Source: Actinomycetota bacterium
Lineage (GTDB): Bacteria; Actinomycetota; Nitriliruptoria; Nitriliruptorales; Nitriliruptoraceae
DNA: 64,000 nt
NCBI GenBank assembly: GCA_019347575.1
Contig: JAHWKY010000011.1
Location: forward strand, 62,001 to 126,000
Direction of reading: 5' to 3'
Shown here: piece by piece, positions 1 through 64,000 of the stretch
Position numbering within the stretch: the first letter of the stretch is position 1
Layout of the letters: each line of letters begins with the position of its first letter
Translations under genes and position numbers: made by a program
The notes under the pieces: generated by a model
What the model was told of the DNA's origin: nothing
Database searches by the model: none
What the model saw: only the letters and a program-made list of their open reading frames with translations

Positions 1-810
1 CAGGTACCACAGGTTCGGCAGCAGCGGGGGCAGGTGGGGGTCGTTGGCCAGCAGCGGCCGGCCGCTCGAGGTCCTCGACCCGGCGACCGCCCAGTTGTTG
101 GACGCTGCCCCGGCGAGCGCCCCGACCACGTGCTCGACGTCGTGGCTGAGGTGGTCGATGACCTCGCCCAGAGCCGTACCCGGTGGCGAGGTCACCGGCA
201 GCTGGGGATCGCGCCCCGGGTCGACCACCGCGAGGGCGTCGGGTCCGTCGGCGAGCAGGACCCGGAGCCGCGCCAGCTCCGACTCCCAGTTCCCGGCGAG
301 AAGGAAGCTGAGGAACTTGATGGTGGCCAGGACGTCCACGGGTCGGTGGGGGGTCGGGGCGCGGCGCAGCAGCGTGAACTCGTGCGCCGGCTTGGGCACG
401 CCCCGCGTCGCCCCGGCGGTCACGCCGGCGGCGTAGGCGGTCACGACCGTGCGCTCCTCGTCGCCGAGGTGGTCGAGCTGTTCGCGGGCGACGTGGTGGA
501 AGCCGATGCGCCGTGCGAGCCGATCCCAGCCGATCCCGCCGGCGCCGACCAGCTCGCTGAGCTCACCGGCAGCCAGGCGCTTGTACAGCTCGAGCTGGAA
601 GGAGCGGTCCTGTCCCATCGCGAAGCCCGCCCCGAACCACACATCCTCAGCGGACGCCGCGGTCACGTGCGGCACGCCCCAGCCGTCGCGGCGGATCGTC
701 ACCGGGGCGCGCGCCCCGTTCACCGTGAGCACCCCGTCCGTGATCGGCAGCCGCGCCCCGAGCGTGGCCCGGAACGCCGTCCGCAGCAGGCGCTGCGTGG
801 GGCGGGCCAA
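1..810 (-). CDS. Penicillin acylase family protein (Ntn-hydrolase), 5' part only
   Basis: Member of the penicillin amidase (S45) family, which hydrolyses amide bonds in beta-lactams, acyl-homoserine lactones or related acyl amides; the substrate cannot be read from sequence. About 270 residues lie in the window and the rest runs off the left edge. Residues near 44-55 read TIRRDGWGVPHV, the usual N-terminal family motif. The pro-enzyme cleavage site follows: Ser237 (codon 102-100) begins SNNWAVAGSRT and is followed by PLLANDPHL, the beta-chain start with the catalytic N-terminal serine. The TTG start at 810 is chosen because GGAGG sits 7 nt upstream. No secretion signal is evident, although the family is often exported. 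It is divergent from tyrS. Confidence 0.85.
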   Translation of the reverse strand, partial: MARPTQRLLRTAFRATLGARLPITDGVLTVNGARAPVTIRRDGWGVPHVTAASAEDVWFGAGFAMGQDRSFQLELYKRLAAGELSELVGAGGIGWDRLARRIGFHHVAREQLDHLGDEERTVVTAYAAGVTAGATRGVPKPAHEFTLLRRAPTPHRPVDVLATIKFLSFLLAGNWESELARLRVLLADGPDALAVVDPGRDPQLPVTSPPGTALGEVIDHLSHDVEHVVGALAGAASNNWAVAGSRTSSGRPLLANDPHLPPLLPNLWYL

Positions 811-879
811 CGATGAGCCTCCGGGTCCGGCGAATGCGAGCCGAGGGCACGCTACTAGCGTGTCCTCCGTCTCCCCAGA

Positions 880-899
880 AACCACCGGATGCGGTGGTT
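880..899. promoter_or_regulatory. Perfect palindrome, site 1 of 2 between divergent genes
   Basis: An 8-bp perfect inverted repeat, AACCACCG-GATG-CGGTGGTT, lies 70 bp upstream of the penicillin acylase start. A near-identical copy lies at 963-982. The shape suits an operator for a dimeric repressor or a small hairpin. No cognate regulator is encoded nearby. Confidence 0.45.
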
Positions 900-962
900 G
901 TCGGGTGGCTGGGCCCGGTCGGGGCGGGGTCGGGCGCGGCTTCGGGCGGGGGAACGCGTAGG

Positions 963-982
963 AACCCCCGGATACGGTGGTT
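963..982. promoter_or_regulatory. Near-perfect palindrome, site 2 of 2, just upstream of tyrS
   Basis: AACCCCCG-GATA-CGGTGGTT repeats site 1 (880-899) with two changes, one of which breaks one arm pair. It ends 16 bp before the tyrS start and overlaps the region where its promoter or leader should be. The copies are 83 bp apart. Function is inferred only. Confidence 0.4.
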
Positions 983-998
983 TCCGTGAGGTGCCGCG

Positions 999-2318
999 GT
1001 GGCCGGTAGCGTCCGCGGCGTGAACGCTGAGGACGCCCCGAACCCCCTCGCCCTCCTGCACGAGCGGGGCTACGTCCAGGACGTCACCGACGAGGCCGGG
1101 CTGCGCGAGGCTCTCGCGACCCGACGGGTCACCTTCTACGTCGGCTTCGACCCCTCGGCCCCGAGCCTGCACGCCGGCAACCTCGTCGGGATCATGGCCA
1201 TGGCGTGGCTGCAGCGCCTCGGACACCGACCGATCGCGATCTCGGGCGGGGCGACGGGGCGCATCGGCGATCCCAGCGGGAAGGACGAGGAGCGCGAGCT
1301 GCTCGACGACGCCACGATCGAAGCCAACCTCTCGCGCCACAAGGCCCAGCTCGGGCGCTTCCTCGACCTCTCGCAGCCCGACCGCGGGCTGCTCCTCGAC
1401 AACCACGACTGGCTCGGGGAGTTCAGCTTCCTCGGCTTCCTCCGTGACGTCGGCAAGCACTTCTCGGTCAACGCGATGATCGCGCGCGAGTCGGTCAAGC
1501 GTCGGCTCGAGGAGCGCGAGCAGGGCATCAGCTACACCGAGTTCAGCTACCAGCTGCTGCAGGCGTACGACTTCGCCCACCTCTACGAGGCCGAGGGATG
1601 CATCCTCCAGGGTGGCGGCTCCGACCAGTGGGGCAACATCGTCGCTGGCGTCGACCTGATCCGCCGCATGCACGGGGGTGAGGCCTTCGGCCTGACCTGG
1701 CCGCTGTTGACCACCGCGTCGGGCCAGAAGTTCGGCAAGTCCGCTGGCAACGCCGTCTGGCTCGACCCCGACATGACCTCGCCCTACGCCTGGTACCAGT
1801 ACTGGCTCAACACCGAGGACGGCGACGTCGAACGCTTCCTCAAGCTGTTCACGTTCCTCGATCTCGACGAGGTCGGAGCGATCGTCACCGAGCACGCTGA
1901 GGCACCGCACCGCCGGCACGGCCAGCGGCGCCTGGCCGAGGAGCTCACCCGCATCGTCCACGGCGCCGACGGTCTCGCCGAGGCGGAGCGCGCGACGGCG
2001 GTCCTGTTCGGCGACGAACCGTTCACCGGCCTCGACGACGCCATCCTGGCCGAGGCGTTCGACGCCGCCCCGTCCGCCGAGCTGCCACGCGAACGGCTCG
2101 AGTCGGACGACCTCGGCCTGCTCGAGCTCATGACCACGGTCGGTGCCGCGGCGACCAACAGCGAGGCGCGACGCCTCGTTGATCAGGGAGCCGTCCGGGT
2201 CAACAACGCACGGATCGACGACAGCGAGCGCACGATCGGCGTCGAGGATCTCGCCTCCGAGACGACCTTGGTGGTGAGGGTCGGCAAGAAGCGCTACTAC
2301 CTGGCGAGGTTCGTGTGA
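999..2318 (+). CDS. tyrS: Tyrosyl-tRNA synthetase
   Basis: Class I aminoacyl-tRNA synthetase that charges tRNA-Tyr with tyrosine, 439 aa, normal for bacterial TyrS. The HIGH-equivalent motif is HAGN near residue 58, within PSAPSLHAGNLV. The KMSKS loop is KFGKS near residue 244. An S4-like RNA-binding segment lies at the C-terminus (RLVDQGAVRVNN near 390). The GTG at 999 is chosen because GAGG lies 7 nt upstream; the in-frame GTG at 1020 has no good ribosome-binding site. The stop overlaps the start of the downstream hydrolase by 3 nt, suggesting translational coupling. Confidence 0.96.
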   Translation: MAGSVRGVNAEDAPNPLALLHERGYVQDVTDEAGLREALATRRVTFYVGFDPSAPSLHAGNLVGIMAMAWLQRLGHRPIAISGGATGRIGDPSGKDEERELLDDATIEANLSRHKAQLGRFLDLSQPDRGLLLDNHDWLGEFSFLGFLRDVGKHFSVNAMIARESVKRRLEEREQGISYTEFSYQLLQAYDFAHLYEAEGCILQGGGSDQWGNIVAGVDLIRRMHGGEAFGLTWPLLTTASGQKFGKSAGNAVWLDPDMTSPYAWYQYWLNTEDGDVERFLKLFTFLDLDEVGAIVTEHAEAPHRRHGQRRLAEELTRIVHGADGLAEAERATAVLFGDEPFTGLDDAILAEAFDAAPSAELPRERLESDDLGLLELMTTVGAAATNSEARRLVDQGAVRVNNARIDDSERTIGVEDLASETTLVVRVGKKRYYLARFV

Positions 2319-3256
2319 CCGCCGGCGATCACCCCCTGCCCGGTGGCGGCACGGGAGGCGGCGCCCCGCGCGACAGCGCCGCGCGTGACGGCGGCGCGCG
2401 TGACGGCGGGGCCCGGACGATCGCCCGCGATGACGTTGTCGTCGAGGGAGCGAGGCTGTCGCACCTCGTATCCGGACCTGACGAGGGCGAGCTCGTGTTG
2501 CTCCTCCACGGCATGCCGGCCTCAGCCGAGCTGTGGCGTGATGTCATCCCCCGCTTCGCCGTCGAGGGCTACCGCGTCCTCGCCCCGGACCTCCCCGGGT
2601 ACGGGGCGACCCGGCTGCCCGAGCGAGGCGACCGCTCGCTCGCGGGCGCGGCCACGCTGCTGGCGACGTGGCTGACGGCGCGAGAGCAGCAGGCTTGGGT
2701 CATCGGCCACGACCTCGGCGGGGCGGTGGCCCAGATCCTCGTCACCGCGCACCCGGAGGTGGTCTCGCGGTTGACCCTCTGCGACAGCGTCTTCGCCGAC
2801 GTCTGGCCGGTGACGCCGATCCGACTGCTCCGCGCGGTCGCCCGCATCCGGGCGTACGAACTGATGGTGAGGCTCAGGCTCGGCCGCAACCCCTACACGT
2901 CGTGGCAGCTCCGCCGCGGCTTCGCCGATGCCGACCGGGTCGACGCGGCGACCGTCGAGCGCGTGTTCTGGGACGGCAAGCTCGACGATCCGGCGGGGCG
3001 CCGCGAGTTCGCCCGCCACCTCGAACTGCTCGACAACCAGCAGACGGTGACGATCGTGGATGCGCTCCGCGACGTCGACGTGCCGGTCCACCTGATCTGG
3101 GGCACCGCGGACGCGTTCCTCCCGTGGTCCCCGGTCGGCGAGCGCCTCCGCGATGCGTTCGGGATCTCCCCGCGTGTCACCCTCGTCGAGGACGCGGGCC
3201 ACTTCCTCCCCCTCGAGCGCCCCGACGCCTTCGCCGACGCCGCCCTCGCCACCTGA
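2315..3256 (+). CDS. Alpha/beta-fold hydrolase (epoxide hydrolase / haloalkane dehalogenase type)
   Basis: 313-aa cytosolic alpha/beta hydrolase. The nucleophile elbow is GHDLGG with Asp133 instead of Ser, as in epoxide hydrolases and haloacid/haloalkane dehalogenases; Asp266 (GTADAF) and His296 (AGHFLPLERP) complete a plausible triad. The oxyanion motif HGMP and an LPGYG loop precede it. Substrate unknown. The N-terminus is low-complexity Gly/Ala/Arg/Asp, encoded by short direct repeats at about 2368-2412. The GTG start overlaps the tyrS stop, with GAGG 5 nt upstream. Its last 40 bp are duplicated at 4388-4427, so a cassette may have inserted at its end without changing the protein. Confidence 0.85.
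   Translation: MTAGDHPLPGGGTGGGAPRDSAARDGGARDGGARTIARDDVVVEGARLSHLVSGPDEGELVLLLHGMPASAELWRDVIPRFAVEGYRVLAPDLPGYGATRLPERGDRSLAGAATLLATWLTAREQQAWVIGHDLGGAVAQILVTAHPEVVSRLTLCDSVFADVWPVTPIRLLRAVARIRAYELMVRLRLGRNPYTSWQLRRGFADADRVDAATVERVFWDGKLDDPAGRREFARHLELLDNQQTVTIVDALRDVDVPVHLIWGTADAFLPWSPVGERLRDAFGISPRVTLVEDAGHFLPLERPDAFADAALAT
3217..3256. repeat. 40-bp direct repeat, left copy (hydrolase 3' end)
   Basis: These 40 bp are the last 12 codons plus the TGA of the hydrolase gene and recur without mismatch at 4388-4427. Between the copies lie only a nuclease gene and 48-bp repeats. The arrangement is that of a target-site duplication or att-like pair. Confidence 0.9.
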
Positions 3257-3302
3257 GCGTGTGCATCTGGACCCGCGTTCCGGGTCGCTCTGCACCCACT
3301 GG
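3255..3302 (-). repeat. 48-bp repeat, inverted left-end copy
   Basis: Read on the minus strand it begins CCAGTGGGTGCAGA and ends TGCACACGCTC, as do the two copies at 4270-4317 and 4332-4379, with the same 48-bp length. The centre is GC-rich with an arm-loop-arm (CCCGG...GGG). It sits in inverted orientation at the left edge of the candidate cassette and overlaps the last two bases of the left 40-bp repeat. Confidence 0.88.
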
Positions 3303-3366
3303 GTTCTCCACAGCTCGCACCCGGCTCGTGCTTCCCCCCTGCGTGGTGACGGGTCACGCTGCGGTC

Positions 3367-4269
3367 ATGGGGTGGACCGAGTTCTTCGAGATCGTCGAAC
3401 GCCAGGGTGGGCTCGGGGCGCGACGTCAGGCTCTCGAGTGCGACATCAGCGCCAGTGCCTTCGACCGACGGGTCAAGGCACAGTCCTGGGATCGCCCGTA
3501 CGCCGGCGTGGTACGGGTCCCCGGGGCGCCGTACGGGCCGAGGGAACGCCACCGGGCGGCGCTGCTCGCGATCGGAGGTGACGCTGCTCTCGCCGGTGAG
3601 TCCGCGCTCTGGTGGCGGGGCGTGACCGATAAGCCGCCACCCGTCATCACCATCCTGGTGGACTGGCGTCGCCGCGCCCCGAAGCTACCTGGCGTCCGCG
3701 TGATACGGAGCCGTGTCATCCGTGAGGACGACCTCGAGGAGGTCGACGGAGCACTGGTGACGACGGTCCGGCGAGCCTTCCTCGACCTGGCGGGGCGCCT
3801 TCGGCGGCGACGGCTCCGAGCGTTGCTCATCGATGCGCGGCAGCGACGGAAGGTGGAGTTGGCCGACGTCGCGGAGCGGGCCCTGATGGTGCTGCGTGTC
3901 CCGGGGCGCAACCGTCTGCTCCGGCTCGTGGCCGAGCTCGCACCTGACCGCGCGGACTCCATCCTGACCGAACTCGTCTTCCAGGGTCTCGTGGCGGCTG
4001 ACCTGGTCCCCGACGCGGTCCCGGCGACGGTCCCCGTGTCGGGGCGCGAGCTGCATCCCGACATCACGTTCGCGGCGCGACAGGTCGCGATCGAGTGCGA
4101 TGGCTACGGGTCGCACTCGGAGCGGTCGCACCTCGAACTCGACAACCGTAAGAACAACGCGTACCTGCTGGCGGGATGGAAGGTCCTGCGCATCGACTGG
4201 GGACGGTTCGAGAACGACTGGGACGGCTTCATCGCCGAGGTCCGTGCCGCCCTCGCTGCTGCCGCCTGA
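3367..4269 (+). CDS. AbiEi-like / DUF559 (Vsr-type) endonuclease-fold protein
   Basis: 300 aa. The N-terminal two thirds resemble the winged-helix AbiEi-type domain found with DUF559 in many actinobacterial proteins. The C-terminal 75 residues are DUF559, a PD-(D/E)XK fold related to very-short-patch-repair endonucleases: HPD with Asp232, then IECDG with Glu243 and Asp245, an SHS, and GWKVLRIDW. The catalytic residues look intact. Start is ATG 3367; no ribosome-binding site is visible. The palindrome GTGAC-GG-GTCAC at 3346-3357 lies close upstream. No AbiEii partner is adjacent, which argues against a functional toxin-antitoxin pair. It is the only gene in the repeat-bounded cassette. Confidence 0.78.
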   Translation: MGWTEFFEIVERQGGLGARRQALECDISASAFDRRVKAQSWDRPYAGVVRVPGAPYGPRERHRAALLAIGGDAALAGESALWWRGVTDKPPPVITILVDWRRRAPKLPGVRVIRSRVIREDDLEEVDGALVTTVRRAFLDLAGRLRRRRLRALLIDARQRRKVELADVAERALMVLRVPGRNRLLRLVAELAPDRADSILTELVFQGLVAADLVPDAVPATVPVSGRELHPDITFAARQVAIECDGYGSHSERSHLELDNRKNNAYLLAGWKVLRIDWGRFENDWDGFIAEVRAALAAAA

Positions 4270-4317
4270 CCAGTGGGTGCAGATCCGCCCGGTAGCCGGG
4301 TCCGGTTGCACACGCTC
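4270..4317 (+). repeat. 48-bp repeat, internal right copy
   Basis: Starts on the base after the nuclease stop codon. Differs from the 4332-4379 copy at only two positions and shares the outer 14 and 11 bases with the inverted left copy. The core CCCGG-TAG-CCGGG can form a small hairpin, and flanking GTGCA and TGCAC are also complementary. Confidence 0.9.
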
Positions 4318-4331
4318 AACCCTCGACCACG

Positions 4332-4379
4332 CCAGTGGGTGCAGATCGGCCCGGTAGCCGGGTCTGGTTGCACACGCTC
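4332..4379 (+). repeat. 48-bp repeat, right-end copy
   Basis: Second direct copy, separated from the first by 14 bp. Its outer end (TGCACACGCTC) is the inverted counterpart of the left cassette edge. It is followed by 8 bp and then the right 40-bp direct repeat. Confidence 0.9.
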
Positions 4380-4387
4380 GGCCCTCG

Positions 4388-4427
4388 GCGCCCCGACGCC
4401 TTCGCCGACGCCGCCCTCGCCACCTGA
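4388..4427. repeat. 40-bp direct repeat, right copy
   Basis: Exact copy of 3217-3256, including the hydrolase stop codon, but not part of a complete reading frame here. It starts 8 bp beyond the outer end of the right-hand 48-bp repeat. Confidence 0.9.
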
Positions 4428-4444
4428 CGCCCACCTGACCGCGG

Positions 4445-4858
4445 TCAGAGTGTGGAGGTGATCCAGCCCTCGATGACGACCGCCGCGGTGAGGACAGCTG
4501 CACCGGTCCGCGTCACGTCCCAGCCACCCGTGGCGACGGCGGCGAGCCCGACCGCCGCGAGGACGGCCACGAGCGTGAACACCGACCGTGCCGGCGCCCC
4601 GTCCCCGCCCGGTTCCCGGACGATCCTCCACCCGCGCGCTGCCGCGAGCAGCCCGAGCCCACCGGCTGGCAGAGCCAGGCCCAGGAACAGCACCGCGAGT
4701 CCCGAACGGGCGCGGTCATCGGCGAGCGCGGTCACGTCGGTGACGTAGAGGACCACGGCGGCCGCGAAGGCCGCGAGCAACGCGAGCCCCACGAGGACCA
4801 GCAAGACCCCGGAGACGATGGCCGGTTCGCGCTGCATCCGGCGCCAGGCTCGGGCCAT
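4445..4858 (-). CDS. Four-helix membrane protein, function unknown
   Basis: About 137 aa from the ATG at 4858; the frame stays open to 4894, so up to 12 more residues are possible. Hydrophobic segments read AIVSGVLLVLVGLALLAAF, then a stretch around LAVLFLGLALPAGGLGLLA, then FTLVAVLAAVGLAAVA and a C-terminal TGAAVLTAAVVIEGWI, giving about four membrane spans joined by short charged loops. No family is recognised. Its 3' end lies just past the right 40-bp repeat, so it would have faced the hydrolase tail-to-tail before any insertion. It is divergent from the M20 peptidase gene. Confidence 0.65.
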   Translation of the reverse strand: MARAWRRMQREPAIVSGVLLVLVGLALLAAFAAAVVLYVTDVTALADDRARSGLAVLFLGLALPAGGLGLLAAARGWRIVREPGGDGAPARSVFTLVAVLAAVGLAAVATGGWDVTRTGAAVLTAAVVIEGWITSTL

Positions 4859-4950
4859 CCCGCTCACCCGCCTCCTCACGACGCGAGGACGCACGCTACC
4901 CGTCCTAGTCTGGGCGCTCCCCCCTCAGCGAACCTCACCGAGAGGCGGCC

Positions 4951-6045
4951 GTGTCACCCGAGCAGCTGCTCGACGACCTGCGACGGCTCGTCGAGGTCGA
5001 GTCGCCGTCAGGCGATCTGGATGCGTTGCACGCCTGCGCGGCGGAGGTCGCCGAGCTCATCGTGCGTCGTCTCGGCGGCGATCCCCACATCGACCGTGAT
5101 GCGCGGGTGGACTGGTGCACCGATCCCCGCGCTGACGCACCCGTGCTCATCCTCGGTCATCTCGACACCGTCTGGCCGCTCGGCACCCTCAACCGGCTCC
5201 CCTTCGGCATCACCGACGACCGCGTGACCGGTCCCGGCGTGTTCGACATGAAGGCCGGGTTGGTGGTGGCGGTGTACGCCATCGCCGTCCTCCAGGAGAA
5301 CGGCACCGCCCCGCCCGTCCGCATCCTGGTCACGTCGGACGAGGAGACCGGCAGCCAGACGTCGCGCGAGCTCATCGAGGAGGCGGCACGCGCGAGCGGC
5401 CGCGTCCTCGTGCTGGAACCGTGTGGACCGGAGGGCGCGATCAAGACCGCACGCAAGGGCGTCGCCATCGGCCGGCTGACCGTCCACGGCCGGGCGTCGC
5501 ACGCGGGGCTCGCTCCGGAGCGGGGCATAAACGCGGCGGTCGCGCTCGGGCGGCTCCTGCCGGCCATCGAGGCCATGGGCGAGGGCGAGACGACCGTGAC
5601 GCCGAGCCTGCTCCGCGGCGGCACGACGATGAACACGGTGCCCGCGCGAGCCGACGTGCAGTTCGACATCCGCTTCCTCGACCCCTCGGAGCCGGACCGA
5701 CTCCGGGCCGCGCTCGGGGCGCTCGACGCCGGCCCCGCCGAGCTCACCTGGGAGGTGCACGTCAACCGACCTCCGATGCGCCCCGCCGCCTCCGAGCCGC
5801 TGTTGCCTGCCCTCCGCGCCGCGGCGGCGGCGGCCGGGGTCGAGGTGGACACGGTGGCCGTGGGGGGCGCGTCGGACGGCAACCTCGCCGCCGCGGCCGG
5901 GGCGTTCGTGCTCGACGGTCTGGGACCCGAAGGCGATGGGGCGCACGCCGAGGACGAGCACGTGACCGTCAGCGGGCTCGCACGACGCGTCGCGCTGCTG
6001 GCGGAGCTGCTCCCGCGGGTGGCCGCTGTCCCTCCGCCGGGCTGA
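4951..6045 (+). CDS. M20 family zinc peptidase (glutamate carboxypeptidase-like)
   Basis: 364 aa cytosolic di-zinc amidohydrolase of the M20/CPG2 group, expected to release C-terminal or N-acylated amino acids. Metal and catalytic motifs are in order: GHLDTVWP, FDMKAG, SDEETGS (general base Glu-Glu), the dimerisation-domain GRASHAG, and AHAEDEH near the C-terminus. The GTG at 4951 follows a GAGGCGG ribosome-binding site. It stands alone between the membrane protein and the oxidoreductase. Exact substrate unknown. Confidence 0.85.
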   Translation: MSPEQLLDDLRRLVEVESPSGDLDALHACAAEVAELIVRRLGGDPHIDRDARVDWCTDPRADAPVLILGHLDTVWPLGTLNRLPFGITDDRVTGPGVFDMKAGLVVAVYAIAVLQENGTAPPVRILVTSDEETGSQTSRELIEEAARASGRVLVLEPCGPEGAIKTARKGVAIGRLTVHGRASHAGLAPERGINAAVALGRLLPAIEAMGEGETTVTPSLLRGGTTMNTVPARADVQFDIRFLDPSEPDRLRAALGALDAGPAELTWEVHVNRPPMRPAASEPLLPALRAAAAAAGVEVDTVAVGGASDGNLAAAAGAFVLDGLGPEGDGAHAEDEHVTVSGLARRVALLAELLPRVAAVPPPG

Positions 6046-6182
6046 CCGCGGTCGCTGCCCGTCCGGTGGGTGCCGACGGCCGCACCGGAGACGTGCGTCT
6101 TGCACGGTGTGCTAGAGGAGGCCTGTGCGCAGCTGTGGCGCACAACCCTCCTCGGCCGCGTCCGCGAAGAGGAGGATCACCC

Positions 6183-7130
6183 GTGATCGGCTACGCGCTC
6201 ATCTGCGAGGAGCATCCCGGAAGCGACCTGATCCGGCACGCCCCGGCGGCGCAGGACCACGGCTTCGACTACCTGTCCATCTCCGACCACTTCCACCCCT
6301 GGACGGACACCCAGGGCCACAGCCCGTTCGCGTGGTCGATCCTCGGGGCGCTCGCGGTGACGACCGACCTCCCGCTGCTCACGGCGGTCACCTGCCCCAT
6401 CAAGCGCTACCACCCGGCGCTCGTCGCCCAGATGGCCGCGACCGTCGCGGAGCTCGCACCCGATCGTCTCACCCTCGGGCTCGGATCGGGGGAGTTGCTC
6501 AACGAGCACGTGGTCGGTGGCGCGTGGCCGGATCCGGTCACGCGCCTGGAGATGGTCCAAGAGGCCATCGCGATCGTCCGGGCCCTGTTCGAGGGCGACG
6601 AGGTCAGCCACCGTGGCCGGCACTTCACGGTCGATCGCGCCCGGCTCTACACGCTGCCGTCGTCCCCTCCGCCCATCGCACTGGCGGCGGGTGGCGAGTC
6701 GGCAGCACGGGTCGCTGCCGACGTGGGTGCAGCCCTCGTCACGACGTCGCCGGACGCGGACCTCATCGGTGCCTACCGGGATGCGGGTGGCGAGGGACCG
6801 GTCTACGGGCAGATCACGTGCTGCTGGGCCGACTCGGAGGAGGCGGGGCGCGACACGATGCGGGAGCGCTGGCCGCAGACCGTGGTGGGCTGGGACGTGT
6901 CCGCCGAGCTGCCGACACCGTCGGGGTTCGAGGACGCCAGCGCCCACGCCTCGACCGAGGAGGCCGTCGGGAGCTCGCCGGTCGGCCCCGACCCCGAGCC
7001 GTACGCCGACAGCGTCAGCACCTACCTCGATGCCGGCTGCGACCACGTCGCCTTCCACCAGGTCGGTCCCGACCAGACCGGGTTCCTGGCCTTCGCGAAG
7101 GGTGAGCTGCTCCCGCGCCTGCGCAGCTGA
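6183..7130 (+). CDS. TIGR03557-type F420-dependent LLM-class oxidoreductase
   Basis: 315-aa luciferase-like TIM-barrel protein. It opens MIGYALICEEHPGSDLI and has ISDHFHPW (around 38-45), ITCCW, and the C-terminal GCDHVAFHQVGPDQ typical of the subgroup assigned to coenzyme F420. The GTG start at 6183 has GAGGAGG close upstream; the longer open frame upstream overlaps the M20 gene and is rejected. These proteins use reduced F420 to reduce or oxidise small organics; the substrate is unknown. A short stem-loop overlaps its stop codon. Confidence 0.85.
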   Translation: MIGYALICEEHPGSDLIRHAPAAQDHGFDYLSISDHFHPWTDTQGHSPFAWSILGALAVTTDLPLLTAVTCPIKRYHPALVAQMAATVAELAPDRLTLGLGSGELLNEHVVGGAWPDPVTRLEMVQEAIAIVRALFEGDEVSHRGRHFTVDRARLYTLPSSPPPIALAAGGESAARVAADVGAALVTTSPDADLIGAYRDAGGEGPVYGQITCCWADSEEAGRDTMRERWPQTVVGWDVSAELPTPSGFEDASAHASTEEAVGSSPVGPDPEPYADSVSTYLDAGCDHVAFHQVGPDQTGFLAFAKGELLPRLRS

Positions 7131-7140
7131 AGCTGCGGGG
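7121..7140 (+). terminator. Short GC hairpin over the stop of the F420 oxidoreductase
   Basis: CGCAGC-TGAA-GCTGCG followed by a run of G. It overlaps the TGA. Six to seven pairs, no U-tract, so termination is only plausible. Confidence 0.35.
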
Positions 7141-7185
7141 GGGCCCGGTCGCGTGTCGCGGCCGTGCCCAGGTACCGTCCGGCGT

Positions 7186-8061
7186 ATGTCGTCCGCGCGT
7201 ACTCTGGGTGCCGTTCTGCTGTTGGCATCGGCGATCGCTGCCCTGTCGGTGGTGCCGTTCGCGCTGTCGGCGGAGGCACCAGCCGCCACGGTCCAGGTCG
7301 AGGACAACGCCTACACTCCGGAGGTCGTCGAGGTCGCTACGGGCCAGACGGTGGAGTGGATCTGGACCGGAACCGGCGACCACAGCGTCACCTTCGAGGA
7401 CGGGGAGGACAGTCACCCCGGCTGCGGGATCACGAACCGCGAGGCGTGCGGGGGCACTGGCGACACCTACGAGCGGGCGTTCTCCAAGTCCGGGGACTTC
7501 CGCTACTGGTGCCGCGTCCACGTCAGCACTTACGACATGCGGGGGACCGTCCGGGTGACGGGGGCACAGCCCTCGCCCAGCCCGACCTCGCCCGATCTCC
7601 CGACGGAGTCCGAGACCACCGAGACGCCTTCGCCCACGCCCACGCCGAGCCGGACGCCGGCGCCGACGCCATCGACGGAGCCGACCGAGGAGCCGACCAC
7701 CGAACCGACCGAGGAGCCGACCGAGGACCCCTCGACGGAGCCGCCGTCGGAGCCGCCGTTCGTCCACGAGCCGCCACCCCCACCACCTCCTCCGCCTCCG
7801 CCGCGGCAGCTGCCGCTCGGCCCCGAACCGGACCCGAGCCCCACCGATGGGGTGTCGCCCAGCGAGATCGAGTTCGAGCCCTTCCCCGAGCCCGGCGAGG
7901 GCAGCGACGACCCGGCGGGTGACGAGGTCGCGGTGGCCTTCCCCGGCGGCGGGGATCCCGACCGCCCCGTGCTCCTGGTGGTCGCCACGCTCGCCGTGGT
8001 CGGCTCGGCGACGACGTTCGGGGCGCTGGTGCTGTTCGGGCCGCCCTGGATGGGCGGCTGA
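7186..8061 (+). CDS. Secreted, membrane-anchored cupredoxin-domain protein
   Basis: 291 aa. A signal peptide (LGAVLLLASAIAALSVVPF, cleaved near SAEA) leads into a plastocyanin-like domain at about 30-125. Type-1 copper ligands are visible: His66 (GDHSVTF), Cys109, His112 and Met118 (WCRVHVSTYDM). A Pro/Thr/Glu-rich spacer with PTEEPT-type repeats and a run of prolines follows, and a C-terminal hydrophobic helix (VLLVVATLAVVGSATTFGAL) anchors it to the membrane. Likely a surface copper protein for electron transfer. TACCGT sits 7 nt before the ATG, so the mRNA may be leaderless. Confidence 0.8.
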   Translation: MSSARTLGAVLLLASAIAALSVVPFALSAEAPAATVQVEDNAYTPEVVEVATGQTVEWIWTGTGDHSVTFEDGEDSHPGCGITNREACGGTGDTYERAFSKSGDFRYWCRVHVSTYDMRGTVRVTGAQPSPSPTSPDLPTESETTETPSPTPTPSRTPAPTPSTEPTEEPTTEPTEEPTEDPSTEPPSEPPFVHEPPPPPPPPPPPRQLPLGPEPDPSPTDGVSPSEIEFEPFPEPGEGSDDPAGDEVAVAFPGGGDPDRPVLLVVATLAVVGSATTFGALVLFGPPWMGG

Positions 8062-8136
8062 CCCGCCTCCCCCGGAAATCCACAGGCGCTGAGCGCGCGC
8101 CGTATCGCGTGTCGCACCCCCGACCTACGGTTGCGG

Positions 8137-8166
8137 TTGTGTGGAGCGCGGACGGTCCGGTACCGT
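8137..8166 (+). promoter_or_regulatory. Candidate sigma-70-type promoter for the rpsF operon
   Basis: TTGTGT (8137-8142) and TACCGT (8161-8166) with 18-bp spacing fit the loose actinobacterial housekeeping consensus (TTGnnn-18-TAnnnT). It would give a leader of about 185 nt before rpsF, containing the hairpin at 8192-8209. Confidence 0.4.
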
Positions 8167-8191
8167 CGCGCGGTCCCGCTCCGGGATCACC

Positions 8192-8209
8192 GGTCCGCCC
8201 CGGCGGACC
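8192..8209 (+). promoter_or_regulatory. Hairpin in the rpsF leader
   Basis: GGTCCGCC-CC-GGCGGACC, a perfect 8-bp inverted repeat in the 297-bp gap before rpsF. rpsF leaders in many bacteria carry an S6:S18-binding autoregulatory structure; whether this is one cannot be told by eye. Nothing else coding is seen in 8062-8358. Confidence 0.35.
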
Positions 8210-8358
8210 CCCGATCCCGTCCCGGCCGCCCACCGGCCGGCCTTCCCCGAGAGGGATGGTGAGCGGGCCGCACCCCTGCCCCTACCGGCGGTGGCGCGCG
8301 CGTCCACGGGCGCCGCGCGGTCGCGACCGAGGGGGGCCCATGGACCAGAGGAGGTGCC

Positions 8359-8670
8359 ATGCGTCGCTACGAGATGATGGTGATCATCCGCGACGAACTG
8401 GACGAGGAAGGCGCCCAGGGCGTCGTCCAGCGCATCCGTGACCTCGTGGAGCAACTCGAGGGTCGGATCGTGGACGAGGCTGACTGGGGGAAGCGCAAGT
8501 TCGCCTACGAGATCGACCACCAGAACTACGGGTGGTACGTGATCTTCGATGTCGAGCTGTCGGTCGAAGCCAAGGTCGAGATCGAACGCCAGCTGCGCAT
8601 CAGCGACAACGTCCTGCGCTTCCTGACCGTGCGCCCCGAGGCCCACGTTCACCGCAGCAAGAGCGCCTGA
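8359..8670 (+). CDS. rpsF: 30S ribosomal protein S6
   Basis: 103 aa, standard length for S6. It begins MRRYEMMVIIRDEL and has GKRKFAYEI and the FLTVRP core. S6 binds S18 on the small-subunit platform. GAGGAGG lies 6 nt before the ATG. It opens the conserved rpsF-ssb-rpsR-rplI-dnaB cluster. No long glutamate tail. Confidence 0.96.
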   Translation: MRRYEMMVIIRDELDEEGAQGVVQRIRDLVEQLEGRIVDEADWGKRKFAYEIDHQNYGWYVIFDVELSVEAKVEIERQLRISDNVLRFLTVRPEAHVHRSKSA

Positions 8671-8756
8671 GCCTGCTCCGCACCCCGTGGCCCGCCGGGC
8701 CGCGGGAGCAGACGAACCCGGCCGAGCCGGAGAGCAGCGAGCGAGAGGAGCCCGCG

Positions 8757-9218
8757 GTGGCCTACGAGAACAACTTCGTGACAATGATCGGCAACCTGGT
8801 CGACGAGCCCCAACTGCGCTTCACGGGCAGTGGCGTCCCGGTCGTCGGACTGCGCATCGCGTCCAGCCGGCGCTGGACGGGACAGGACGGCCAGCAGCGC
8901 GAGGAGACGATCTTCATCGACGTCAACGCGTGGCGCGAGCTCGCCGAGAACACGGCCGAGACGCTGCACAAGGGCGATCGGGCGATCGTGATCGGTCGGC
9001 TGAAGACGCGATCGTACGAGAACAAGGACAACCAGACGGTCTGGGTCACCGAGATCGAGGCCGACGAGATCGCGCCGAGCCTGCGCTGGGCCCGCGCGAC
9101 CGTGGAGAAGACCAACCGTCCCAGCAGCAACGTCGGTGCCGGTGCCAGTGCCGGTGCCAACTACGGCAACGGCGACGGTGGCAGCGTGCCTCCACCGTCC
9201 GACGACGTCCCCTTCTGA
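8757..9218 (+). CDS. ssb: Single-stranded DNA-binding protein
   Basis: 153 aa. One OB fold (residues 1-110) with the usual VTMIGNLVDEPQLRFT start and FIDVNAWRELAEN. A Gly/Ala/Ser-rich linker leads to the acidic tip DDVPF that recruits partner proteins. Binds single-stranded DNA during replication and repair. The GTG start at 8757 has a GAGAGGAG ribosome-binding site; the open frame upstream overlaps rpsF and is rejected. Lies between rpsF and rpsR, as is usual. Confidence 0.95.
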   Translation: MAYENNFVTMIGNLVDEPQLRFTGSGVPVVGLRIASSRRWTGQDGQQREETIFIDVNAWRELAENTAETLHKGDRAIVIGRLKTRSYENKDNQTVWVTEIEADEIAPSLRWARATVEKTNRPSSNVGAGASAGANYGNGDGGSVPPPSDDVPF

Positions 9219-9239
9219 TCACGAAAGCGAGACACATCT

Positions 9240-9473
9240 ATGGCTCGACGGAAGCGCCGTCGGCAGCAGCGGCAGCGTGCTTGCCGCTTCTGCCAGGACA
9301 GCATCGAGTACATCGACTACAAGGATCTGGCGACGCTCAAGCACTACCTGAACGAGCGCGCCAAGATCAAGGCGCGGCGCACGACGGGTGCCTGCGCGCA
9401 GCATCAGCGGCAGCTCGCGGCGGCGATCAAGAACGCCCGCGAGATGGCGCTGCTGCCCTACATCGCGCGCTGA
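9240..9473 (+). CDS. rpsR: 30S ribosomal protein S18
   Basis: 77 aa, full length. The N-terminus is strongly basic ([13 protein letters not shown]) and is followed by CRFCQDS, a two-cysteine (C+) arrangement that may bind zinc; then [13 protein letters not shown] and the C-terminal REMALLPYI. Partner of S6. It follows ssb by 21 nt. Confidence 0.96.
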
Positions 9474-9486
9474 GCGAGGTGATCGC

Positions 9487-10182
9487 ATGAAGATCGTCCT
9501 GAAGGCGGAGGTCGACAACCTCGGGCTGCCCGGGGACGTCGTCGACGTCGCCGACGGCTACGGCCGCAACTACCTCATCCCGCGGGGGCTCGCCATCAAG
9601 GCGACCCCCGGCGCGATGAAGGAGGCCGCGGCGCTGACGCGCTCACGCAAGGCGCGCGAGGCCAAGACCCTCGGGTCGGCCGAGGCGGCCAAGAACGCCC
9701 TCGAGGCGCGCACGTTGCGCATCCCGGTACGCGTCGACGAGGCCGGGCACCTGTACGGCTCCGTCCGCGCCGAGGACGTCCGCACCGTGCTCAAGGCGCG
9801 TGGCCACGACATCGAGCGGCGCCGCATCGACCTCAAGACGCCGATCAAGCAGATCGGGACCTACGAGGTCGAGATCCACGTCCACCCCCAGGTCAGCGCC
9901 ACCGTGGAGGTCGAGGTCGTGGACCAGGAGGGCGAGGTCACCGTCGAATCGCTCGCCGGCGCCAAGGCGGCCGAGGAGCGCTCGATCGAGGAGGCTGCGC
10001 TCGAGGCGGCCGCGCAGCTCGAGGGCGACGAGGCGGCCGAGGGCGAGCCCGGAACCGACGCGACCGAGAGCGAAGCCACCACCGACGAGGCGGCCCGCGA
10101 CGAGGCGCCGCGGACCGACGCGGCCGCCCCGGCGGCGGCCAGTGACGAGCCCATCGAACAGCCGGAGGACGCCCCGGCGTAA
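9487..10182 (+). CDS. rplI: 50S ribosomal protein L9 with long acidic C-terminal extension
   Basis: 231 aa against about 150 for most L9 proteins. Residues 1-150 are normal L9: MKIVLKAEVDNLGLPGDVV, then GYGRNYLIPRGLA, the connecting helix and the C-terminal rRNA-binding domain ending near VEVVDQEGEV. The last 75 or so residues are Ala/Glu/Asp-rich low complexity (EGDEAAEGEPGTDATESEA and similar), unlikely to fold. L9 stabilises the L1 side of the 50S subunit. Starts 13 nt after rpsR. Confidence 0.94.
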   Translation: MKIVLKAEVDNLGLPGDVVDVADGYGRNYLIPRGLAIKATPGAMKEAAALTRSRKAREAKTLGSAEAAKNALEARTLRIPVRVDEAGHLYGSVRAEDVRTVLKARGHDIERRRIDLKTPIKQIGTYEVEIHVHPQVSATVEVEVVDQEGEVTVESLAGAKAAEERSIEEAALEAAAQLEGDEAAEGEPGTDATESEATTDEAARDEAPRTDAAAPAAASDEPIEQPEDAPA

Positions 10183-10199
10183 CGCGGGAAGGAGCCCCC

Positions 10200-13100
10200 G
10201 TGGGCACGGAACCCCGTGACCCCGCACGACCCGGCGACCTTCCCCCGCCAACCCCTCCACCCACCGGCAACGGCCAGTCCGGACCCGGTGGGCGCTACGA
10301 CCGCGTGCCCCCGGCGTCGCTGGAGGCCGAGGTCTCGGTGCTCGGTGCCGCGGTGCTGTCGCGCGCCGCGGCGGCCGAGGTCATGGAGCTGGTCCGTGCC
10401 AAGGACTTCTACCGCTCGGCCCACCGCACCGTCTTCGAGGGCATCTACGACCTGTTCGCGCGCGGTGAGCCGATCGACGCGATCACGCTGCTCGACTGGC
10501 TGACCAAGCGCGGCAAGCTCGAGGAGGTCGGCGGGGCGTCGGCCATCCACGACCTCGTCGCCGCCGTGCCGACCGCGGCGAACGCGGCGCACTACGCCCG
10601 CATAGTGCGCGAGAAGGCGATCCTGCGTGCGCTCATCGACGCCGGCACCAAGGTCGTGCAGATGGGCTACGACGCTGGCGACGACGTCAACCTCACGGTC
10701 GACCGCGCCGAGGCGCTGATCTACGAAATCGGCCAGACCGGCCACACCTCCGAGTACGCCCAGCTCAAGGATCTGCTCAACGAGTCGTTCGAGCGCATCG
10801 AGCAGCTCGCCGAGAACCGCTCCGAGGTCACCGGGCTCGCGACCGGCTTCAACGACCTCGACCGCCTCACCGCCGGCCTGCAGCCGCAGAACCTTGTGAT
10901 CATCGCCGCGAGACCCTCGATGGGGAAGTGCATCGCAGAAAGTAGCGGGCTTATCACTGATAGCAAGACGGGGGCGCGGAGGTCCGTACGAGAGGTTGTG
11001 GAGGGTCTCGACGGGTTCCACGTGGAGGCCCACGGTCCCGATCGTCGCCTCCACCACGTTCCGGTCGCGGCAGGCGTCTACAACGGTGTGCAGGCCGTGT
11101 TCGACGTGCGTACCCGGCTAGGTCGCCGTATCCGCGTGACCGCCAACCACCCGTTCCTGACCTACCAGGGCTGGCGCGAACTGGGCGACCTCAACACAGG
11201 CGATCTCATCGCGGTGCCTCGTGTCGTCCACGCCCGCGGTCAGGAGGCAGGGCCTGATGCCGAGGCGAAGCTGCTCGGATACCTCCTCGGGGACGGGGCA
11301 CTCACCGATCGCGTCCCGATCGTGACGACCACCAGCGCTGCCATCGAGGCCGATATCCGCTCGTGCGTCGCCAACTTCGGCGTCCGGGTGAAGGCCGCGT
11401 CGCGCGCTGACAACGGTGTCCGCACCCTCGCACTGAGACCGGCGCACGGCCGTGAGTCGCCCCGCAACTTCCTGCGTGAGCGGCTCGAGGAGCTGGGGCT
11501 GTGGGGGAAGGGCTCACACGACAAGTTCGTCCCCGATGCGGTGTTCCGCTACCCGACCGAACAGATCGCGACCTTCCTGTCGCGGTTGTACGCCTGTGGC
11601 GGATCCGCCTGGGTCGCCAAGGACCACGGGTACTTCGGCATCAGCTACGCGACCGTGTCGGAGCGACTGGCGCACGACCTCCAGCACCTGTTGTTGCGGT
11701 TCGGGATCATCGCTCGCATCCGCGAACGGCAGGTCAGGTGCGGCGACGAGCGCCGACGCGCGTTCGAGGTCGAGATCCGCGATGCCGCGAACTGTCGCCG
11801 CTTCATCGAGGAGATCGGGATCTTCTCGAAGGCGGAACAGTGCGCCGCGGTCATGGCCGTGATCGAGCAGCGAAGAGGGCTGCGTGAGACCAACGTCGAC
11901 CTGCTGCCGATCGAGGTGTGGGCGCTGATCCTCGCCGAGAAGGGTGACCGGCCCTGGGCCGATGTCAGCGAGACCACCGGACGCCCGCGCGACCACAACT
12001 GGCACGTCGGGAAGCGTCGTCCCTCGCGACGGCTGGTCGGTGAGCTGGCGGAAGCTCTCGACAGCCAGCCGTTGCGCGACCTCGCCGGTTCCGACGTGTA
12101 CTGGGACGAGATCGTGAGGATCGAGCCCGCTGGTGAGGAGCGGGTCTACGACCTCGAGGTGCCCGGTCTGCACAACTTCGTCGCCAACGACATCATCGTC
12201 CACAACTCCTCGCTCTCACTCAACGTCACGCACTACGTGGCCTCTGAGCTGGGCAAGCCCGCGGTCATCTTCAGCCTCGAGATGAGCAAGCAGGAGATCG
12301 TGCAGCGCCTGCTCGCTGCTGAAGCGAGCATCGATTCGTCGCGGCTGCGGACGGGGCGGCTGCAGGACCACGATTGGCGCAAGCTCGGCGACGCGCTCGG
12401 CAAGCTGTCGACCGCCCCGCTGTTCATCGACGACACGCCGTCGATCACCCTGATGGAGATCCGTTCCAAGGCGCGTCGCCTCAAGCAGCGTCACGGCCTC
12501 GAGCTGATCGTCGTCGACTACCTCCAGCTGATGCAGTCTCACCGCCGGGTCGAGAACCGCGTCCAGGAGGTCTCCGAGATCTCCCGCGGTCTCAAGATGC
12601 TCGCCAAGGAGCTCGATGTCCCGGTCATGGCGTTGAGCCAGCTCTCGCGTCAGCCCGAGAACCGCACCGACAAGCGTCCCCAACTCGCCGACCTCCGCGA
12701 GTCCGGCTGCCTGGTGTCCGAGTCGGTCGTGCTGCTCGCGGACGGGAGCACCGCCGCCATCGGCGACCTCGCGCAGCGGCAGGTGCGTGACATCGACGTC
12801 GTCGCCGTCGATGCGGACGGCGAGATGGTGACCGCGACGATGACGCACGCCTTCTCCAGCGGGATCAAGCGGGTCTACCGGCTGACGCTCGCGTCGGGCC
12901 GCGCGATCGAGGCGAGCGCGAACCACCCGTTCCTCACCCCGAAGGGCTGGCGCCGTCTCGACCAGCTCGTGATCGGGTCACACCTCGTCGTCACGGAGCC
13001 CCAGGGGTCGGTGGACCGGACCCCCTCCGAGTCCGGCGCGCTGCTGGCCCCCCCACGCGTCGGGATGACGTGGGACCTCATCGGGCGGATCGATGCCCTC

Positions 13101-13430
13101 GGCACGAGGGAGGTCTTCGACGCCACCGTGCCGGGCGTGCACAACTTCGTCGCCAACGGCATCGTCGTGCACAACTCGATCGAGCAGGATGCGGACATCG
13201 TGGGGTTCATCTACCGCGACGAGGTCTACGACGAGAACTCCCCCGACCGCGGCGTCGCGGAGCTGATCATCTCCAAGCACCGCAACGGTCCCACCGGCAC
13301 GGTCCGACTGGCTTTCCTCAACCACCTCACGAAGTTCGCCAACCTCGCACGCCAGCCCGCTGGCTACGCCGGGCCGGGCGGGAACGGCGGAGGTGCGCCG
13401 GCGCCGCCTCCGCCGCCGACGCCGGTGTAG
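10200..13430 (+). CDS. dnaB: Replicative DNA helicase DnaB carrying two inteins
   Basis: 1076-aa precursor; excision of 426 and 156 residues would leave about 494 aa, normal for DnaB. The N-terminal primase-interaction domain starts around residue 33. The RecA-like domain has a Walker A split by intein 1 (ARPSMGK, then SSLSLN), the H2 region SLEMSKQE, Walker B IVVDYLQLM and MALSQLSRQPE. Intein 2 splits DLRESG from SIEQDAD. The GTG start at 10200 follows GGGAAGGAG. The C-terminal tail is Gly/Pro rich. Unwinds DNA at the replication fork; activity depends on splicing at both sites. Confidence 0.96.
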   Translation: MGTEPRDPARPGDLPPPTPPPTGNGQSGPGGRYDRVPPASLEAEVSVLGAAVLSRAAAAEVMELVRAKDFYRSAHRTVFEGIYDLFARGEPIDAITLLDWLTKRGKLEEVGGASAIHDLVAAVPTAANAAHYARIVREKAILRALIDAGTKVVQMGYDAGDDVNLTVDRAEALIYEIGQTGHTSEYAQLKDLLNESFERIEQLAENRSEVTGLATGFNDLDRLTAGLQPQNLVIIAARPSMGKCIAESSGLITDSKTGARRSVREVVEGLDGFHVEAHGPDRRLHHVPVAAGVYNGVQAVFDVRTRLGRRIRVTANHPFLTYQGWRELGDLNTGDLIAVPRVVHARGQEAGPDAEAKLLGYLLGDGALTDRVPIVTTTSAAIEADIRSCVANFGVRVKAASRADNGVRTLALRPAHGRESPRNFLRERLEELGLWGKGSHDKFVPDAVFRYPTEQIATFLSRLYACGGSAWVAKDHGYFGISYATVSERLAHDLQHLLLRFGIIARIRERQVRCGDERRRAFEVEIRDAANCRRFIEEIGIFSKAEQCAAVMAVIEQRRGLRETNVDLLPIEVWALILAEKGDRPWADVSETTGRPRDHNWHVGKRRPSRRLVGELAEALDSQPLRDLAGSDVYWDEIVRIEPAGEERVYDLEVPGLHNFVANDIIVHNSSLSLNVTHYVASELGKPAVIFSLEMSKQEIVQRLLAAEASIDSSRLRTGRLQDHDWRKLGDALGKLSTAPLFIDDTPSITLMEIRSKARRLKQRHGLELIVVDYLQLMQSHRRVENRVQEVSEISRGLKMLAKELDVPVMALSQLSRQPENRTDKRPQLADLRESGCLVSESVVLLADGSTAAIGDLAQRQVRDIDVVAVDADGEMVTATMTHAFSSGIKRVYRLTLASGRAIEASANHPFLTPKGWRRLDQLVIGSHLVVTEPQGSVDRTPSESGALLAPPRVGMTWDLIGRIDALGTREVFDATVPGVHNFVANGIVVHNSIEQDADIVGFIYRDEVYDENSPDRGVAELIISKHRNGPTGTVRLAFLNHLTKFANLARQPAGYAGPGGNGGGAPAPPPPPTPV
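10929..12206 (+). other. Intein 1 of DnaB (P-loop site), LAGLIDADG type
   Basis: Residues 244-669. It begins Cys244 directly after the Walker A Gly-Lys and ends IIVHN before Ser670. Splicing blocks are intact: block B TANHPFLTYQGW, block F YDLEVPGLHNFVAN, terminal His-Asn. An inserted LAGLIDADG endonuclease is recognisable. The first motif LLGYLLGDG keeps Asp365. The second, FLSRLYACGGS, has Gly467 where the catalytic Asp is expected, so homing cleavage is probably lost while splicing should persist. Confidence 0.92.
12708..13175 (+). other. Intein 2 of DnaB (RESG/SIEQ site), mini-intein
   Basis: Residues 837-992, 156 aa with no endonuclease domain. Starts Cys837 (CLVSESVVLLADGS), has block B SANHPFLTPKGW and ends VPGVHNFVANGIVVHN before Ser993. 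The site is the same as that of the well-known Synechocystis DnaB intein. Size and blocks fit a naturally endonuclease-free mini-intein. Confidence 0.93.
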
Positions 13431-13434
13431 CCGG

Positions 13435-13677
13435 GTGGAGTCCTTGCAGTTCCTCATCGTCGGGGGGCTCGGGGCGATCGGCGCCGCCCTGACGGTTGGG
13501 ACGCTCGCGGCCCTCGTGAGGTACCGGCGCACGGGGCGGTGGCCCGGCGAGGAGGAACTCGACGACCCGCCGCCGGTGACCACCGGGCACTGGATCGGGC
13601 TGTGGCTGCGCGTGATCATCGGGGGGGCCCTGACGGTGTGGGCGGTCGTGTCGCTGGTCGCCGCTGACCTCCTGTGA
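13435..13677 (+). CDS. Small two-helix membrane protein, unknown
   Basis: 80 aa from the GTG at 13435, 4 bp after the dnaB stop. Two hydrophobic segments: FLIVGGLGAIGAALTVGTLA near residues 5-24 and LRVIIGGALTVWAVVSLVA near the C-terminus, joined by a charged loop with RYRRTGRWPGEEELDDPP. No family recognised. Its stop overlaps the start of the glycosyltransferase gene by 4 nt, so the two are probably translated together. Confidence 0.6.
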   Translation: MESLQFLIVGGLGAIGAALTVGTLAALVRYRRTGRWPGEEELDDPPPVTTGHWIGLWLRVIIGGALTVWAVVSLVAADLL

Positions 13678-15137
13678 GACCTGCGGCACCCGCCCCGTGG
13701 ACGCTCGCTGGCGTGCCCTGGCCGGGGTGGGTCGCGATCGTCGGAGCGACCGTCGCCGCCTACCTCGCGGTCGGCCCCTTCCTCCCCGACGACGCGTTCA
13801 TCCACCTCCGCTACGCCGAGAACCTCGCGGCGGGACACGGGTGGGTCTACAACGTCGGCGCGGTCTCGGCGGACGGCATGACCTCGCCGCTGTTCGTCGG
13901 GCTCGTCGCGCTGGTGGCGCTCGCGGTCCGTTCGGTTGAGACCGCGAGTGACCTCGTGATGGTCGGCTCGATGCTCGTCGCCGGCTGGGCCACCTACCGC
14001 ATCGTCGGACGGGACCGACCGGTGGTAGCGGGTCTGGCGGCACTGCTGCTGCTCACGTCCCCGTGGTTGGGGTCGACGCGCGGGATGGAGTCGTGGTTGT
14101 TCGTCGCGCTCACGTCGGTGGCCGTGCTCGCGGCGCGTGAACGGCACCACGTCGTGGCCGGTTCGGTGGCCGGGGCGCTGGGGCTGGTGCGGGGCGAGGG
14201 CGTCCTGCTCGTCCTCGTGCTCGCTGCCCAGTTGTGGCTGCGTGATCGCCGCGCCCCGGTCCGGTTCGCCGCCGCGGCCGTCGTCCCCCTCGCGGCGTGG
14301 GCGGCGTACGCGGCGGCGCTGTTCGGCACTCCGCTGCCGGGCACCTTGACCGCCAAGATCGCTCAGGCTCGGTCGGGGTTCTGGGGCGAGGGTCTGATGT
14401 ACCTACGCGGTTTCGTGGACATCGCCAACAAGTTCCGGTTCGGCCTCTGGGCGCTCGCCATCCTGGCGCTCCTCGGCGTCGCTGCGGCGGTTGGCGCCAC
14501 GACCCTGGTTCACCGCCACGGGCGCGATCTGGCGGCACCGGTACGCCGCCTCCTCGTCACGCCCGGCGTGATCACGATCGCGGCACTGGCGGCGGGAGTC
14601 GTCGTCGCGTACGGGCTGGTGTTCCAGGTGCCCGCCTACCACTGGTACTACGCCACACCGGTGCACGCCGCCGTTCTCGTCGCCGCGCTCGGCGTCGCGG
14701 ACCTGATCCGGCGAGGCGGGGCCGCCCTGGTCCTCACCGGGGTGGTCGTCGGGGCGCTGGCGGTGACCGGCATCCGGGCCACCCCTGACGACAAGCCGGT
14801 CCCGGGTTACGTCGCGGCCGCCGCGTGGTTCCGCGAGCAGGTCCCGGCAGGCGCGTCGATCGCAGCGACCGAGATCGGCGGGCTCGGCTACCACGTCCCC
14901 AACCCCATCGTCGACTACCTCGGGTTGCTGTCAGACCGGGCCGCCGAACACCTCGGCCGGGGCGATCTGGCCTGGTGGCTAGAGGCGTTCGAGCCCGATT
15001 ACTGGCTCGTGCACGACCCGGCGTGGCCGTTCGAAGCGCCCGCGATGCAGACCGACCACTTCCAGCGCAACTACCTCCAGTTCGGCGAGGTCGACGCCTT
15101 CGTCGTGTACCGCCGGCGTGGGGCGCCGGTGCGCTGA
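13674..15137 (+). CDS. GT-C family membrane glycosyltransferase-like protein
   Basis: 487 aa with about ten predicted membrane helices. The first periplasmic loop has DDAFIHLRYAENLAAGHG, the Asp-Asp signature of polyprenyl-phosphate-sugar-dependent GT-C enzymes such as mycobacterial arabinofuranosyltransferases. The GTG start overlaps the previous stop. The C-terminus is a soluble domain after the last helix (HVPNPIVDYLGLLSD). Likely transfers a sugar from a lipid carrier to an envelope glycan; donor and acceptor unknown. Confidence 0.7.
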   Translation: MRPAAPAPWTLAGVPWPGWVAIVGATVAAYLAVGPFLPDDAFIHLRYAENLAAGHGWVYNVGAVSADGMTSPLFVGLVALVALAVRSVETASDLVMVGSMLVAGWATYRIVGRDRPVVAGLAALLLLTSPWLGSTRGMESWLFVALTSVAVLAARERHHVVAGSVAGALGLVRGEGVLLVLVLAAQLWLRDRRAPVRFAAAAVVPLAAWAAYAAALFGTPLPGTLTAKIAQARSGFWGEGLMYLRGFVDIANKFRFGLWALAILALLGVAAAVGATTLVHRHGRDLAAPVRRLLVTPGVITIAALAAGVVVAYGLVFQVPAYHWYYATPVHAAVLVAALGVADLIRRGGAALVLTGVVVGALAVTGIRATPDDKPVPGYVAAAAWFREQVPAGASIAATEIGGLGYHVPNPIVDYLGLLSDRAAEHLGRGDLAWWLEAFEPDYWLVHDPAWPFEAPAMQTDHFQRNYLQFGEVDAFVVYRRRGAPVR

Positions 15138-15689
15138 GCGCGGTGCTCCCAGCCGGGTCCCTCACGTCGGTCCACGCCGCTAGTCGCCGCCGGCGAGCCC
15201 AACCCGGTCATCGACCTCGTCGTCGACCCACGGGACCGGGTGTGGTGGAGCGACCCGGGGGCGCACCCGGCCTACAAGGTCCCGAGCCGGGACGTCGTGC
15301 TCGTCACCGACGAGGTCTACGGCGACGCGCTCGACCCCGTCACCGGCCAGGACCACGGCTGCCCATGGGGCTGGGTGCGGATGATCGACATCTCCGACCC
15401 GGCAGACCCGCAGCGGGTCGGCAAGTTCAAGCCCGAGCCGCTGCCGGTGGTCGTCACCGAGGACCCGGCGCTGAGCCTGGGCATCGACAAGGTCGTCATG
15501 TGGAGCTTCCCCGTCATCGAGGACGGGCTGATCTACGCCCTCGACCTCCGCAACGGCCTCTACATCCTGCGCTACACGGGACCCGGCTCGGACGACATCG
15601 ATGCCATCGAGTTCCTCGAGGGCAACTCCAACCTCGGCGACGCGCTGCGCTACGAGCCGGTCCCCGATCCCGAGGAGGAGTCGAGCTGA
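15138..15689 (+). pseudogene. 5'-truncated LVIVD-repeat-type protein remnant
   Basis: The frame is open from just after the glycosyltransferase stop but has no start codon before the GTG at 15240, which falls inside conserved-looking sequence (DPRDRVWWSDPGAHPAYKVP). What follows resembles the C-terminal part of secreted LVIVD/beta-propeller proteins: VVLVTDEVYG, GWVRMIDISDPADPQRVGKF, then a last blade with YALDLRNGLYILRY. Signal peptide and early blades are missing. Probably a deletion remnant; a short functional protein from 15240 (149 aa) is possible. Family assignment is from recall. Confidence 0.55.
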
Positions 15690-15725
15690 CCGGCACGGAG
15701 TAGGGTGGCGGGCGGAGGGATGCCC

Positions 15726-17117
15726 GTGGCCTTCGTGCCCGTCACCGACGCCGTCTTCCTGCTCGCCGAGGCGCGCGAACGCCCCATGCACGTCGGCGGG
15801 CTGCAGCTGTTCAAGCCCCCACCCGATGCCGGGCCCGACCACGTCGGCGAGGTCCACCGCGCCGCGATCCAGCACGGCGAGGTGCACCGCAAGCTGCGCC
15901 GGCGCCCCGTCCGGGTCGGCGGTTTGGGGTGGTGGGCGTGGGAGGACGACCCCAAACTCGACCTCGAGTACCACGTGCGGCACTCCGCCCTACCCAACCC
16001 CGGACGGGTGCGCGAGCTGCTCGCGCTGACCTCGCGGCTGCACGGCACCCTGCTCGACCGCCACCGACCGCTGTGGGAGGCCCACCTCATCGAGGGCCTC
16101 GCCGACGGTCGCTACGCGATGTACACCAAGATCCACCACGCGCTCGTCGACGGCGTCTCCGCCATGCGCCTGCTGGAACGGTCGCTGTCCACCGACGCCG
16201 ACGAGCGCGACATGCCACCGCCGTTCGCGCCGCCTCGCAACCACCCGCCCCGTGACGCCGGAGGACCGCCGCGCGCGGGGCCGCTGGCGTCGCTGCTCGG
16301 AGCCGCGTCCGCGGTCACCGAGGGGGTACGGGGCGTAGCCGGTGCCACCGAGGCAGCCGTGCGTTCGATCGTCGAGGGGTTCCGCGACGAGGCGGCCGCC
16401 CTGCCCTACCGCGCCCCGCGGTCCCCGCTGAACGTGCCCATCACCGGGGCGCGACGCTTCGCGGCGGACGGATGGTCGCTCGAGCGCATCCGGGGGGTCG
16501 CCAAGGCCCTCGACGCGACCATCAACGATGTCGTCATGGGCATGTCGGCCGGGGCGCTGCGCCGTTACCTCATCGAACTCGACGGCCTGCCCGACGGACC
16601 GCTCGTGGCCATGGTCCCGGTCTCGCTGCACGGCGACGACGACACCGAGGACGCCGGCAACCTTGTCGGGCTCGTCCTGTGCAACCTCGCGACCCACCTC
16701 GACGACCCGGAGGAGCGCTTCACCCTGGTCCGGCGATCGATGCGGGCCGGCAAGCTGCGGCTGGAGGGTCTCAATCCGACGGCCGTGCTGCTCCTGAGCA
16801 GCGCGAGCTTCGCCGGGCTCGGACTCGGACCGCTCTACCGCTTCCCGCCGCTACGCAGGCCGCCCTTCAACCTCATCATCTCCAACGTCCCGGGCCCGCG
16901 CGAGCGGCTGTACTGGAACGGCGCCGAACTCGACGGCATGTACCCCGTCTCGATCCCGATCGACGGGCAGGCGCTCAACATCACCGTCTCGAGCTACGTC
17001 GACCAGATGGGCTTCGGCCTGACCGGCTGCCGCCGCTCCGTCCCCCACCTGCAGCACCTGCTCGAGCACCTCGAGACCGCCCTCACCGAGCTCGAGCACG
17101 TCGCCGGCACGGCTTAG
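15726..17117 (+). CDS. Wax ester synthase / diacylglycerol acyltransferase (WS/DGAT)
   Basis: 463 aa, normal for bacterial WS/DGAT, which makes triacylglycerol or wax ester from acyl-CoA. The active-site motif HHALVDG lies near residue 140. The N-terminus VAFVPVTDAVFLLAEA with RPMHVGGLQLF and the C-terminal ISNVPGPRERLYWNGA are typical. The GTG at 15726 is preferred because GGAGG lies 7 nt upstream; an ATG at 15720 touches that site. TAGGGT at 15701 may be its -10. Indicates storage-lipid synthesis. Confidence 0.9.
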   Translation: MAFVPVTDAVFLLAEARERPMHVGGLQLFKPPPDAGPDHVGEVHRAAIQHGEVHRKLRRRPVRVGGLGWWAWEDDPKLDLEYHVRHSALPNPGRVRELLALTSRLHGTLLDRHRPLWEAHLIEGLADGRYAMYTKIHHALVDGVSAMRLLERSLSTDADERDMPPPFAPPRNHPPRDAGGPPRAGPLASLLGAASAVTEGVRGVAGATEAAVRSIVEGFRDEAAALPYRAPRSPLNVPITGARRFAADGWSLERIRGVAKALDATINDVVMGMSAGALRRYLIELDGLPDGPLVAMVPVSLHGDDDTEDAGNLVGLVLCNLATHLDDPEERFTLVRRSMRAGKLRLEGLNPTAVLLLSSASFAGLGLGPLYRFPPLRRPPFNLIISNVPGPRERLYWNGAELDGMYPVSIPIDGQALNITVSSYVDQMGFGLTGCRRSVPHLQHLLEHLETALTELEHVAGTA

Positions 17118-17121
17118 CTTC

Positions 17122-19509
17122 GTGTTCAAGTTCGTCGGGGCGCTCGCGGTGGCGGCGGCAGTCGGAGCGCTGACGGCGGCGCCGACGGCGGCACAGGATC
17201 CGCCGGCGGCACAGGACCCGCCGGTCCCGACCTGGAACGACTGCTTCCAGCAGGTCGCACGCCCCGGTCCCTCCGGCGAGATCTTCGGCCCCACGCGCAT
17301 CAACGCCCAGTCCGCCAACCAGCGGATGGCGGTGGGGGTCGCGCGCGACGGGACGATGACCGTGTTGCGCTGGCCGCGGCCGTCGTTCTACGACCAGATC
17401 AAGCACCGCACCTCCAGCCGCTACGAACCGAGGTTCGGGGCGCTGCCCAACGAGGGCGCGTTCCTCGGAGTCGTGACGACGAGCTCGGCGGGCACCCAGA
17501 CCGACTGGCTCGCCGACCTCGAGTCGCCGCAACAGGTCCACGCCGACGACCTCAACGACGTCATCACGACCACTTACCGCGACGACGGGCGAGGCCTCAC
17601 CGTCACCGTCGAGGACGTCGTCGCCCACGACGTCGACGCGTTCCTCCGCCGCGTCACCGTCGACCGTGACGCGGACTCGCCGATCACGGCGGCCAGCCTC
17701 GTCGCCTTCGAGAACCTCAACCTCGTCGTGACGAAGATCCCTTACATCCCCGCGCTCGACTGGTGCGGTGAGGAGCTCAACACCGACACCGCCGTCTATG
17801 ACGCCGATCTCGACGCGATCGTGCACACCAAGGAAGGAGTCGACACGTCGGTCGGCGAGGCGCGCACCGTCGCGGTCGGCATGGCACTGATCGGGGCGTC
17901 GGATCAGCACCAGGTCGGCGGCGACGCCTACGAGGGCAACGCCTCCCCCGACGCACGCCTGCCCGGCCCGACCCAGGACGCCTACGACGACGCCGCGGAC
18001 GGGGTCCTCCAAGGCAACGACACCTACGACGGGCAGACGACCGGAGCGCTGATGGCGCCGCTCGACCTCACCGACGGCAGCAGCACCGAGACCGTTGTGT
18101 TCGCTGGCGGCGCCGACGCGGCCGAGGTCGCCGCGGTGATCGAGGCGGTCCGGACCCGCGATCTCGATGACGTCGCCGCCGCCAAGCGCGCCTGGTTCGA
18201 CGTGCTCCTCGCCGACGCCCCGTGGCCCGACACCGATGATGCCGACGTTCTCGCGCTCGCTCGCCGGGCACTGGTGACGCTGGTGTCGACCTACGACCCG
18301 CGGTCCGGGGCAGTGGTCGCCTCGATCGCGACCCAGAGCCCCTACGGCGAGGACTGGATCCGCGACGGGGCGTTCTTCAACCACGTCCTCGACCTCATTG
18401 GCCACCACGACTGGGTCGACCAGCGCAACCGCTGGTACGCCAACCTGCAGAGCAAGGGCGAAGGGTTCGGCGAGGACAACCCGTTCGTCGAGTCGACCCA
18501 GCAGGGCATCGTCCCGCCCGGCAACTGGGCGATGAACTACTACGCCGACGGCGTGGTCGGCGGCCCCATCCCGTGGGAGATCGACGAGACCGGCTACGGG
18601 CTGTGGGCCTTCTGGGACCACCACGACGCGACCGGTGACGTCGACGAGCTGCGCGCGGTCTACCCCGCGATCCAGCGCGCCGCCGACTTCCTCACCGCCT
18701 GCGTCGACCCGACGAACGGCCTGCACTGCATCGCCATCGAGGACGACAACCCCGAGCCGCGCCAGACCATCCATGGCGCCGGCCCGGTGTTCCTCGGGCT
18801 CGACTCCGCGGTCAGGGCTGCCGAGGCGCTGGGAGAGGACGCCGACCGCGACCGCTGGGCCGCGCGCCGCGACGAGCTCCGTGCGGGCATCGAGACACAC
18901 CTCTACGGCGACGGCTCGTACGCCAACGGCAACGGCGAGATCGTGTGGCCGGTGTGCTTCCACCCTCTCGACCACCCACGCTTCGCCGACAGCCACTACG
19001 AGGCGATGTGGTCCGCCATCGCGCCGACCTTCGCCGAACCCGAGGCGGGCGGGCACAGGCTGCGTGGGCTGTACGAGGCCAAGCGGCTCATCCCGCTCGC
19101 CAAGGCCAAACGCGACGACCCCGTGTGGCGCGAGCGCGTCACCACCGGACTGCGCTGGATCGCCACCGAGCACGCCCAGCCGGGCACCCACGTGATGGGC
19201 GAGGAGTGGCTGTACGAGGACGGCGACATCGTGTCCACCGTCAGCCAGCCGCACGTGTGGGAGCAGGTGCTGTTCTACCTCGGGGCGCTCGAAGCGTTCC
19301 CACCCGAGGGCGTCGAACCCGAGCCCGGCTGCGGCGGTGTCGTCGCCGCGCTGCGCGACCGCCCCGCTGGTGGCGTCGGAGACGACGGAGCCACCGACGG
19401 CACCCGCGCCAGCGCACCGGCACCGTTGCCTGCGACCGGCGGGAACGCGAGCGTGTTGGCCGCGCTCCTCGTCGTCGCCGTGGGGTTCGGGGCGCGGCGC
19501 CGAGGCTGA
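17122..19509 (+). CDS. Secreted glucoamylase-like (six-hairpin) protein with LPATG tail
   Basis: 795 aa. A short signal peptide (VGALAVAAAVGALTAAPTAA) precedes a beta-rich N-terminal domain and an (alpha/alpha)6-barrel catalytic region like GH15 (EDWIRDGAFFNHVLDLIG near 411-428; GHRLRGLYEAKRLIPLAK late). The C-terminus has LPATG (769-773), a hydrophobic helix and RRRG, a cell-wall sorting signal for sortase anchoring. Probably degrades an alpha-glucan at the surface. Starts 4 nt after the WS/DGAT stop. No sortase gene lies in the window. Confidence 0.75.
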   Translation: MFKFVGALAVAAAVGALTAAPTAAQDPPAAQDPPVPTWNDCFQQVARPGPSGEIFGPTRINAQSANQRMAVGVARDGTMTVLRWPRPSFYDQIKHRTSSRYEPRFGALPNEGAFLGVVTTSSAGTQTDWLADLESPQQVHADDLNDVITTTYRDDGRGLTVTVEDVVAHDVDAFLRRVTVDRDADSPITAASLVAFENLNLVVTKIPYIPALDWCGEELNTDTAVYDADLDAIVHTKEGVDTSVGEARTVAVGMALIGASDQHQVGGDAYEGNASPDARLPGPTQDAYDDAADGVLQGNDTYDGQTTGALMAPLDLTDGSSTETVVFAGGADAAEVAAVIEAVRTRDLDDVAAAKRAWFDVLLADAPWPDTDDADVLALARRALVTLVSTYDPRSGAVVASIATQSPYGEDWIRDGAFFNHVLDLIGHHDWVDQRNRWYANLQSKGEGFGEDNPFVESTQQGIVPPGNWAMNYYADGVVGGPIPWEIDETGYGLWAFWDHHDATGDVDELRAVYPAIQRAADFLTACVDPTNGLHCIAIEDDNPEPRQTIHGAGPVFLGLDSAVRAAEALGEDADRDRWAARRDELRAGIETHLYGDGSYANGNGEIVWPVCFHPLDHPRFADSHYEAMWSAIAPTFAEPEAGGHRLRGLYEAKRLIPLAKAKRDDPVWRERVTTGLRWIATEHAQPGTHVMGEEWLYEDGDIVSTVSQPHVWEQVLFYLGALEAFPPEGVEPEPGCGGVVAALRDRPAGGVGDDGATDGTRASAPAPLPATGGNASVLAALLVVAVGFGARRRG

Positions 19510-19543
19510 CCTTCTCCTCCCCCCAACGCGTAGCCTGGCCGGG

Positions 19544-20719
19544 ATGAGCGATCACTCCGGACCGTCCACCCGTTCCGTGCACCTCACCGAGGAGGTGGAC
19601 GCGGCGACGCGGTCGATCGTCCCGCCCATCGCCGCGAACTCCGCCTTCGCGTACCCCGACGTGGACACCTGGCGCGACGTCGCGCTCGGCCGTGAGCCCG
19701 GGCACATCTACGCCCGCAACTCCAACCCGACCACCGACCGGCTCGAGGCCAAGGTCGCGGCCCTCGAGGGCGCCCCGGCGGGCACGAGCTTCACCACCGG
19801 CATGGCCGCCATCTCGTCGACGCTGCTGGCGCTGCTGTCGCCCGGCGACCGAGCGGTCAGCGTCAAGGACGCCTACGGTGGCAGCTACCTGCTGTTCACC
19901 GACATCCTCCCGCGCTTCGGCATCGACTGTGTCGTCTGCGACACGGAGGACGACGCGGTCGAGGCCGCCGTCGCCGAGCGCTGTGACCTGCTGTACCTCG
20001 AGTCGCCGACGAACCCCACGGTGAAGGTGCTCGACCTCGCGCGCCTCTCGAACGCCGCGCGCCAGGTCGGTGCGACGGTCGTGGTCGACAACACGTTCGC
20101 GACGCCGATCAACCAGAACCCACTCGCGCTCGGTGCCGATCTCGTGGTGCACAGCGCGACGAAGTTCCTCGGTGGTCACGGCGACGTGCTCGGTGGGGTC
20201 GTGGTAGGCAGCGACGAACTGGTCGAGCGCGTCTACCGCTTCCGCGAGATCGTCGGCACCGGCCTCGACGCCCACGCCGCCGCGCTGCTGCTGCGCAGCC
20301 TCAAGACCCTCGGCCTGCGCATCGAGCGCCAGAACGCGAGCGCCCTGGCCATCGCGACCTGGCTGGAGTCCCACGAGGCGGTCAGCGCCGTCCACTACCC
20401 GGGTCTCGCCAGCCACCCACGCCACGACGTCGCTGCCTCCCAGATGCGCGGGTTCGGTGGGGTCCTCGCCTTCGAGCTCGGAACCGGGTTCGAGGGCGTA
20501 CGCGCGGTGCTGCCGCGCCTGCGCTACGCGTACCTCGCCGCCAACCTCGGCCAGGTGGAGACCATCGCCGGCCCTCCCGCGACCACCAGTCACGTCGAGC
20601 TGACCGACCAGGAGCGGGTGGAAGCGGGCATCCCCGAGGGGCTGATCCGCTACTCGGTCGGCATCGAGGACGTCGACGACCTCATCGCCGACCTCGAGGC
20701 CGCACTGGGCGGGGCGTGA
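19544..20719 (+). CDS. Trans-sulfuration PLP enzyme (cystathionine gamma-synthase/lyase family)
   Basis: 391 aa, fold-type I PLP enzyme of Cys/Met metabolism. The Schiff-base lysine is in SATKFLGGHGD; YARNSNPTTDRLE and ESPTNPT are family motifs; the C-terminus ends with RYSVGIEDVDDLIADL. Synthase, lyase and methionine gamma-lyase functions cannot be told apart by eye. TAGCCT (19531-19536) ends 7 nt before the ATG, suggesting a leaderless mRNA. Followed 1 nt later by an M20 deacetylase gene, likely one operon. Confidence 0.88.
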   Translation: MSDHSGPSTRSVHLTEEVDAATRSIVPPIAANSAFAYPDVDTWRDVALGREPGHIYARNSNPTTDRLEAKVAALEGAPAGTSFTTGMAAISSTLLALLSPGDRAVSVKDAYGGSYLLFTDILPRFGIDCVVCDTEDDAVEAAVAERCDLLYLESPTNPTVKVLDLARLSNAARQVGATVVVDNTFATPINQNPLALGADLVVHSATKFLGGHGDVLGGVVVGSDELVERVYRFREIVGTGLDAHAAALLLRSLKTLGLRIERQNASALAIATWLESHEAVSAVHYPGLASHPRHDVAASQMRGFGGVLAFELGTGFEGVRAVLPRLRYAYLAANLGQVETIAGPPATTSHVELTDQERVEAGIPEGLIRYSVGIEDVDDLIADLEAALGGA

Positions 20720-20720
20720 G

Positions 20721-22007
20721 GTGACGGCGGGGCGCGGGGCGCCAGGCGACCCACGACTGACTGAGGTCGAGCGTGCCGTCGTGGATGCCGTCGATGCCGA
20801 CGCGCTCGTCGGGGTCGCGACCGATCTCATCGCGCTGGCGACCCTCTCCGGCGAGGAGGTGCCCGGCCAACGGGTCGTCGCCGAGCGGCTCGCCGACCTC
20901 GGCCTCGACGTCGAGACCTGGGACATCGACCTCGCCGCGCTGTCGCAGCACCCGGCCTACTCGGCCGAGATCGACCGCGACACTTCACTCGGCGTCGTGG
21001 GCCGGCTCGGGTCGCCAGGTGGCCCCACCCTGCTGGTCGACGGCCACATCGACGTCGTCCCGACCGGCGAGCTCGCGCTGTGGAGCAGCCCGCCGTTCGA
21101 GGGGCAGGTGCGCGACGAGAGGCTGTACGGACGCGGGGCGTGCGACATGAAGGGCGGCCTCGCAGCAGCCATCCACGCGGCGGACGCCATCCGTCGCGCC
21201 GGCATCGACCTCGCCGGCACGCTCGCCATCGCTTCCGTCGTCGGCGAGGAGGACGGGGGCTGCGGCACGCTGGCTCTGCTCGAGCACGGCGTCACCGCCG
21301 ACGCCTGCCTCATCCCCGAACCGACGCAGCTCACCATCGCTCCCGCGTCGGCCGGGGCGCTGTCGTGGCGCATCCGCATCCGCGGCCGGTCGGCGCACGG
21401 GGCGCTGCGCGAGGAGGGCGTCAGCGCCATCGAGAAGCTGATCCCGGTGCACGAGGCTGTGCTCGCGCTCGAGGAGCGCCGCAACCGCAGGACCGCAACG
21501 GGGCTGTTCGGTTGGCTCGACCGGCCTTTCGCCATCTGCGGCGGCCGTGTCGCGGGTGGCGACTGGCCCTCGTCGGAAGCGGACTGGCTCACCTGGGAGG
21601 GGCGCTACGGCGTCGCCCCTGGCGAGGACCTCGACGCCGCCCGCGCCGAGTTCGAGGCCGCGGTCGCGGCCGTCGGCGAGGGCGACGCGTGGCTGTCTCA
21701 GCACCCACCCAGGGTCGAGTGGTGGGGCGGCACGTTCCTCCCGGGAGAGACGCCGCGCGACGACGCGATCGTCGCGACGGTCACCGGGGCGGTCGGGGCG
21801 CTGGGGTCCGAGCCAGTCGTGCGCGGCATGCCCTACGGCTGCGACCTCGGCCTCACCGTGGGCGTCGGCGGGATCCCGACCGTCGTCTACGGGCCTGGCG
21901 ATGTCCGTGACGCCCACCGCCCCGACGAGTCGGTGGCCGTCGAAGAACTGGTCGCGGCAGCCCGGACCATCGCGCTCACGGCGCTGCGCTTCTGCGGGAC
22001 CGGTTGA
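20721..22007 (+). CDS. ArgE/DapE-type M20 deacetylase
   Basis: 428 aa di-zinc amidohydrolase of the ArgE/DapE/ACY1 group, which removes N-acetyl or N-succinyl groups from amino acids. Motifs in order: DGHIDVVPTG, GRGACDMKGG, GEEDGG with the catalytic Glu-Glu, GRSAHGA in the dimer domain, DAHRPDESV at the end. The GTG start is 1 nt after the PLP-enzyme stop, so co-translation is likely and an amino-acid role fits. A truncated PIN-domain gene points into its 3' end. Confidence 0.87.
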   Translation: MTAGRGAPGDPRLTEVERAVVDAVDADALVGVATDLIALATLSGEEVPGQRVVAERLADLGLDVETWDIDLAALSQHPAYSAEIDRDTSLGVVGRLGSPGGPTLLVDGHIDVVPTGELALWSSPPFEGQVRDERLYGRGACDMKGGLAAAIHAADAIRRAGIDLAGTLAIASVVGEEDGGCGTLALLEHGVTADACLIPEPTQLTIAPASAGALSWRIRIRGRSAHGALREEGVSAIEKLIPVHEAVLALEERRNRRTATGLFGWLDRPFAICGGRVAGGDWPSSEADWLTWEGRYGVAPGEDLDAARAEFEAAVAAVGEGDAWLSQHPPRVEWWGGTFLPGETPRDDAIVATVTGAVGALGSEPVVRGMPYGCDLGLTVGVGGIPTVVYGPGDVRDAHRPDESVAVEELVAAARTIALTALRFCGTG

Positions 22008-22043
22008 CGGCTCCGCGGGGCGAGCCGCGCGCCGCGGTGTTCG

Positions 22044-22283
22044 GACCTCGTTAGCGGCCGGACCGGTCACCCCGATCCGTGCGATGCCTCTCGCGATGCC
22101 GGTGACCATGGTCTCGGCCGTGGTCCGATCCAGACGATGGCGTGCCAGCCACGTCTCGAGCAGGACGTGGTCGGTCGTGACCCGCTCGTCGAGTGAGCGC
22201 AGGCCGGCCTTCGCGCGTGCGTTGGAGGAGTCCGAGCGGTCGACAGCCGCGTGCCACACCGACGTATCGACGAACGTGGTCAC
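22044..22283 (-). pseudogene. Truncated VapC-type PIN-domain toxin remnant
   Basis: Starts ATG 22283. The first 80 or so residues are clear PIN domain: MTTFVDTSVWHAAVDRSD with the first catalytic Asp5, then TTDHVLLETW with the conserved Glu. After IARIGVTGPAANEV the frame runs on into antisense of the M20 deacetylase gene, so the last 50-60 residues with the remaining acidic residues are missing. Expected to be inactive as an RNase. No intact antitoxin is recognisable upstream (22284-22427). Truncation point estimated by eye. Confidence 0.65.
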
Positions 22284-22427
22284 CGTCGTGGTCAGCTGAC
22301 CGCCTCGCCAACCATCGCGTCCTGTGTGCGCGGCGATGTCCGAGCTCGGCGGCCTTGCGGCGCGACGGTGGGGGTCGGTGCGGGCCCAGGAGCCCGTGCG
22401 GGTCGCCTGCCGCCGCTCGGCGCTACC

Positions 22428-23894
22428 TCAGCCGCAGATGGGCAGGTTGGCGAGGCACCGCGTCGGGCGGACGGGCAGCGGCTCCTCGAGCAGCAGCGCC
22501 CCGTCGCTCTGGCCGATGAAGATGGGGTTCGCGACCGGTTTCGGCCCGCCGGTGAGGCTGCGCAGCATCGTGTCCCCGGACGCGATGATCAGCCGACCGG
22601 AGCGGTCGTGGTTGATCTGGAAGTAGTCACCGAGGCGCCGGTCGCCGGCCTCGAAGTCGGTGTTGGCGTTGCAGCCCGTGCCGCCCAGGCACACCGCGCC
22701 CACGTGGATCGGCCGGAGCGACGCGTTGCTGATGGTCCACTGCGGGGGCACGAACTCCTCCACCCCGTTACCGTCGCAGTCGTACATCGTGCCCTTGGCG
22801 TTGAGGGTCTGCGCCACGTAGATGTAGAAGGACTCGGGCTCGTCGGGGAAGATGTGGTACCAGGCAATGGCGACCCGGCCGTCCTCGCCGGCCACGAGCC
22901 AGGACCACAGGACGTCGCCCGCCGGGATGGGCAGCCGCTGCGGCTGCTCGAGGCCCCACGACTCGGTGTCGCGGTCCCACCAGTTGAACTCGACGTAGCC
23001 ATCAGGGTCGGTGTCGTTGGCGCCGCGGTAGCCGTTGCCCTGTGCCATGTAGACCGTGCCATCAGCCGCGTCGACGTCGATCGGAGCGAAGATCTGCTTG
23101 CCGGCGGGGCTGAACGACGACCCGGGCACGGTGACCCACGTCTCGCCGTCGTCCGGTGACATCGAGAACCCGCTGCCGGCGGAGGGGCCGGACGGCCCGA
23201 TCAGCCCGTCGGGGTTGAGCGGATCGCGGTAGATCTGGCCGTAGACCGGGAGGCTGGTGCGTACCGGCTCCCACACGATGCCACCGGTCGTCGTGCGCCA
23301 CAGCTGTGCCGGCAGACGCACGAACAGGAACGCCTCGCCGTCCTCGTTGCCTCCCGTGAGCCACGGCCGGTCCCCGGCCGACACCATCGGGTTGGCGACG
23401 TTCCAGGACTGTCCATCGTCGTTGGAGGCGTAGACCGCGACGTTGGCGAGGTCGATCTCGACGTTGTAGAGGTTGCCGGCGTCGTCCATCGCGAACCCAG
23501 GGTCGCTGAACCCGGTCGACGTGACGCTGTGGGGACCCTCGTGCAGCCCAGCCGTGCCGGTGTACGACCACGTGTGCCCGCCGTCGACGGAGCGCCACAC
23601 CAGCGTCTGGTTGTAGTACCCGACGGCGAAGTCGCCGACCCCGCCGAGCGCTTCGGGGTTCTTGTAGGCGTGGGTCGTCCCCGCGTGCGCGGACATGCTG
23701 AGCGAGCCGTCCTCGGCCGCGATGATGACCGGCTCACCACCCGCACGGTTGGGGTCGACGTACACCGGTCGGTCGAACTCGAGCTGGGGCGGGGCGAGCT
23801 CCGGGCACGCCTGGGAGGCGGTGGTGGAGACGCTGTGTGCCGGCGCAGCGGTCGCGATGACGGCCAGTGCCAGCACGATGTGAGACGGACGCAT
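22428..23894 (-). CDS. Secreted BNR/Asp-box repeat protein (sialidase-like propeller)
   Basis: 488 aa. Signal peptide SHIVLALAVIATAAPAHSVS. At least three Asp-box motifs: SVDGGHTW, SNDDGQSW and SPDDGETW, the hallmark of six-bladed sialidase-like propellers. Two Cys-rich turns near the end (YDCDGNG, CLGGTGCNAN) may form disulfides. Catalytic arginines of true sialidases are not assignable, so the enzyme role is unknown; such proteins are often extracellular carbohydrate or surface binders. Divergent from nothing; the kinase gene lies upstream on the same strand 163 bp away. Confidence 0.75.
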   Translation of the reverse strand: MRPSHIVLALAVIATAAPAHSVSTTASQACPELAPPQLEFDRPVYVDPNRAGGEPVIIAAEDGSLSMSAHAGTTHAYKNPEALGGVGDFAVGYYNQTLVWRSVDGGHTWSYTGTAGLHEGPHSVTSTGFSDPGFAMDDAGNLYNVEIDLANVAVYASNDDGQSWNVANPMVSAGDRPWLTGGNEDGEAFLFVRLPAQLWRTTTGGIVWEPVRTSLPVYGQIYRDPLNPDGLIGPSGPSAGSGFSMSPDDGETWVTVPGSSFSPAGKQIFAPIDVDAADGTVYMAQGNGYRGANDTDPDGYVEFNWWDRDTESWGLEQPQRLPIPAGDVLWSWLVAGEDGRVAIAWYHIFPDEPESFYIYVAQTLNAKGTMYDCDGNGVEEFVPPQWTISNASLRPIHVGAVCLGGTGCNANTDFEAGDRRLGDYFQINHDRSGRLIIASGDTMLRSLTGGPKPVANPIFIGQSDGALLLEEPLPVRPTRCLANLPICG

Positions 23895-24057
23895 GCGAAC
23901 CCCTCCGGTGGCGCAACCCCCAGGACTTCGACGGCCGACCCCCGCTCCCCTCCCTCACCCCGCTGACCTGGGGTCCACGCTTCGAGCCGCAGAACGGGGC
24001 GGGACGCAGGTGCCCGAGGTTGTACGGTCGTTCTCGCCAGGGAGGACGAGGACTAGG

Positions 24058-25278
24058 TCACGGTGCGGGGAGGGCGCCGGAGCGTCGGTCCGGCGCCGCC
24101 TCGAGCGGGAGTTCGGCGTGGACACGCCAGCCGCCGCCGGCCGGGTCGGGTCCCGCGCTGGCCGCCCCACCGAAAACCGCAACCCGTTCCTGGATCCCGA
24201 CGAGGCCGTGCCCGGCGGCCACCCCGGTCCCGGTCGCCACCCCGTCGTCGGCGACGTCCACCACGACGGAGGTGGGGGCGTACCGGATGCGCACCTCCAC
24301 CCGCGACCCGCCGCTGTGCTTGAGGGAGTTGGTGAGGGCCTCCTGGACGATGCGGTACGCGGTGAGGTCGAGCCCCGCCGGCAGCACGACGGGTCGGCCT
24401 TCGACCTCGAGCGAGACCTCGAGGCCCGCGCCTCGGGTTCGCCTGACCAGCGCGTCTAGCTGGGACAACCCGGGCACCGGCGGTTGCGGCTCGCCCTTGG
24501 CGCCATCGGACACGGCGCCGTCGTCCCGGAGCACACCGAGCAGCCGACGGAGGTCCGCGATCGCCTGTCTCCCAACGTCTTCCGCGGCGAGCAACGGCGC
24601 CTGGGACGCGTGCGCATCCGGTGGCAGCTGCATCCGCGCAGCGCCGACCTGGATGATCATCATCGAGACGCTGTGCGCCACGATGTCGTGGAGCTCGCGC
24701 GCGATCCGCGTCCGTTCCGAGGCCGCGACCTCCCGGAGGGCCGCCTCCTTCGCGACACGTTCGCCGGCGAGCGCGGCGTGCAGGGCCCCGGCCCGGTCCT
24801 CGCGGGCGCGGAGCCCGCGCGCGGCGAACCAGGGCACGAGCAGGACGGACGAGTTGAACAGGAGCCCGTCGACGGATCGGAGCCACGGGGAGACGAGCGT
24901 CACCGTGACGAGCGCAGACCAGGCCAGGACACCGGCCAACAGTGCCCGGCGCGGGGGACAGTGGTAGCCGGCGGAGGCTGTCAGCACGATCAGTGGCACG
25001 AAAACGGCAAGGAGCGGCATGTCGTGCTGGACGACCGCGTGGGGCAGGAAGTAGACGCTGACCGCCGCAGCCAGCGCCGCCAGGGGTGCACGCCGGCGCC
25101 ATGCGAGCGTCACCATCAGCAGCAGGTTCAGGACGGCGTTGGCGGGCCGGGGTCCAGCGAACGCGGCGGACTCGTCGAAGCGCCCCCAGGTCACCAGCTG
25201 CCCGAGCGCGACGAAACCGGCCGCGAGCGCGACGTCGACGGGTGGCGGCCGGTACGCGCGCCAGGAGGTGGGGATCAC
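24058..25278 (-). CDS. NarL-type sensor histidine kinase
   Basis: About 406 aa. The N-terminal half has five or six membrane helices (VDVALAAGFVALGQLV onward). Then a HisKA_3 dimerisation domain with phospho-acceptor His197 in RIARELHDIVAHSVSMM and a HATPase domain with QEALTNSLKHSG and GHGLVGIQERV. Partner of the response regulator at 26407. The GTG at 25278 is chosen because the membrane region starts just after it; no clear ribosome-binding site, and the frame is open further upstream. Divergent from the membrane protein gene at 25482. Confidence 0.88.
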   Translation of the reverse strand: MIPTSWRAYRPPPVDVALAAGFVALGQLVTWGRFDESAAFAGPRPANAVLNLLLMVTLAWRRRAPLAALAAAVSVYFLPHAVVQHDMPLLAVFVPLIVLTASAGYHCPPRRALLAGVLAWSALVTVTLVSPWLRSVDGLLFNSSVLLVPWFAARGLRAREDRAGALHAALAGERVAKEAALREVAASERTRIARELHDIVAHSVSMMIIQVGAARMQLPPDAHASQAPLLAAEDVGRQAIADLRRLLGVLRDDGAVSDGAKGEPQPPVPGLSQLDALVRRTRGAGLEVSLEVEGRPVVLPAGLDLTAYRIVQEALTNSLKHSGGSRVEVRIRYAPTSVVVDVADDGVATGTGVAAGHGLVGIQERVAVFGGAASAGPDPAGGGWRVHAELPLEAAPDRRSGALPAP

Positions 25279-25481
25279 GCCTCGAAGGGTACGACGGCAC
25301 GGTCGCCGGGGCGTCCTCTCCGGGGACAACGGGGGGTCGTACCCAGGTCGTACGGCCGCGAGCGGCAGGTACGCCCCCGATGGGACCGGACCGGACCTCC
25401 GGGGGACGCGCCGACGGGGGTGGCCGAGGACAGTTGTGGCGCGCCGGCGGACGAGCCGCGGGCCCAGCCACGGAGGCAGAC

Positions 25482-26162
25482 ATGTCCGCGACCACCGCAC
25501 CGAACGCCGCCGGGGTGGCGTCACCCGGGACGGCCACGACACCCACCGCCGCCGGTCGGCTCCGTCGCGGGACGGCACCCGTCGCCCTCGCCGTCGGCTC
25601 CGTGGCGGCCATCGCTGGGATGGCGCTCCACGCCGAGGGCCTGCCGGATGAAGCGTTCGTCCGCACCATCGAGTCGCAGCCCGGCCAGTGGCTCGCCTCG
25701 CACCTCGCGCTCGGCCTCGGGATGGCGCTCGTCGCCCTGGGGATCACGAGCGTGCTGCGCCTGGTCGAGGGCCGGCAGGCCAAGGCCGTCGTCGTCGGCA
25801 CGATGGTGGCCGCGGTCGGCGCCGCCCTCATGTCGCTGGGGGACCTGGCCCACGGCGTCGTCGCCTTCGCGCTGGCCGGGCACGTCGACGCAGCCGCGTC
25901 GCTCGCCGCGCAGGAGGCCTACTTCGCGCAACCGGCCATCATGATCCTGTCGATGGCCGGCATGCTGCTGCCCCTCGGCCTCGTCATCCTCGGCGTCGGC
26001 CTGTTCCGCGCACAGGTGGTTCCGCGCTGGCTGGCAGCGGTGGTCCTGGTCAGCCCGATCGCGGTCCAGGCGGGGATGGCCTCCGGCCCTCGCATGCTCG
26101 CCTTCGGCCTGCCGTTCGTGGTGGCGATGGGCGCGCTGGCCCGAGAGACCGCACGCGCCTGA
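25482..26162 (+). CDS. Six-helix membrane protein linked to the two-component system
   Basis: 226 aa. After a flexible Ala/Thr/Pro N-terminus come about six hydrophobic helices, e.g. VALAVGSVAAIAGMALHA, ASHLALGLGMALVALGI, GTMVAAVGAALMSLGDLA, IMILSMAGMLLPLGLVILG and WLAAVVLVSPIAVQAGMA. No known family. Start ATG 25482 with CGGAGG 6-7 nt upstream. It sits between divergent kinase and downstream regulator genes, so it may be the regulon target or the sensed component; that is inference. Confidence 0.7.
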   Translation: MSATTAPNAAGVASPGTATTPTAAGRLRRGTAPVALAVGSVAAIAGMALHAEGLPDEAFVRTIESQPGQWLASHLALGLGMALVALGITSVLRLVEGRQAKAVVVGTMVAAVGAALMSLGDLAHGVVAFALAGHVDAAASLAAQEAYFAQPAIMILSMAGMLLPLGLVILGVGLFRAQVVPRWLAAVVLVSPIAVQAGMASGPRMLAFGLPFVVAMGALARETARA

Positions 26163-26207
26163 CCCGGAACGGACGCCCGTGGGCGAGTCCGGAGGTACGG
26201 TCCAGCC

Positions 26208-26402
26208 GTGATCGGGAATCTCAGGCGTGCCCACCGACTGCCCGCTGCCGACGGGGGCATCGCGGCGGCACCAAGCGTCGACGGAGCCGACGCATCCCCG
26301 GTCGAAGCCCAGAACGCCGGCCGGCACGGAGGACGGCGGCTCAGCGCCGGGCTCCCCGATCCGCCCCGGACGTGCGGCGCCGACGCGCGACAGTACCCCT
26401 GA
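26208..26402 (+). CDS. Possible 64-aa leader ORF before the response regulator
   Basis: GTG start at 26208 lies 6 nt after TACGGT (26196-26201), the spacing of a leaderless transcript, and the stop is 4 nt before the response-regulator ATG. The peptide (MIGNLRRAHRLPAADGG...) is unlike known proteins and is low in hydrophobics. It may simply be an open frame in a GC-rich 5' leader; the promoter-start spacing is the only positive evidence. Confidence 0.22.
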   Translation: MIGNLRRAHRLPAADGGIAAAPSVDGADASPVEAQNAGRHGGRRLSAGLPDPPRTCGADARQYP

Positions 26403-26406
26403 CCCG

Positions 26407-27087
26407 ATGAACGACACCTCGCACCCGATGATCCGCGTTCTCATCGCCGACGACCAGGCGCTCGTGCGCGGCGGTCTGCACATGATCCTGTCGTCCCAGC
26501 CCGACATCGACGTGGTGGCGCTTGCCGAGAACGGCCACGAGGCCGTGACCCTCACCAAGGAGACGGCTCCGGACGTCGTGCTCATGGACGTCCGTATGCC
26601 CATGATGGACGGCCTCGAGGCGACCCGGCGCATCCTGGCGAACCCGGGCACCGGCACGAGGGTCGTGATGCTCACCACCTTCGACCTCGACGAGAACGTG
26701 TACGACGCGCTGTCCGCCGGCGCGTCCGGTTTCCTCCTGAAGGAGACCCGCCCCGAGGTGCTCGCCGACGCGGTCCGCACGGTCGCGGGTGGTGAGGCGC
26801 TCCTCGCCCCCTCGGTCCTGCGCCGGCTCATCGAGCGCCACCAGGGCGACGCGGGAGGCGTGGACCCCACGCGTCTCGATGCGCTGACCGACCGGGAGAT
26901 CGAGCTCTTGCGCCTGATCGGGCGCGGTGAGAGCAACCAGGAGATCGCAGCAGCGCTGTGGATCACCGAGAGCACCGTGAAGACCCACGTCAGCCGTATC
27001 TTCCGCAAGCTCGGTCTCCGCGATCGCGCGCAGGCGGTAGTCGCCGCCTACGAGACCGGACTGGTCGCGCCCGGCGGAGAGCCCTGA
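26407..27087 (+). CDS. LuxR/NarL-family response regulator
   Basis: 226 aa. Receiver domain with acidic pair in VLIADDQALVRGG, phospho-acceptor Asp61 (VLMDVRMPMMDG), the Thr in VVMLTTFD and Lys in GFLLKETRPE. The C-terminal LuxR helix-turn-helix has LTDREIELLRLIGRG and ESTVKTHVSRIFRKLGL. DNA-binding output partner for the kinase at 24058-25278. Start ATG 26407; no strong ribosome-binding site. Confidence 0.92.
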   Translation: MNDTSHPMIRVLIADDQALVRGGLHMILSSQPDIDVVALAENGHEAVTLTKETAPDVVLMDVRMPMMDGLEATRRILANPGTGTRVVMLTTFDLDENVYDALSAGASGFLLKETRPEVLADAVRTVAGGEALLAPSVLRRLIERHQGDAGGVDPTRLDALTDREIELLRLIGRGESNQEIAAALWITESTVKTHVSRIFRKLGLRDRAQAVVAAYETGLVAPGGEP

Positions 27088-27172
27088 CCTCGGATCGGTC
27101 GGTGCGGGTGGCGGGCAGCGTCGCAAGCCCGAGATGTCCGTCCTCGCGCTACTGCTTGGGCTTTCGCGGCAG

Positions 27173-27243
27173 AGCGGGTGAAGGGAATCGAACCCTCGTT
27201 CCGAGCTTGGGAAGCTCGTGTTCTACCATTGAACTACACCCGC
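27173..27243 (-). tRNA. tRNA-Gly (anticodon CCC)
   Basis: 71 nt. Acceptor arms GCGGGTG and CACCCGC pair fully; D-arm GTTCAATGGTAGAAC; anticodon arm CGAGC-TTCCCAA-GCTCG gives anticodon CCC (decodes GGG); T-arm GAGGG-TTCGATT-CCCTT. Discriminator U73. CCA is not encoded. A good promoter lies upstream on the minus strand (27254-27283). Confidence 0.95.
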
Positions 27244-27253
27244 GAAGGCGCGC

Positions 27254-27283
27254 AGGGTACGACCCGTGCCGGAGCTCGCGCAA
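27254..27283 (-). promoter_or_regulatory. Promoter of tRNA-Gly
   Basis: On the minus strand, TTGCGC, 18 bp, TACCCT, then 10 nt to the tRNA 5' end. Fits the actinobacterial housekeeping promoter pattern and the position expected for a tRNA start. Confidence 0.55.
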
Positions 27284-27314
27284 CGCGGTCGCGGCACGCC
27301 TCGAGGATCCCCAC

Positions 27315-27770
27315 ATGTCCGTCTCCGAGCGCGATCGAGAGGCGTTCCGCCGTCAGGCGGCAGCGCTTCGCTGAGGTGGAGACCGACGAGGAAGCGACCG
27401 GCGACCGTCTCGAGGCCGAGATCGCGGAGGCCAACCGGTGGCGCCGTGCCCACGGCATCCCACCGCTCGGCGATGACACCGACCGCGCGGACCCGCGCCT
27501 CACGACCGACGTCGACTTCCTGATCCCCCCGGCCCCCGACCTCGCCGAGTCGCTGCGGCTGAGGGGCTACGAGGTGCGTGAGCACGCGGAGCCCGGCGAA
27601 CCGCCGCACCTGCTCTACGTGCGCGGCAAGGGACATCGCATCGATCTGCTGACCATCGAGACCGAGTACCAGCAGGTTGCCTACGACCGGGGTACATCGT
27701 GCAGTGGGCCCACCAGTGGGAAGTGCTCGACCGATGGGAGCTCGCGCTGCGCCGCAGAGGAGAACGCTGA
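27315..27770 (+). pseudogene. Decayed toxin-type nucleotidyltransferase (AbiEii-like) and partner remnant
   Basis: ATG 27315 opens MSVSERDREAFRRQAAALR, then a stop; in another frame the sequence continues EVETDEEATGDRLEAEIAEA as if one charged helical protein had been frameshifted. Further on, TTDVDFLIPPAPDLAESLRL and HRIDLLTIETEYQQVA look like the core of an AbiEii-type nucleotidyltransferase. After a break near 27690 a third frame gives YIVQWAHQWEVLDRWELAL and stops at 27770, like the C-terminus of such a protein. At least two frame changes and an internal deletion make it non-functional. It lies next to tRNA-Gly. Confidence 0.55.
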
Positions 27771-27819
27771 GCCTGAGCCGGCGTCTATCGTGCTGCTCTC
27801 GCGACCGCGGTGGTGCTAG

Positions 27820-28386
27820 GTGATCCTCTCGGACGTGTCGATCAAGAGGGCCCTCGCCGAGGGGACGATCGGCATCGATCCGCTGGGTCCGAACGCGGTC
27901 CAGCCGTCCTCGGTCGACATCCGGGTGTCGGACGCCTTCCGGGTCTTCGCCAACCACCGCTACCCCTTCATCGACACGAGGGCCGAACAGCCGGGGCTGA
28001 CCGAGGAGGTGACGGCCACCGAAGCGGAGCCGTTCATGCTCCACCCGGGCGAGTTCGCGCTCGCGTCGACGCTGGAGCGGCTGACGCTGCCCGATGACGT
28101 CGTCGCGGAGCTCACCGGCAAGTCCTCGCTGGGCCGGCTCGGGCTCGTCGTGCACGCGACGGCCGGCTTGATCGATCCGGGTTGGCAGGGACACATCACC
28201 CTCGAGCTGTCCAACGTCGCCACCCTCCCCATCGCCATCTACCCGGGCATGCCCATCGGGCAGTTCGTCTTCCTGCGCCTGGATCAGCCCGCCGAGAACC
28301 CCTACGGCTCCAGCGTGCTCGGCTCGAAGTACCAGGGGCAGGAGGGACCGACGCCGTCGCGGTACTTCGAGAACTTCTCGGACTGA
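27820..28386 (+). CDS. dcd: dCTP deaminase
   Basis: 188 aa, normal length. Converts dCTP to dUTP, or directly to dUMP in the bifunctional enzymes common in actinobacteria. Conserved sequence: MILSDVSIKRALAEG, QPSSVDIRV, the active-site GKSSLGRLGLVVH, GLIDPGWQGHITLELSN with the catalytic Glu, and the C-terminal lid SKYQGQEGPTPSRY. GTG start at 27820. Supplies dUMP for thymidylate synthesis. Confidence 0.94.
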   Translation: MILSDVSIKRALAEGTIGIDPLGPNAVQPSSVDIRVSDAFRVFANHRYPFIDTRAEQPGLTEEVTATEAEPFMLHPGEFALASTLERLTLPDDVVAELTGKSSLGRLGLVVHATAGLIDPGWQGHITLELSNVATLPIAIYPGMPIGQFVFLRLDQPAENPYGSSVLGSKYQGQEGPTPSRYFENFSD

Positions 28387-28619
28387 ACGCGCGCTACCCG
28401 CACGGTATCGCAACGTTGTGTAGTCAGACAGATGCTTTCAGCGATCCTCATTACAGCGCGTCACCGTGGGTCTGGTCGGGTGGGAGCGCGATCGACTGCT
28501 TACCGATGCTACGACAGCGGAGAGTCACACTACTTGACGGGTAGTGAGCGGTCTGCCACCTTCTGACTAGTCAACACGTACGGCCCCCCACCCGGGGAGC
28601 CGCACGGGGCGCGATGAAG
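28387..28619. other. Non-coding stretch with lower GC and small palindromes
   Basis: No plausible gene. Composition is visibly less GC-rich than the surroundings from about 28400 to 28575. It holds the inverted repeat CACTAC-TTGACGG-GTAGTG (28528-28546) and the perfect 10-bp palindrome TGACTAGTCA (28564-28573). These could be operator or promoter elements of the surface-protein gene that starts at 28837. Confidence 0.4.
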
Positions 28620-28753
28620 CCCGGCCCGCAAGTTGGTCGCCTCGGCCGGGTGGAGCGAGAGGCGAACCCACCCCCGTGGTGGGACGCAGTGATCCTCGAG
28701 GTGGTCAGTTCGGTCGCCTGGAGGTGGGACACCCACCTCCGCCCCTCGAGGGG
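28620..28753 (+). promoter_or_regulatory. Highly structured 5' leader of the surface-protein gene
   Basis: Successive hairpins: CCCGGCC...GGCCGGG (28620-28650), CCCACC-CCCGT-GGTGGG (28667-28683), a 9-bp perfect stem GGAGGTGGG-ACA-CCCACCTCC (28720-28740) and the palindrome CCCCTCGAGGGG (28742-28753). The second hairpin is framed by GGCGAACC and GGGACGCA, close to the GGCAAACC...GGGACGCAAAGCC core of GEMM-I c-di-GMP riboswitches, but the second GEMM helix is not recognisable. Class therefore unresolved. Confidence 0.4.
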
Positions 28754-28836
28754 AGCGAGTGGCGAGACCGGCCCTTCCGACGCACACGACGCGTCGGCCG
28801 AGGCCGGCCGGCGCCACGACCGGAAGCGATCGACCG

Positions 28837-29937
28837 ATGAACCCCTCCAGCTCCACCTCCTCGAACCGACTCATCCGGCGAGCCATCGTCGCCTCGGCCG
28901 GCGCCGCGCTGCTGTTGTCCGCCGCCGCCCCGGCGCTGGCCAGTCCCGCTGTGACCATCGACGTCGACTGGAGCTGCACCAGCGTCCACGTCAGCGCCGA
29001 CAAGGATCTGTCCAACGTCGTCCTCGCGCTCGAGGACGGTGACGAGGTCAAGTTCGACGGCCTCGGCCAGGGCACCGAGGGCACGTTCTCGGGGACCGGC
29101 GACGATGCCGACGCGATCATCACCACGATCTGGGTGAAGGCAGGGAACAACCACAGCGGCGACGGCCCGGGCTACGGCGAGCGCTTCGACAACCCGCTCG
29201 ACTGCACCGCGACGCAGGCCGAGGTGGACGACGACACGTCCGACCGGAGCAACGACGAGCCCCAGGACGAGCCGACGCCCGACGAGGAGACCGACGAGCC
29301 CGGCGATGAGTCCCGCGACGACCGCGACGACGAGGACGAGAGCGAGGACGACAGCGACCGCGAGGGCGAGGACGACCGCGCCGACACGGGCGACGAGGGC
29401 GAAGTCGACCTGCCCATCCCCGCCGCCCCGGATGCCCCGGCCGATGCACCGACGCCCACGGTCCCCGATGCAGACGTGAGTGCGGACGCGGCCGATGAGC
29501 AGACCGCCCCCACGCCAGCAGCGGACGACACGGACGTGCTCGGGATCGCCTTCGACCGCCCCGCCCCGCGGGTCGTCGCCGCGAGCACCGATGTCCGCCC
29601 CGTGTCCTCCGACGCTCTCCCCCGCACGGGCCTGCCGCTCGCCGTGCTCGCACTGGGCGGCCTCTCGTCGCTGCTGGTGGGCGGTGCCGCGCTGCGGCAC
29701 GGCCGTCGCCGCGACCCGGACACAACGGATGTTCCCGACATGCAAGAGACGGTGCAGGGACCGACCCCGCCGACGTCGAAGCTCTCTCCGGTCAGCCAGA
29801 GTGTCACCGAGCGCCACAGTGCCGTGGCGGGGGCGCACACGGCGCCGCGGACGGGGGTCCCCTCGATCCTGATCGCTGCGACGGTTGCCGCCGCGCTGGT
29901 CGCAGGTACCCACGTGGTGCGTGCCGCCCGCCGATGA
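28837..29937 (+). CDS. Secreted surface protein with two tandem sorting-signal-like tails
   Basis: 366 aa. Signal peptide IVASAGAALLLSAAAPALAS, then a folded part to about 125 with two Cys (WSCTSV, DCTATQ), then a highly acidic Asp/Glu-rich region (130-190) and a Pro/Ala spacer. LPRTG at 261-265 is followed by a hydrophobic helix and HGRRR, a normal end for a sortase substrate. The frame goes on for some 75 residues and ends with a second unit: APRTG (336-340), a helix and RAARR. Function unknown; surface anchoring likely. A structured leader precedes it. Confidence 0.72.
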   Translation: MNPSSSTSSNRLIRRAIVASAGAALLLSAAAPALASPAVTIDVDWSCTSVHVSADKDLSNVVLALEDGDEVKFDGLGQGTEGTFSGTGDDADAIITTIWVKAGNNHSGDGPGYGERFDNPLDCTATQAEVDDDTSDRSNDEPQDEPTPDEETDEPGDESRDDRDDEDESEDDSDREGEDDRADTGDEGEVDLPIPAAPDAPADAPTPTVPDADVSADAADEQTAPTPAADDTDVLGIAFDRPAPRVVAASTDVRPVSSDALPRTGLPLAVLALGGLSSLLVGGAALRHGRRRDPDTTDVPDMQETVQGPTPPTSKLSPVSQSVTERHSAVAGAHTAPRTGVPSILIAATVAAALVAGTHVVRAARR

Positions 29938-29967
29938 TCCAGGGTCCGACGAAGCGCAGGAGCGGGC

Positions 29968-30456
29968 ATGACCACGAACGACGAGTACCAGCAGGCGCTG
30001 GGGGATCGGCTGCGTGCGATCCGCCAGCAGCAGGGCTTGACGCTGCAGCAGGTCGAGGAGCGCAGCGGGGGCCAGTGGAAGGCGGTCGTCGTCGGCTCCT
30101 ATGAGCGCGGCGACCGGGCGGTCTCGGTCAGCAAACTGGCACAGCTCGCCGAGTTCTACGGTGTCCCCGTCGGCGAGCTGCTGCCCGAGCGCAGCGAGCG
30201 CGGCGCGGCGGACTCCGGATCGATCGACCGCGTCGTGCTCGACCTGACGCGCCTGTCGGGGGCCAAGCTGCCGCAGTCGGTCTACGAGCCGCTCATCCGC
30301 TACGCCACGACGATCCAGGTGCAGCGCGGCGACTACAACGGGCGCATGCTCAGCCTGCGACGGGATGACGTGCAGGCGCTGGCGATCGTGATCGGCCGTG
30401 AGCCCGAGGCCCTCCTCGACGAGCTCAGCGACCAGGGTCTGGTTCGTCTCGGCTGA
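29968..30456 (+). CDS. bldD: BldD-type c-di-GMP-responsive transcriptional regulator
   Basis: 162 aa, close to BldD of Streptomyces (167 aa). The N-terminal XRE helix-turn-helix reads LGDRLRAIRQQQGLTLQQVE...SYERGDRAVSVSKL. The C-terminal domain keeps the c-di-GMP signature RGD-x8-RxxD: Arg120-Gly-Asp122, then Arg131-Arg-Asp-Asp134 (RGDYNGRMLSLRRDD). In Streptomyces, c-di-GMP dimerises BldD to repress development genes; here the regulon is unknown. An AGGAG site lies 6 nt before the ATG. A strong terminator follows. Confidence 0.88.
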   Translation: MTTNDEYQQALGDRLRAIRQQQGLTLQQVEERSGGQWKAVVVGSYERGDRAVSVSKLAQLAEFYGVPVGELLPERSERGAADSGSIDRVVLDLTRLSGAKLPQSVYEPLIRYATTIQVQRGDYNGRMLSLRRDDVQALAIVIGREPEALLDELSDQGLVRLG

Positions 30457-30478
30457 CGAGCCACACGACGGAGCACGG

Positions 30479-30505
30479 CGGCCCCGGGAGCTCTCCCCGG
30501 GGCCG
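30479..30505 (+). terminator. Rho-independent-like terminator after bldD
   Basis: CGGCCCCGGG-AGCTCTC-CCCGGGGCCG, a perfect 10-bp stem with 7-nt loop, 22 bp after the bldD stop. No U-tract, as is common in GC-rich actinobacteria. Confidence 0.65.
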
Positions 30506-30531
30506 TCGCCTCGTCGGGGCTCGCTCCGCCG

Positions 30532-30582
30532 GGAAGCTCGAACCGGTGAACCGGGCCGACGGGTTCAGCGGTTCAAGCTTCC
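30532..30582. terminator. Long hairpin between convergent bldD and Fe-S protein genes
   Basis: Two 21-nt arms with 19 complementary positions (mismatches 39/75 and 46/68 of 305xx), from GGAAGCT at 30532 to AGCTTCC ending 30582, around a 9-nt loop. The right arm covers the last codons and stop of the minus-strand Fe-S gene. Position suggests a bidirectional terminator. Confidence 0.6.
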
Positions 30583-32783
30583 GTGGGTGGCTCCGGCTCG
30601 TCTGCCGGCGCGTCCGCGGCGCCGACCCCGACCGCAACCGGCTGGGTGACCACCGGCAGCAGCCCGCGCTGGAGCACCTCGGCGACGTCGAGCACCTCGA
30701 CCTGGCCGTCGGCGATCGCGCCTTCCTGGACCCGCTGGGCGATGCCGTCCGACAGCATGGTGGTGCAGAACGGGCACGCGGTCGTGATGAGGTCGGGGTT
30801 GGTGCCGAGCGCCTCGTCGATGCGGTCGAGGTTGACGCGCTTGCCGATGCGCTCCTCGACCCACATGCGCGCCCCGCCGGCCCCGCAGCAGAAGCCGTTG
30901 CTGCGGCAGCGGTCCATCTCGGTCGGCTCGAGGCCCGGGACCGCGTCGACCACCTTGCGGGGCGCCGAGTAGACCTCGTTGTGGCGGCCGAGGTAGCACG
31001 GGTCGTGGTAGGTGACGCGCTTGTCGATGCGGTTGGTCGCGACGAGCTTGCCGGCGTCGACGAGGTGGCTCAGCAGCTCGCTGTGGTGGATGACGTCCCA
31101 GTCGCCGCCGAGGTCGGGGTACTCGTTGCGCAGCGTGTTGAAGCAGTGCGGGCACCAGGTCACGATCGTCGGCGGGTCGAGCGAGTTGATGGCCTCGACG
31201 TTCATCTGCGCCTGCATCTGGAACAGGTACTCCATCCCCAGGCGCCGGGCGGGGTCGCCGTTGCAGGTCTCGTTCTTGCCCAGGATCGCGAAGCGCACGC
31301 CGGCCTCGTGCAGCAGCTCCGCGACCGACCGCGTGATCTTCCGTGACCGGTCGTCGACCGCTCCGGCGCAGCCGACCCAGAACAGGTACTCGATGTCGCT
31401 GGGCAGTGGCTGGCCGGGCTCGGCCCGGGGGATGTCGAAGTCGAGGCCCTCGGTCCAGTCCTCGCGCTTGGACTGTCCCACGCCCCAGGGGTCGCCGGAG
31501 TTCTCGATGTTGCGCAGCATCGTCCCCGCCTCCTGCGGGAACGACGACTCCATCATCGCCTTGTAGCGGCGCATGCCGACGATCATGTCGACGTGCTCGA
31601 TGTCGACGGGACACTCCTCGACGCACGCCCCGCATGTCGTGCACGACCACAGGACGTCGAAGTCGATGACCGCGCCGTCCTCGCCAGGGGTATCACCGAC
31701 GAGCTTGAGCGCCAGCACGTCGGCGGCCTCCTCCTCGGTCTGCTTGCCCAGCATGTAGGGGCCCTTGGCGTAGAGGTGGTCGCGCAGGTCCATCACCAGC
31801 ATCTTGGGGTTGAGGGGCTTGCCCGTGTTCCACGCCGGGCACTGGCTCTGGCAGCGGCCGCACTCGGTGCACGTGTACATGTCCAGGTAGGACTTCCAGC
31901 CGAAGTCCTCGATCTTGCCCACGCCGAGGACCGTCTCCTCGTCCATCGTCTCGAGGTCGATCTGGATCGTGGGCAGCTTCCCGAGCGCCTTGGGCTGGCG
32001 CGACAGCACCTCCTGGAACGCGATGGTGAGCACGTGCAGGTGCTTGCTGTGCAGGGTGAAGACGAGGAACCCGCCGACGATCGCGATGTGCGTGAGCAGC
32101 GCCCCGGTCGCGATCGATTCGAGCGCCAGCTCGGTCAGGCCGCTGTCGAACGCCTTGCCGAACTGGCGCGACAGGAACGCGGCCTCGGTCGGGGCGGCAC
32201 CGAGGGCGAAGCGGACGCCGTGGGCGACCAGCAGCGAGTACACGACCAGGAACTCGCCAGCCAGGACCCACCAGCCCTGGTTGAGGTTGGAGCCGGCGAA
32301 GCGCGACGAGCGGCCGTGCTTGCGCGGGTCCTGCGCGAGGCGCATGGCCGCGAAGATCGTCACCGCGACGATGGCGAGCGCGAAGAAGATGTCCTGGGTG
32401 AACCCGAGCACGTCGTAGAGGTCGACCTCGGTCCCGGGGATGGCTATGTCGGCGAGCCATGGGATGTGGAACTCGGGATCGACCAGCTCGCCGGCGGCCT
32501 CGATCAGCGTGGTCTGCACGACCAGGAAGCTCCAGAACACCCACGCGTGCGCGACCCCCGGCAGCGACCAGCGCAGCAGCTTCTCCTGGCCGAGCACCTT
32601 CGAGAACAGGTAGCGGATGTTGCCGCGGATGGCCTGGCCGGTCGTGCGCTCCGGCTCGGGCTGGCCCTTCTTGAGCAGCTGGGCGAGGAAGAGGATGCGA
32701 CGCACCGCCCAGCCACCGAAGAACGCGATGAGGGCGGCGCCGCCGATGATGCGCACCAGGTTCAGGACGTCGTGGGCATCCAC
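30573..32783 (-). CDS. Membrane-bound (Fe-S) heterodisulfide-reductase-like oxidoreductase
   Basis: 736 aa. The N-terminal third has about five membrane helices like a NarI/HdrE-type cytochrome module. Two 4Fe-4S ferredoxin motifs follow: [12 protein letters not shown] near 325 and [12 protein letters not shown] near 403. Two CCG domains complete it, with [20 protein letters not shown] and [10 protein letters not shown], ligands for the HdrB/D-type cluster. The architecture matches actinobacterial EtfQO-like or HdrD-like proteins that pass electrons between an ETF or ferredoxin and menaquinone. Partner unknown; no ETF genes nearby. The Pro/Glu-rich tail is disordered. Confidence 0.85.
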
Positions 32784-32883
32784 GCGGGGGACCTCCGGAG
32801 GTCGACGGCGCGACGCGTGGCGTCACGTCGGGGCGGAGTCTAGGGGTGCGGTTGCGCGCCGAACGAACGCATCTGCGCCGTCG

Positions 32884-33387
32884 TCAGAGGTAGCGCTTGC
32901 GTCGGAACACGTCGGTCTTGAGCGAGCTCACCCGGTCGAGGATGAGGTAGCCGTCGAGGTGGTCGAGCTCGTGCTGCAGCGCCCGGGCCTCGAAGCCCTC
33001 GGCCTCGATCACACGCGGCGTCCCGTCGGGGGTGAGCCCGCGCACCACGACCTCGGTGGCGCGTCGGATGTCGCAGGTGTAGTCGGGCACCGATGCGCAC
33101 CCCTCGCGCCGGACCTCGCCCCCTTCGGCGACGAGCAGCTCGGGGTCGAAGAGCACGATCAGCCCGTGGTTGGGGTGGGGCCGCTTCATGCGGGAGATGT
33201 CGAGCGCGAAGGCCCGCCGATCGCTGCCGACCTGCGGGGCGGCCAGCCCGACGCAGCCCGGGGCGTCGAGCATCGTGTCGACGAGATCGGCCGCGAGCTC
33301 CCGCGCGGCCTCGTCGACCGTCCCCACCGGGACGGTGCCGTCCTTGAGCACGCGAGCGGGGTAGCGCACGATGGCACGGACCGGCAA
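32884..33387 (-). CDS. def: Peptide deformylase
   Basis: 167 aa. Removes the formyl group from N-terminal Met. All three metalloenzyme motifs are present: GCVGLAAPQVG, EGCASVP (Cys ligand) and QHELDHLDG (two His and catalytic Glu). The TTG start at 33387 immediately follows the stop of the ACT-domain gene; an internal GTG (VRYP) is a possible alternative. The C-terminus KTDVFRRKRYL is basic. Upstream gene on the same strand is probably co-transcribed. Confidence 0.9.
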   Translation of the reverse strand: MPVRAIVRYPARVLKDGTVPVGTVDEAARELAADLVDTMLDAPGCVGLAAPQVGSDRRAFALDISRMKRPHPNHGLIVLFDPELLVAEGGEVRREGCASVPDYTCDIRRATEVVVRGLTPDGTPRVIEAEGFEARALQHELDHLDGYLILDRVSSLKTDVFRRKRYL

Positions 33388-33909
33388 CTAGTACGTCTCC
33401 GTGTCGAGCGTCCGCAGCGAGTGGTCGACGCCGAGCTCCGTGCAGGTCGCGGCGACGGCGTCGCGCACCCCCTCCACGCCGTCCTCGCCGATGGAGCACT
33501 CGACCACCAGCGCGTAGACCGGCGCATCGCCCGGCGACAGCAGACGCGACTCGACGTCGGTGATGTTGACGTCCTGCTCCGCCAGGCAGCGGGTCACCCC
33601 CGCCAGGATCCCGGGCTTGTCGGCGCCGTACACCGACAGCACGTGGGTCGGTGCCGCGCTCGCGTGCCCTTCGCCGGTCGGGTTGACGGTGATGGTGAGG
33701 TCGAGGTCGACCGTCGCCTGGGTCAGCGCTCGGGCCAGCGCGGCGGGCTCGTCCTCGGTCGCGACCAGTAGCATCACCGCGAAGTGGCCCCCCAGCACGG
33801 TCATGGCCGAGTCCTCGACGTTGCCACCCCGCCGGTGCAGCACCTCGGCGATGGCGGCGACGATGCCGGGACGGTCGCCTCCGATGGCGGTCACGGCGAG
33901 TTCGTGCAC
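33388..33909 (-). CDS. Tandem ACT-domain protein (GcvR-like)
   Basis: 173 aa with two ACT domains: ELAVTAIGGDRPGIVAAIAE at the N-terminus and HVLSVYGADKPGILAGVTRC at about 90-110. GcvR-type proteins sense amino acids (glycine) and modulate regulators, but in actinobacteria the role is unproven. GTG start at 33909 with GGAGGAAGG upstream. The adjacent def gene starts directly after its stop, suggesting coupling. Divergent from the large surface gene at 34079. Confidence 0.75.
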   Translation of the reverse strand: MHELAVTAIGGDRPGIVAAIAEVLHRRGGNVEDSAMTVLGGHFAVMLLVATEDEPAALARALTQATVDLDLTITVNPTGEGHASAAPTHVLSVYGADKPGILAGVTRCLAEQDVNITDVESRLLSPGDAPVYALVVECSIGEDGVEGVRDAVAATCTELGVDHSLRTLDTETY

Positions 33910-34034
33910 GGGGGGTGCCTTCCTCCGGTGCCGGGCCGGGGTAGCAGGAGTGGGAGAAGTTGTCCACATCGAGGCAGGAACTCGGGTTCCCGGTGTCGAA
34001 GTGGAGCACGTGGAAGACGACCCCTCCCCGGTTG

Positions 34035-34052
34035 GGCCGCCCTCGGGCGGCC
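34035..34052 (+). promoter_or_regulatory. Perfect hairpin in the leader of the first surface paralogue
   Basis: GGCCGCCC-TC-GGGCGGCC, 26 bp before the ATG at 34079. May tune translation or stability. The second paralogue has different leader palindromes (37991-38038). Confidence 0.35.
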
Positions 34053-34078
34053 GTCCGATGACGCAACGAGGTGATGTG

Positions 34079-36661
34079 ATGACTACGGCGAACCGACGTG
34101 GAACCGCCGCCCTGATCCTGGCCCTGGTCCTGGGGCTGGCCTTGTACGCGCTTCCGGCGTACGCCGCTGTCCCACGCGGCACGGCGTCGATCACGACGGC
34201 GCGGACGCTTCTCGCCGGCGATACCGGCCAGGACTTCACCCTACAGGTCTGCAATCCCGACCCCGGCGCCGAGAGCCAGACCGTGCACTACGTCAGCGTC
34301 TTCCCTCCGCCGGACATGCTCACGAACCTGTCAGCCAGCGGGCCGTTCGGCTGGAACTCGCAGATCCTGGCCGGCGGTGCCCGGGTGCTGTTCTACGGCG
34401 GGACCTTGCTGCCAGGCCAGTGCGGCAACTTCACCCTGACGGCCGACATCACGCGGCCCGCCACCGACCAAACCCGTGAGTGGGGTGTGTCCGCCAGCAA
34501 CGACGGCATCAGCTTCACCTTCTACGGGCCGGCCACAGAGGGCGCGACCACGACGGTGTTCAAGGTGCTGAAGGTCGTCTCCATCGCCGTGACCGCGCCC
34601 GTCCGTGCCGCCGACGGCACCGTGACGGCAGGGCAGACGGTCACCACGCAGCTCCAGGTCCTCAACCGCTCGTCCAACAACGCCCTCGAGGTGACCCCGA
34701 CGATCAGGGACACGGGCCCGGACGCCACCACCTCCTCGTGCCCGGTCACGACCTTGAACAACGGCCCCGACGCCCAGACGATCACCTGCTCGACGACGTT
34801 CGCCACCGCAGCCGCGGGCGACACCGTCCAGCTCGTCGGCGACGCGACCGCCACTGGTGTGGACGCGTTCGACGCGCAGACGGGCAACATCAGGATCCAG
34901 GCACCGGTGCTGCTGCAGTACGTGACGGGTTCGCTCAACCCCCGCGTGATCGTGCCCAACGGGACGACCGACTGGCAGTTCCGGGCCACGTTCAAGAACC
35001 TCGGGGTCGCGGCCGCGGAGCAGTTGGTCACGAGCGGCAGCCACCTGCGCGTGGGCGGCGCCAGCCTCACCAACCTGCAGTCACCCGAGACCATCCCGCC
35101 CACGCCGAGCTCGGGCGGGGGGTCGGGCGGCACGCAGCTCACGTTCGTGCCGGTGAAGGTCTCCCTGGCGGACGGCACGTACCAGACCGTGTTCCGTGCC
35201 CTCGGTATCGACAGCAACGACCTCCCGATCAGCGTCGACCTGACGCTCGACGAGTTGGTCCTCGACAGTGACGTACCCGCCATCAACAACCTGGCGCTCA
35301 ACCCGCCTGCGTCGCTGGTCAAGGGCGAGGATGCGGCGGCCGGCTCCGGGCGGCCGGTGACCTTCTCGGGCGCCGTCGTGACGAATAGCGGGCCGTGTGC
35401 CGACTGCACCATCACCCAGGCGTTCGTGAACGAGTACGCCCCCGACGGCACGCTGTTCGAGCAGCACGCCCTGCAGACCAGCGGCTCCGGCCGTCAGATC
35501 AGCGTCGACAACTCCGGCAACATCAGCGGCTCCGCGACGCTGACCTACACCGCCCCCAACGACCTGCTCAAGCTGCAGGTGAGGGTGGTGCGGCTGTCGG
35601 TGCTATCAGCCGAGGTGGAGTCGCCGGGGACGCTGCTGGACACCATCGCCCCGCGCTCGGACACCGCCACGACCGTCGGCTTCGCCGGGGACGGCGAGAC
35701 CGACAACACCATCATCCTGCACCTCAGCGAACGCGTCGCGTTCCCGCAGGGGATGTCGCCGGCGGACTGGAACGTGCAGGACAACCTCGTCGCGGACGCC
35801 GTCCTGCAGGACAGCAAGGACATCAACACCAACGATGACGGCACCATCATCGGTGACATCGTCGAGTTGACGCTGCAGAAGGGCCTGGAGGAGGACGAGC
35901 GGCCCGCTCTGCAGTACCAGCCGCCGACGGTGCGACCGCGCGCGTTCGACCGTGTCGACCTGAAGCTCCAGAGCAACCAGATCGTGGCCGCCGACGGCAT
36001 CATCCCGCGGGTGCCGGTGATCGCCACGGTGGCCGGGAAGGCGCTGCAGAACGACACCGAGGACGGCAGCCAGAAGGCGTTCTTCACCAACGACGCGACA
36101 CCGGAGATCCGCATCACGAGCGTGGCCGTCGGCCACGAGGTGACGCTGTACGAAGGCAACGTCGGTGGCGACGTCCTCGCCAGCGGCGAGGTCCAGCAAC
36201 CTCCGCCCGGCCAATCACCGAGCATCACGTTCACGCCCACGTTCACCGAGACGGACCAGCGGCTCACGATCGTGGCGCAAGCCGTCGACCCGGGCCTGAA
36301 CCCGGGAGGTGCGATCAACGAGATCCTCGATCTCGACTTCACCGCTCCGACGATCGTGGGCGCCGCGAAGGGCGACGGGACTGACATCACGGTGTCGCTG
36401 AACGAGCCGGTGACCGTGGGCAGGAACAGCGCGCTCGACTGGACCGTCACCGCCAACGGCGGTCAGGACGCGCTCAACGTCGGCTCCGTCACCGGCAGCT
36501 GGGCCAGCCGGGTCCTGACGATCGACGACTTCCGCTACGACCCGGCCACGACCACCCTCTCGAAGGTCTTCTACGAGTTCTTCGAGGCCGGCGGACCCAG
36601 CGGTGGACGGTACTTCGACCGGGCCGGCAACGCCTTCCCCAACACCGTGTTCAACGCCTGA
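34079..36661 (+). CDS. Large secreted surface protein, paralogue A
   Basis: 860 aa. Signal peptide GTAALILALVLGLALYALPAYA. The body is beta-rich, Gly/Thr/Val-rich with few Lys and six or so Cys in pairs (SSCPVTT, TCSTT; PCADCTIT). Modules around LSERVAFPQGMSPADWNV and LNEPVTVGRNSALDWTVT recall repeated Ig-like domains of SwmB type in S-layer proteins. The C-terminus ends FFEAGGPSGGRYFDRAGN. The protein at 38128 is a full-length paralogue. No anchor or CWB2 repeat. The ATG has GAGG 7 nt upstream. Family unrecognised; a structural surface protein is the likely role. Confidence 0.75.
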   Translation: MTTANRRGTAALILALVLGLALYALPAYAAVPRGTASITTARTLLAGDTGQDFTLQVCNPDPGAESQTVHYVSVFPPPDMLTNLSASGPFGWNSQILAGGARVLFYGGTLLPGQCGNFTLTADITRPATDQTREWGVSASNDGISFTFYGPATEGATTTVFKVLKVVSIAVTAPVRAADGTVTAGQTVTTQLQVLNRSSNNALEVTPTIRDTGPDATTSSCPVTTLNNGPDAQTITCSTTFATAAAGDTVQLVGDATATGVDAFDAQTGNIRIQAPVLLQYVTGSLNPRVIVPNGTTDWQFRATFKNLGVAAAEQLVTSGSHLRVGGASLTNLQSPETIPPTPSSGGGSGGTQLTFVPVKVSLADGTYQTVFRALGIDSNDLPISVDLTLDELVLDSDVPAINNLALNPPASLVKGEDAAAGSGRPVTFSGAVVTNSGPCADCTITQAFVNEYAPDGTLFEQHALQTSGSGRQISVDNSGNISGSATLTYTAPNDLLKLQVRVVRLSVLSAEVESPGTLLDTIAPRSDTATTVGFAGDGETDNTIILHLSERVAFPQGMSPADWNVQDNLVADAVLQDSKDINTNDDGTIIGDIVELTLQKGLEEDERPALQYQPPTVRPRAFDRVDLKLQSNQIVAADGIIPRVPVIATVAGKALQNDTEDGSQKAFFTNDATPEIRITSVAVGHEVTLYEGNVGGDVLASGEVQQPPPGQSPSITFTPTFTETDQRLTIVAQAVDPGLNPGGAINEILDLDFTAPTIVGAAKGDGTDITVSLNEPVTVGRNSALDWTVTANGGQDALNVGSVTGSWASRVLTIDDFRYDPATTTLSKVFYEFFEAGGPSGGRYFDRAGNAFPNTVFNA

Positions 36662-36681
36662 TCCGGACCGCACGACGCGGA

Positions 36682-36709
36682 CGGTGCCGGGGCGCGCGCC
36701 CCGGCACCG
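36682..36709 (+). terminator. Terminator after surface paralogue A
   Basis: CGGTGCCGGGGC-GCGC-GCCCCGGCACCG, a perfect 12-bp stem with a 4-nt loop, 20 bp after the stop codon. Separates paralogue A from the lipoprotein gene, which has its own -10. Confidence 0.7.
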
Positions 36710-36746
36710 CCGCTTCTCGGCGCTGGTCCTGGGTAGCCTCGCCGGC

Positions 36747-37325
36747 GTGATCCAGATCCGCGTCGGTGGGCTGCTGCTGGCTTCGCTGCTGCTGGCATCG
36801 TGCGTGGGCAGCGACCTCGCACCACCGGCGCCGATGTCGCCCTCTCCGACGGGCGCGTCCGCGGCCGCCAGCCTTCTCACCGTCCCGCCGCTGCACCCCA
36901 GCGTCGACGGGTACCCCGAGACAATCGTGCTCCTGCGTAGCCCCGACGGCGACGAGGAGGTCACGTTGCCGGTCAAGGTGGCCGCGACCGCCGAGACCCG
37001 GCGCCACGGGCTCATGGAGGTGCGTGAGCTACCGGCGGGGACGGGCATGCTGTTCGCGTTCCCCGGGGAGCGCGCGGGGGGCTTCTGGATGTTCAACACG
37101 CACGTCGCGCTGGACATCGCCTTCGTCGATGCCGCTGGCCGGATCGGCACGATCCTGGCGATGCAGCCCTGTCCGCAACCGTCCGCCGGGCGCAGCTGCC
37201 CCACCTACGCCCCCGACCACGGCTACACCGCCGCGCTCGAGGTGGCGCAGGGTTGGTTCGCCTCCGTCGGCGTCACCGCCGGGTGGCTCATGGAGGCGGA
37301 CATGAGCGCCGTGTCGGTCGGGTAG
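36747..37325 (+). CDS. DUF192 lipoprotein
   Basis: 192 aa. Lipoprotein signal with lipobox LLAS-Cys around residue 18. DUF192 domain: AETRRHGLMEVRELPAGTGM, FAFPGERAGGFWMFNTHVAL, DIAFVDAAGRI and MQPC, then HGYTAALEVAQGWF. DUF192 proteins are small extracytoplasmic proteins of unclear role. TAGCCT (36734-36739) ends 7 nt before the GTG start, so the mRNA is probably leaderless. A second, more divergent copy follows 9 bp later. Confidence 0.82.
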   Translation: MIQIRVGGLLLASLLLASCVGSDLAPPAPMSPSPTGASAAASLLTVPPLHPSVDGYPETIVLLRSPDGDEEVTLPVKVAATAETRRHGLMEVRELPAGTGMLFAFPGERAGGFWMFNTHVALDIAFVDAAGRIGTILAMQPCPQPSAGRSCPTYAPDHGYTAALEVAQGWFASVGVTAGWLMEADMSAVSVG

Positions 37326-37334
37326 GTTGCGCCG

Positions 37335-37880
37335 GTGCACCGACACGTCGTCGCGGTTCTGGCCACCTCCGTCGCGTTGTTCTCCGCAGCGTGCTCGTCC
37401 GAGGGGCCCGCGCCGGCGCCATCGGCGCAGCCCCTGGGAGACCGTCCCACCGTGGCTGCCGCGACGTCGCTGCCGCCACTCTCGCCCGAGCTCGACGCCC
37501 TGCCACGGTCGGAGGTGACCGTGGTGTCGCTGGAGGGGCCCGAGGCGAGGGTTCCGGTCCGCGTCGCAGCTGGCAGGTCGGCAGCGACCCTGGGTCTTCC
37601 GGGGGTGTCGCAGCTGCCCGACGGCGTTGGTGTCCTCGTCCGCTTCGAGGACCGAGCCGCGCCGTACGCGCCGGAGACCCTCGGGGCGCCGGTGGACGCC
37701 GTGTTCGTGGGTGGGAGCCTCGTCGTCCTCGACGTGCTCGCGGCGGAGCCGTGCGACGGCGACTGCCCGGCACTCGACCCAGGCACGCCGTACGTGGCGG
37801 TGCTCCTGCTCTCGCGGGGGTGGCTCGCCGACAACGGGTTCGTCGAGCCGCTGCGCGTGGTGCTGCCCGACGCGACCTGA
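37335..37880 (+). CDS. Divergent DUF192-like lipoprotein
   Basis: 181 aa. Lipobox FSAAC at about residues 16-20. The layout mirrors the gene before it: a proline-rich linker, a variable first half, then LPDGVGVLVRFEDRAAPY, APVDAVFVGGSLVVLDVLAAEPC and TPYVAVLLLSRGWLADNG, in the place of the DUF192 motifs. The family's Trp/His positions are mostly gone, so it may have a changed role. TAGGTT ends 6 nt before the GTG start, again leaderless-type spacing. Confidence 0.65.
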   Translation: MHRHVVAVLATSVALFSAACSSEGPAPAPSAQPLGDRPTVAAATSLPPLSPELDALPRSEVTVVSLEGPEARVPVRVAAGRSAATLGLPGVSQLPDGVGVLVRFEDRAAPYAPETLGAPVDAVFVGGSLVVLDVLAAEPCDGDCPALDPGTPYVAVLLLSRGWLADNGFVEPLRVVLPDAT

Positions 37881-37990
37881 GCCACCCCGACCGCCAGGTA
37901 CGCCGTACGGCCGGCCGCGTGCGCTGAGCGCTCGCCAGGGCGCCTTGACGTCACCCGACCGGACTAGTCCCCGTTGATGAGGATGAGACG

Positions 37991-38038
37991 GTCGGTCCCG
38001 ACCACGCCACCGAAGCAGGAACGGACGGACCGTCCGTC
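37991..38038 (+). promoter_or_regulatory. Two palindromes in the leader of surface paralogue B
   Basis: GGTCGG-TC-CCGACC (37991-38004) and ACGGACGG-A-CCGTCCGT (38022-38038), 90-135 bp before the ATG. The 247-bp gap holds no gene. They could be hairpins in a long leader or operator sites. Confidence 0.35.
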
Positions 38039-38127
38039 GAAGTACTCACGGTGTAACGCCGGACACGCTCCGGCGCACGTGGGGCCCCTCCGGCGCCAGC
38101 GACCCCCCACGATGAGGTGGACGACAT

Positions 38128-40746
38128 ATGACCGCACGACGCATCCGCAGCACCATCGGCCTCGTGGCGCTCCTCGTGGCTGCCGCGATGGTGGCGACCA
38201 CACTCCCGGCCCTCGCGGCGCCACCTTCCGGGACCGCCCAGATCACCACCGCGCGGACCGTGCTGGCGGGCGAGCTCGGGCACCGCTTCAACGTGCAGGC
38301 CTGCAACCCGACCGCGGGCACCGACTCGCAGCCGGTGTCGTACGTCAGCGTCTTCCCGCCACCGGACATGTTCGTAGCGGGCAGCCTCACGACCCAGCCG
38401 CCCACGGGCTGGAACGCCTCCATCCTGGCTGGCGGCGCGCGCGTGCTGTACTACGGCGGGACGCTGCTCCCAGGGACGTGCGCCACCTTCGGGCTCACCG
38501 CCACCGTCGCCCGTCCCGCGACCGACCAGACGCGCACCTGGGGTGTGTCGGCGTCGGCTGACGGCGTCACCTCCTCCAGCTACGGTCCGTCCTCCGAGGG
38601 CGCCTTGACCGTGACCTTCCCCGTGCTGAAGGTCACCCAGGTCGCCATCGCCGCGCCTGCACGCGCGACCGACAACACCGTCACGGCCGGCCAAACGGCG
38701 CGGGTCAGCCTGAAGGTCATCAACCGCGCGAGCACCGACGTGGTCGGCTCCGCCGCGATCACGGGAGCCAACACCTCGAGCGTCTGCCCCGATCCGCGGA
38801 GCCTGGCCCCCACGCCCGATGTCTCGGCTGGCGACACGCTCCACGAGATCGTGTGCGACACGACCTTCGCGAGCGGCGCCGGCGGAACGACCACGACCCT
38901 CACCGCCGACGTGACGGCCACCGGCGTGAACGCCATCGACGCGGTGACGCCTTCGATCGCCATCCAGCGTGCCGTGGACCTGCAGTTCGTCGCGAACACG
39001 CTCACGCCGCGTGCCGTCAACCCGGACGGAACGACGCCCTACGAGTTCAAGACGACGTTCAAGAACGTCGGTGCCGTCTCGGCGGAGAACCTCGTCGCTG
39101 CCGGCACCGAGATCGTCTTCACGAACGGCGCGACCGTCTTCAGGGCGCGACTGAAGTCGCCTGACGTGGTCCCGCCCACGCCCTCCTCGGGAAGCGGTAG
39201 CGGCGGCACCCAGCTCGTCTTCGAACCCATCACCATCGACGGTGGGGTCGTGCCGGACGGTGCCTACGACGTCGCCGTCGACTTCGGTGGCATCGACACC
39301 AACGATGTCGTCCTCGACGTGACCAAAGCACTTACCAACACGCTCCTGGTCGATCGCCTCGCGCCGATCGTCAACGACCTCCGTCTGCTCCTCCCCGCAT
39401 CCCTGGTCAAGGGCGAGCTGGACGCGGCTGGCTCGGGTCGCTCACTCGGCTTCGACGGTCAGGTCCTCAAGGCTGGCCTGCCCTGCGGCGACTGCACCAT
39501 CACCGCGGCGTCCGTCAAGCAGTACCGGGCGGGGCAGCCGAACGGGGAGATCACGCTCGACTCGAAGCAGATCAAGATCGATGACAGCGGCAAGATCACG
39601 GGATCCATCACGCCCACGTTGGCGGCCGGGACCGACCAGGTCGAGCTCAACGTGACCGTCAAGCACCTGGCGCCGCAGACCACGCTGGCGGTGTCGCCGC
39701 GAGCCCTCGCCGACACGGCCTCTCCCCGGTCCGACTCCGCGGCCACGCTCGGGATCGCAGGTGAGACCAACCGGACCATCGTGGTGTCGCTGTCCGAGCG
39801 CGTCGCCTGGCCAGGCGGACCGAACGCCGCCCAGTGGTCGGTGCAGGACAACGTGGTCTCGGACGTGAAGCTCGGCGACAGCAAGGGCATCGGGGCCAAC
39901 GACGACGGCACGCCCGTCGGCGACACGATCACCTTGACCGTCCAGCGGCCACTGCGCGAGGACGAGACGCCTGGCGTGCAGCACCGTGCGCCTCCGGTGA
40001 GCGAACGTCCCTTCGACCGCGTCGACCTCAAGCTGGCCGAGAACCTGGTGACCGCGGTCGACGGCATCCTGCCAGCGGTTCCGCTCATCGACACGGTGAA
40101 CGGGCGCGCATCCCAGCAGGATCACCCGACCGACACGACCAAGAAGGCGTTCTTCACCAACCAGGAGCAGGTCCGCGTCCGCATCACGCAGGTCGCGGTC
40201 GGTCACCGGGTCGAGCTGTACCGCGACCGCGTGGGCGGCGACCTGCTCGCCCGCGGAGACGTCCAGCAGCCGATGGTGCCAGGCTCCCAGCCGTCCATCA
40301 CGCTCACGGTGACCCTCCCGCGAACTGACGACCGGTTCGCCGTGGTGGCGCGGGCGCTCGACACGACCCTCAACCCCAGCGGGGCCCGGACCGAGATCCT
40401 CGTCCTGGACTTCACGGCTCCCGATCTGGCGGCGGTGACGAAGGGCACGGGCAGCGACGTCGTGGTGACCTTGAGCGAGCCGATCCTCGAGGGCCGTGAC
40501 TCGGCCCTGGACTGGACGGTCACCGGTGGTCCCGATGGTTCCGAGCAGAACGCGTTCAACGTCGGGCAGGTGACCGGCGCCTGGAACACCCGCACCCTGA
40601 CGCTGGACGACTTCCGCTACACGCGGGACGGCACCGTCCTGAACAGCGTCTACTACGACTTCTTCGAGGCCGGCGGACCGGCTGGAGGTCGCTACGTGGA
40701 CCGGGCGGGCAACGTGTTCGGCGACACGGTGCTCGCGGCGGCTTGA
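38128..40746 (+). CDS. Large secreted surface protein, paralogue B
   Basis: 872 aa. Signal peptide IGLVALLVAAAMVATTLPALA. Aligns along its length with the protein at 34079: ITTARTVLAGELG, YVSVFPPPDM, ILAGGARVLYYGGTLLPG, ATDQTRTWGVSAS, VPPTPSSGSGSGGTQL, CGDCTIT, LSERVAWPGGPNAAQW, ALDWTVTGG and the ending DFFEAGGPAGGRYVDRAGN. Divergence is spread evenly, so the duplication is old. GAGGTGG precedes the ATG. No anchoring domain. Probably assembles at the cell surface, perhaps with the CWB2 protein encoded next. Confidence 0.75.
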   Translation: MTARRIRSTIGLVALLVAAAMVATTLPALAAPPSGTAQITTARTVLAGELGHRFNVQACNPTAGTDSQPVSYVSVFPPPDMFVAGSLTTQPPTGWNASILAGGARVLYYGGTLLPGTCATFGLTATVARPATDQTRTWGVSASADGVTSSSYGPSSEGALTVTFPVLKVTQVAIAAPARATDNTVTAGQTARVSLKVINRASTDVVGSAAITGANTSSVCPDPRSLAPTPDVSAGDTLHEIVCDTTFASGAGGTTTTLTADVTATGVNAIDAVTPSIAIQRAVDLQFVANTLTPRAVNPDGTTPYEFKTTFKNVGAVSAENLVAAGTEIVFTNGATVFRARLKSPDVVPPTPSSGSGSGGTQLVFEPITIDGGVVPDGAYDVAVDFGGIDTNDVVLDVTKALTNTLLVDRLAPIVNDLRLLLPASLVKGELDAAGSGRSLGFDGQVLKAGLPCGDCTITAASVKQYRAGQPNGEITLDSKQIKIDDSGKITGSITPTLAAGTDQVELNVTVKHLAPQTTLAVSPRALADTASPRSDSAATLGIAGETNRTIVVSLSERVAWPGGPNAAQWSVQDNVVSDVKLGDSKGIGANDDGTPVGDTITLTVQRPLREDETPGVQHRAPPVSERPFDRVDLKLAENLVTAVDGILPAVPLIDTVNGRASQQDHPTDTTKKAFFTNQEQVRVRITQVAVGHRVELYRDRVGGDLLARGDVQQPMVPGSQPSITLTVTLPRTDDRFAVVARALDTTLNPSGARTEILVLDFTAPDLAAVTKGTGSDVVVTLSEPILEGRDSALDWTVTGGPDGSEQNAFNVGQVTGAWNTRTLTLDDFRYTRDGTVLNSVYYDFFEAGGPAGGRYVDRAGNVFGDTVLAAA

Positions 40747-40765
40747 TCTCCCGAGCCCGCAGCAG

Positions 40766-40788
40766 GGGTCGCCCGGCGAGGGCGACCC
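40766..40788 (+). terminator. Terminator after surface paralogue B
   Basis: GGGTCGCCC-GGCGA-GGGCGACCC followed by TT, 9-bp perfect stem, 20 bp after the stop. Confidence 0.65.
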
Positions 40789-40841
40789 TTCCTGCGTACC
40801 CTCGGAGCCGTGAGGGGGGAGCCCACAGGAGTGCCACGATC

Positions 40842-43800
40842 ATGTCCCACGTGCAGAGCCGAGCCGCCTGGACTCTCGTCCTGGCCGTGGCGCTGCTGCT
40901 CGCGTTCCTCCCGACGACGAGCGCAGCGCTCCCGGTGCTCGGCGCACCGCCCCAGCCCCACATCGAGCCTCCGCCGCGGCACACGGCCGTCCGTCCCGGT
41001 GCGGACCACGGCCGTATCGAGATCAGCGGGACCGCCGACCCCAACGCCACGATCGAGACGGCGTACATCGTCATCGTCGATGAGAACGGCGTCCTCGCTC
41101 GCCGCGACGCCACCGATCGCGTCCTCAACGTCGGTGGTGTCCTCAGCGGCAACTACACGCTCGGCCCGCTCGACGAGGACCAGCAGAGCGCCACTTCGCT
41201 GTACCTCGAGGTCACCACGCGCGCGGGCTCGGCGGCGCCCGAGACGGGCAGGTCCAACTCGATCCCTATCGACATCACCAAGCCGTTCATCACGACCTGG
41301 CGCTTGGTCTCCACCGACCGCATCGAGATCACGTTCAGCGAGCCCGTCGAGGGCCCCAACCAGCCCTCCGACTGGGCCATCGGACCCAGCGGCGAGCGCG
41401 TCTGCCCGTTCGAATCGTCTCGGCCAGCCGCGGTCACCGGTACGGACGCGCGCCGGACCCTGACGCTGGCCGTCCCGGTTGGTGAGGACGCGACCCCGCA
41501 CGTCTGTTACAACTCCGACGTCGAGGCCTACCACGACGGGGCGTTCAACCTCGTCAGCGGGGATTCCGACTTCGCCGACGACGCCATCCCGCCACGCGCC
41601 CCGCGCTTCACCCACATCGATGGCAAGCCTCTCGACAGCAACGGACGCGTGCGGTCGAACGAGCCGACCCCGGACGTGACGCTCGACACGGTGACGCAGG
41701 GCCACACCGTCCACATCTACCTCAACGACGGCAGTCCCGGCTACGAGCCGGAGCATGACCCCGAGGTCGGCGAGGCGGTGGTGACGGGTTCCGGCGGACA
41801 GGTGCTCGTGGAGAACGTGGGCGGGAAACTGCCTGACCGCCGGCTTCCCGAGGGTCACAACCGGTTCTTCGCGCGTGCCGAGGACCCGTCCGGCAACCTG
41901 ACCGAACTGGCGGACATCCGCACTGCCGTGTACGAGCTCGACTCGATCGCGCCGACGGCGCTGGCTGCGGCGGCCACCGCCGAGCGGGTCTTCGTCTCGT
42001 TCAGCGAACCGCTGTTCGGCCCCAACGACGTTTCGCGCTGGTGCGTGTCCACCGGTGCACCGATCACGGACGTGCGTGGAAGCGACGGCAGCGCTCTCCG
42101 CGAGGTCGTCGTCGCGGGACTGACCGAGGGCGACACCATCTCGTACGATCGCTGCGGTGGATCCCCCGATCCGTCCACGCGCTACACGGACGCCGTCGGC
42201 AACCGTCTGGTGCCGTTCACGATCCCTGTGACCGGTGGTCCCGTCGTGCTCATCGACGACGTCAGCGTGAGCGAGGGTGACCAGGGAGACTTCCCGGTCG
42301 CCGAGTTCCGCCTGTCGATCAGCGAGCCACCCGCCGACCATGCTTCGGTCACCTACGCGACGTTCCCGGGTTCGGCGGAAGCCGACGAGGACTACTACTC
42401 GCTGGCAGGGAGTGTCGAGTTCCCGCAGGGCGAGACCGAGGATCGCACCGTCAGCGTGCCGATCAAAGGTGATGTGCTCGACGAGTTCGACGAGACCTTC
42501 GGGGTCGTCATCGAGTCCAAGGATGAGCACGCGAACGTTCTCCCGGGCGCGGATCGCGGCACCGGCACCATCCTCGACGACGATCCCCTGGCAGCGGTGT
42601 CCGTGGGAGACGTGGACGTGGCCGAGGGCGGCTCCGCCCCGATCGAGGTGCGCCTGGACCGCCCGAGCGGCAAGGACGTGACCGTCGGCTGGCGTTCCCG
42701 CTCTGCATCTGCGACGGACGGCCTCGACTTCACGGCTGCAACTGGGGCCGTCACGATCCCGGCCGGCGCGACGAGTGCGGAGGTGTTGGTAGAGGCGCTC
42801 GAGGACACGATGCACGAGGACGACGAAGCCTTCCACCTCGTCCTCGGCAACCCGGTCAACGCCACCATCGGGGACGCCACCGGACGCGTGACGATCCTGG
42901 ACGACGACGCGCCTCCGCTGCTGCGGCTCTCGGACGCCGATGCCGTCGAGCGCGACACCACGCTGACGCAAGCCCGCCCCGTAGCGACGCTCTCTGCCAT
43001 CAGCGGACGCGATGTCGCCTTCGACTGGCTCGACGTGCAAGAGACGGCGACGCGAGGTACCGACTACCGAGCAGCGCCCAGACGGGTCGTCATCCCCGCT
43101 GGCTCGACCAGTGCCGCGGTGAGCATCGACGTGCTCCCCGACACCCTCGTCGAACAGGACGAGACGCTGCGCGTCGAGCTGTCCTCGGTGTCCGGTGCCG
43201 AGGTGGTCGATGGCGTCGCCACCGTGACGATCCTCGACAACGACGGGCCCACCGACAGCGACCGCAACGGGGGCCGCGACCGCACCGAGACCTCCGTCGA
43301 GGTCTCCCGCGACACCTTCCCAGGGACCACCGACAACGTCGTCATCGCACGCGCCGACGCGTACCCCGACGCGCTCGCCGGTGGCCCGCTCGCCGTGGAG
43401 CTGTTGGCGCCGATCCTGCTGACGCCGGGCGACGCGTTGCACCAGGCCGTCCGTCAGGAGATCCAGCGGCTCGATGCGCGCACCGCGTACCTGCTCGGCG
43501 GCGACGAGGCCGTCTCCCCCGCCATCGCGGCGGAGCTGCAGCGCATGGGCCTCGACGTGGTCCGCATCGGCGGCGAGAACCGCTTCGAGACCGCCGCCCT
43601 CATCGCGGCCGAGCTGGGCGGCGCCGACGCGTTCGTGACCGAGGGCATCAACGTCGATCCCAACCGTGGCTGGCCCGACGCGGTGGCGGTTAGCGCCCTC
43701 GCGGCGCACCTGCGCGTCCCGATCCTCCTCACCCGTGCCGGTGACCTCCCCGTCGAGACCGCGACCGCCATCGATGCGCTCGGTGTCGGCGAGGTCACGG

Positions 43801-44192
43801 TCGTGGGTGGACCCGTGGCGGTGTCCGAGGCGGTGGAGGCGCAGCTGCGACAGCTGGGCACCAGCACCGAGCGACTCGCCGGCGACACCCGCTACGGCAC
43901 GTCGCGGGCGGTCGCGGACCGCTCGGTCGAGGTCGGCATGGAGCCCCGTGCCGTGTGGTTCGCGACCGGCCGCAACTGGCCCGACTCGCTCGCCGCGGGG
44001 CCGGCCGTGGTCCAGCAGAGGCACGGCGTGCTGGTCCTCATCGACGGGCTGAACGGGTTCGGGACCGCTCCCGAGATCGGCGAGTTCCTCGACGTGCACG
44101 CCGAGAACATCCTGCGCATCGTGCTCGTGGGCGGCGAGGCGGCAATCAGCGACGAGGTCGCCGAATCGATCCTGCTGCGCATCGACCGCTGA
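40842..44192 (+). CDS. Calx-beta / CWB2 cell-wall-binding surface protein
   Basis: 1116 aa. Signal peptide WTLVLAVALLLAFLPTTSA. Residues 60-450 contain Ig-like modules with ITFSEPVEGPNQPSDWAI and VSFSEPLFGPNDVSRWCV, like those in the two large paralogues. Then three Calx-beta domains (each ending near ILDDD or ILDND, acidic calcium-binding loops) at about 460-810. The last 310 residues are three cell-wall-binding repeat 2 units: RADAYPDALAGGPLA, YLLGGDEAVSP, NRFETAALIA, VVGGPVAVSE, ATGRNWPDSLAAGPAV, LVGGEAAISD. The repeats would attach it non-covalently to wall polymer. A calcium-dependent surface scaffold is likely. Start ATG 40842. Confidence 0.85.
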   Translation: MSHVQSRAAWTLVLAVALLLAFLPTTSAALPVLGAPPQPHIEPPPRHTAVRPGADHGRIEISGTADPNATIETAYIVIVDENGVLARRDATDRVLNVGGVLSGNYTLGPLDEDQQSATSLYLEVTTRAGSAAPETGRSNSIPIDITKPFITTWRLVSTDRIEITFSEPVEGPNQPSDWAIGPSGERVCPFESSRPAAVTGTDARRTLTLAVPVGEDATPHVCYNSDVEAYHDGAFNLVSGDSDFADDAIPPRAPRFTHIDGKPLDSNGRVRSNEPTPDVTLDTVTQGHTVHIYLNDGSPGYEPEHDPEVGEAVVTGSGGQVLVENVGGKLPDRRLPEGHNRFFARAEDPSGNLTELADIRTAVYELDSIAPTALAAAATAERVFVSFSEPLFGPNDVSRWCVSTGAPITDVRGSDGSALREVVVAGLTEGDTISYDRCGGSPDPSTRYTDAVGNRLVPFTIPVTGGPVVLIDDVSVSEGDQGDFPVAEFRLSISEPPADHASVTYATFPGSAEADEDYYSLAGSVEFPQGETEDRTVSVPIKGDVLDEFDETFGVVIESKDEHANVLPGADRGTGTILDDDPLAAVSVGDVDVAEGGSAPIEVRLDRPSGKDVTVGWRSRSASATDGLDFTAATGAVTIPAGATSAEVLVEALEDTMHEDDEAFHLVLGNPVNATIGDATGRVTILDDDAPPLLRLSDADAVERDTTLTQARPVATLSAISGRDVAFDWLDVQETATRGTDYRAAPRRVVIPAGSTSAAVSIDVLPDTLVEQDETLRVELSSVSGAEVVDGVATVTILDNDGPTDSDRNGGRDRTETSVEVSRDTFPGTTDNVVIARADAYPDALAGGPLAVELLAPILLTPGDALHQAVRQEIQRLDARTAYLLGGDEAVSPAIAAELQRMGLDVVRIGGENRFETAALIAAELGGADAFVTEGINVDPNRGWPDAVAVSALAAHLRVPILLTRAGDLPVETATAIDALGVGEVTVVGGPVAVSEAVEAQLRQLGTSTERLAGDTRYGTSRAVADRSVEVGMEPRAVWFATGRNWPDSLAAGPAVVQQRHGVLVLIDGLNGFGTAPEIGEFLDVHAENILRIVLVGGEAAISDEVAESILLRIDR

Positions 44193-44271
44193 TCGCGCCG
44201 CTCGGCTGCACGGAAGGTCGAGATAGGTTGGTGGCAGCGAGTGCGAGCCACTCGAGCCACTGGAGGTAGAG

Positions 44272-44436
44272 GTGGACAGCTGGCAGGTCGTCATCCTGGT
44301 CTTCTTCGTGCTGCTCCCGCTCGTGCTGATGATCGACTTCTGGGGTGACGAGCGCCTGAGCTTCCGCGGTCGGCCGATCGCGCGGCCCTGGATCCGCCAG
44401 ATCGAGCACGCCGACCCCTCCGACGAGCACCATTAG
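44272..44436 (+). CDS. 54-aa single-span membrane protein
   Basis: Small gene with a good GGAGGTAGAG ribosome-binding site 4 nt before its GTG start and TAGGTT at 44225 as a possible -10. The peptide opens MDSWQVVILVFFVLLPLVLM, one membrane helix, followed by a basic/acidic cytoplasmic tail (FRGRPIARPWIRQIEHADPSDEHH). Followed directly by a hairpin. No family known. Resembles the many short actinobacterial membrane peptides of unknown role. Confidence 0.55.
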   Translation: MDSWQVVILVFFVLLPLVLMIDFWGDERLSFRGRPIARPWIRQIEHADPSDEHH

Positions 44437-44443
44437 ATCGGAA

Positions 44444-44469
44444 GGTCGAGCCGGTACCTCGGCTCAACC
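44444..44469 (+). terminator. Hairpin after the 54-aa membrane protein
   Basis: GGT-c-GAGCCG-GTACCT-CGGCTC-a-ACC; nine pairs with one mismatch, 8 bp after the stop codon. Likely terminates before the sigma factor gene. Confidence 0.5.
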
Positions 44470-44547
44470 CTCCAACCTCGGGTGCAACAGCCGCGCCACT
44501 CGGCGCGTCACTGGGGTGCGACCCGACGGAGGGGAAGCCCCAACGTG

Positions 44548-45039
44548 ATGTCCTCGCTCTCGACGACCGCCGGCTCGGCCCGGGCTGCGGACGCCTGGCC
44601 TCCCGGTTTCGTGGCGCTGTACCACGACCGTTACGGCGACATGGTCCGGCTCGCCCGTCTCATCGTGAGCCGCAACGACGTCGCTGAGGAGCTCGTACAG
44701 GACTGCTACCTGAAGATCGCCGGGCGTTGGGACGACATCGAGGTGCACGGGGCGTACCTGCGACGTGCCGTCGCCAACGCGGGGCGGTCCTACCTCCGGC
44801 GTCACGGGCGGCTCCGCCCACTGACCGCGGCGGCCGAGCCCGTGACCGGACCGCCCGAGTACCACGATGTCTGGCGCGAGCTGGATCGGCTCAGCCCACG
44901 GCGTCGCGTCGCCGTGGTGCTGCGCTACTACGAGGACCTCGACGACGCCGAGATCGGCCGGATCCTCGGCTGCAAGCCCGCCACGGTCCGCTCGCTCGTC
45001 CACCGTGCCCTGAAGCAACTCGAGGAGGTGCTGGCATGA
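44548..45039 (+). CDS. ECF sigma factor (SigE-like group)
   Basis: 163 aa RNA polymerase sigma-70 family factor with regions 2 and 4 only. Region 2: FVALYHDRYGDMVRLARLIV and EELVQDCYLKIAGRW; region 4: LSPRRRVAVVLRYYEDLDDAEI and ATVRSLVHRALKQLEEVL. Start ATG 44548; the GTG one codon earlier is equally possible, with GGAGGGG 12-15 nt upstream. Its stop overlaps the next start (ATGA), so sigma factor and putative anti-sigma factor are coupled. The signal is unknown. Confidence 0.87.
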   Translation: MSSLSTTAGSARAADAWPPGFVALYHDRYGDMVRLARLIVSRNDVAEELVQDCYLKIAGRWDDIEVHGAYLRRAVANAGRSYLRRHGRLRPLTAAAEPVTGPPEYHDVWRELDRLSPRRRVAVVLRYYEDLDDAEIGRILGCKPATVRSLVHRALKQLEEVLA

Positions 45040-46112
45040 CCCGCGTCGAGGATCGACTCCGTGCCACGCTCGAGGAACACGCCGCAGCGACCAGGATGTC
45101 CGAGGACGCGCTCGAGGTGATGGAGCGCCGTCACGCCCGCCGTCGCCTCGCGCGGTGGCCGCTCGCGCTCGGCCTCGCCGCCGTCAGCGTCGCCGCGGTC
45201 GCCGGGGCCGCCATCCTCACCGCCCCGACCGAGCAGGCCGGCCCGGACCCTGCTGCCAACCCGCCGCGTGACCCACGGCCCGTCGACGCCCCGGTCGCCG
45301 CGGAACCCACCGCCCTCCCCGCGGTCCAGCCGAACTGGGACGAGCTGACGCTGCACGAGGCGGTGGACCACCTCATCGCCCTGAACGAGGCCCGCCCCGC
45401 CCCCGCCCCGCTGGTCCCGGGCCAGGAGCGGGTCGTCCTCACCGTCGGCGCAGCGCTGCACACCACCGTGGGGCCCGCTGGTACCCATACCGTCCGCTAC
45501 CTGGCACAGGAGCAGATCCGGGTCGCGGCCGACGGCAGCATGCGCTACGCCGAGCGCGTCCTCGCCGAGGACGTCCCGGTCACGGCCACGCTCGACGAAC
45601 TCCGGGCGATCGTCGCGGATGCCGACGACACCCCGCCCTTCCCCGAGCCCACCCCTCTGGAGCCGATCGACGACCCCGCCCTGGACGAGGCGGAGGCGCT
45701 ATCGCACGGCAGCGCAGCGCCAGCACCAGGACGCACCGAGCGCCCCGACCAGTCCTACGCGTTCATGCGGATGCTCGACGCGTTCCGCTACACGCTGGTC
45801 CCGTCGCCGGAGCACACCATCCGGGCGTTGCGGATCATCCGCGGGCTGGACGACGCGATCGTGGACTACCGCGGGACGTTCGAGGACCTGATCGGCCGCG
45901 AGGTGGTGGCCTTCGCCGGCTTCGACCACGCCAACGACGCCTGGATGGTGGCGCTCTTCGACCCCGAGACGGGTGCGTTCGTCGGCGAGTTCGATGAGTT
46001 CACCCAGCCGCTCGAGGGCATGGAGGGAGTCGAACCGCCGGTCGTCGGGAGCATCGGGGCGCTCGTCAGCGAGACCATCGAACCCCCCGCCTCCTCCGAG
46101 GAGCACGACTGA
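45036..46112 (+). CDS. Putative membrane anti-sigma factor / sensor partner
   Basis: 358 aa. The 46-residue cytoplasmic N-terminus is charged (RVEDRLRATLEEHAAATRMS); one membrane helix (WPLALGLAAVSVAAVAGAAIL) follows; a Pro-rich linker and a large extracytoplasmic domain complete it. No zinc-binding HxxxCxxC motif is present, so it is not a classical ZAS anti-sigma factor. Overlap with the sigma gene (ATGA) makes an anti-sigma or co-regulator role likely but unproven. The outer domain, e.g. RGTFEDLIGREVVAFAGFDH, is unrecognised. Confidence 0.65.
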   Translation: MTRVEDRLRATLEEHAAATRMSEDALEVMERRHARRRLARWPLALGLAAVSVAAVAGAAILTAPTEQAGPDPAANPPRDPRPVDAPVAAEPTALPAVQPNWDELTLHEAVDHLIALNEARPAPAPLVPGQERVVLTVGAALHTTVGPAGTHTVRYLAQEQIRVAADGSMRYAERVLAEDVPVTATLDELRAIVADADDTPPFPEPTPLEPIDDPALDEAEALSHGSAAPAPGRTERPDQSYAFMRMLDAFRYTLVPSPEHTIRALRIIRGLDDAIVDYRGTFEDLIGREVVAFAGFDHANDAWMVALFDPETGAFVGEFDEFTQPLEGMEGVEPPVVGSIGALVSETIEPPASSEEHD

Positions 46113-46123
46113 GCCCACCGAGG

Positions 46124-46161
46124 GTGTGTGGTTTGACGCGGTACCCCGCACCAAACACACA
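46124..46161. terminator. Bidirectional hairpin between convergent genes
   Basis: GTGTGTGGTTTG-ac-GCGG-TACC-CCGC-ac-CAAACACAC, stem of 13 or so pairs with one bulge and a small internal loop, in the 57-bp gap between the anti-sigma and methyltransferase stops. Confidence 0.6.
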
Positions 46162-46169
46162 TCGTCGGG

Positions 46170-47018
46170 TCAGGTGGGGATGTGGCCGACGGCGAGGAGG
46201 TAGGCCTGGGTCGCGGCGTAGCTGCCATCGTCCGCCTCGTTGGCCGCGGCGAGCTCCTCGACCATGTCGTCGAAGGCGTCGTTCCACGCCCCGCTCGGCT
46301 CGAGCACCTCGCGGGCCGCGATGAGGGGACCGGAGTTCTCGAGCAGGAACGCGGCGTAGACGTCCAGTGACGGGAAGTTGAACCGGATGCGTCCGGGGTG
46401 GAAGCCCCAGCTCATGGCGGCGTCGGCGAAGCGCTCCTCGACGTAGGCCTCCTCGCCCCACCGTTCGGCCCGGGTCCAGCCTCCAGGTGGTTCGGGTAGG
46501 CGTGCGCGCACGACGTCGAAGGCCCTGCCGACGGGGGCGTCTGGGCGCCAGGCGGTGAAGGCGATGGCTCCCCCCGGTCGGCACACGCGCACCACCTCGT
46601 GCGCGACCGCGTCGTGGTCGGGGGCGAAGATCATGGCGAAGCTCGACACGACCCGGTCGAAGCGGTCGTCCTCGTAGGGCAGCTCGGCGGCGTCAGCCAG
46701 CTCCCAGGCCACGGTCACCCCGCCCTCCGCGGCGCGGCGGCGACCCTCGTCGAACCAGGCATCGGTGATGTCCACGGCGGTGACGTCGGCGCCCCGCCGC
46801 GCGCAGGCCACCGCGACGTTGCCCGAGCCCGTCCCCACGTCGAGCACGGCCATCTCGGGACCCACACGAGCGAGGTCGGCGAGGTGGTGGGCGGCGTCGG
46901 CGAGGCGCTTGCCGATCTCGACGTAGTTGCCCAGCGACCAGGTACGCCGCGCTGCTTCGCGTCGGTCCACCGCTCCGCCTCCCGAGGTCGCGCCTGCCGC
47001 CCCCAGCCTAGGCCTCAT
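46170..47018 (-). CDS. SAM-dependent methyltransferase (class I)
   Basis: 282 aa. Rossmann-fold core with motif [17 protein letters not shown] near 68, motif [13 protein letters not shown], then [16 protein letters not shown] and [17 protein letters not shown], resembling UbiE/COQ5-type and small-molecule methyltransferases. The acceptor is not predictable. Start ATG 47018 chosen; the frame extends further upstream over the HAIR-like site and dnaK start, which is rejected. Divergent from dnaK, so the shared region includes an HspR-type operator. Confidence 0.82.
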
Positions 47019-47064
47019 CCACTGGCAGTGCCGGGGGTGCTGCGGAAGGACCACATCGAGACAT

Positions 47065-47085
47065 TCTGAGCGTATTAAGCTCAGA
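47065..47085. promoter_or_regulatory. HAIR-like operator for HspR
   Basis: TCTGAGC-GTATTAA-GCTCAGA: 7-bp arms with a 7-bp spacer, the exact geometry of HAIR (CTTGAGT-N7-ACTCAAG) bound by HspR, with altered arm sequence. A further ACTGAGC half-site follows at 47089. It lies 118 bp before dnaK, whose cluster includes hspR. Confidence 0.65.
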
Positions 47086-47113
47086 TCTACTGAGCATAAG
47101 AGGCGCAGTGGAC

Positions 47114-47141
47114 TTGCGCGGCGCGCTGGGACGCGTATCCT
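47114..47141 (+). promoter_or_regulatory. Candidate dnaK promoter
   Basis: TTGCGC, 16 bp, TATCCT (47136-47141), downstream of the HAIR-like site. Would give a leader of about 55 nt. Spacing one or two short of ideal. Confidence 0.4.
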
Positions 47142-47202
47142 GCGTGGCGACCAAGGAACCGGTACACCGACCCCCCAGACCGAACCGCGAGGAGCAGCAA
47201 CC

Positions 47203-49056
47203 ATGGCCAAGGCCGTCGGCATCGACCTCGGTACGACCAACTCGGTCGTCTCGACCCTCGAAGGTGGCGAGTCCACCGTCATCCCCAACGCGGAGGGCAG
47301 CCGCACGACCCCGTCGGTGGTGGCGTTCGGCAAGGGCGGTGAGGTCCTGGTCGGCGAGGTCGCCAAGCGCCAGGCTGTCACCAACGCCGAGCGGACCATC
47401 CGGTCGGTGAAGCGCCACATGGGCACCGACTGGAAGACCGACATCGAGGGCAAGCACTACACCGCGCAGGAGATCTCCGCGCGCATCTTGATGAAGCTCA
47501 AGCGCGACGCCGAGAGCTACCTCGGTGACGAGGTCGTCCAGGCGGTCATCACCGTCCCGGCGTACTTCGATGACGCCCAGCGTCAGGCCACCAAGGAGGC
47601 GGGCGAGATCGCCGGCCTCGAGGTGCTGCGTCTGGTCGCCGAGCCGACCGCGGCGGCGCTGGCGTACGGGCTCGACAAGGAGGATGACCAGACCATCCTC
47701 GTGTTCGACCTCGGCGGCGGGACCTTCGACGTCTCGGTGCTCGAGATCAGCGAGGGCGTGTTCGAGGTCAAGTCCACCTCCGGGGACAGCCACCTCGGCG
47801 GTGACGACTGGGACCAGGCGGTCATCGACTGGCTCGTCAAGACCTTCAAGGACAACCACGGGCCCGACCTGTCGAAGGACAACATGGCCCTGCAGCGACT
47901 CAAGGAAGCGGCGGAGAAGGCCAAGATCGAGCTGAGCCAGGCACAGGAGACCTCGATCAACCTGCCCTTCATCACCGCGACCGACCAGGGTCCACTGCAC
48001 CTCGAGCAGACCCTGTCGCGCGCCAAGTTCATCGAGCTGACCGCGCACCTGCTCGACAAGCTCCGCGGCCCGTTCAACCAGGCCATCAAGGACGCCGGCG
48101 GTAACGTCGGCCAGATCGACCACGTCATCCTCGTCGGCGGCTCCACCCGGATGCCCGCCGTCAAGGACCTCGTCAAGGAGCTGACCGGCGGCAAGGAGCC
48201 CCACCAGGGCGTCAACCCCGACGAGGTGGTGGCGGTCGGGGCGGCGCTGCAGGCCGGGGTGCTCAAGGGCGAGGTCAAGGACGTCCTGCTGCTCGACGTG
48301 ACGCCACTGTCCCTCGGCATCGAGACCAAGGGCGGCATCGCTCACAAGCTGATCGAGCGCAACACCACCATCCCCACCAAGCGGTCCGAGACCTTCACGA
48401 CCGCCGACGACAACCAGCCGTCGGTCGAGATCCACGTCACCCAGGGCGAGCGCGAGATGGTCAGCGACAACAAGTCGCTCGGCAAGTTCATGCTGACCGA
48501 CATCCCGCCCGCGCCTCGCGGCATCCCGCAGATCGAGGTCACGTTCGACATCGATGCCAACGGCATCGTGCACGTCAACGCCAAGGACCTCGGCACGGCC
48601 AAGGAGCAGTCGATGACCATCACCGGCGGCTCGGCACTGCCCAAGGAGAACATCGAGCAGATGATCAAGGACGCCGAGGCGCACGCGGAGGAGGACCGCA
48701 AGCGGCGCGAGGCCGCCGAGGTCAGGAACCAAGCCGACGCCCTGGCGTACCAGACCGGCAAGAGCCTCAAGGACCACGGTGACAAGCTCGAGGCGGCCCA
48801 GAAGGCCGAGGTCGAGCAGGCGCTCACCGAGCTCCGCGAGGCGCTGAAGGGCGACGACACCGACGCCATCAAGGCCAAGATGGAGTCGCTCGCGACCAAG
48901 TCCCAGGCGCTGGCCCAGGCGATCTACGCCGCGACCGGCGACCAGGGTGGAGCCGCCGCTGATGCTGCCGCCGGCGGCGAGACGGCTGGCTCCTCCGACG
49001 AGGTCATCGACGCCGAGGTCGTCGACGAAGGCGACGACCAGGAAGCGGCGTCGTGA
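47203..49056 (+). CDS. dnaK: Molecular chaperone DnaK (Hsp70)
   Basis: 617 aa. ATPase domain begins [20 protein letters not shown], with [15 protein letters not shown] and [13 protein letters not shown]; the substrate domain includes [17 protein letters not shown] and the C-terminus is Glu/Ala/Gly rich ([13 protein letters not shown]). Folds and protects proteins with GrpE and DnaJ encoded downstream. Start ATG 47203 with CGCGAGGAG upstream; the longer open frame to 46927 is rejected. Controlled by the HAIR-like site. Confidence 0.97.
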
Positions 49057-49109
49057 CGACCGTGAGAGTCACAACCCGAGCCGATACGCACCGAGGAGGT
49101 GTTCGCACG

Positions 49110-49556
49110 ATGGCAACCGATATGTCACGTTGGACCGGCCGGGAGCTGGCGGGCCTCCAGGACGAGGTCGGCCGCATGTTCAGCCAGGTGTTCGGCTCGT
49201 CCGACGCGCCGGTGACGTCCGCCGGCGCGTGGAGCCCGGCCCTCGACGTCGAGGAGACCGACGCGGAGTTCATCCTCCACGTCGAGCTCCCGGGCATGTC
49301 GCCCGATGACGTCGAGATCTCGATCGAGGAGAGCGTGCTCACCATCACCGGTGAGCGGCGCTTCTACGACGACCGCAGCGAGGAGGGCTTCCGCCGGGTC
49401 GAGCGGCGCTACGGCCGCTTCCACCGCGCCGTGCGGCTGCCCGACCGTGTCAAGGCCGACGAGATCGACGCGAGCTACCGCGACGGCCTCGTCACGATCA
49501 CGGTGCCCAAGGCCCCTGAGGCCCGACCGCGACGGATCAAGGTGACCCACGCCTGA
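49110..49556 (+). CDS. Small heat shock protein (Hsp20 family)
   Basis: 148 aa alpha-crystallin-domain protein. WSPALDVEETDAEFILHVEL, PGMSPDDVEISIEES, and GRFHRAVRLPDRVKADEIDA; C-terminal IxI-like anchor RRIKVTHA. ATP-independent holdase. GAGGAGG precedes the ATG by about 10 nt. Placing an Hsp20 gene between dnaK and grpE is unusual; it is 53 bp after dnaK, likely the same transcript. A strong hairpin follows it. Confidence 0.88.
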   Translation: MATDMSRWTGRELAGLQDEVGRMFSQVFGSSDAPVTSAGAWSPALDVEETDAEFILHVELPGMSPDDVEISIEESVLTITGERRFYDDRSEEGFRRVERRYGRFHRAVRLPDRVKADEIDASYRDGLVTITVPKAPEARPRRIKVTHA

Positions 49557-49566
49557 CAACCGCACA

Positions 49567-49593
49567 GGGGGCCGGCACCGCGCCGGCCCCCTT
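49567..49593 (+). terminator. Strong hairpin between hsp20 and grpE
   Basis: GGGGGCCGGC-ACCGC-GCCGGCCCCC-TT, a perfect 10-bp stem. It lies inside the chaperone cluster, so it may attenuate transcription or block 3' decay and lower grpE-clpB relative to dnaK-hsp20. Confidence 0.65.
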
Positions 49594-49614
49594 CTCGCCG
49601 GACCGGAGAGGACC

Positions 49615-50271
49615 ATGGAGGAGCACACCCACCACGACGCCCCGGCGGACCCCGAGGTCCCCGCGGGCACCGAGGTCCCGGAGGCGGCCGACGAGACCAC
49701 CCGCGAGGCGATCGACGACACCGCGGCTCGCGCGTCAGCGGCGGAGACCATCGCCGCTGACTCGACCGACAGCTCCGACGACAGCGGCGGCTCCGTGGAC
49801 CAGGCGCAGAACGTGGCCGACCCGCTCGCCGCCATCACGGCCGAGCGCGACGAGTACCTGGCCGATCTGCAACGCGTCCAGGCCGAGTTCGACAACTTCC
49901 GCAAACGCGTCATGCGCGAGGGCACCGCACAGCGCACCGCAGGCGTCGCCGAGGTCGTGACCAAGCTGCTGGACGTGCTCGACGACTTCGACATGGCGGT
50001 GCTGTCGGTCGACAAGACCGACGACGTCGCGTCGCTGCACAAGGGACTCGAGCTGGTCTACAGCAAGCTCATCGCCACGATCCGCTCGCTCGGCGTCGTG
50101 CGCGTCGACGACACCGGCGTGCCCTTCGACCCCGAGCGTCACGAGGCGGTGGCTTCGGTCGAGGCCGCTGGCGAGCCCCACGACGAGCCGCTCGTGGTCG
50201 ACGTGCTCCGCCCCGGCTACCTGCTCGGTGAGCGGGTGCTGCGCGCCGCCATGGTCAAGGTCGAGAAGTAG
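49615..50271 (+). CDS. grpE: Nucleotide exchange factor GrpE
   Basis: 218 aa. The first 80 residues are an acidic, Asp/Glu/Ala/Thr-rich low-complexity arm. The GrpE core begins with a long helix (ERDEYLADLQRVQAEFDNFR) and has VLDDFDMAV, GLELVYSKL, VPFDPERHEAV and the beta domain ending VLRPGYLLGERVLRAAMVKV. Releases ADP from DnaK. ATG with GGAGAGG upstream. Its stop codon lies inside the first unit of a 36-bp tandem repeat. Confidence 0.95.
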   Translation: MEEHTHHDAPADPEVPAGTEVPEAADETTREAIDDTAARASAAETIAADSTDSSDDSGGSVDQAQNVADPLAAITAERDEYLADLQRVQAEFDNFRKRVMREGTAQRTAGVAEVVTKLLDVLDDFDMAVLSVDKTDDVASLHKGLELVYSKLIATIRSLGVVRVDDTGVPFDPERHEAVASVEAAGEPHDEPLVVDVLRPGYLLGERVLRAAMVKVEK

Positions 50272-50339
50272 TGCTCAAGCAGCGGAAGCGGTAGCACGAC
50301 TCGGTAGTGCTCAAGCAGCGGAAGCGGTAGCACGACTCA
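50268..50339 (+). repeat. 36-bp tandem duplication between grpE and dnaJ
   Basis: Two 36-bp units (50268-50303 and 50304-50339) differing at one base. Unit: GTAGTGCTCAAGCAGCGG... with terminal GTGCT and AGCAC able to pair. The first unit includes the grpE stop codon. The second ends just before the dnaJ ribosome-binding site. Recent slippage duplication; it could alter translation coupling of dnaJ. Confidence 0.92.
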
Positions 50340-50352
50340 GTAAGGAGGACGC

Positions 50353-51480
50353 GTGGCATCCCAGGACTGGCTCGACAAGGACTTCTACGCCGTGCTCGGC
50401 GTGAGCCAGGACGCCTCGGCTGCCGAGATCAAGAAGGCCTACCGCAAGCTCGCCCAGCAGCTGCACCCCGACGCCAACAAGGACCCCGACGCCGAGGAGC
50501 GGTTCAAGGCGGTCAACGAGGCCTACGCCGTGCTCGGCGACGACGACAAGCGCAAGGAGTACGACGAGCTGCGTCGACTCGGAGCCATGCACGGAGGCTT
50601 CGGGGCGGGCTACGGCGGTGCAGCGGGTTTCGACGGTGACCTCGGCGATCTGCTCCGAGGGTTCTTCGGCACCGGCGGCGGTAGCGGCGGCGGCGGGTTC
50701 GGTCCGGGCATGGGCGCCCGCCGCCGCACCGCCCGCAAGGGCGCCGACCTCCGGGCGGACGTGCACCTCACGTTCGAGGAGGCCCTCAAGGGCGTCCGCA
50801 CGACGCTGCGGGTGACCGGCGACGGCATCTGCGAGCGCTGCAACGGCACCGGGGCCAAGCCCGGCAGCCAGCCCCGTCGCTGTCCGGAGTGCGGGGGCTC
50901 GGGTGGCATCGCGGTCAACCAGGGCCCGTTCTCGATCGCGCAGCCCTGCCCCACCTGCAACGGCGGCGGCACCGTCGTCGACGAGCCCTGCGAGGTCTGC
51001 GGCGGGTCGGGTCGGGACGTCAAGCCCCGCGAGCTGTCGGTCCGCATCCCGGCCGGCGTCAAGGACGGCGCCGTGATCCGGCTGCAGGGCCGGGGCGCGC
51101 CCGGCGCGTTCGGGGCGCCCGCCGGGGACGTGCTGGTCCGCGTCCACGTCGCGTCGCATCCCGTGTTCGGCCGCAAGGGCGACGACGTCACCGTCGAGGT
51201 GCCGATCACCTACTCGGAGGCGGCCCTCGGCACCAAGCTGCGGGTTCCCGACCCCGAGGGCGGGGCCACCACCATCAAGATCCCAGCGGGGACCGCCACG
51301 GGACGCACGTTCCGCCTCCGTGGCAAGGGCGCCCCGACCCGCGCCGGAGGACGGGGAGACCTGCTCGCCACCGTCCGGGTCGAGGTCCCGTCCAAGCTGT
51401 CGAAGGCCCAGCGCGATCTGATCCAGCAGCTCGGCGAGCACGACGACACCTCCGCGCGCGACGAGCGGATGGGGGTGTGA
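50353..51480 (+). CDS. dnaJ: Chaperone protein DnaJ
   Basis: 375 aa, type I DnaJ. J-domain with HPD (LAQQLHPDANKD), Gly-rich linker (100-130), four zinc-binding repeats CERCNGTG, CPECGGSG, CPTCNGGG, CEVCGGSG, and the C-terminal substrate domains. The N-terminus has DWLDKDFYAVLGVSQDASAAE, as in actinobacterial DnaJ1. Stimulates DnaK ATPase. GTG start at 50353 after TAAGGAGG. The repressor gene hspR follows 8 bp later. Confidence 0.95.
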   Translation: MASQDWLDKDFYAVLGVSQDASAAEIKKAYRKLAQQLHPDANKDPDAEERFKAVNEAYAVLGDDDKRKEYDELRRLGAMHGGFGAGYGGAAGFDGDLGDLLRGFFGTGGGSGGGGFGPGMGARRRTARKGADLRADVHLTFEEALKGVRTTLRVTGDGICERCNGTGAKPGSQPRRCPECGGSGGIAVNQGPFSIAQPCPTCNGGGTVVDEPCEVCGGSGRDVKPRELSVRIPAGVKDGAVIRLQGRGAPGAFGAPAGDVLVRVHVASHPVFGRKGDDVTVEVPITYSEAALGTKLRVPDPEGGATTIKIPAGTATGRTFRLRGKGAPTRAGGRGDLLATVRVEVPSKLSKAQRDLIQQLGEHDDTSARDERMGV

Positions 51481-51488
51481 GGTGAACC

Positions 51489-51908
51489 GTGGACGAGCGT
51501 GACGAACCGGTCTACGTGATCTCCGTCGCGGCGGAGCTCGCCGACATGCACCCGCAGACCCTGCGCGGGTACGAGCGCAAGGGCCTGATCGACCCGGCAC
51601 GGACCGAGGGCAACACGCGCCGCTACAGCCGCCGCGACGTCGATCGGCTGCGGTTGATCCAGCACCTGACCCAGGAGGAGGGCCTCAACCTCGCCGGGGT
51701 GCGGATGGTGCTGCAGATGGCGGAGGAGCTCGAGTCGGGCCGGCGCCGCATCGCTGAACTCGAGCGCATGATCCAGGAGCTGTACCGCCGTCTCCAGGAC
51801 GATGTCGAGGCGGCCCACCGTAGCCACCGCTACGAACTCGTCCCCGTCGCCGGAACCGACGTCCAACCCCACCGCGTCCCGCGTCGCCAGGGGCGCCGAC
51901 CGACCTAA
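51489..51908 (+). CDS. hspR: Heat shock repressor HspR (MerR family)
   Basis: 139 aa. MerR helix-turn-helix with YVISVAAELADMHPQTLRGY, then ERKGLIDPARTEGNTRRYS and RLRLIQHLTQEEGLNLAGV; coiled-coil dimerisation helix RRRIAELERMIQELYRRL. HspR binds HAIR sites and needs DnaK as corepressor, making a feedback loop; the HAIR-like palindrome upstream of dnaK is its likely target. The basic tail is unstructured. GTG start 8 bp after dnaJ. Confidence 0.92.
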   Translation: MDERDEPVYVISVAAELADMHPQTLRGYERKGLIDPARTEGNTRRYSRRDVDRLRLIQHLTQEEGLNLAGVRMVLQMAEELESGRRRIAELERMIQELYRRLQDDVEAAHRSHRYELVPVAGTDVQPHRVPRRQGRRPT

Positions 51909-51931
51909 GACCGACCTGAGGAGGATCCACC

Positions 51932-54550
51932 GTGGACTTCGACCGGTTCACGCTGAAGAGCCAGGAGGCCATCCAGAGCGCCGCCGAGCTCGCCGGCGCG
52001 CGCCACCATACGGAGGCGGGCCCCGGCCACCTGCTCGAGGCCCTGCTCGGCCAGCCCGACGGCGTCGTCCTGCCGCTGGTGCAGCGGCTGGGTGTGACCC
52101 CCACCCAGCTCCGCAGCAAGCTCAGCGCCGTCCTCGAGGGGCTTCCAGCGGCCTACGGCGCCTCGCCCGAGGTGACGATCGGCTCCAACCTGATCGCGGT
52201 GCTGAAGCAGGCCCAGAAGGAGGCCGAGCAGCTCAACGACGATTACGGCTCCACCGAGCACCTGCTCATCGGGCTCGCCGAATCGGGTGGCCCGGTCGGC
52301 AAGCTCCTGCAGGACGCGGGGGTCTCGCGCTCGTCCGTGCTCGGCGTGCTCAAGGACGTTCGCGGCACCCAGCGGGTGACCAGCCAGTCCCCCGAGTCGA
52401 CCTACGAGGCGCTCGAGAAGTACGCCCGGGACCTGACCGAACAGGCACGCGAGGGCAAGCTCGATCCCGTCATCGGACGCGACGACGAGATCCGCCGCAT
52501 CATCCAGGTGCTCGTCCGCCGCACCAAGAACAACCCCGTCCTCATCGGCGAGCCCGGCGTCGGCAAGACCGCGATCGTCGAGGGGCTCGCGCGCCGCATC
52601 GTCGAGGGCGACGTGCCCAACCTGCTCAAGGACAAGCGCGTCGTGAACCTCGACCTCGGGGCGCTGATCGCGGGGTCGAAGTACCGCGGCGAGTTCGAGG
52701 AGCGCCTCAAGGCGGTCCTCAGCGAGATCGAGGCCAGCGAGGGCCAGATCATCACGTTCATCGACGAGCTGCACACGGTCGTGGGCGCGGGCAAGGCCGA
52801 GGGCGCGATGGACGCCGGCAACATGCTCAAGCCGATGCTCGCGCGGGGCGTGCTGCGCATGATCGGCGCGACCACGCTCGACGAGTACCGCCAGATCGAG
52901 AAGGACGCGGCCCTCGAGCGCCGCTTCCAGCCGGTCCACGTGGCCGAGCCGTCGGCGGCGGACACCATCGGGATCCTCCGTGGTCTCAAGGAGCGCTACG
53001 AGGTCCACCACGGTGTCCGCATCACCGACGACGCGATCATCGCCGCGGCGACGCTGTCGGACCGCTACATCACCGCGCGGTTCCTGCCCGACAAGGCGAT
53101 CGATCTGCTCGACGAGGCGGCTGCGCGGCTGCGCATCGCGATCGACTCGATGCCGCCCGAGATCGACGAGGTCGACCGGCGCGTCCGCCAGCTCGAGATC
53201 GAGCGTGCGGCGCTGGCCAAGGAGGAGAGCGACGCGGGGCGGTCCCGCCTCGCCGACCTCGACCGCGAGCTGGCCGAGTTGCGGGAGCAACTCGATGCCA
53301 TGAAGACCTCGTGGCAGCAGGAGAAGGACGCCATCACGACGCTGCAGAACGTCAAGGAGGAGCTCGAGCGCACGCGTGAGCAGGCCGCCATCGCCGAGCG
53401 TGACGGCGACCTCGAGAAGGCCGCCGAGCTGCGCTACAGCAAGGTCGTCGAGCTCGAGAAGCAGCTCGAGGTGGCGCAGACGCGCATCGAGGTGCAGCAC
53501 GCCGAGGGCGGCTCGCTACTGCAGGAGGAGGTCACCGAGGAGGAGATCGCCGAGGTGGTCAGCAAGTGGACCGGTGTGCCGGTCAGCAAGCTGATGCAGT
53601 CCGAGGCGATGAAGCTGGTCGACCTCGAGGAGCAGCTCCACCGTCGCGTCGTCGGACAGCACGAGGCGGTCGAGGCGGTCGCCAACGCGGTGCGCCGCTC
53701 CCGCGCCGGCATCAGTGACGAGAACCGCCCGCAGGGCTCGTTCCTGTTCCTAGGTCCCACCGGGGTTGGCAAGACCGAACTCGCCCGCGCGCTGGCGGAG
53801 TTCCTGTTCGACGACGAGCGGGCGATGATCCGCATCGACATGGGCGAGTACCAGGAGAAGCACACGGTGGCTCGCCTCATCGGGGCACCACCCGGCTACG
53901 TCGGTTACGAGGAGGGCGGCCAGCTCACCGAGCCCGTCCGGCGACGGCCGTACACGGTCGTGCTCCTCGACGAGGTCGAGAAGGCGCACCCGGACGTGTT
54001 CAACGTCCTGCTGCAGGTGCTCGACGACGGCCGCCTCACCGACGGCCAGGGTCACACGGTCGATTTCCGCAACGCCGTGCTGATCATGACCAGCAACCTC
54101 GGCAGCCAGCACATCCTCGATCCGTCCCTGAGCGACGAGGCCCTGCGCGAGCGCGTCATGGCCGAGGTGCGCGGTCACTTCCGCCCCGAGTTCCTCAACC
54201 GCATCGACGAGGTCGAGATCTTCCACCGCCTCACTCGCGAGGACCTGACCCGCATCGTCGACATCCAGCTCGACCGGCTGCGCCGCCGCCTCGCCGGTCG
54301 CGACCTCACGCTCGAGGTGACCGACGCGGCCAAGGTGTGGCTCGGTGACCGCGGGTTCGATCCGGTCTACGGGGCGCGGCCGCTGAAGCGGGTGATCCGC
54401 CAGGTGCTCGAGGACGAGCTCGCACGGTTGCTCCTCGCGGGCAAGATCAGCGATGGTCAGCTCGCGCGGGTCGAGGTCGATCCCGACGGGGAAGGGCTGG
54501 TCCTGCTCGGCGAGAGCCGCGACGGGGACCGTACGGACGGAGCGGACTGA
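51932..54550 (+). CDS. clpB: ATP-dependent disaggregase ClpB
   Basis: 872 aa hexameric AAA+ chaperone that solubilises aggregates with DnaK. N-domain (1-145), first AAA with GEPGVGKT near 205, middle coiled coil (about 400-530, [15 protein letters not shown]), second AAA with [14 protein letters not shown] near 607, and the C-terminal small domain. GAGGAGG lies before the GTG start. It directly follows hspR (23 bp) and is probably in the same heat-shock regulon. In Streptomyces clpB is separate from dnaK; here it is in the cluster. Confidence 0.96.
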
Positions 54551-54609
54551 CGGCGGGGCGCGGTGGCGTCGCGACCCTGCCGGGGCGCGACACGTCCCAG
54601 GAGGGCCCC

Positions 54610-56292
54610 GTGCCCAGCCCCCGCACGTACACCGCCGTCGCCGCGCTCGTCGCCGCAGGAGCGGTCGCCATCACGACCACGACCGTGCTCGACCGCGACG
54701 ATGCCGCGATCGTCGTGCGGGTCGCGGTCGACGCTGACCCGGACAACCCGCTCATCGGGGAGGTGACGCTCGCGCTCGACGAGCCCGCGGCCGCTGCCCT
54801 GCTCGTCCACGCACCGGACGGGATCGGCTGGCGGGTCACGAGCGAGCGCCCCGCCGACGACGTGAGCTTCCCGCTCCTCGGCCTGCGTCCGGACACGACC
54901 TACCAGCTCATCGCCGTCATCGGGGAAGAAAGGACTGACCTCGGCGAGTTCGCGACCGGGTCGCTGCCCGAGCACCTGCCGCCGATGCAGGCCGCGGTCA
55001 GCGAGCCTGGCGGCATGGAGCCGGGGCTGACGCTGTTCAACCTGATGTACGAGCCGCCCGAGGGCGAGGACGGGATCGACGACCGTGGTTTCCTCGTCGC
55101 CGTCGACGAGGCCGGCGAGATCGTCTGGTACTTCCAGCAGGAGCAGGCGATCGAGGACGTCCGTCGCACCGAGGACGGGTCGCTGCTGTTCATCCACGAC
55201 GAGACCGGTGTCCGCGACATCGCCCCGACCGGCGAGCTGATCGGCGAGTGGAGCGGCGCCACGGCCCTCGACGTGGCGACCGAGGACGAATCGGGGCGCC
55301 CCGTCACGACCGAGGACGTCATCCGGGTCGAGACCGACCAGATGCACCACGAGGTCGTCGAGCTCGACAGCGGCAACCTGCTCACGCTGTCCCGCGAGCT
55401 GCGCGAGATCGAGTTCCCCGAGCCGATCTGCGACGAGGCCGAGGTGCCCTTCGACGGCACCTACGACGTCGTCGGTGACACCGTCGTGGAGTTCGAGCCC
55501 GATACGGGCGCGATCGTGAGCGAGGTGTCGATGTTCGACCTCATCGACCCGCTCGAGATCCTCGACCGCGTCGTCGTGCCGGAGTGGTGCGGCCCCTACC
55601 TGGAGCGGCGCTACCCCGACCAGTGGCCGGTCCACGACTGGACCCACGCCAACGCGGTCGTGCTCGACGAGGAGCGCAACGCCCTCCTCGTGTCGAACCG
55701 TCACACCGACACGGTCGATGCCATCCGCTACGAGGACGACGAGGACGGCCCCGCCGGCGAGCTGCTGTGGCGCCTCGGCGAGGCCGGCGACTTCACCCTC
55801 CAGGAGGGCGGCGAGTGGTTCTACCACCAGCACGCCCCGCAGGTCCTGCCCGACGGCTCGATCCTGATCTACGACAACGGCAACCGTCGCGTCGGCACCG
55901 ACCTCGAGGATCCCGAGCGGCTGCCGTACTCGCGCGCGGTGATCTACGAGCTCGACGAGGAGGCGATGACCGCGCGTCAGGTGTGGGAGCACAAGCTGCC
56001 GCCGACCGAGGACGGCGAGCCCATCTACGCCCCGTTCGTGGGCGACGCCGACGCGCAGCCGGGGGGCACGGTCCTGATCACGCACGGCGGTCTCGTCCAC
56101 CCGCCGTCGCACGCCCCGCTCATCTCGTGGGCGCGGATCGTCGAGGTCGAGCGCGACTCGGGCGAGCTGGTGTTCGACCTCACCATCCGCGAGGTCCCCG
56201 ACGGGCCCGGCTGGGCGGTCTACCGCGCCGAGCGCATCCCGACCCTGTACCCCGACGGCTACACCGTCGAGCCCCTCGACGCCCGCGCCTAG
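54610..56292 (+). CDS. Secreted arylsulfotransferase-family (ASST) protein
   Basis: 560 aa. N-terminal hydrophobic signal/anchor (AVAALVAAGAVAITTTTVL), then a fibronectin-like domain (40-120) and a beta-propeller of the arylsulfotransferase type: WYFQQEQAIEDVRRTEDG, THANAVVLDEERNALLVS, YHQHAPQVLPDGSILIYDNG. Conserved histidines typical of ASST (QMHHEV, HDWTHAN, HQHAPQ) are present; the usual catalytic Arg in a SNR motif (VSNRHTD) also. Transfers sulfuryl groups between phenolics in characterised members; substrate unknown here. GTG start at 54610. Confidence 0.75.
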   Translation: MPSPRTYTAVAALVAAGAVAITTTTVLDRDDAAIVVRVAVDADPDNPLIGEVTLALDEPAAAALLVHAPDGIGWRVTSERPADDVSFPLLGLRPDTTYQLIAVIGEERTDLGEFATGSLPEHLPPMQAAVSEPGGMEPGLTLFNLMYEPPEGEDGIDDRGFLVAVDEAGEIVWYFQQEQAIEDVRRTEDGSLLFIHDETGVRDIAPTGELIGEWSGATALDVATEDESGRPVTTEDVIRVETDQMHHEVVELDSGNLLTLSRELREIEFPEPICDEAEVPFDGTYDVVGDTVVEFEPDTGAIVSEVSMFDLIDPLEILDRVVVPEWCGPYLERRYPDQWPVHDWTHANAVVLDEERNALLVSNRHTDTVDAIRYEDDEDGPAGELLWRLGEAGDFTLQEGGEWFYHQHAPQVLPDGSILIYDNGNRRVGTDLEDPERLPYSRAVIYELDEEAMTARQVWEHKLPPTEDGEPIYAPFVGDADAQPGGTVLITHGGLVHPPSHAPLISWARIVEVERDSGELVFDLTIREVPDGPGWAVYRAERIPTLYPDGYTVEPLDARA

Positions 56293-56302
56293 CACCCCCC
56301 TA

Positions 56303-56352
56303 GCCTCCGTGGAGACCTGTGCTCGTATGTGAGCACGATCCTCCACGGAGGC
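56303..56352. terminator. Nested long hairpin before the FAD oxidoreductase
   Basis: 12-bp perfect outer arms GCCTCCGTGGAG / CTCCACGGAGGC enclose a symmetric 4-nt internal loop and inner arms GTGCTC / GAGCAC round a 6-nt loop, total 50 nt. It starts 11 bp after the ASST stop. Terminator or leader structure. Several CGTGGAGGC repeats follow up to 56406. Confidence 0.6.
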
Positions 56353-56361
56353 AAGGGCCCG

Positions 56362-56406
56362 CGTGGAGGCCAAAGGCCCGCGTGGAGGCACGGTGAGCGT
56401 GGAGGC
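56362..56406 (+). repeat. Three CGTGGAGGC repeats upstream of the FAD oxidoreductase
   Basis: CGTGGAGGC occurs at 56362, 56381 and 56398, with GCCCG before the first two. The last supplies the ribosome-binding site (GGAGG) 4 nt before the GTG start. Extra Shine-Dalgarno-like copies might act as standby sites; the same motif is part of the hairpin arms just upstream. Confidence 0.6.
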
Positions 56407-56409
56407 GAC

Positions 56410-57846
56410 GTGAGCGAACGCTACGACGCGGTCGTCGTGGGCTCGGGGCCCAACGGGCTCACCGCCGCGGTCGCGCTGGCGCGCGCGGACCGTCACGTCC
56501 TGGTGCTCGAGGGGGCCGACACCGTGGGGGGCGGCACACGCTCCGCGGAACTCACGCTGCCGGGCTTCACCCACGACGTCTGTTCCGCCGCCCACCCGAT
56601 GGGGATCTCGTCGCCGTACCTGCGCACGCTGCCGCTGGAGGAGCACGGGCTGCGGTGGCTGCACGCCGAGGTCCCCCTCGCGCACCCGCTCGACCACGGA
56701 GTTGCCGCCGTGATGCGCCGGGAGCTCGACGTCACGGCCGAGGGGCTCGGTGGTGACGGGGCGCCCTGGCGGCGCACGCTCGAGCCGTTCGTGCGTCGCT
56801 TCGACGCGCTGCTCGAGGACATCACCCGACCGATGGTGCAGATCCCGCGGCATCCCTTCCTGCTGGCCCGCTTCGGGCTGCTGGGACTGCGCTCGGCGGC
56901 GGGGATCGCCCGGCGCTTCCGCACCGACGGGGCACGTGCGCTGATGGCCGGCATCGCGGCGCACGCGGTCCTGCCGCTGGAGCACCTGCTGAGCGCGTCC
57001 GCCTTCCTCATGCTGGGCGCGGCAGGGCACGCGTACGGCTGGCCGGTCGCGGCAGGTGGCTCGCAGGCCATCGCGGATGCGCTGACCGCGCTGCTGCGCG
57101 ACCTCGGCGGCCAGGTCCGCACCGGGGCGCCCGTGCGTACGATGGCCGACATCCCCCCTGCGGACGCCGTCGTGTTCGACACCAACCCGGCCCAGCTGCT
57201 GGCCATCGTGGGGGACGACGTGCCGAGCACCTACGCCAGACGGCTCCGGCGCTACCGCCGTGGGCCCGGCGCGTTCAAGGTCGACTACGCCCTTGACGGT
57301 CCGGTCCCGTGGCTCGCCGACGAGTGCGCCGGTGCCGGCACCGTCCACCTCGGCGGCACCTTCGAGGAGCTGACTCGCGCCGAGCGGGCGGTCGCACGCG
57401 GCGAGGTGGTCGACCGCCCGTTCGTGCTCGCGGTGCAGGCCAGCGCGGCGGACCCTTCGCGCGCCCCGGACGGCAAGCACACCCTGTGGACCTACTGCCA
57501 CGTCCCCAACGGGTGGGACGGCGACGCGACCGACCGCATCGAGCGCCAGATCGAGCGTTACGCCCCTGGGTTCCGCGACCTCGTCCTCGCCCGACACGTG
57601 TTCCGCCCCGCCGACCTCGAGGCCTACAACCCCAACTACGTCGGAGGCGACTTCGCGGGCGGGGCGTCGGACGGTCTCCAGCTGTTCGCGCGTCCCGTGC
57701 TGTCACCGGACCCGTACGCCACGCCGATCGACGGCGTCTACCTGTGCTCGGCCGCGACGCCGCCTGGAGGTGGCGTGCACGGCATGGGCGGCTTCCACGC
57801 TGCGCGGTCCCTGCTCAAGCGTCAGGGGGGCAAGCGGTGGAGGTGA
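56410..57846 (+). CDS. FAD-dependent oxidoreductase (phytoene desaturase/CrtI-like)
   Basis: 478 aa. N-terminal dinucleotide-binding YDAVVVGSGPNGLTAAVALA with Glu in VLVLEGADTVGG; GWPVAAGGSQAIADALTALL and the C-terminal YLCSAATPPGGGVHGMGGFH are typical of the phytoene dehydrogenase-related (NAD(P)/FAD) group. Not necessarily a carotenoid enzyme. GTG start at 56410, GGAGG 4 nt upstream. Its stop overlaps the start of the GNAT gene by 10 bp, so they are likely co-translated. Confidence 0.85.
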   Translation: MSERYDAVVVGSGPNGLTAAVALARADRHVLVLEGADTVGGGTRSAELTLPGFTHDVCSAAHPMGISSPYLRTLPLEEHGLRWLHAEVPLAHPLDHGVAAVMRRELDVTAEGLGGDGAPWRRTLEPFVRRFDALLEDITRPMVQIPRHPFLLARFGLLGLRSAAGIARRFRTDGARALMAGIAAHAVLPLEHLLSASAFLMLGAAGHAYGWPVAAGGSQAIADALTALLRDLGGQVRTGAPVRTMADIPPADAVVFDTNPAQLLAIVGDDVPSTYARRLRRYRRGPGAFKVDYALDGPVPWLADECAGAGTVHLGGTFEELTRAERAVARGEVVDRPFVLAVQASAADPSRAPDGKHTLWTYCHVPNGWDGDATDRIERQIERYAPGFRDLVLARHVFRPADLEAYNPNYVGGDFAGGASDGLQLFARPVLSPDPYATPIDGVYLCSAATPPGGGVHGMGGFHAARSLLKRQGGKRWR

Positions 57847-59066
57847 TCACGCTCGCCGACGACCGCGCGCGGGAGTGGAGCCGTGCCTTCTACCACGCGT
57901 TCAGTGAGGTCGGGACGAAGGACGAGACCCTGGACGCGCTGACCTACTACGTCGATCCCGATCGGCGCTGGGGCGTGCTCGACGAGCGGGACCGCATCAC
58001 GGGCACGTGTGGCGTGTTCGCCACCGACCTGGCCGTTCCCGGCGGACGCGTGCTCCCCTGCGCCGCCGTGACCGCCGTCGGTGTCCTGCCGACCCACCGC
58101 CGGCGCCGCATCGCGACCGCGCTCATGACCCACCACCTCCGCGACTCGAGGGATCGCGGCGAACCGGTGTCCCTGCTGGAGGCATCCGAGGCGACCATCT
58201 ACCGCCGCTTCGGCTACGGCGCGGCGACGCTGCGGATGCGCGGCTCTGTGACTCGCGGCGGCTCCACCTTCGCCTCTCAGCGTGACGCGGTCGGAGACTT
58301 CGAGCTGTTGGCGGCGGTCGAGGCGAGCGAGGTGCTGCCGGCCCTCTACGACCACGCCCGCCGCGACCGGCCGGGCGAGATCGGCCGGACGGCGGGACTG
58401 TGGGCGGCGTTGTTCACCGACCCCGAGGAGGAGTACGGCGACGAGGGTCCCCGCCAGGACGTGGTGCACCGCGGCGCCGACGGCGAGCCCGACGGTTTCG
58501 TGACCTACCGCGTTAAGAGCAAGTGGGGTGACGCCATGTCGCAGGCGGTGCTGACCGTGGAGGAGATCCAGGCCGCCGACCCCAAGGTCGCTGCCGCGCT
58601 CTGGAGGTACGTGTTCGACATCGACCTGATGGCGACGGTCCAGAGCTGGTACCTCACGCCCGACGACCCGCTGCGGTGGCTGCTCGCCGATCCGCGCCAG
58701 CTGCGCTGCACCGCCCTCGCCGACGGCGAATGGATCCGGATCCTCGACCTCGAGGCGGCGCTGACCGGTCGCGGCTACCTCGCCGACGGCACGCTCGTCC
58801 TCGACATCCACGACCCCCTGTTCGATGACCTCGGGGGCACGTGGCGTCTCCACATCGAGGACGGCGTCGGCGCGGTCGAGCGCACCGCTACCCCAGCGCA
58901 GCTGCGGGTGGGGATCGACACGGTCGGGGCGCTCTACCTCGGTGGGATGAGCGCCCGCACCCTCGCCGACGCGGGTCGGATCGAGGTGCTCGATCCCGCC
59001 GCCGTCGTCAGCGCCGACCGGCTCTTCGCCGGCGAGCGGTACCCGCGCAACTCCACCGCCTTCTGA
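57837..59066 (+). CDS. Eis-like GNAT N-acetyltransferase
   Basis: 409 aa. Two GNAT-type domains and a C-terminal sterol-carrier-like domain, as in the Eis family. Acetyl-CoA site near VTAVGVLPTHRRRRIATALM; EASEATIYRRFGYG follows; the end has LRVGIDTVGALYLGGMSART. Eis proteins acetylate amines, lysines or aminoglycosides; the acceptor here is unknown. GTG start at 57837 overlaps the FAD enzyme; GTG 57843 is an alternative. Convergent with the PPOX gene. Confidence 0.85.
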   Translation: MEVITLADDRAREWSRAFYHAFSEVGTKDETLDALTYYVDPDRRWGVLDERDRITGTCGVFATDLAVPGGRVLPCAAVTAVGVLPTHRRRRIATALMTHHLRDSRDRGEPVSLLEASEATIYRRFGYGAATLRMRGSVTRGGSTFASQRDAVGDFELLAAVEASEVLPALYDHARRDRPGEIGRTAGLWAALFTDPEEEYGDEGPRQDVVHRGADGEPDGFVTYRVKSKWGDAMSQAVLTVEEIQAADPKVAAALWRYVFDIDLMATVQSWYLTPDDPLRWLLADPRQLRCTALADGEWIRILDLEAALTGRGYLADGTLVLDIHDPLFDDLGGTWRLHIEDGVGAVERTATPAQLRVGIDTVGALYLGGMSARTLADAGRIEVLDPAAVVSADRLFAGERYPRNSTAF

Positions 59067-59074
59067 CCGGCCCC

Positions 59075-59500
59075 TCACAGCTTGCGGAAGTCCCACGTGT
59101 TGACGCCGCCGCGGGGCGTGAGGCGCAGCCAGGTGTGATCGTCGTGACGCGGCATCGCCTGGCCTCCGAGGTACTTGTCCCCGATGCCCTGGCGCACCAC
59201 GTCCCGCACGTCGTCCTCGTCGAGGAACGCGTGATCGACCCGCCCCGTCACGCCCCGCAGCTCGCCGTACTCGACGCCGTCGTCCACCACGAACGCCACC
59301 CTGGTCCCGGCCTCGAGTCGGGCCGTGCGTTTGGCGCGATCGAGGTTGTAGACCCAGATGACCTCGCCGTCCCACCAGAACCACACCGGCACCACCGCCG
59401 GCCAGCCGTCCTCGTCGACCGTCGCGATGCGCATCACCCGCTGCTCGCGCAGGAAGGTGTCGAGCTCGTCGCCGGTCATGCTGATGCGCGTCCGTGCCAC
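59075..59500 (-). CDS. PPOX-class split-barrel flavin/F420-binding protein
   Basis: 141 aa. Pyridoxamine-phosphate-oxidase-like split barrel: QRVMRIATVDEDGWPAVVPV, WVYNLDRAKRTARLEAGTRV, VTGRVDHAF and TWLRLTPRGGVNTWDFRKL. Actinobacterial members bind F420 or FMN and reduce small molecules, but some have no known activity. The GTG at 59500 has GGAGG 7 nt upstream; ATG 59515 overlaps that site. Convergent with the GNAT gene and divergent from the DUF2090 gene. Confidence 0.82.
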   Translation of the reverse strand: MARTRISMTGDELDTFLREQRVMRIATVDEDGWPAVVPVWFWWDGEVIWVYNLDRAKRTARLEAGTRVAFVVDDGVEYGELRGVTGRVDHAFLDEDDVRDVVRQGIGDKYLGGQAMPRHDDHTWLRLTPRGGVNTWDFRKL

Positions 59501-59590
59501 CTGCCCACCTCCCATCGGCCCGAGCCTAGGAGCACGGCCCACTAGGCTGGGGCTCGAGCTGATGTCGCGACCCACCAGGAGACGACGACC

Positions 59591-60502
59591 ATGACGCTGG
59601 GCTACGACGGCCGCCTGTTCATCCTCGCGTTCGACCACCGCGGCAGCTTCAAGAAGATGTTCGGCGTGACGGGTGACCCCACCGATGACGAGTACGCCAA
59701 GCTCCGCGACGCCAAGCGGATCGTCTTCGAGGGCTTCCAGGCCGCCCTCGACCAGGGCGTTCCGAGGGACGCCGCCGGCATCCTCGTCGACGAGGAGATG
59801 GGTGCCGACATCGCCCGCTCCGCCAAGGACCAGGGCATCCAGTTCGCGATGCCGGTCGAGAAGTCGGGCCAGCCGGTCTTCGACTTCGAGTACGGCGAGG
59901 ACTTCGGCAAGCACATCGAGGACTTCGACCCAACCTTCTCGAAGGTGCTGGTGCGCTGGAACCCCGGCGATCCCCAGGAGGAGAAGGACGAGCAAGGCCC
60001 GCGGTTGAAGCGCCTCGGCGAGTGGCTGCACGACAACGACCGCAAGTACCTGTTCGAGCTGCTCGTCCCCGCGACCGATGCCGACCTGGAACGCGTGGGC
60101 GGCGACAAGGACCGCTACGACCGTGAGGTGCGGCCCGAGATCACCATCCAGACGATCGAGCAGATCCAGGCTGCCGGCGTCGAGCCCGACATCTGGAAGA
60201 TCGAGGGTCTCGACCGCCAGGAGGACTGCGAGAAGCTCGCCGAGACGATCCGTCGCGACGGGCGTGATGGCGTCATCGCGGTCGTGCTCGGGCGGGGCGC
60301 CGACACCGAGCGGGTGGACCACTGGCTGCGGATGGGAGCCCCGGTCGACGGCTACAACGGCTTCGCCATCGGTCGCTCCATCTGGTCCGACGAGGTCAAG
60401 GCGCACCTCGCGGGTGACAAGACGCGTGAGGAAGCCACGGCGGCCATCGGTGCCAACTTCAAGCGCTTCATCGACGTCTACAACGGCACCGAGGGGTCCT
60501 GA
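59591..60502 (+). CDS. DUF2090 aldolase-like protein
   Basis: 303 aa TIM-barrel-type protein of the DUF2090 group, the domain fused to IolC (2-deoxy-5-keto-gluconate kinase/aldolase) in some bacteria. LFILAFDHRGSFKKMFG at the N-terminus, LVDEEMGADIARSAKD, PVEKSGQPVFDFEYG, WKIEGLDRQEDCEKLAE and NGFAIGRSIWSDEV are family features. Probably an aldolase on a phosphorylated sugar acid; myo-inositol genes are absent nearby. TAGGCT at 59543 may be the -10; CAGGAG precedes the ATG. Confidence 0.75.
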   Translation: MTLGYDGRLFILAFDHRGSFKKMFGVTGDPTDDEYAKLRDAKRIVFEGFQAALDQGVPRDAAGILVDEEMGADIARSAKDQGIQFAMPVEKSGQPVFDFEYGEDFGKHIEDFDPTFSKVLVRWNPGDPQEEKDEQGPRLKRLGEWLHDNDRKYLFELLVPATDADLERVGGDKDRYDREVRPEITIQTIEQIQAAGVEPDIWKIEGLDRQEDCEKLAETIRRDGRDGVIAVVLGRGADTERVDHWLRMGAPVDGYNGFAIGRSIWSDEVKAHLAGDKTREEATAAIGANFKRFIDVYNGTEGS

Positions 60503-60514
60503 CGGGAGGGCAAC

Positions 60515-60718
60515 ATGGCGGTCATCAAGACCATCGACCTCGTGGGGGTGTCGAACGAGTCGTGGCGGGACGCTGCGGCTCAGGCGCTCGACGAGGCGGC
60601 GAAGACGATCCGGGGGATCGAGGGCTTCCACGTCCTCGACACGTCAGCGGTCGTCAAGGACGGCGACATCGCCGAGTACCACACCCACATCCGCATCAGG
60701 TTCCGACTGGAGCGGTGA
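60515..60718 (+). CDS. Dodecin
   Basis: 67 aa, full length. Forms a 12-mer that stores flavin or CoA. VIKTIDLVGVSNESWRDAAA with the conserved Trp in the flavin site, then IRGIEGFHVLDTSAVVKDGD and IRFRLER. GGGAGG lies before the ATG, and it follows the DUF2090 gene by 12 bp, so they share a transcript. Its stop and that of the protease are 3 bp apart, tail to tail. Confidence 0.93.
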   Translation: MAVIKTIDLVGVSNESWRDAAAQALDEAAKTIRGIEGFHVLDTSAVVKDGDIAEYHTHIRIRFRLER

Positions 60719-60721
60719 CGG

Positions 60722-61600
60722 TCACACCCCGTCGTCGACGTTCGCGAGCGGGGCGGTCTGCAGGAACAGATCCACGAGCCCGAGCTTCGACTGGGCGCGG
60801 TCGGCCTGCGGCCCCAGGCGGGTGATCGAGATGATTCCCGCGTCCACGGCATCCGTCCGGACGCTCGTGAATACGCCACCGCCGACCAGTACGCCCACGG
60901 CTTTGCCGTCCTGGGTGATCACGGGGCTGCCGGAATCGCCGTAGATCGCTGGCCCCGTTGCGAACACGTGGTCGCTGCTGGCCATCGACCCGGCCCAGTG
61001 GGTGCGGCCCGGGATGGTCGAGCCGTAGATGTCGCCCTGGCCGCTCTGGCGGAGCGTGACGGGCTGCTTGACGATGTCGCGACTGAGGCTGACCGGCCCG
61101 CCCCAGTGGCACATCTGGGCACTGGCTTCGACGCCGCTGTCCAGGCGGATGAGCGCGAAGTCCTTGGGGTCCTTGAGGATGGCGTACACCACGCTGCCGA
61201 TGCGGTTGCCGGCCGCGTCGCGGGCCACCGGGCCGGAGCTGGCTGACCACGTCTGCTCGACGTTGTCCGCGCCCTCGTCGAACACGCAGTGCCCGGCGGT
61301 GCCGATGTAGCGCCCGGCGAAGACCCTCTTATCCTTGACGATGCGCCACCCCTCGAACAGGAAGTTCATGGTGCAGCCGCCGCCGCCGATGACCACGCGG
61401 GCGCCGGGTCGGACCCCCGGGCAGGGCCCGGTCTCGACCGGCATCGTCTCCATCACCTCGGCGGGGACCGGGGCGATGAGCGAGCAGTCGCGGCCATCCA
61501 GCGTCCACGCCCACGGATCGGCTGCGGGCGGGACGGCAGCCAGGCTGGCGGCCGCAGCGAGCGCCGCAGCGACGGTCGCGACCGTGCGACGCAGCGTCAT
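60722..61600 (-). CDS. Secreted trypsin-like serine protease
   Basis: 292 aa. Signal peptide [19 protein letters not shown]. Chymotrypsin-fold triad visible: His104 (GTAGHCVF), Asp147 ([10 protein letters not shown]) and Ser223 (YGDSGSPV). Cys pairs (CSLIAP, PCPGV, GCTMNF, GHC, MCHW) suggest disulfides. The target is unknown. ATG 61600 with GGAGGGG upstream. Divergent from purA. No protease inhibitor nearby. Confidence 0.87.
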
Positions 61601-61746
61601 CCGGGCTCTCCCCTCCTGCCGAGGAGGGTTTCGACGTCGGGATGGCCGGTCCCTGCCCGTTCGCAGGCGGATGTGCGGCTCCGTTACGCTCCACTCGAGT
61701 CGCTCCGTCGCCCCGCCCGTCAGCCACCAGGTCAGAAGGTCCGTTC

Positions 61747-63048
61747 GTGCCCGCGACCATCATCGTCGGAGCCCAGTGGGGCGACGAGGGCAAGGGAAAG
61801 GCCACCGACCTGCTGGCCGACCAGACCGATCTCGTCGTGCGCTACCAGGGCGGCAACAACGCCGGCCACACCGTCATCGTGGGTGACGAGGTCTTCAAGC
61901 TGCACCTCATCCCCTCGGGAGTGCTCTACCCCCACGTCACGCCGATCATCGGCGACGGCGTGGTCGTCGACCCCGCGGTCCTGCTGCACGAGCTCGAGGA
62001 GCTCGACGCGAAGGGGATCGACGCGAGCCGACGCCTGCGCGTCAGCGGCAACGCGCACCTGATCATGCCCTACCATCGCGAGCTCGATCTGCTCATCGAA
62101 CGGCGGCTCGGCAGTGCCAAGCTCGGCACGACCAAGCGCGGCATCGGCCCCGCCTACGCCGACAAGGCCGCACGGGTGGGGCTGCGCTTCCAGGACCTGT
62201 TCGACGAGAACATCTTCCGCCAGAAGCTCGAGGCCGCCCTCGAGCTCAAGAACCAGATGCTGTCACGGCTGTACAACCGGCTGCCGATGGACGCGACCGA
62301 GATCGCCGACGAGTACCTCGGCTACGCCGACAGCCTCCGGGACCAGCTGGCCGACACGACCGCGCTGATCCACGAGGCGCTCGAAGCCGGACGCGGCGTC
62401 ATCCTCGAGGGAGCCCAGGGCACGCTGCTCGACCTCGACCACGGCACCTACCCCTTCGTGACGTCATCCAACCCGGTTGCGGGCGGGGCGCTGACGGGCG
62501 CGGGCATCGGGCCTCGCCACGTCGACCGCGTGATCGGGATCACCAAGGCCTACATCACGCGCGTGGGGTCGGGGCCCTTCCCCACCGAACTCGACGGCGA
62601 CATCGCCGAGCGGATGGTACGCACCGGCGGTGAGTACGGCACGACGACCGGCCGGCGTCGCCGGGTCGGATGGTTCGACGGGGTCCTCGCTCGCTACGCG
62701 ACGCGGGTCAACGGTCTCACGGACATCTTCCTCACCAAGCTCGACGTCCTGAGCGAGTTCGACACCATCCGGGTCGCCGTCGCCTACCGGTACGAGGGCG
62801 AGCAGTACGAGCACTTCCCGCCTCACCAGACCATCTTCCACCACGCCGAGCCGGTGTACGTCGACCTGCCCGGTTGGCGCACCGACATCACCGAGGTGCA
62901 GACCTACGAGCAGCTGCCGCCGGAAGCTCGGTCTCTCGTCGAGTTCATCGAGGACCAGGGGAGGGTCCCGGTCTCGTGGGTGTCGGTCGGCCCCAAGCGG
63001 TCGCAGACGCTCGAACGGGTCGCTGCGCCGGTCGGCCTGTCGAGCTGA
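61747..63048 (+). CDS. purA: Adenylosuccinate synthetase
   Basis: 433 aa. Condenses IMP and aspartate with GTP to give adenylosuccinate in AMP synthesis. [18 protein letters not shown] with the P-loop and general base Asp, [43 protein letters not shown] and [16 protein letters not shown] start at 61747; the frame upstream to 61642 is not needed. Followed 10 bp later by purD, so a purine operon. Confidence 0.97.
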
Positions 63049-63058
63049 GGAGTCCCAG

Positions 63059-64000
63059 GTGCGTGTCCTGGTCGTGGGCGGTGGGGGGCGCGAACACGCC
63101 CTCGCCTGGCGGCTGGCCACCAGCGCATCGGTCACCAGCGTCGAGACGGCACCGGGGAACGCCGGGACGGACCAGCTCGGCCCGACCCACCCCATCGACA
63201 CCACGTCCCCACACGAGGTCGCCGGACTCGCCGAACGCCGGGGCGCTGACCTCGTCGTCATCGGACCGGAGGCACCGCTCGTGGCGGGCGTCGCCGACGA
63301 GTTGCGACGTCGCGCGATCCCCGTGTTCGGTCCTTCCGCGGACGCGGCCCGCATCGAGGGCTCCAAGGCGTACGCCAAGGACGTGATGGCGGCGGCGGGC
63401 GTCCCGACGGGGTCGTACGGCGCCTTCACCGATGCCGCGGCGGCGAAGGAGACGCTCGAGGGGTACGCGCCACCCTACGTCGTGAAGGCCGACGGGCTCG
63501 CGGCGGGCAAGGGGGTGCGCATCTGCCCCACGCTGGACGAGGCCCACCGGGCCGTGGACGACGCGATCGTGCACCAGCAGTTCGGCGAGGCGGGTTCGCG
63601 GGTCGTCATAGAGGAGTACCTCGACGGCCCGGAGGCCTCCGTCTTCGGCATCGCCGCCGGCCGCGAGGTCGTGCTCCTGTCCCCGTCCCGCGACTTCAAG
63701 CGCGCTCTCGATGGCGACGGGGGGCCCAACACCGGCGGCATGGGTGCCTACACACCCCTCCAGGATCTCCCGGAGCCAGCCGCTCTGGTCGACCTCGTCT
63801 TCCGCCCCGTGCTCGCGGAGCTCGCGGAGCGCGGGACGCCGTACCACGGCCTGCTCTACGCCGGTCTGGTCCTGACCGCGACCGGCCCACAGGTCCTGGA
63901 GTTCAACTGCCGGTTCGGCGATCCCGAGACGCAGGTCGTGGTCCCGCGTATCGCCGGTGACTTCGGCGAGGTGCTGCGCACCGCGGCCGACGGCGACGTC
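63059..64000 (+). CDS. purD: Phosphoribosylamine-glycine ligase, cut by window end
   Basis: 314 codons visible, 3' end outside the window. ATP-grasp GAR synthetase, second step of purine synthesis. VRVLVVGGGGREHALAWRLA start, VIGPEAPLVAGVADEL, YVVKADGLAAGKGV, SPSRDFKRALDGDGGPNTGG, and LEFNCRFGDPETQVVVPR. GTG start at 63059; frame open to the last base. Downstream of purA. Confidence 0.96.
   Translation, partial: MRVLVVGGGGREHALAWRLATSASVTSVETAPGNAGTDQLGPTHPIDTTSPHEVAGLAERRGADLVVIGPEAPLVAGVADELRRRAIPVFGPSADAARIEGSKAYAKDVMAAAGVPTGSYGAFTDAAAAKETLEGYAPPYVVKADGLAAGKGVRICPTLDEAHRAVDDAIVHQQFGEAGSRVVIEEYLDGPEASVFGIAAGREVVLLSPSRDFKRALDGDGGPNTGGMGAYTPLQDLPEPAALVDLVFRPVLAELAERGTPYHGLLYAGLVLTATGPQVLEFNCRFGDPETQVVVPRIAGDFGEVLRTAADGDV

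Follow-up and report, generated by a model that had tools for sequence, protein, structure and literature searches.

We found that a gene cluster in a 64,000-nucleotide stretch of actinobacterial DNA (the window) may encode a multi-component cell-surface coat, in which a wall-anchored scaffold protein would hold large secreted proteins that have no anchor of their own. In our judgement this reading has about an even chance of being right. The earlier note on this DNA had described two large paralogues (here giant1 and giant2) with two lipoproteins between them, and a last gene with wall-binding and Calx-beta repeats (here the scaffold). That layout was confirmed overall, from the gene positions to the paralogy, and the features are as follows.

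33974-34002, plus strand: promoter-like motif of ECF type, GCAGGAAC-N13-GTCGAAGT, upstream of giant1 (exact match)
34079-36661, plus strand: giant1, secreted, 860 aa, undescribed family; a second in-frame ATG lies at 34058
35630-36658, plus strand: M-Ig-M block of giant1, residues 518-860, aligned to the scaffold block by hhalign; AlphaFold2 pLDDT 79.9
36682-36709, plus strand: 12-bp perfect GC hairpin after giant1
36747-37325, plus strand: DUF192a lipoprotein, intact (PF02643, 1.1e-24, 86.8 bits; lipobox LASC)
37335-37880, plus strand: DUF192b lipoprotein, degenerate (PF02643, 6.9e-5, 23.3 bits, Pfam cut-off 27)
38015-38043, plus strand: promoter-like motif, the same as that of giant1, upstream of giant2 (exact match)
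38128-40746, plus strand: giant2, secreted, 872 aa, paralogue of giant1 (53% identity; sister in the tree, 100/100)
39703-40743, plus strand: M-Ig-M block of giant2
40766-40788, plus strand: 9-bp perfect GC hairpin after giant2
40842-44192, plus strand: scaffold, 1116 aa, with signal peptide, M-Ig-M block, three Calx-beta and three CWB2 stretches
41259-42233, plus strand: M-Ig-M block of the scaffold, homologous to the C-terminal half of the giants
42234-43262, plus strand: Calx-beta region in three stretches, the best at 42630-42908 (PF03160, 5.7e-33)
43263-44159, plus strand: three CWB2 repeats (43263-43526, 43563-43838 and 43872-44159; PF04122)

The two giants align end to end, as the earlier note had reported (E 1.3e-254 over the full length in a pairwise alignment), and neither has a family match in Pfam or NCBIfam. 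Sequence searches of the PDB with giant profiles returned zero matches, and an Rfam search of the locus found no RNA. In the 4.89 Mb genome that contains the window (G000), giant1 and giant2 are the only members of their family. All giants are predicted to carry a secretion signal, none has an anchor or a transmembrane segment, and the proteins of the system are all acidic (pI 4.1-4.9). We make no claim about the fold of the N-terminal half of giant1; an AlphaFold model of the whole protein, for which three sequences were used, scored poorly (pLDDT 44).

Ten giants were found in five genomes, while most relatives carry neither giants nor scaffold; all counts are lower bounds, since the genomes searched are a sample and members can slip through the first-look filters. 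A protein search of 101 genomes gave one further giant, in G017 (JAHWJY01, contig JAHWJY010000003.1, 'Actinomycetota bacterium isolate 0712_bin1'), which was also the sole relative found in contig scans of genomes for giants. Its cluster reads, in order, an ACT gene on the minus strand, one DUF192 lipoprotein, one giant, and a scaffold with two Calx-beta and three CWB2 stretches. A profile built from these three giants added G055 and G042, both of the same class as G000. G055 could be identified as Euzebya pacifica, because 6 kb of its second contig are identical to plasmid NZ_CP031166.1, and G042 is a sister genome. In each, three giants of about 926 aa stand in tandem ahead of a 1709-aa scaffold that has three CWB2 repeats but no Calx-beta. 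These Euzebya-type giants matched those of the window over the N-terminal half (P 98.8, E 7e-17), and their C-terminal module was found by profile. Finally, a nine-member profile reached another class of the phylum, where G189 has one giant (E 1.8e-75) followed directly by a 931-aa scaffold.

A secreted scaffold gene lies directly 3' of the last giant in all five genomes, which between them offer no fewer than three distinct chromosomal settings. The pair is preceded by an ACT gene and followed by a dnaK cluster in G000 and G017, is followed by an HpcH/HpaI lyase in G042, and is preceded by DUF520 and HAD hydrolase genes in G189. Its persistence in differing neighbourhoods argues for a working link and not for inherited gene order alone. 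The chaperone cluster itself, of dnaK, grpE and dnaJ type, was located at 47203-51480 of the window and at 9930-14417 of locus L012 in G017. The number of giants varies by lineage (1, 2 or 3), and the scaffold is always single. In a maximum-likelihood tree, giant1 and giant2 grouped together apart from the G017 giant, and the three Euzebya copies paired between the two species with support of 99-100; tandem amplification of the giants therefore occurred at least twice independently.

The scaffold is related to the giants through a collinear block of three domains: a module M (SEPV...DW...D.AGN), an Ig-like domain, and a second module M. In every giant the block forms the C-terminal 320-400 residues; in each scaffold it spans about 310-350 residues close to the N-terminus. 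When whole scaffolds were aligned globally with MAFFT, their N-termini came out misaligned, and the blocks were therefore aligned separately. Comparing seven giant blocks with five scaffold blocks, hhalign gave P 99.6 and E 1.5e-23, with M paired to M and the Ig-like domain to its counterpart. When this was repeated with controls, the score was 181, against at most 17.3 in 60 column shuffles, 17.7 for a reversed alignment, and 14.8 for the N-terminal half of the giants against the scaffold block. The 'SEPV...DW' modules that the earlier note saw in the giants and the last gene are thus part of a larger shared unit than was claimed.

This block is nearly confined to the system. Its profile matched only giant1, giant2 and the scaffold in G000, despite the roughly fifty CWB2 proteins of that genome, and only giants and scaffolds in 66 genomes of the class, bar one marginal match (E 9.6e-4). 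Among 396 genomes of the phylum, a full-length scaffold block occurred only where giants exist, with three weak partial matches elsewhere. A 7182-codon open frame, L080 (G096:C8:38069-38467), matched the scaffold block weakly and in part (E 1.8e-5).

AlphaFold, given five sequences, modelled the block as nearly all beta (pLDDT 79.9, pTM 0.56), and three Ig-like domains are predicted. The neighbours of this model in a Foldseek search of the PDB were tandem Ig/FnIII proteins with low global TM-scores: the adhesin SiiE ranked 3, SbsC ranked 4 (E 2.7e-5), 16 and 38, and the H. volcanii S-layer protein ranked 41. The predicted fold would be compatible with a role at the surface and does not point to an enzyme. 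It does not prove a coat, because tandem Ig-like domains are common in adhesins and receptors, and it is too common to prove an S-layer.

Beyond the block, the scaffold carries the Calx-beta and wall-binding repeats that the earlier note had assigned to it. The N-terminus of the window scaffold is hydrophobic and PF04122 matches it in three tandem stretches (1.1e-44), as expected of a CWB2 surface protein. Three CWB2 repeats are present in four of the five scaffolds. The exception is the scaffold of G189, which has no recognised anchor; CWB2 is absent from that entire genome. Calx-beta was found in just two of the five, those of the window and G017. Unanchored giants are thus always adjacent to a scaffold, which bears CWB2 everywhere but in G189, and this matches the pairing of an unanchored with an anchored subunit in a two-component S-layer. 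As a separate observation, CWB2 repeats show a very large expansion in several of these genomes, with 157 repeat matches in G000 and at least 155-163 in Euzebya-type genomes (G042, G047, G055); G006, from the same family as G000, has zero. For comparison, C. difficile has 28 CWB2 proteins besides SlpA (PMC8056022).

Each window giant has its own promoter-like site. Both sites have 0 mismatches, while the chance mean is 0.57 at up to 3 mismatches, and the form seen across most giants is GGAAC-N13-(GT/GG)CGAA. Giants 1 and 2 of G042 and G055 have the motif upstream with the same spacing, and G017 has a weaker form; it was not found before the third Euzebya giant, nor in strict form in G189. Across the whole of G000, 22 matches with at most 1 mismatch were found, against 2 for the reversed pattern. 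A signal-bearing ORF starts 33-92 bases after the first base of the motif in 13 of the 20 other matches, compared with 5.5% of random positions, the latter scored over a broader search range. Products encoded behind GGAAC-N13-GTCGAAG include an M14 carboxypeptidase, a subtilase (S8), two S15 peptidases, an amidase and a cupredoxin. Since the motif mostly precedes signal-bearing ORFs, the giants are probably members of a secreted-protein regulon. Just downstream of the scaffold (44482-46112) lie the gene of a SigE-family ECF sigma factor and, after it, that of a CU044_5270-family protein, likely its regulator. A link between the motif and the sigma gene at 44482 is tentative, as no ECF gene was noticed beside the G017 cluster. 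A 54-aa ORF with one hydrophobic segment (44272-44436) separates the scaffold from the sigma gene.

The earlier note had placed terminators between the giant genes and suggested independent high expression. Perfect GC hairpins do follow both giants, but their T-runs are weak or absent, and they went uncalled in a scan for T-run terminators. The 70 bases after the giant fold at -39 kcal/mol or lower in 10 of 10 cases, and a perfect stem of at least 9 bp follows 7 of the 10 giants, compared with 2 of 54 control genes and none of the 5 scaffolds. These hairpins may attenuate transcription or stabilise transcripts, and so raise the giants above the scaffold. Codon usage did not support the idea of high expression: adaptation to ribosomal genes was 0.743 for both giants, mid-range for the window (DnaK, 0.864), which gives no sign of exceptional expression or abundance.

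Taken as a mechanism, each giant would be exported by its signal peptide and would arrive without an anchor. The scaffold would be exported as well, and by analogy with other CWB2 proteins its three repeats would bind secondary wall polymers. Because the blocks are homologous in scaffold and giants, contact between them would be the simplest mechanism of assembly, through which a wall-bound scaffold could nucleate or hold a layer of giants. The separate ECF-type promoter-like site and strong hairpin of each window giant might then supply giants in excess of the scaffold. The surface-layer interpretation in the earlier note stands as far as the constant pairing, the unanchored secreted giants and the wall-binding repeats of the scaffold are concerned; a crystalline surface lattice, very high expression and physical binding between the proteins are inferred. 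Against a coat stand the mid-range codon usage, the common Ig-like fold, the scaffold of G189 without a recognised anchor, and the restriction to just five genomes.

Some of the same evidence would suit a surface adhesin or fibre complex, in which elongated Ig-like giants are clustered at low copy on the CWB2 scaffold and attach to particles or other cells. The Foldseek neighbours include the calcium-binding adhesin SiiE, the extender region of a large adhesion protein, and PrgB; the scaffolds of the window and G017 carry Calx-beta, and unremarkable codon usage agrees with low copy. However, no ligand-binding domain was recognised, and the conserved strong hairpin after every giant, together with separate promoters, suggests a dosage well above that of one partner. 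We consider this reading somewhat unlikely. It is clearly less probable that the giants act alone outside the cell, with the scaffold a paralogue that is adjacent only through duplication at the same locus. An ancestral block common to giants and scaffold could leave adjacency as a relic, and the promoter motif of both giants also heads genes for secreted peptidases and an amidase. Yet the two genes remain neighbours in two classes and in three or more unrelated settings, and neither giant nor scaffold was found without the other among the 66 class and 396 phylum genomes.

The lipoproteins offer another reading, a DUF192-dependent envelope unit in which they are the working part and the giants their substrates or carriers. 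Both window copies read as lipoproteins (signal plus lipobox), as the earlier note had stated for its two DUF192-like genes. The family assignment is clear for DUF192a, which lies above the PF02643 cut-off; DUF192b is degenerate, falls below it, and has lost the conserved FWM..NT stretch while retaining the lipoprotein signal. A DUF192 lipoprotein adjoins the giants in G000 and G017, but the Euzebya and G189 clusters showed none, and one of the two window copies is the degenerate one. The conserved core of the system excludes these lipoproteins, and we regard such a unit as very improbable.

Returning to the surface coat, we tentatively propose, at rather less than an even chance, that it is a hitherto undescribed kind of bacterial coat, here in Actinomycetota, in which free giants, repeatedly amplified in tandem (1, 2 or 3), join one paralogous scaffold via M-Ig-M and the wall anchor is lineage-specific (CWB2 where the genome has it, another one elsewhere). 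We found very little literature on the envelopes of Nitriliruptoria and no paper on Euzebya S-layers. If the reading is true, it would give a deep lineage of actinobacteria a defined candidate for a coat, Euzebya pacifica being a named, sequenced member. It would also provide a natural experiment in the evolution of multi-subunit coats, in which the free subunit multiplies and the anchor stays single. A two-component coat would also have a simple origin if its anchor and its layer protein arose as paralogues.

Several known systems resemble parts of this arrangement. The nearest working analogues are SlpA and SlaA/SlaB, to which no sequence relation of the locus proteins was found. Geobacillus SbsC and other Ig-like S-layer proteins have tandem Ig-like domains as the giants do, but SbsC is a single protein, with low TM-scores and no sequence relation found to the locus. 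The CWB2 cell wall proteins (Cwp family) share the three CWB2 repeats of the scaffold, whereas the giants have no CWB2 and the N-terminal half of the scaffold forms a separate family. SlaA/SlaB of Sulfolobales likewise combine an unanchored layer protein with an anchor bearing Ig-like domains (PMC10903991); they are archaeal, use a membrane coiled-coil anchor, and gave no family match with the locus. In C. difficile, where CWB2 needs three motifs, the CWB2-bearing HMW subunit of SlpA carries the unanchored LMW subunit (PMC8056022). The locus would similarly combine a subunit held to the wall by three CWB2 motifs with a surface partner that has no anchor. Its proteins gave no Pfam match to the LMW_SLP domain and do not come from a single precursor as SlpA does: HMW and LMW are cleaved from one precursor, while the locus uses separate genes, one to three unanchored paralogues, and a shared Ig-like block.
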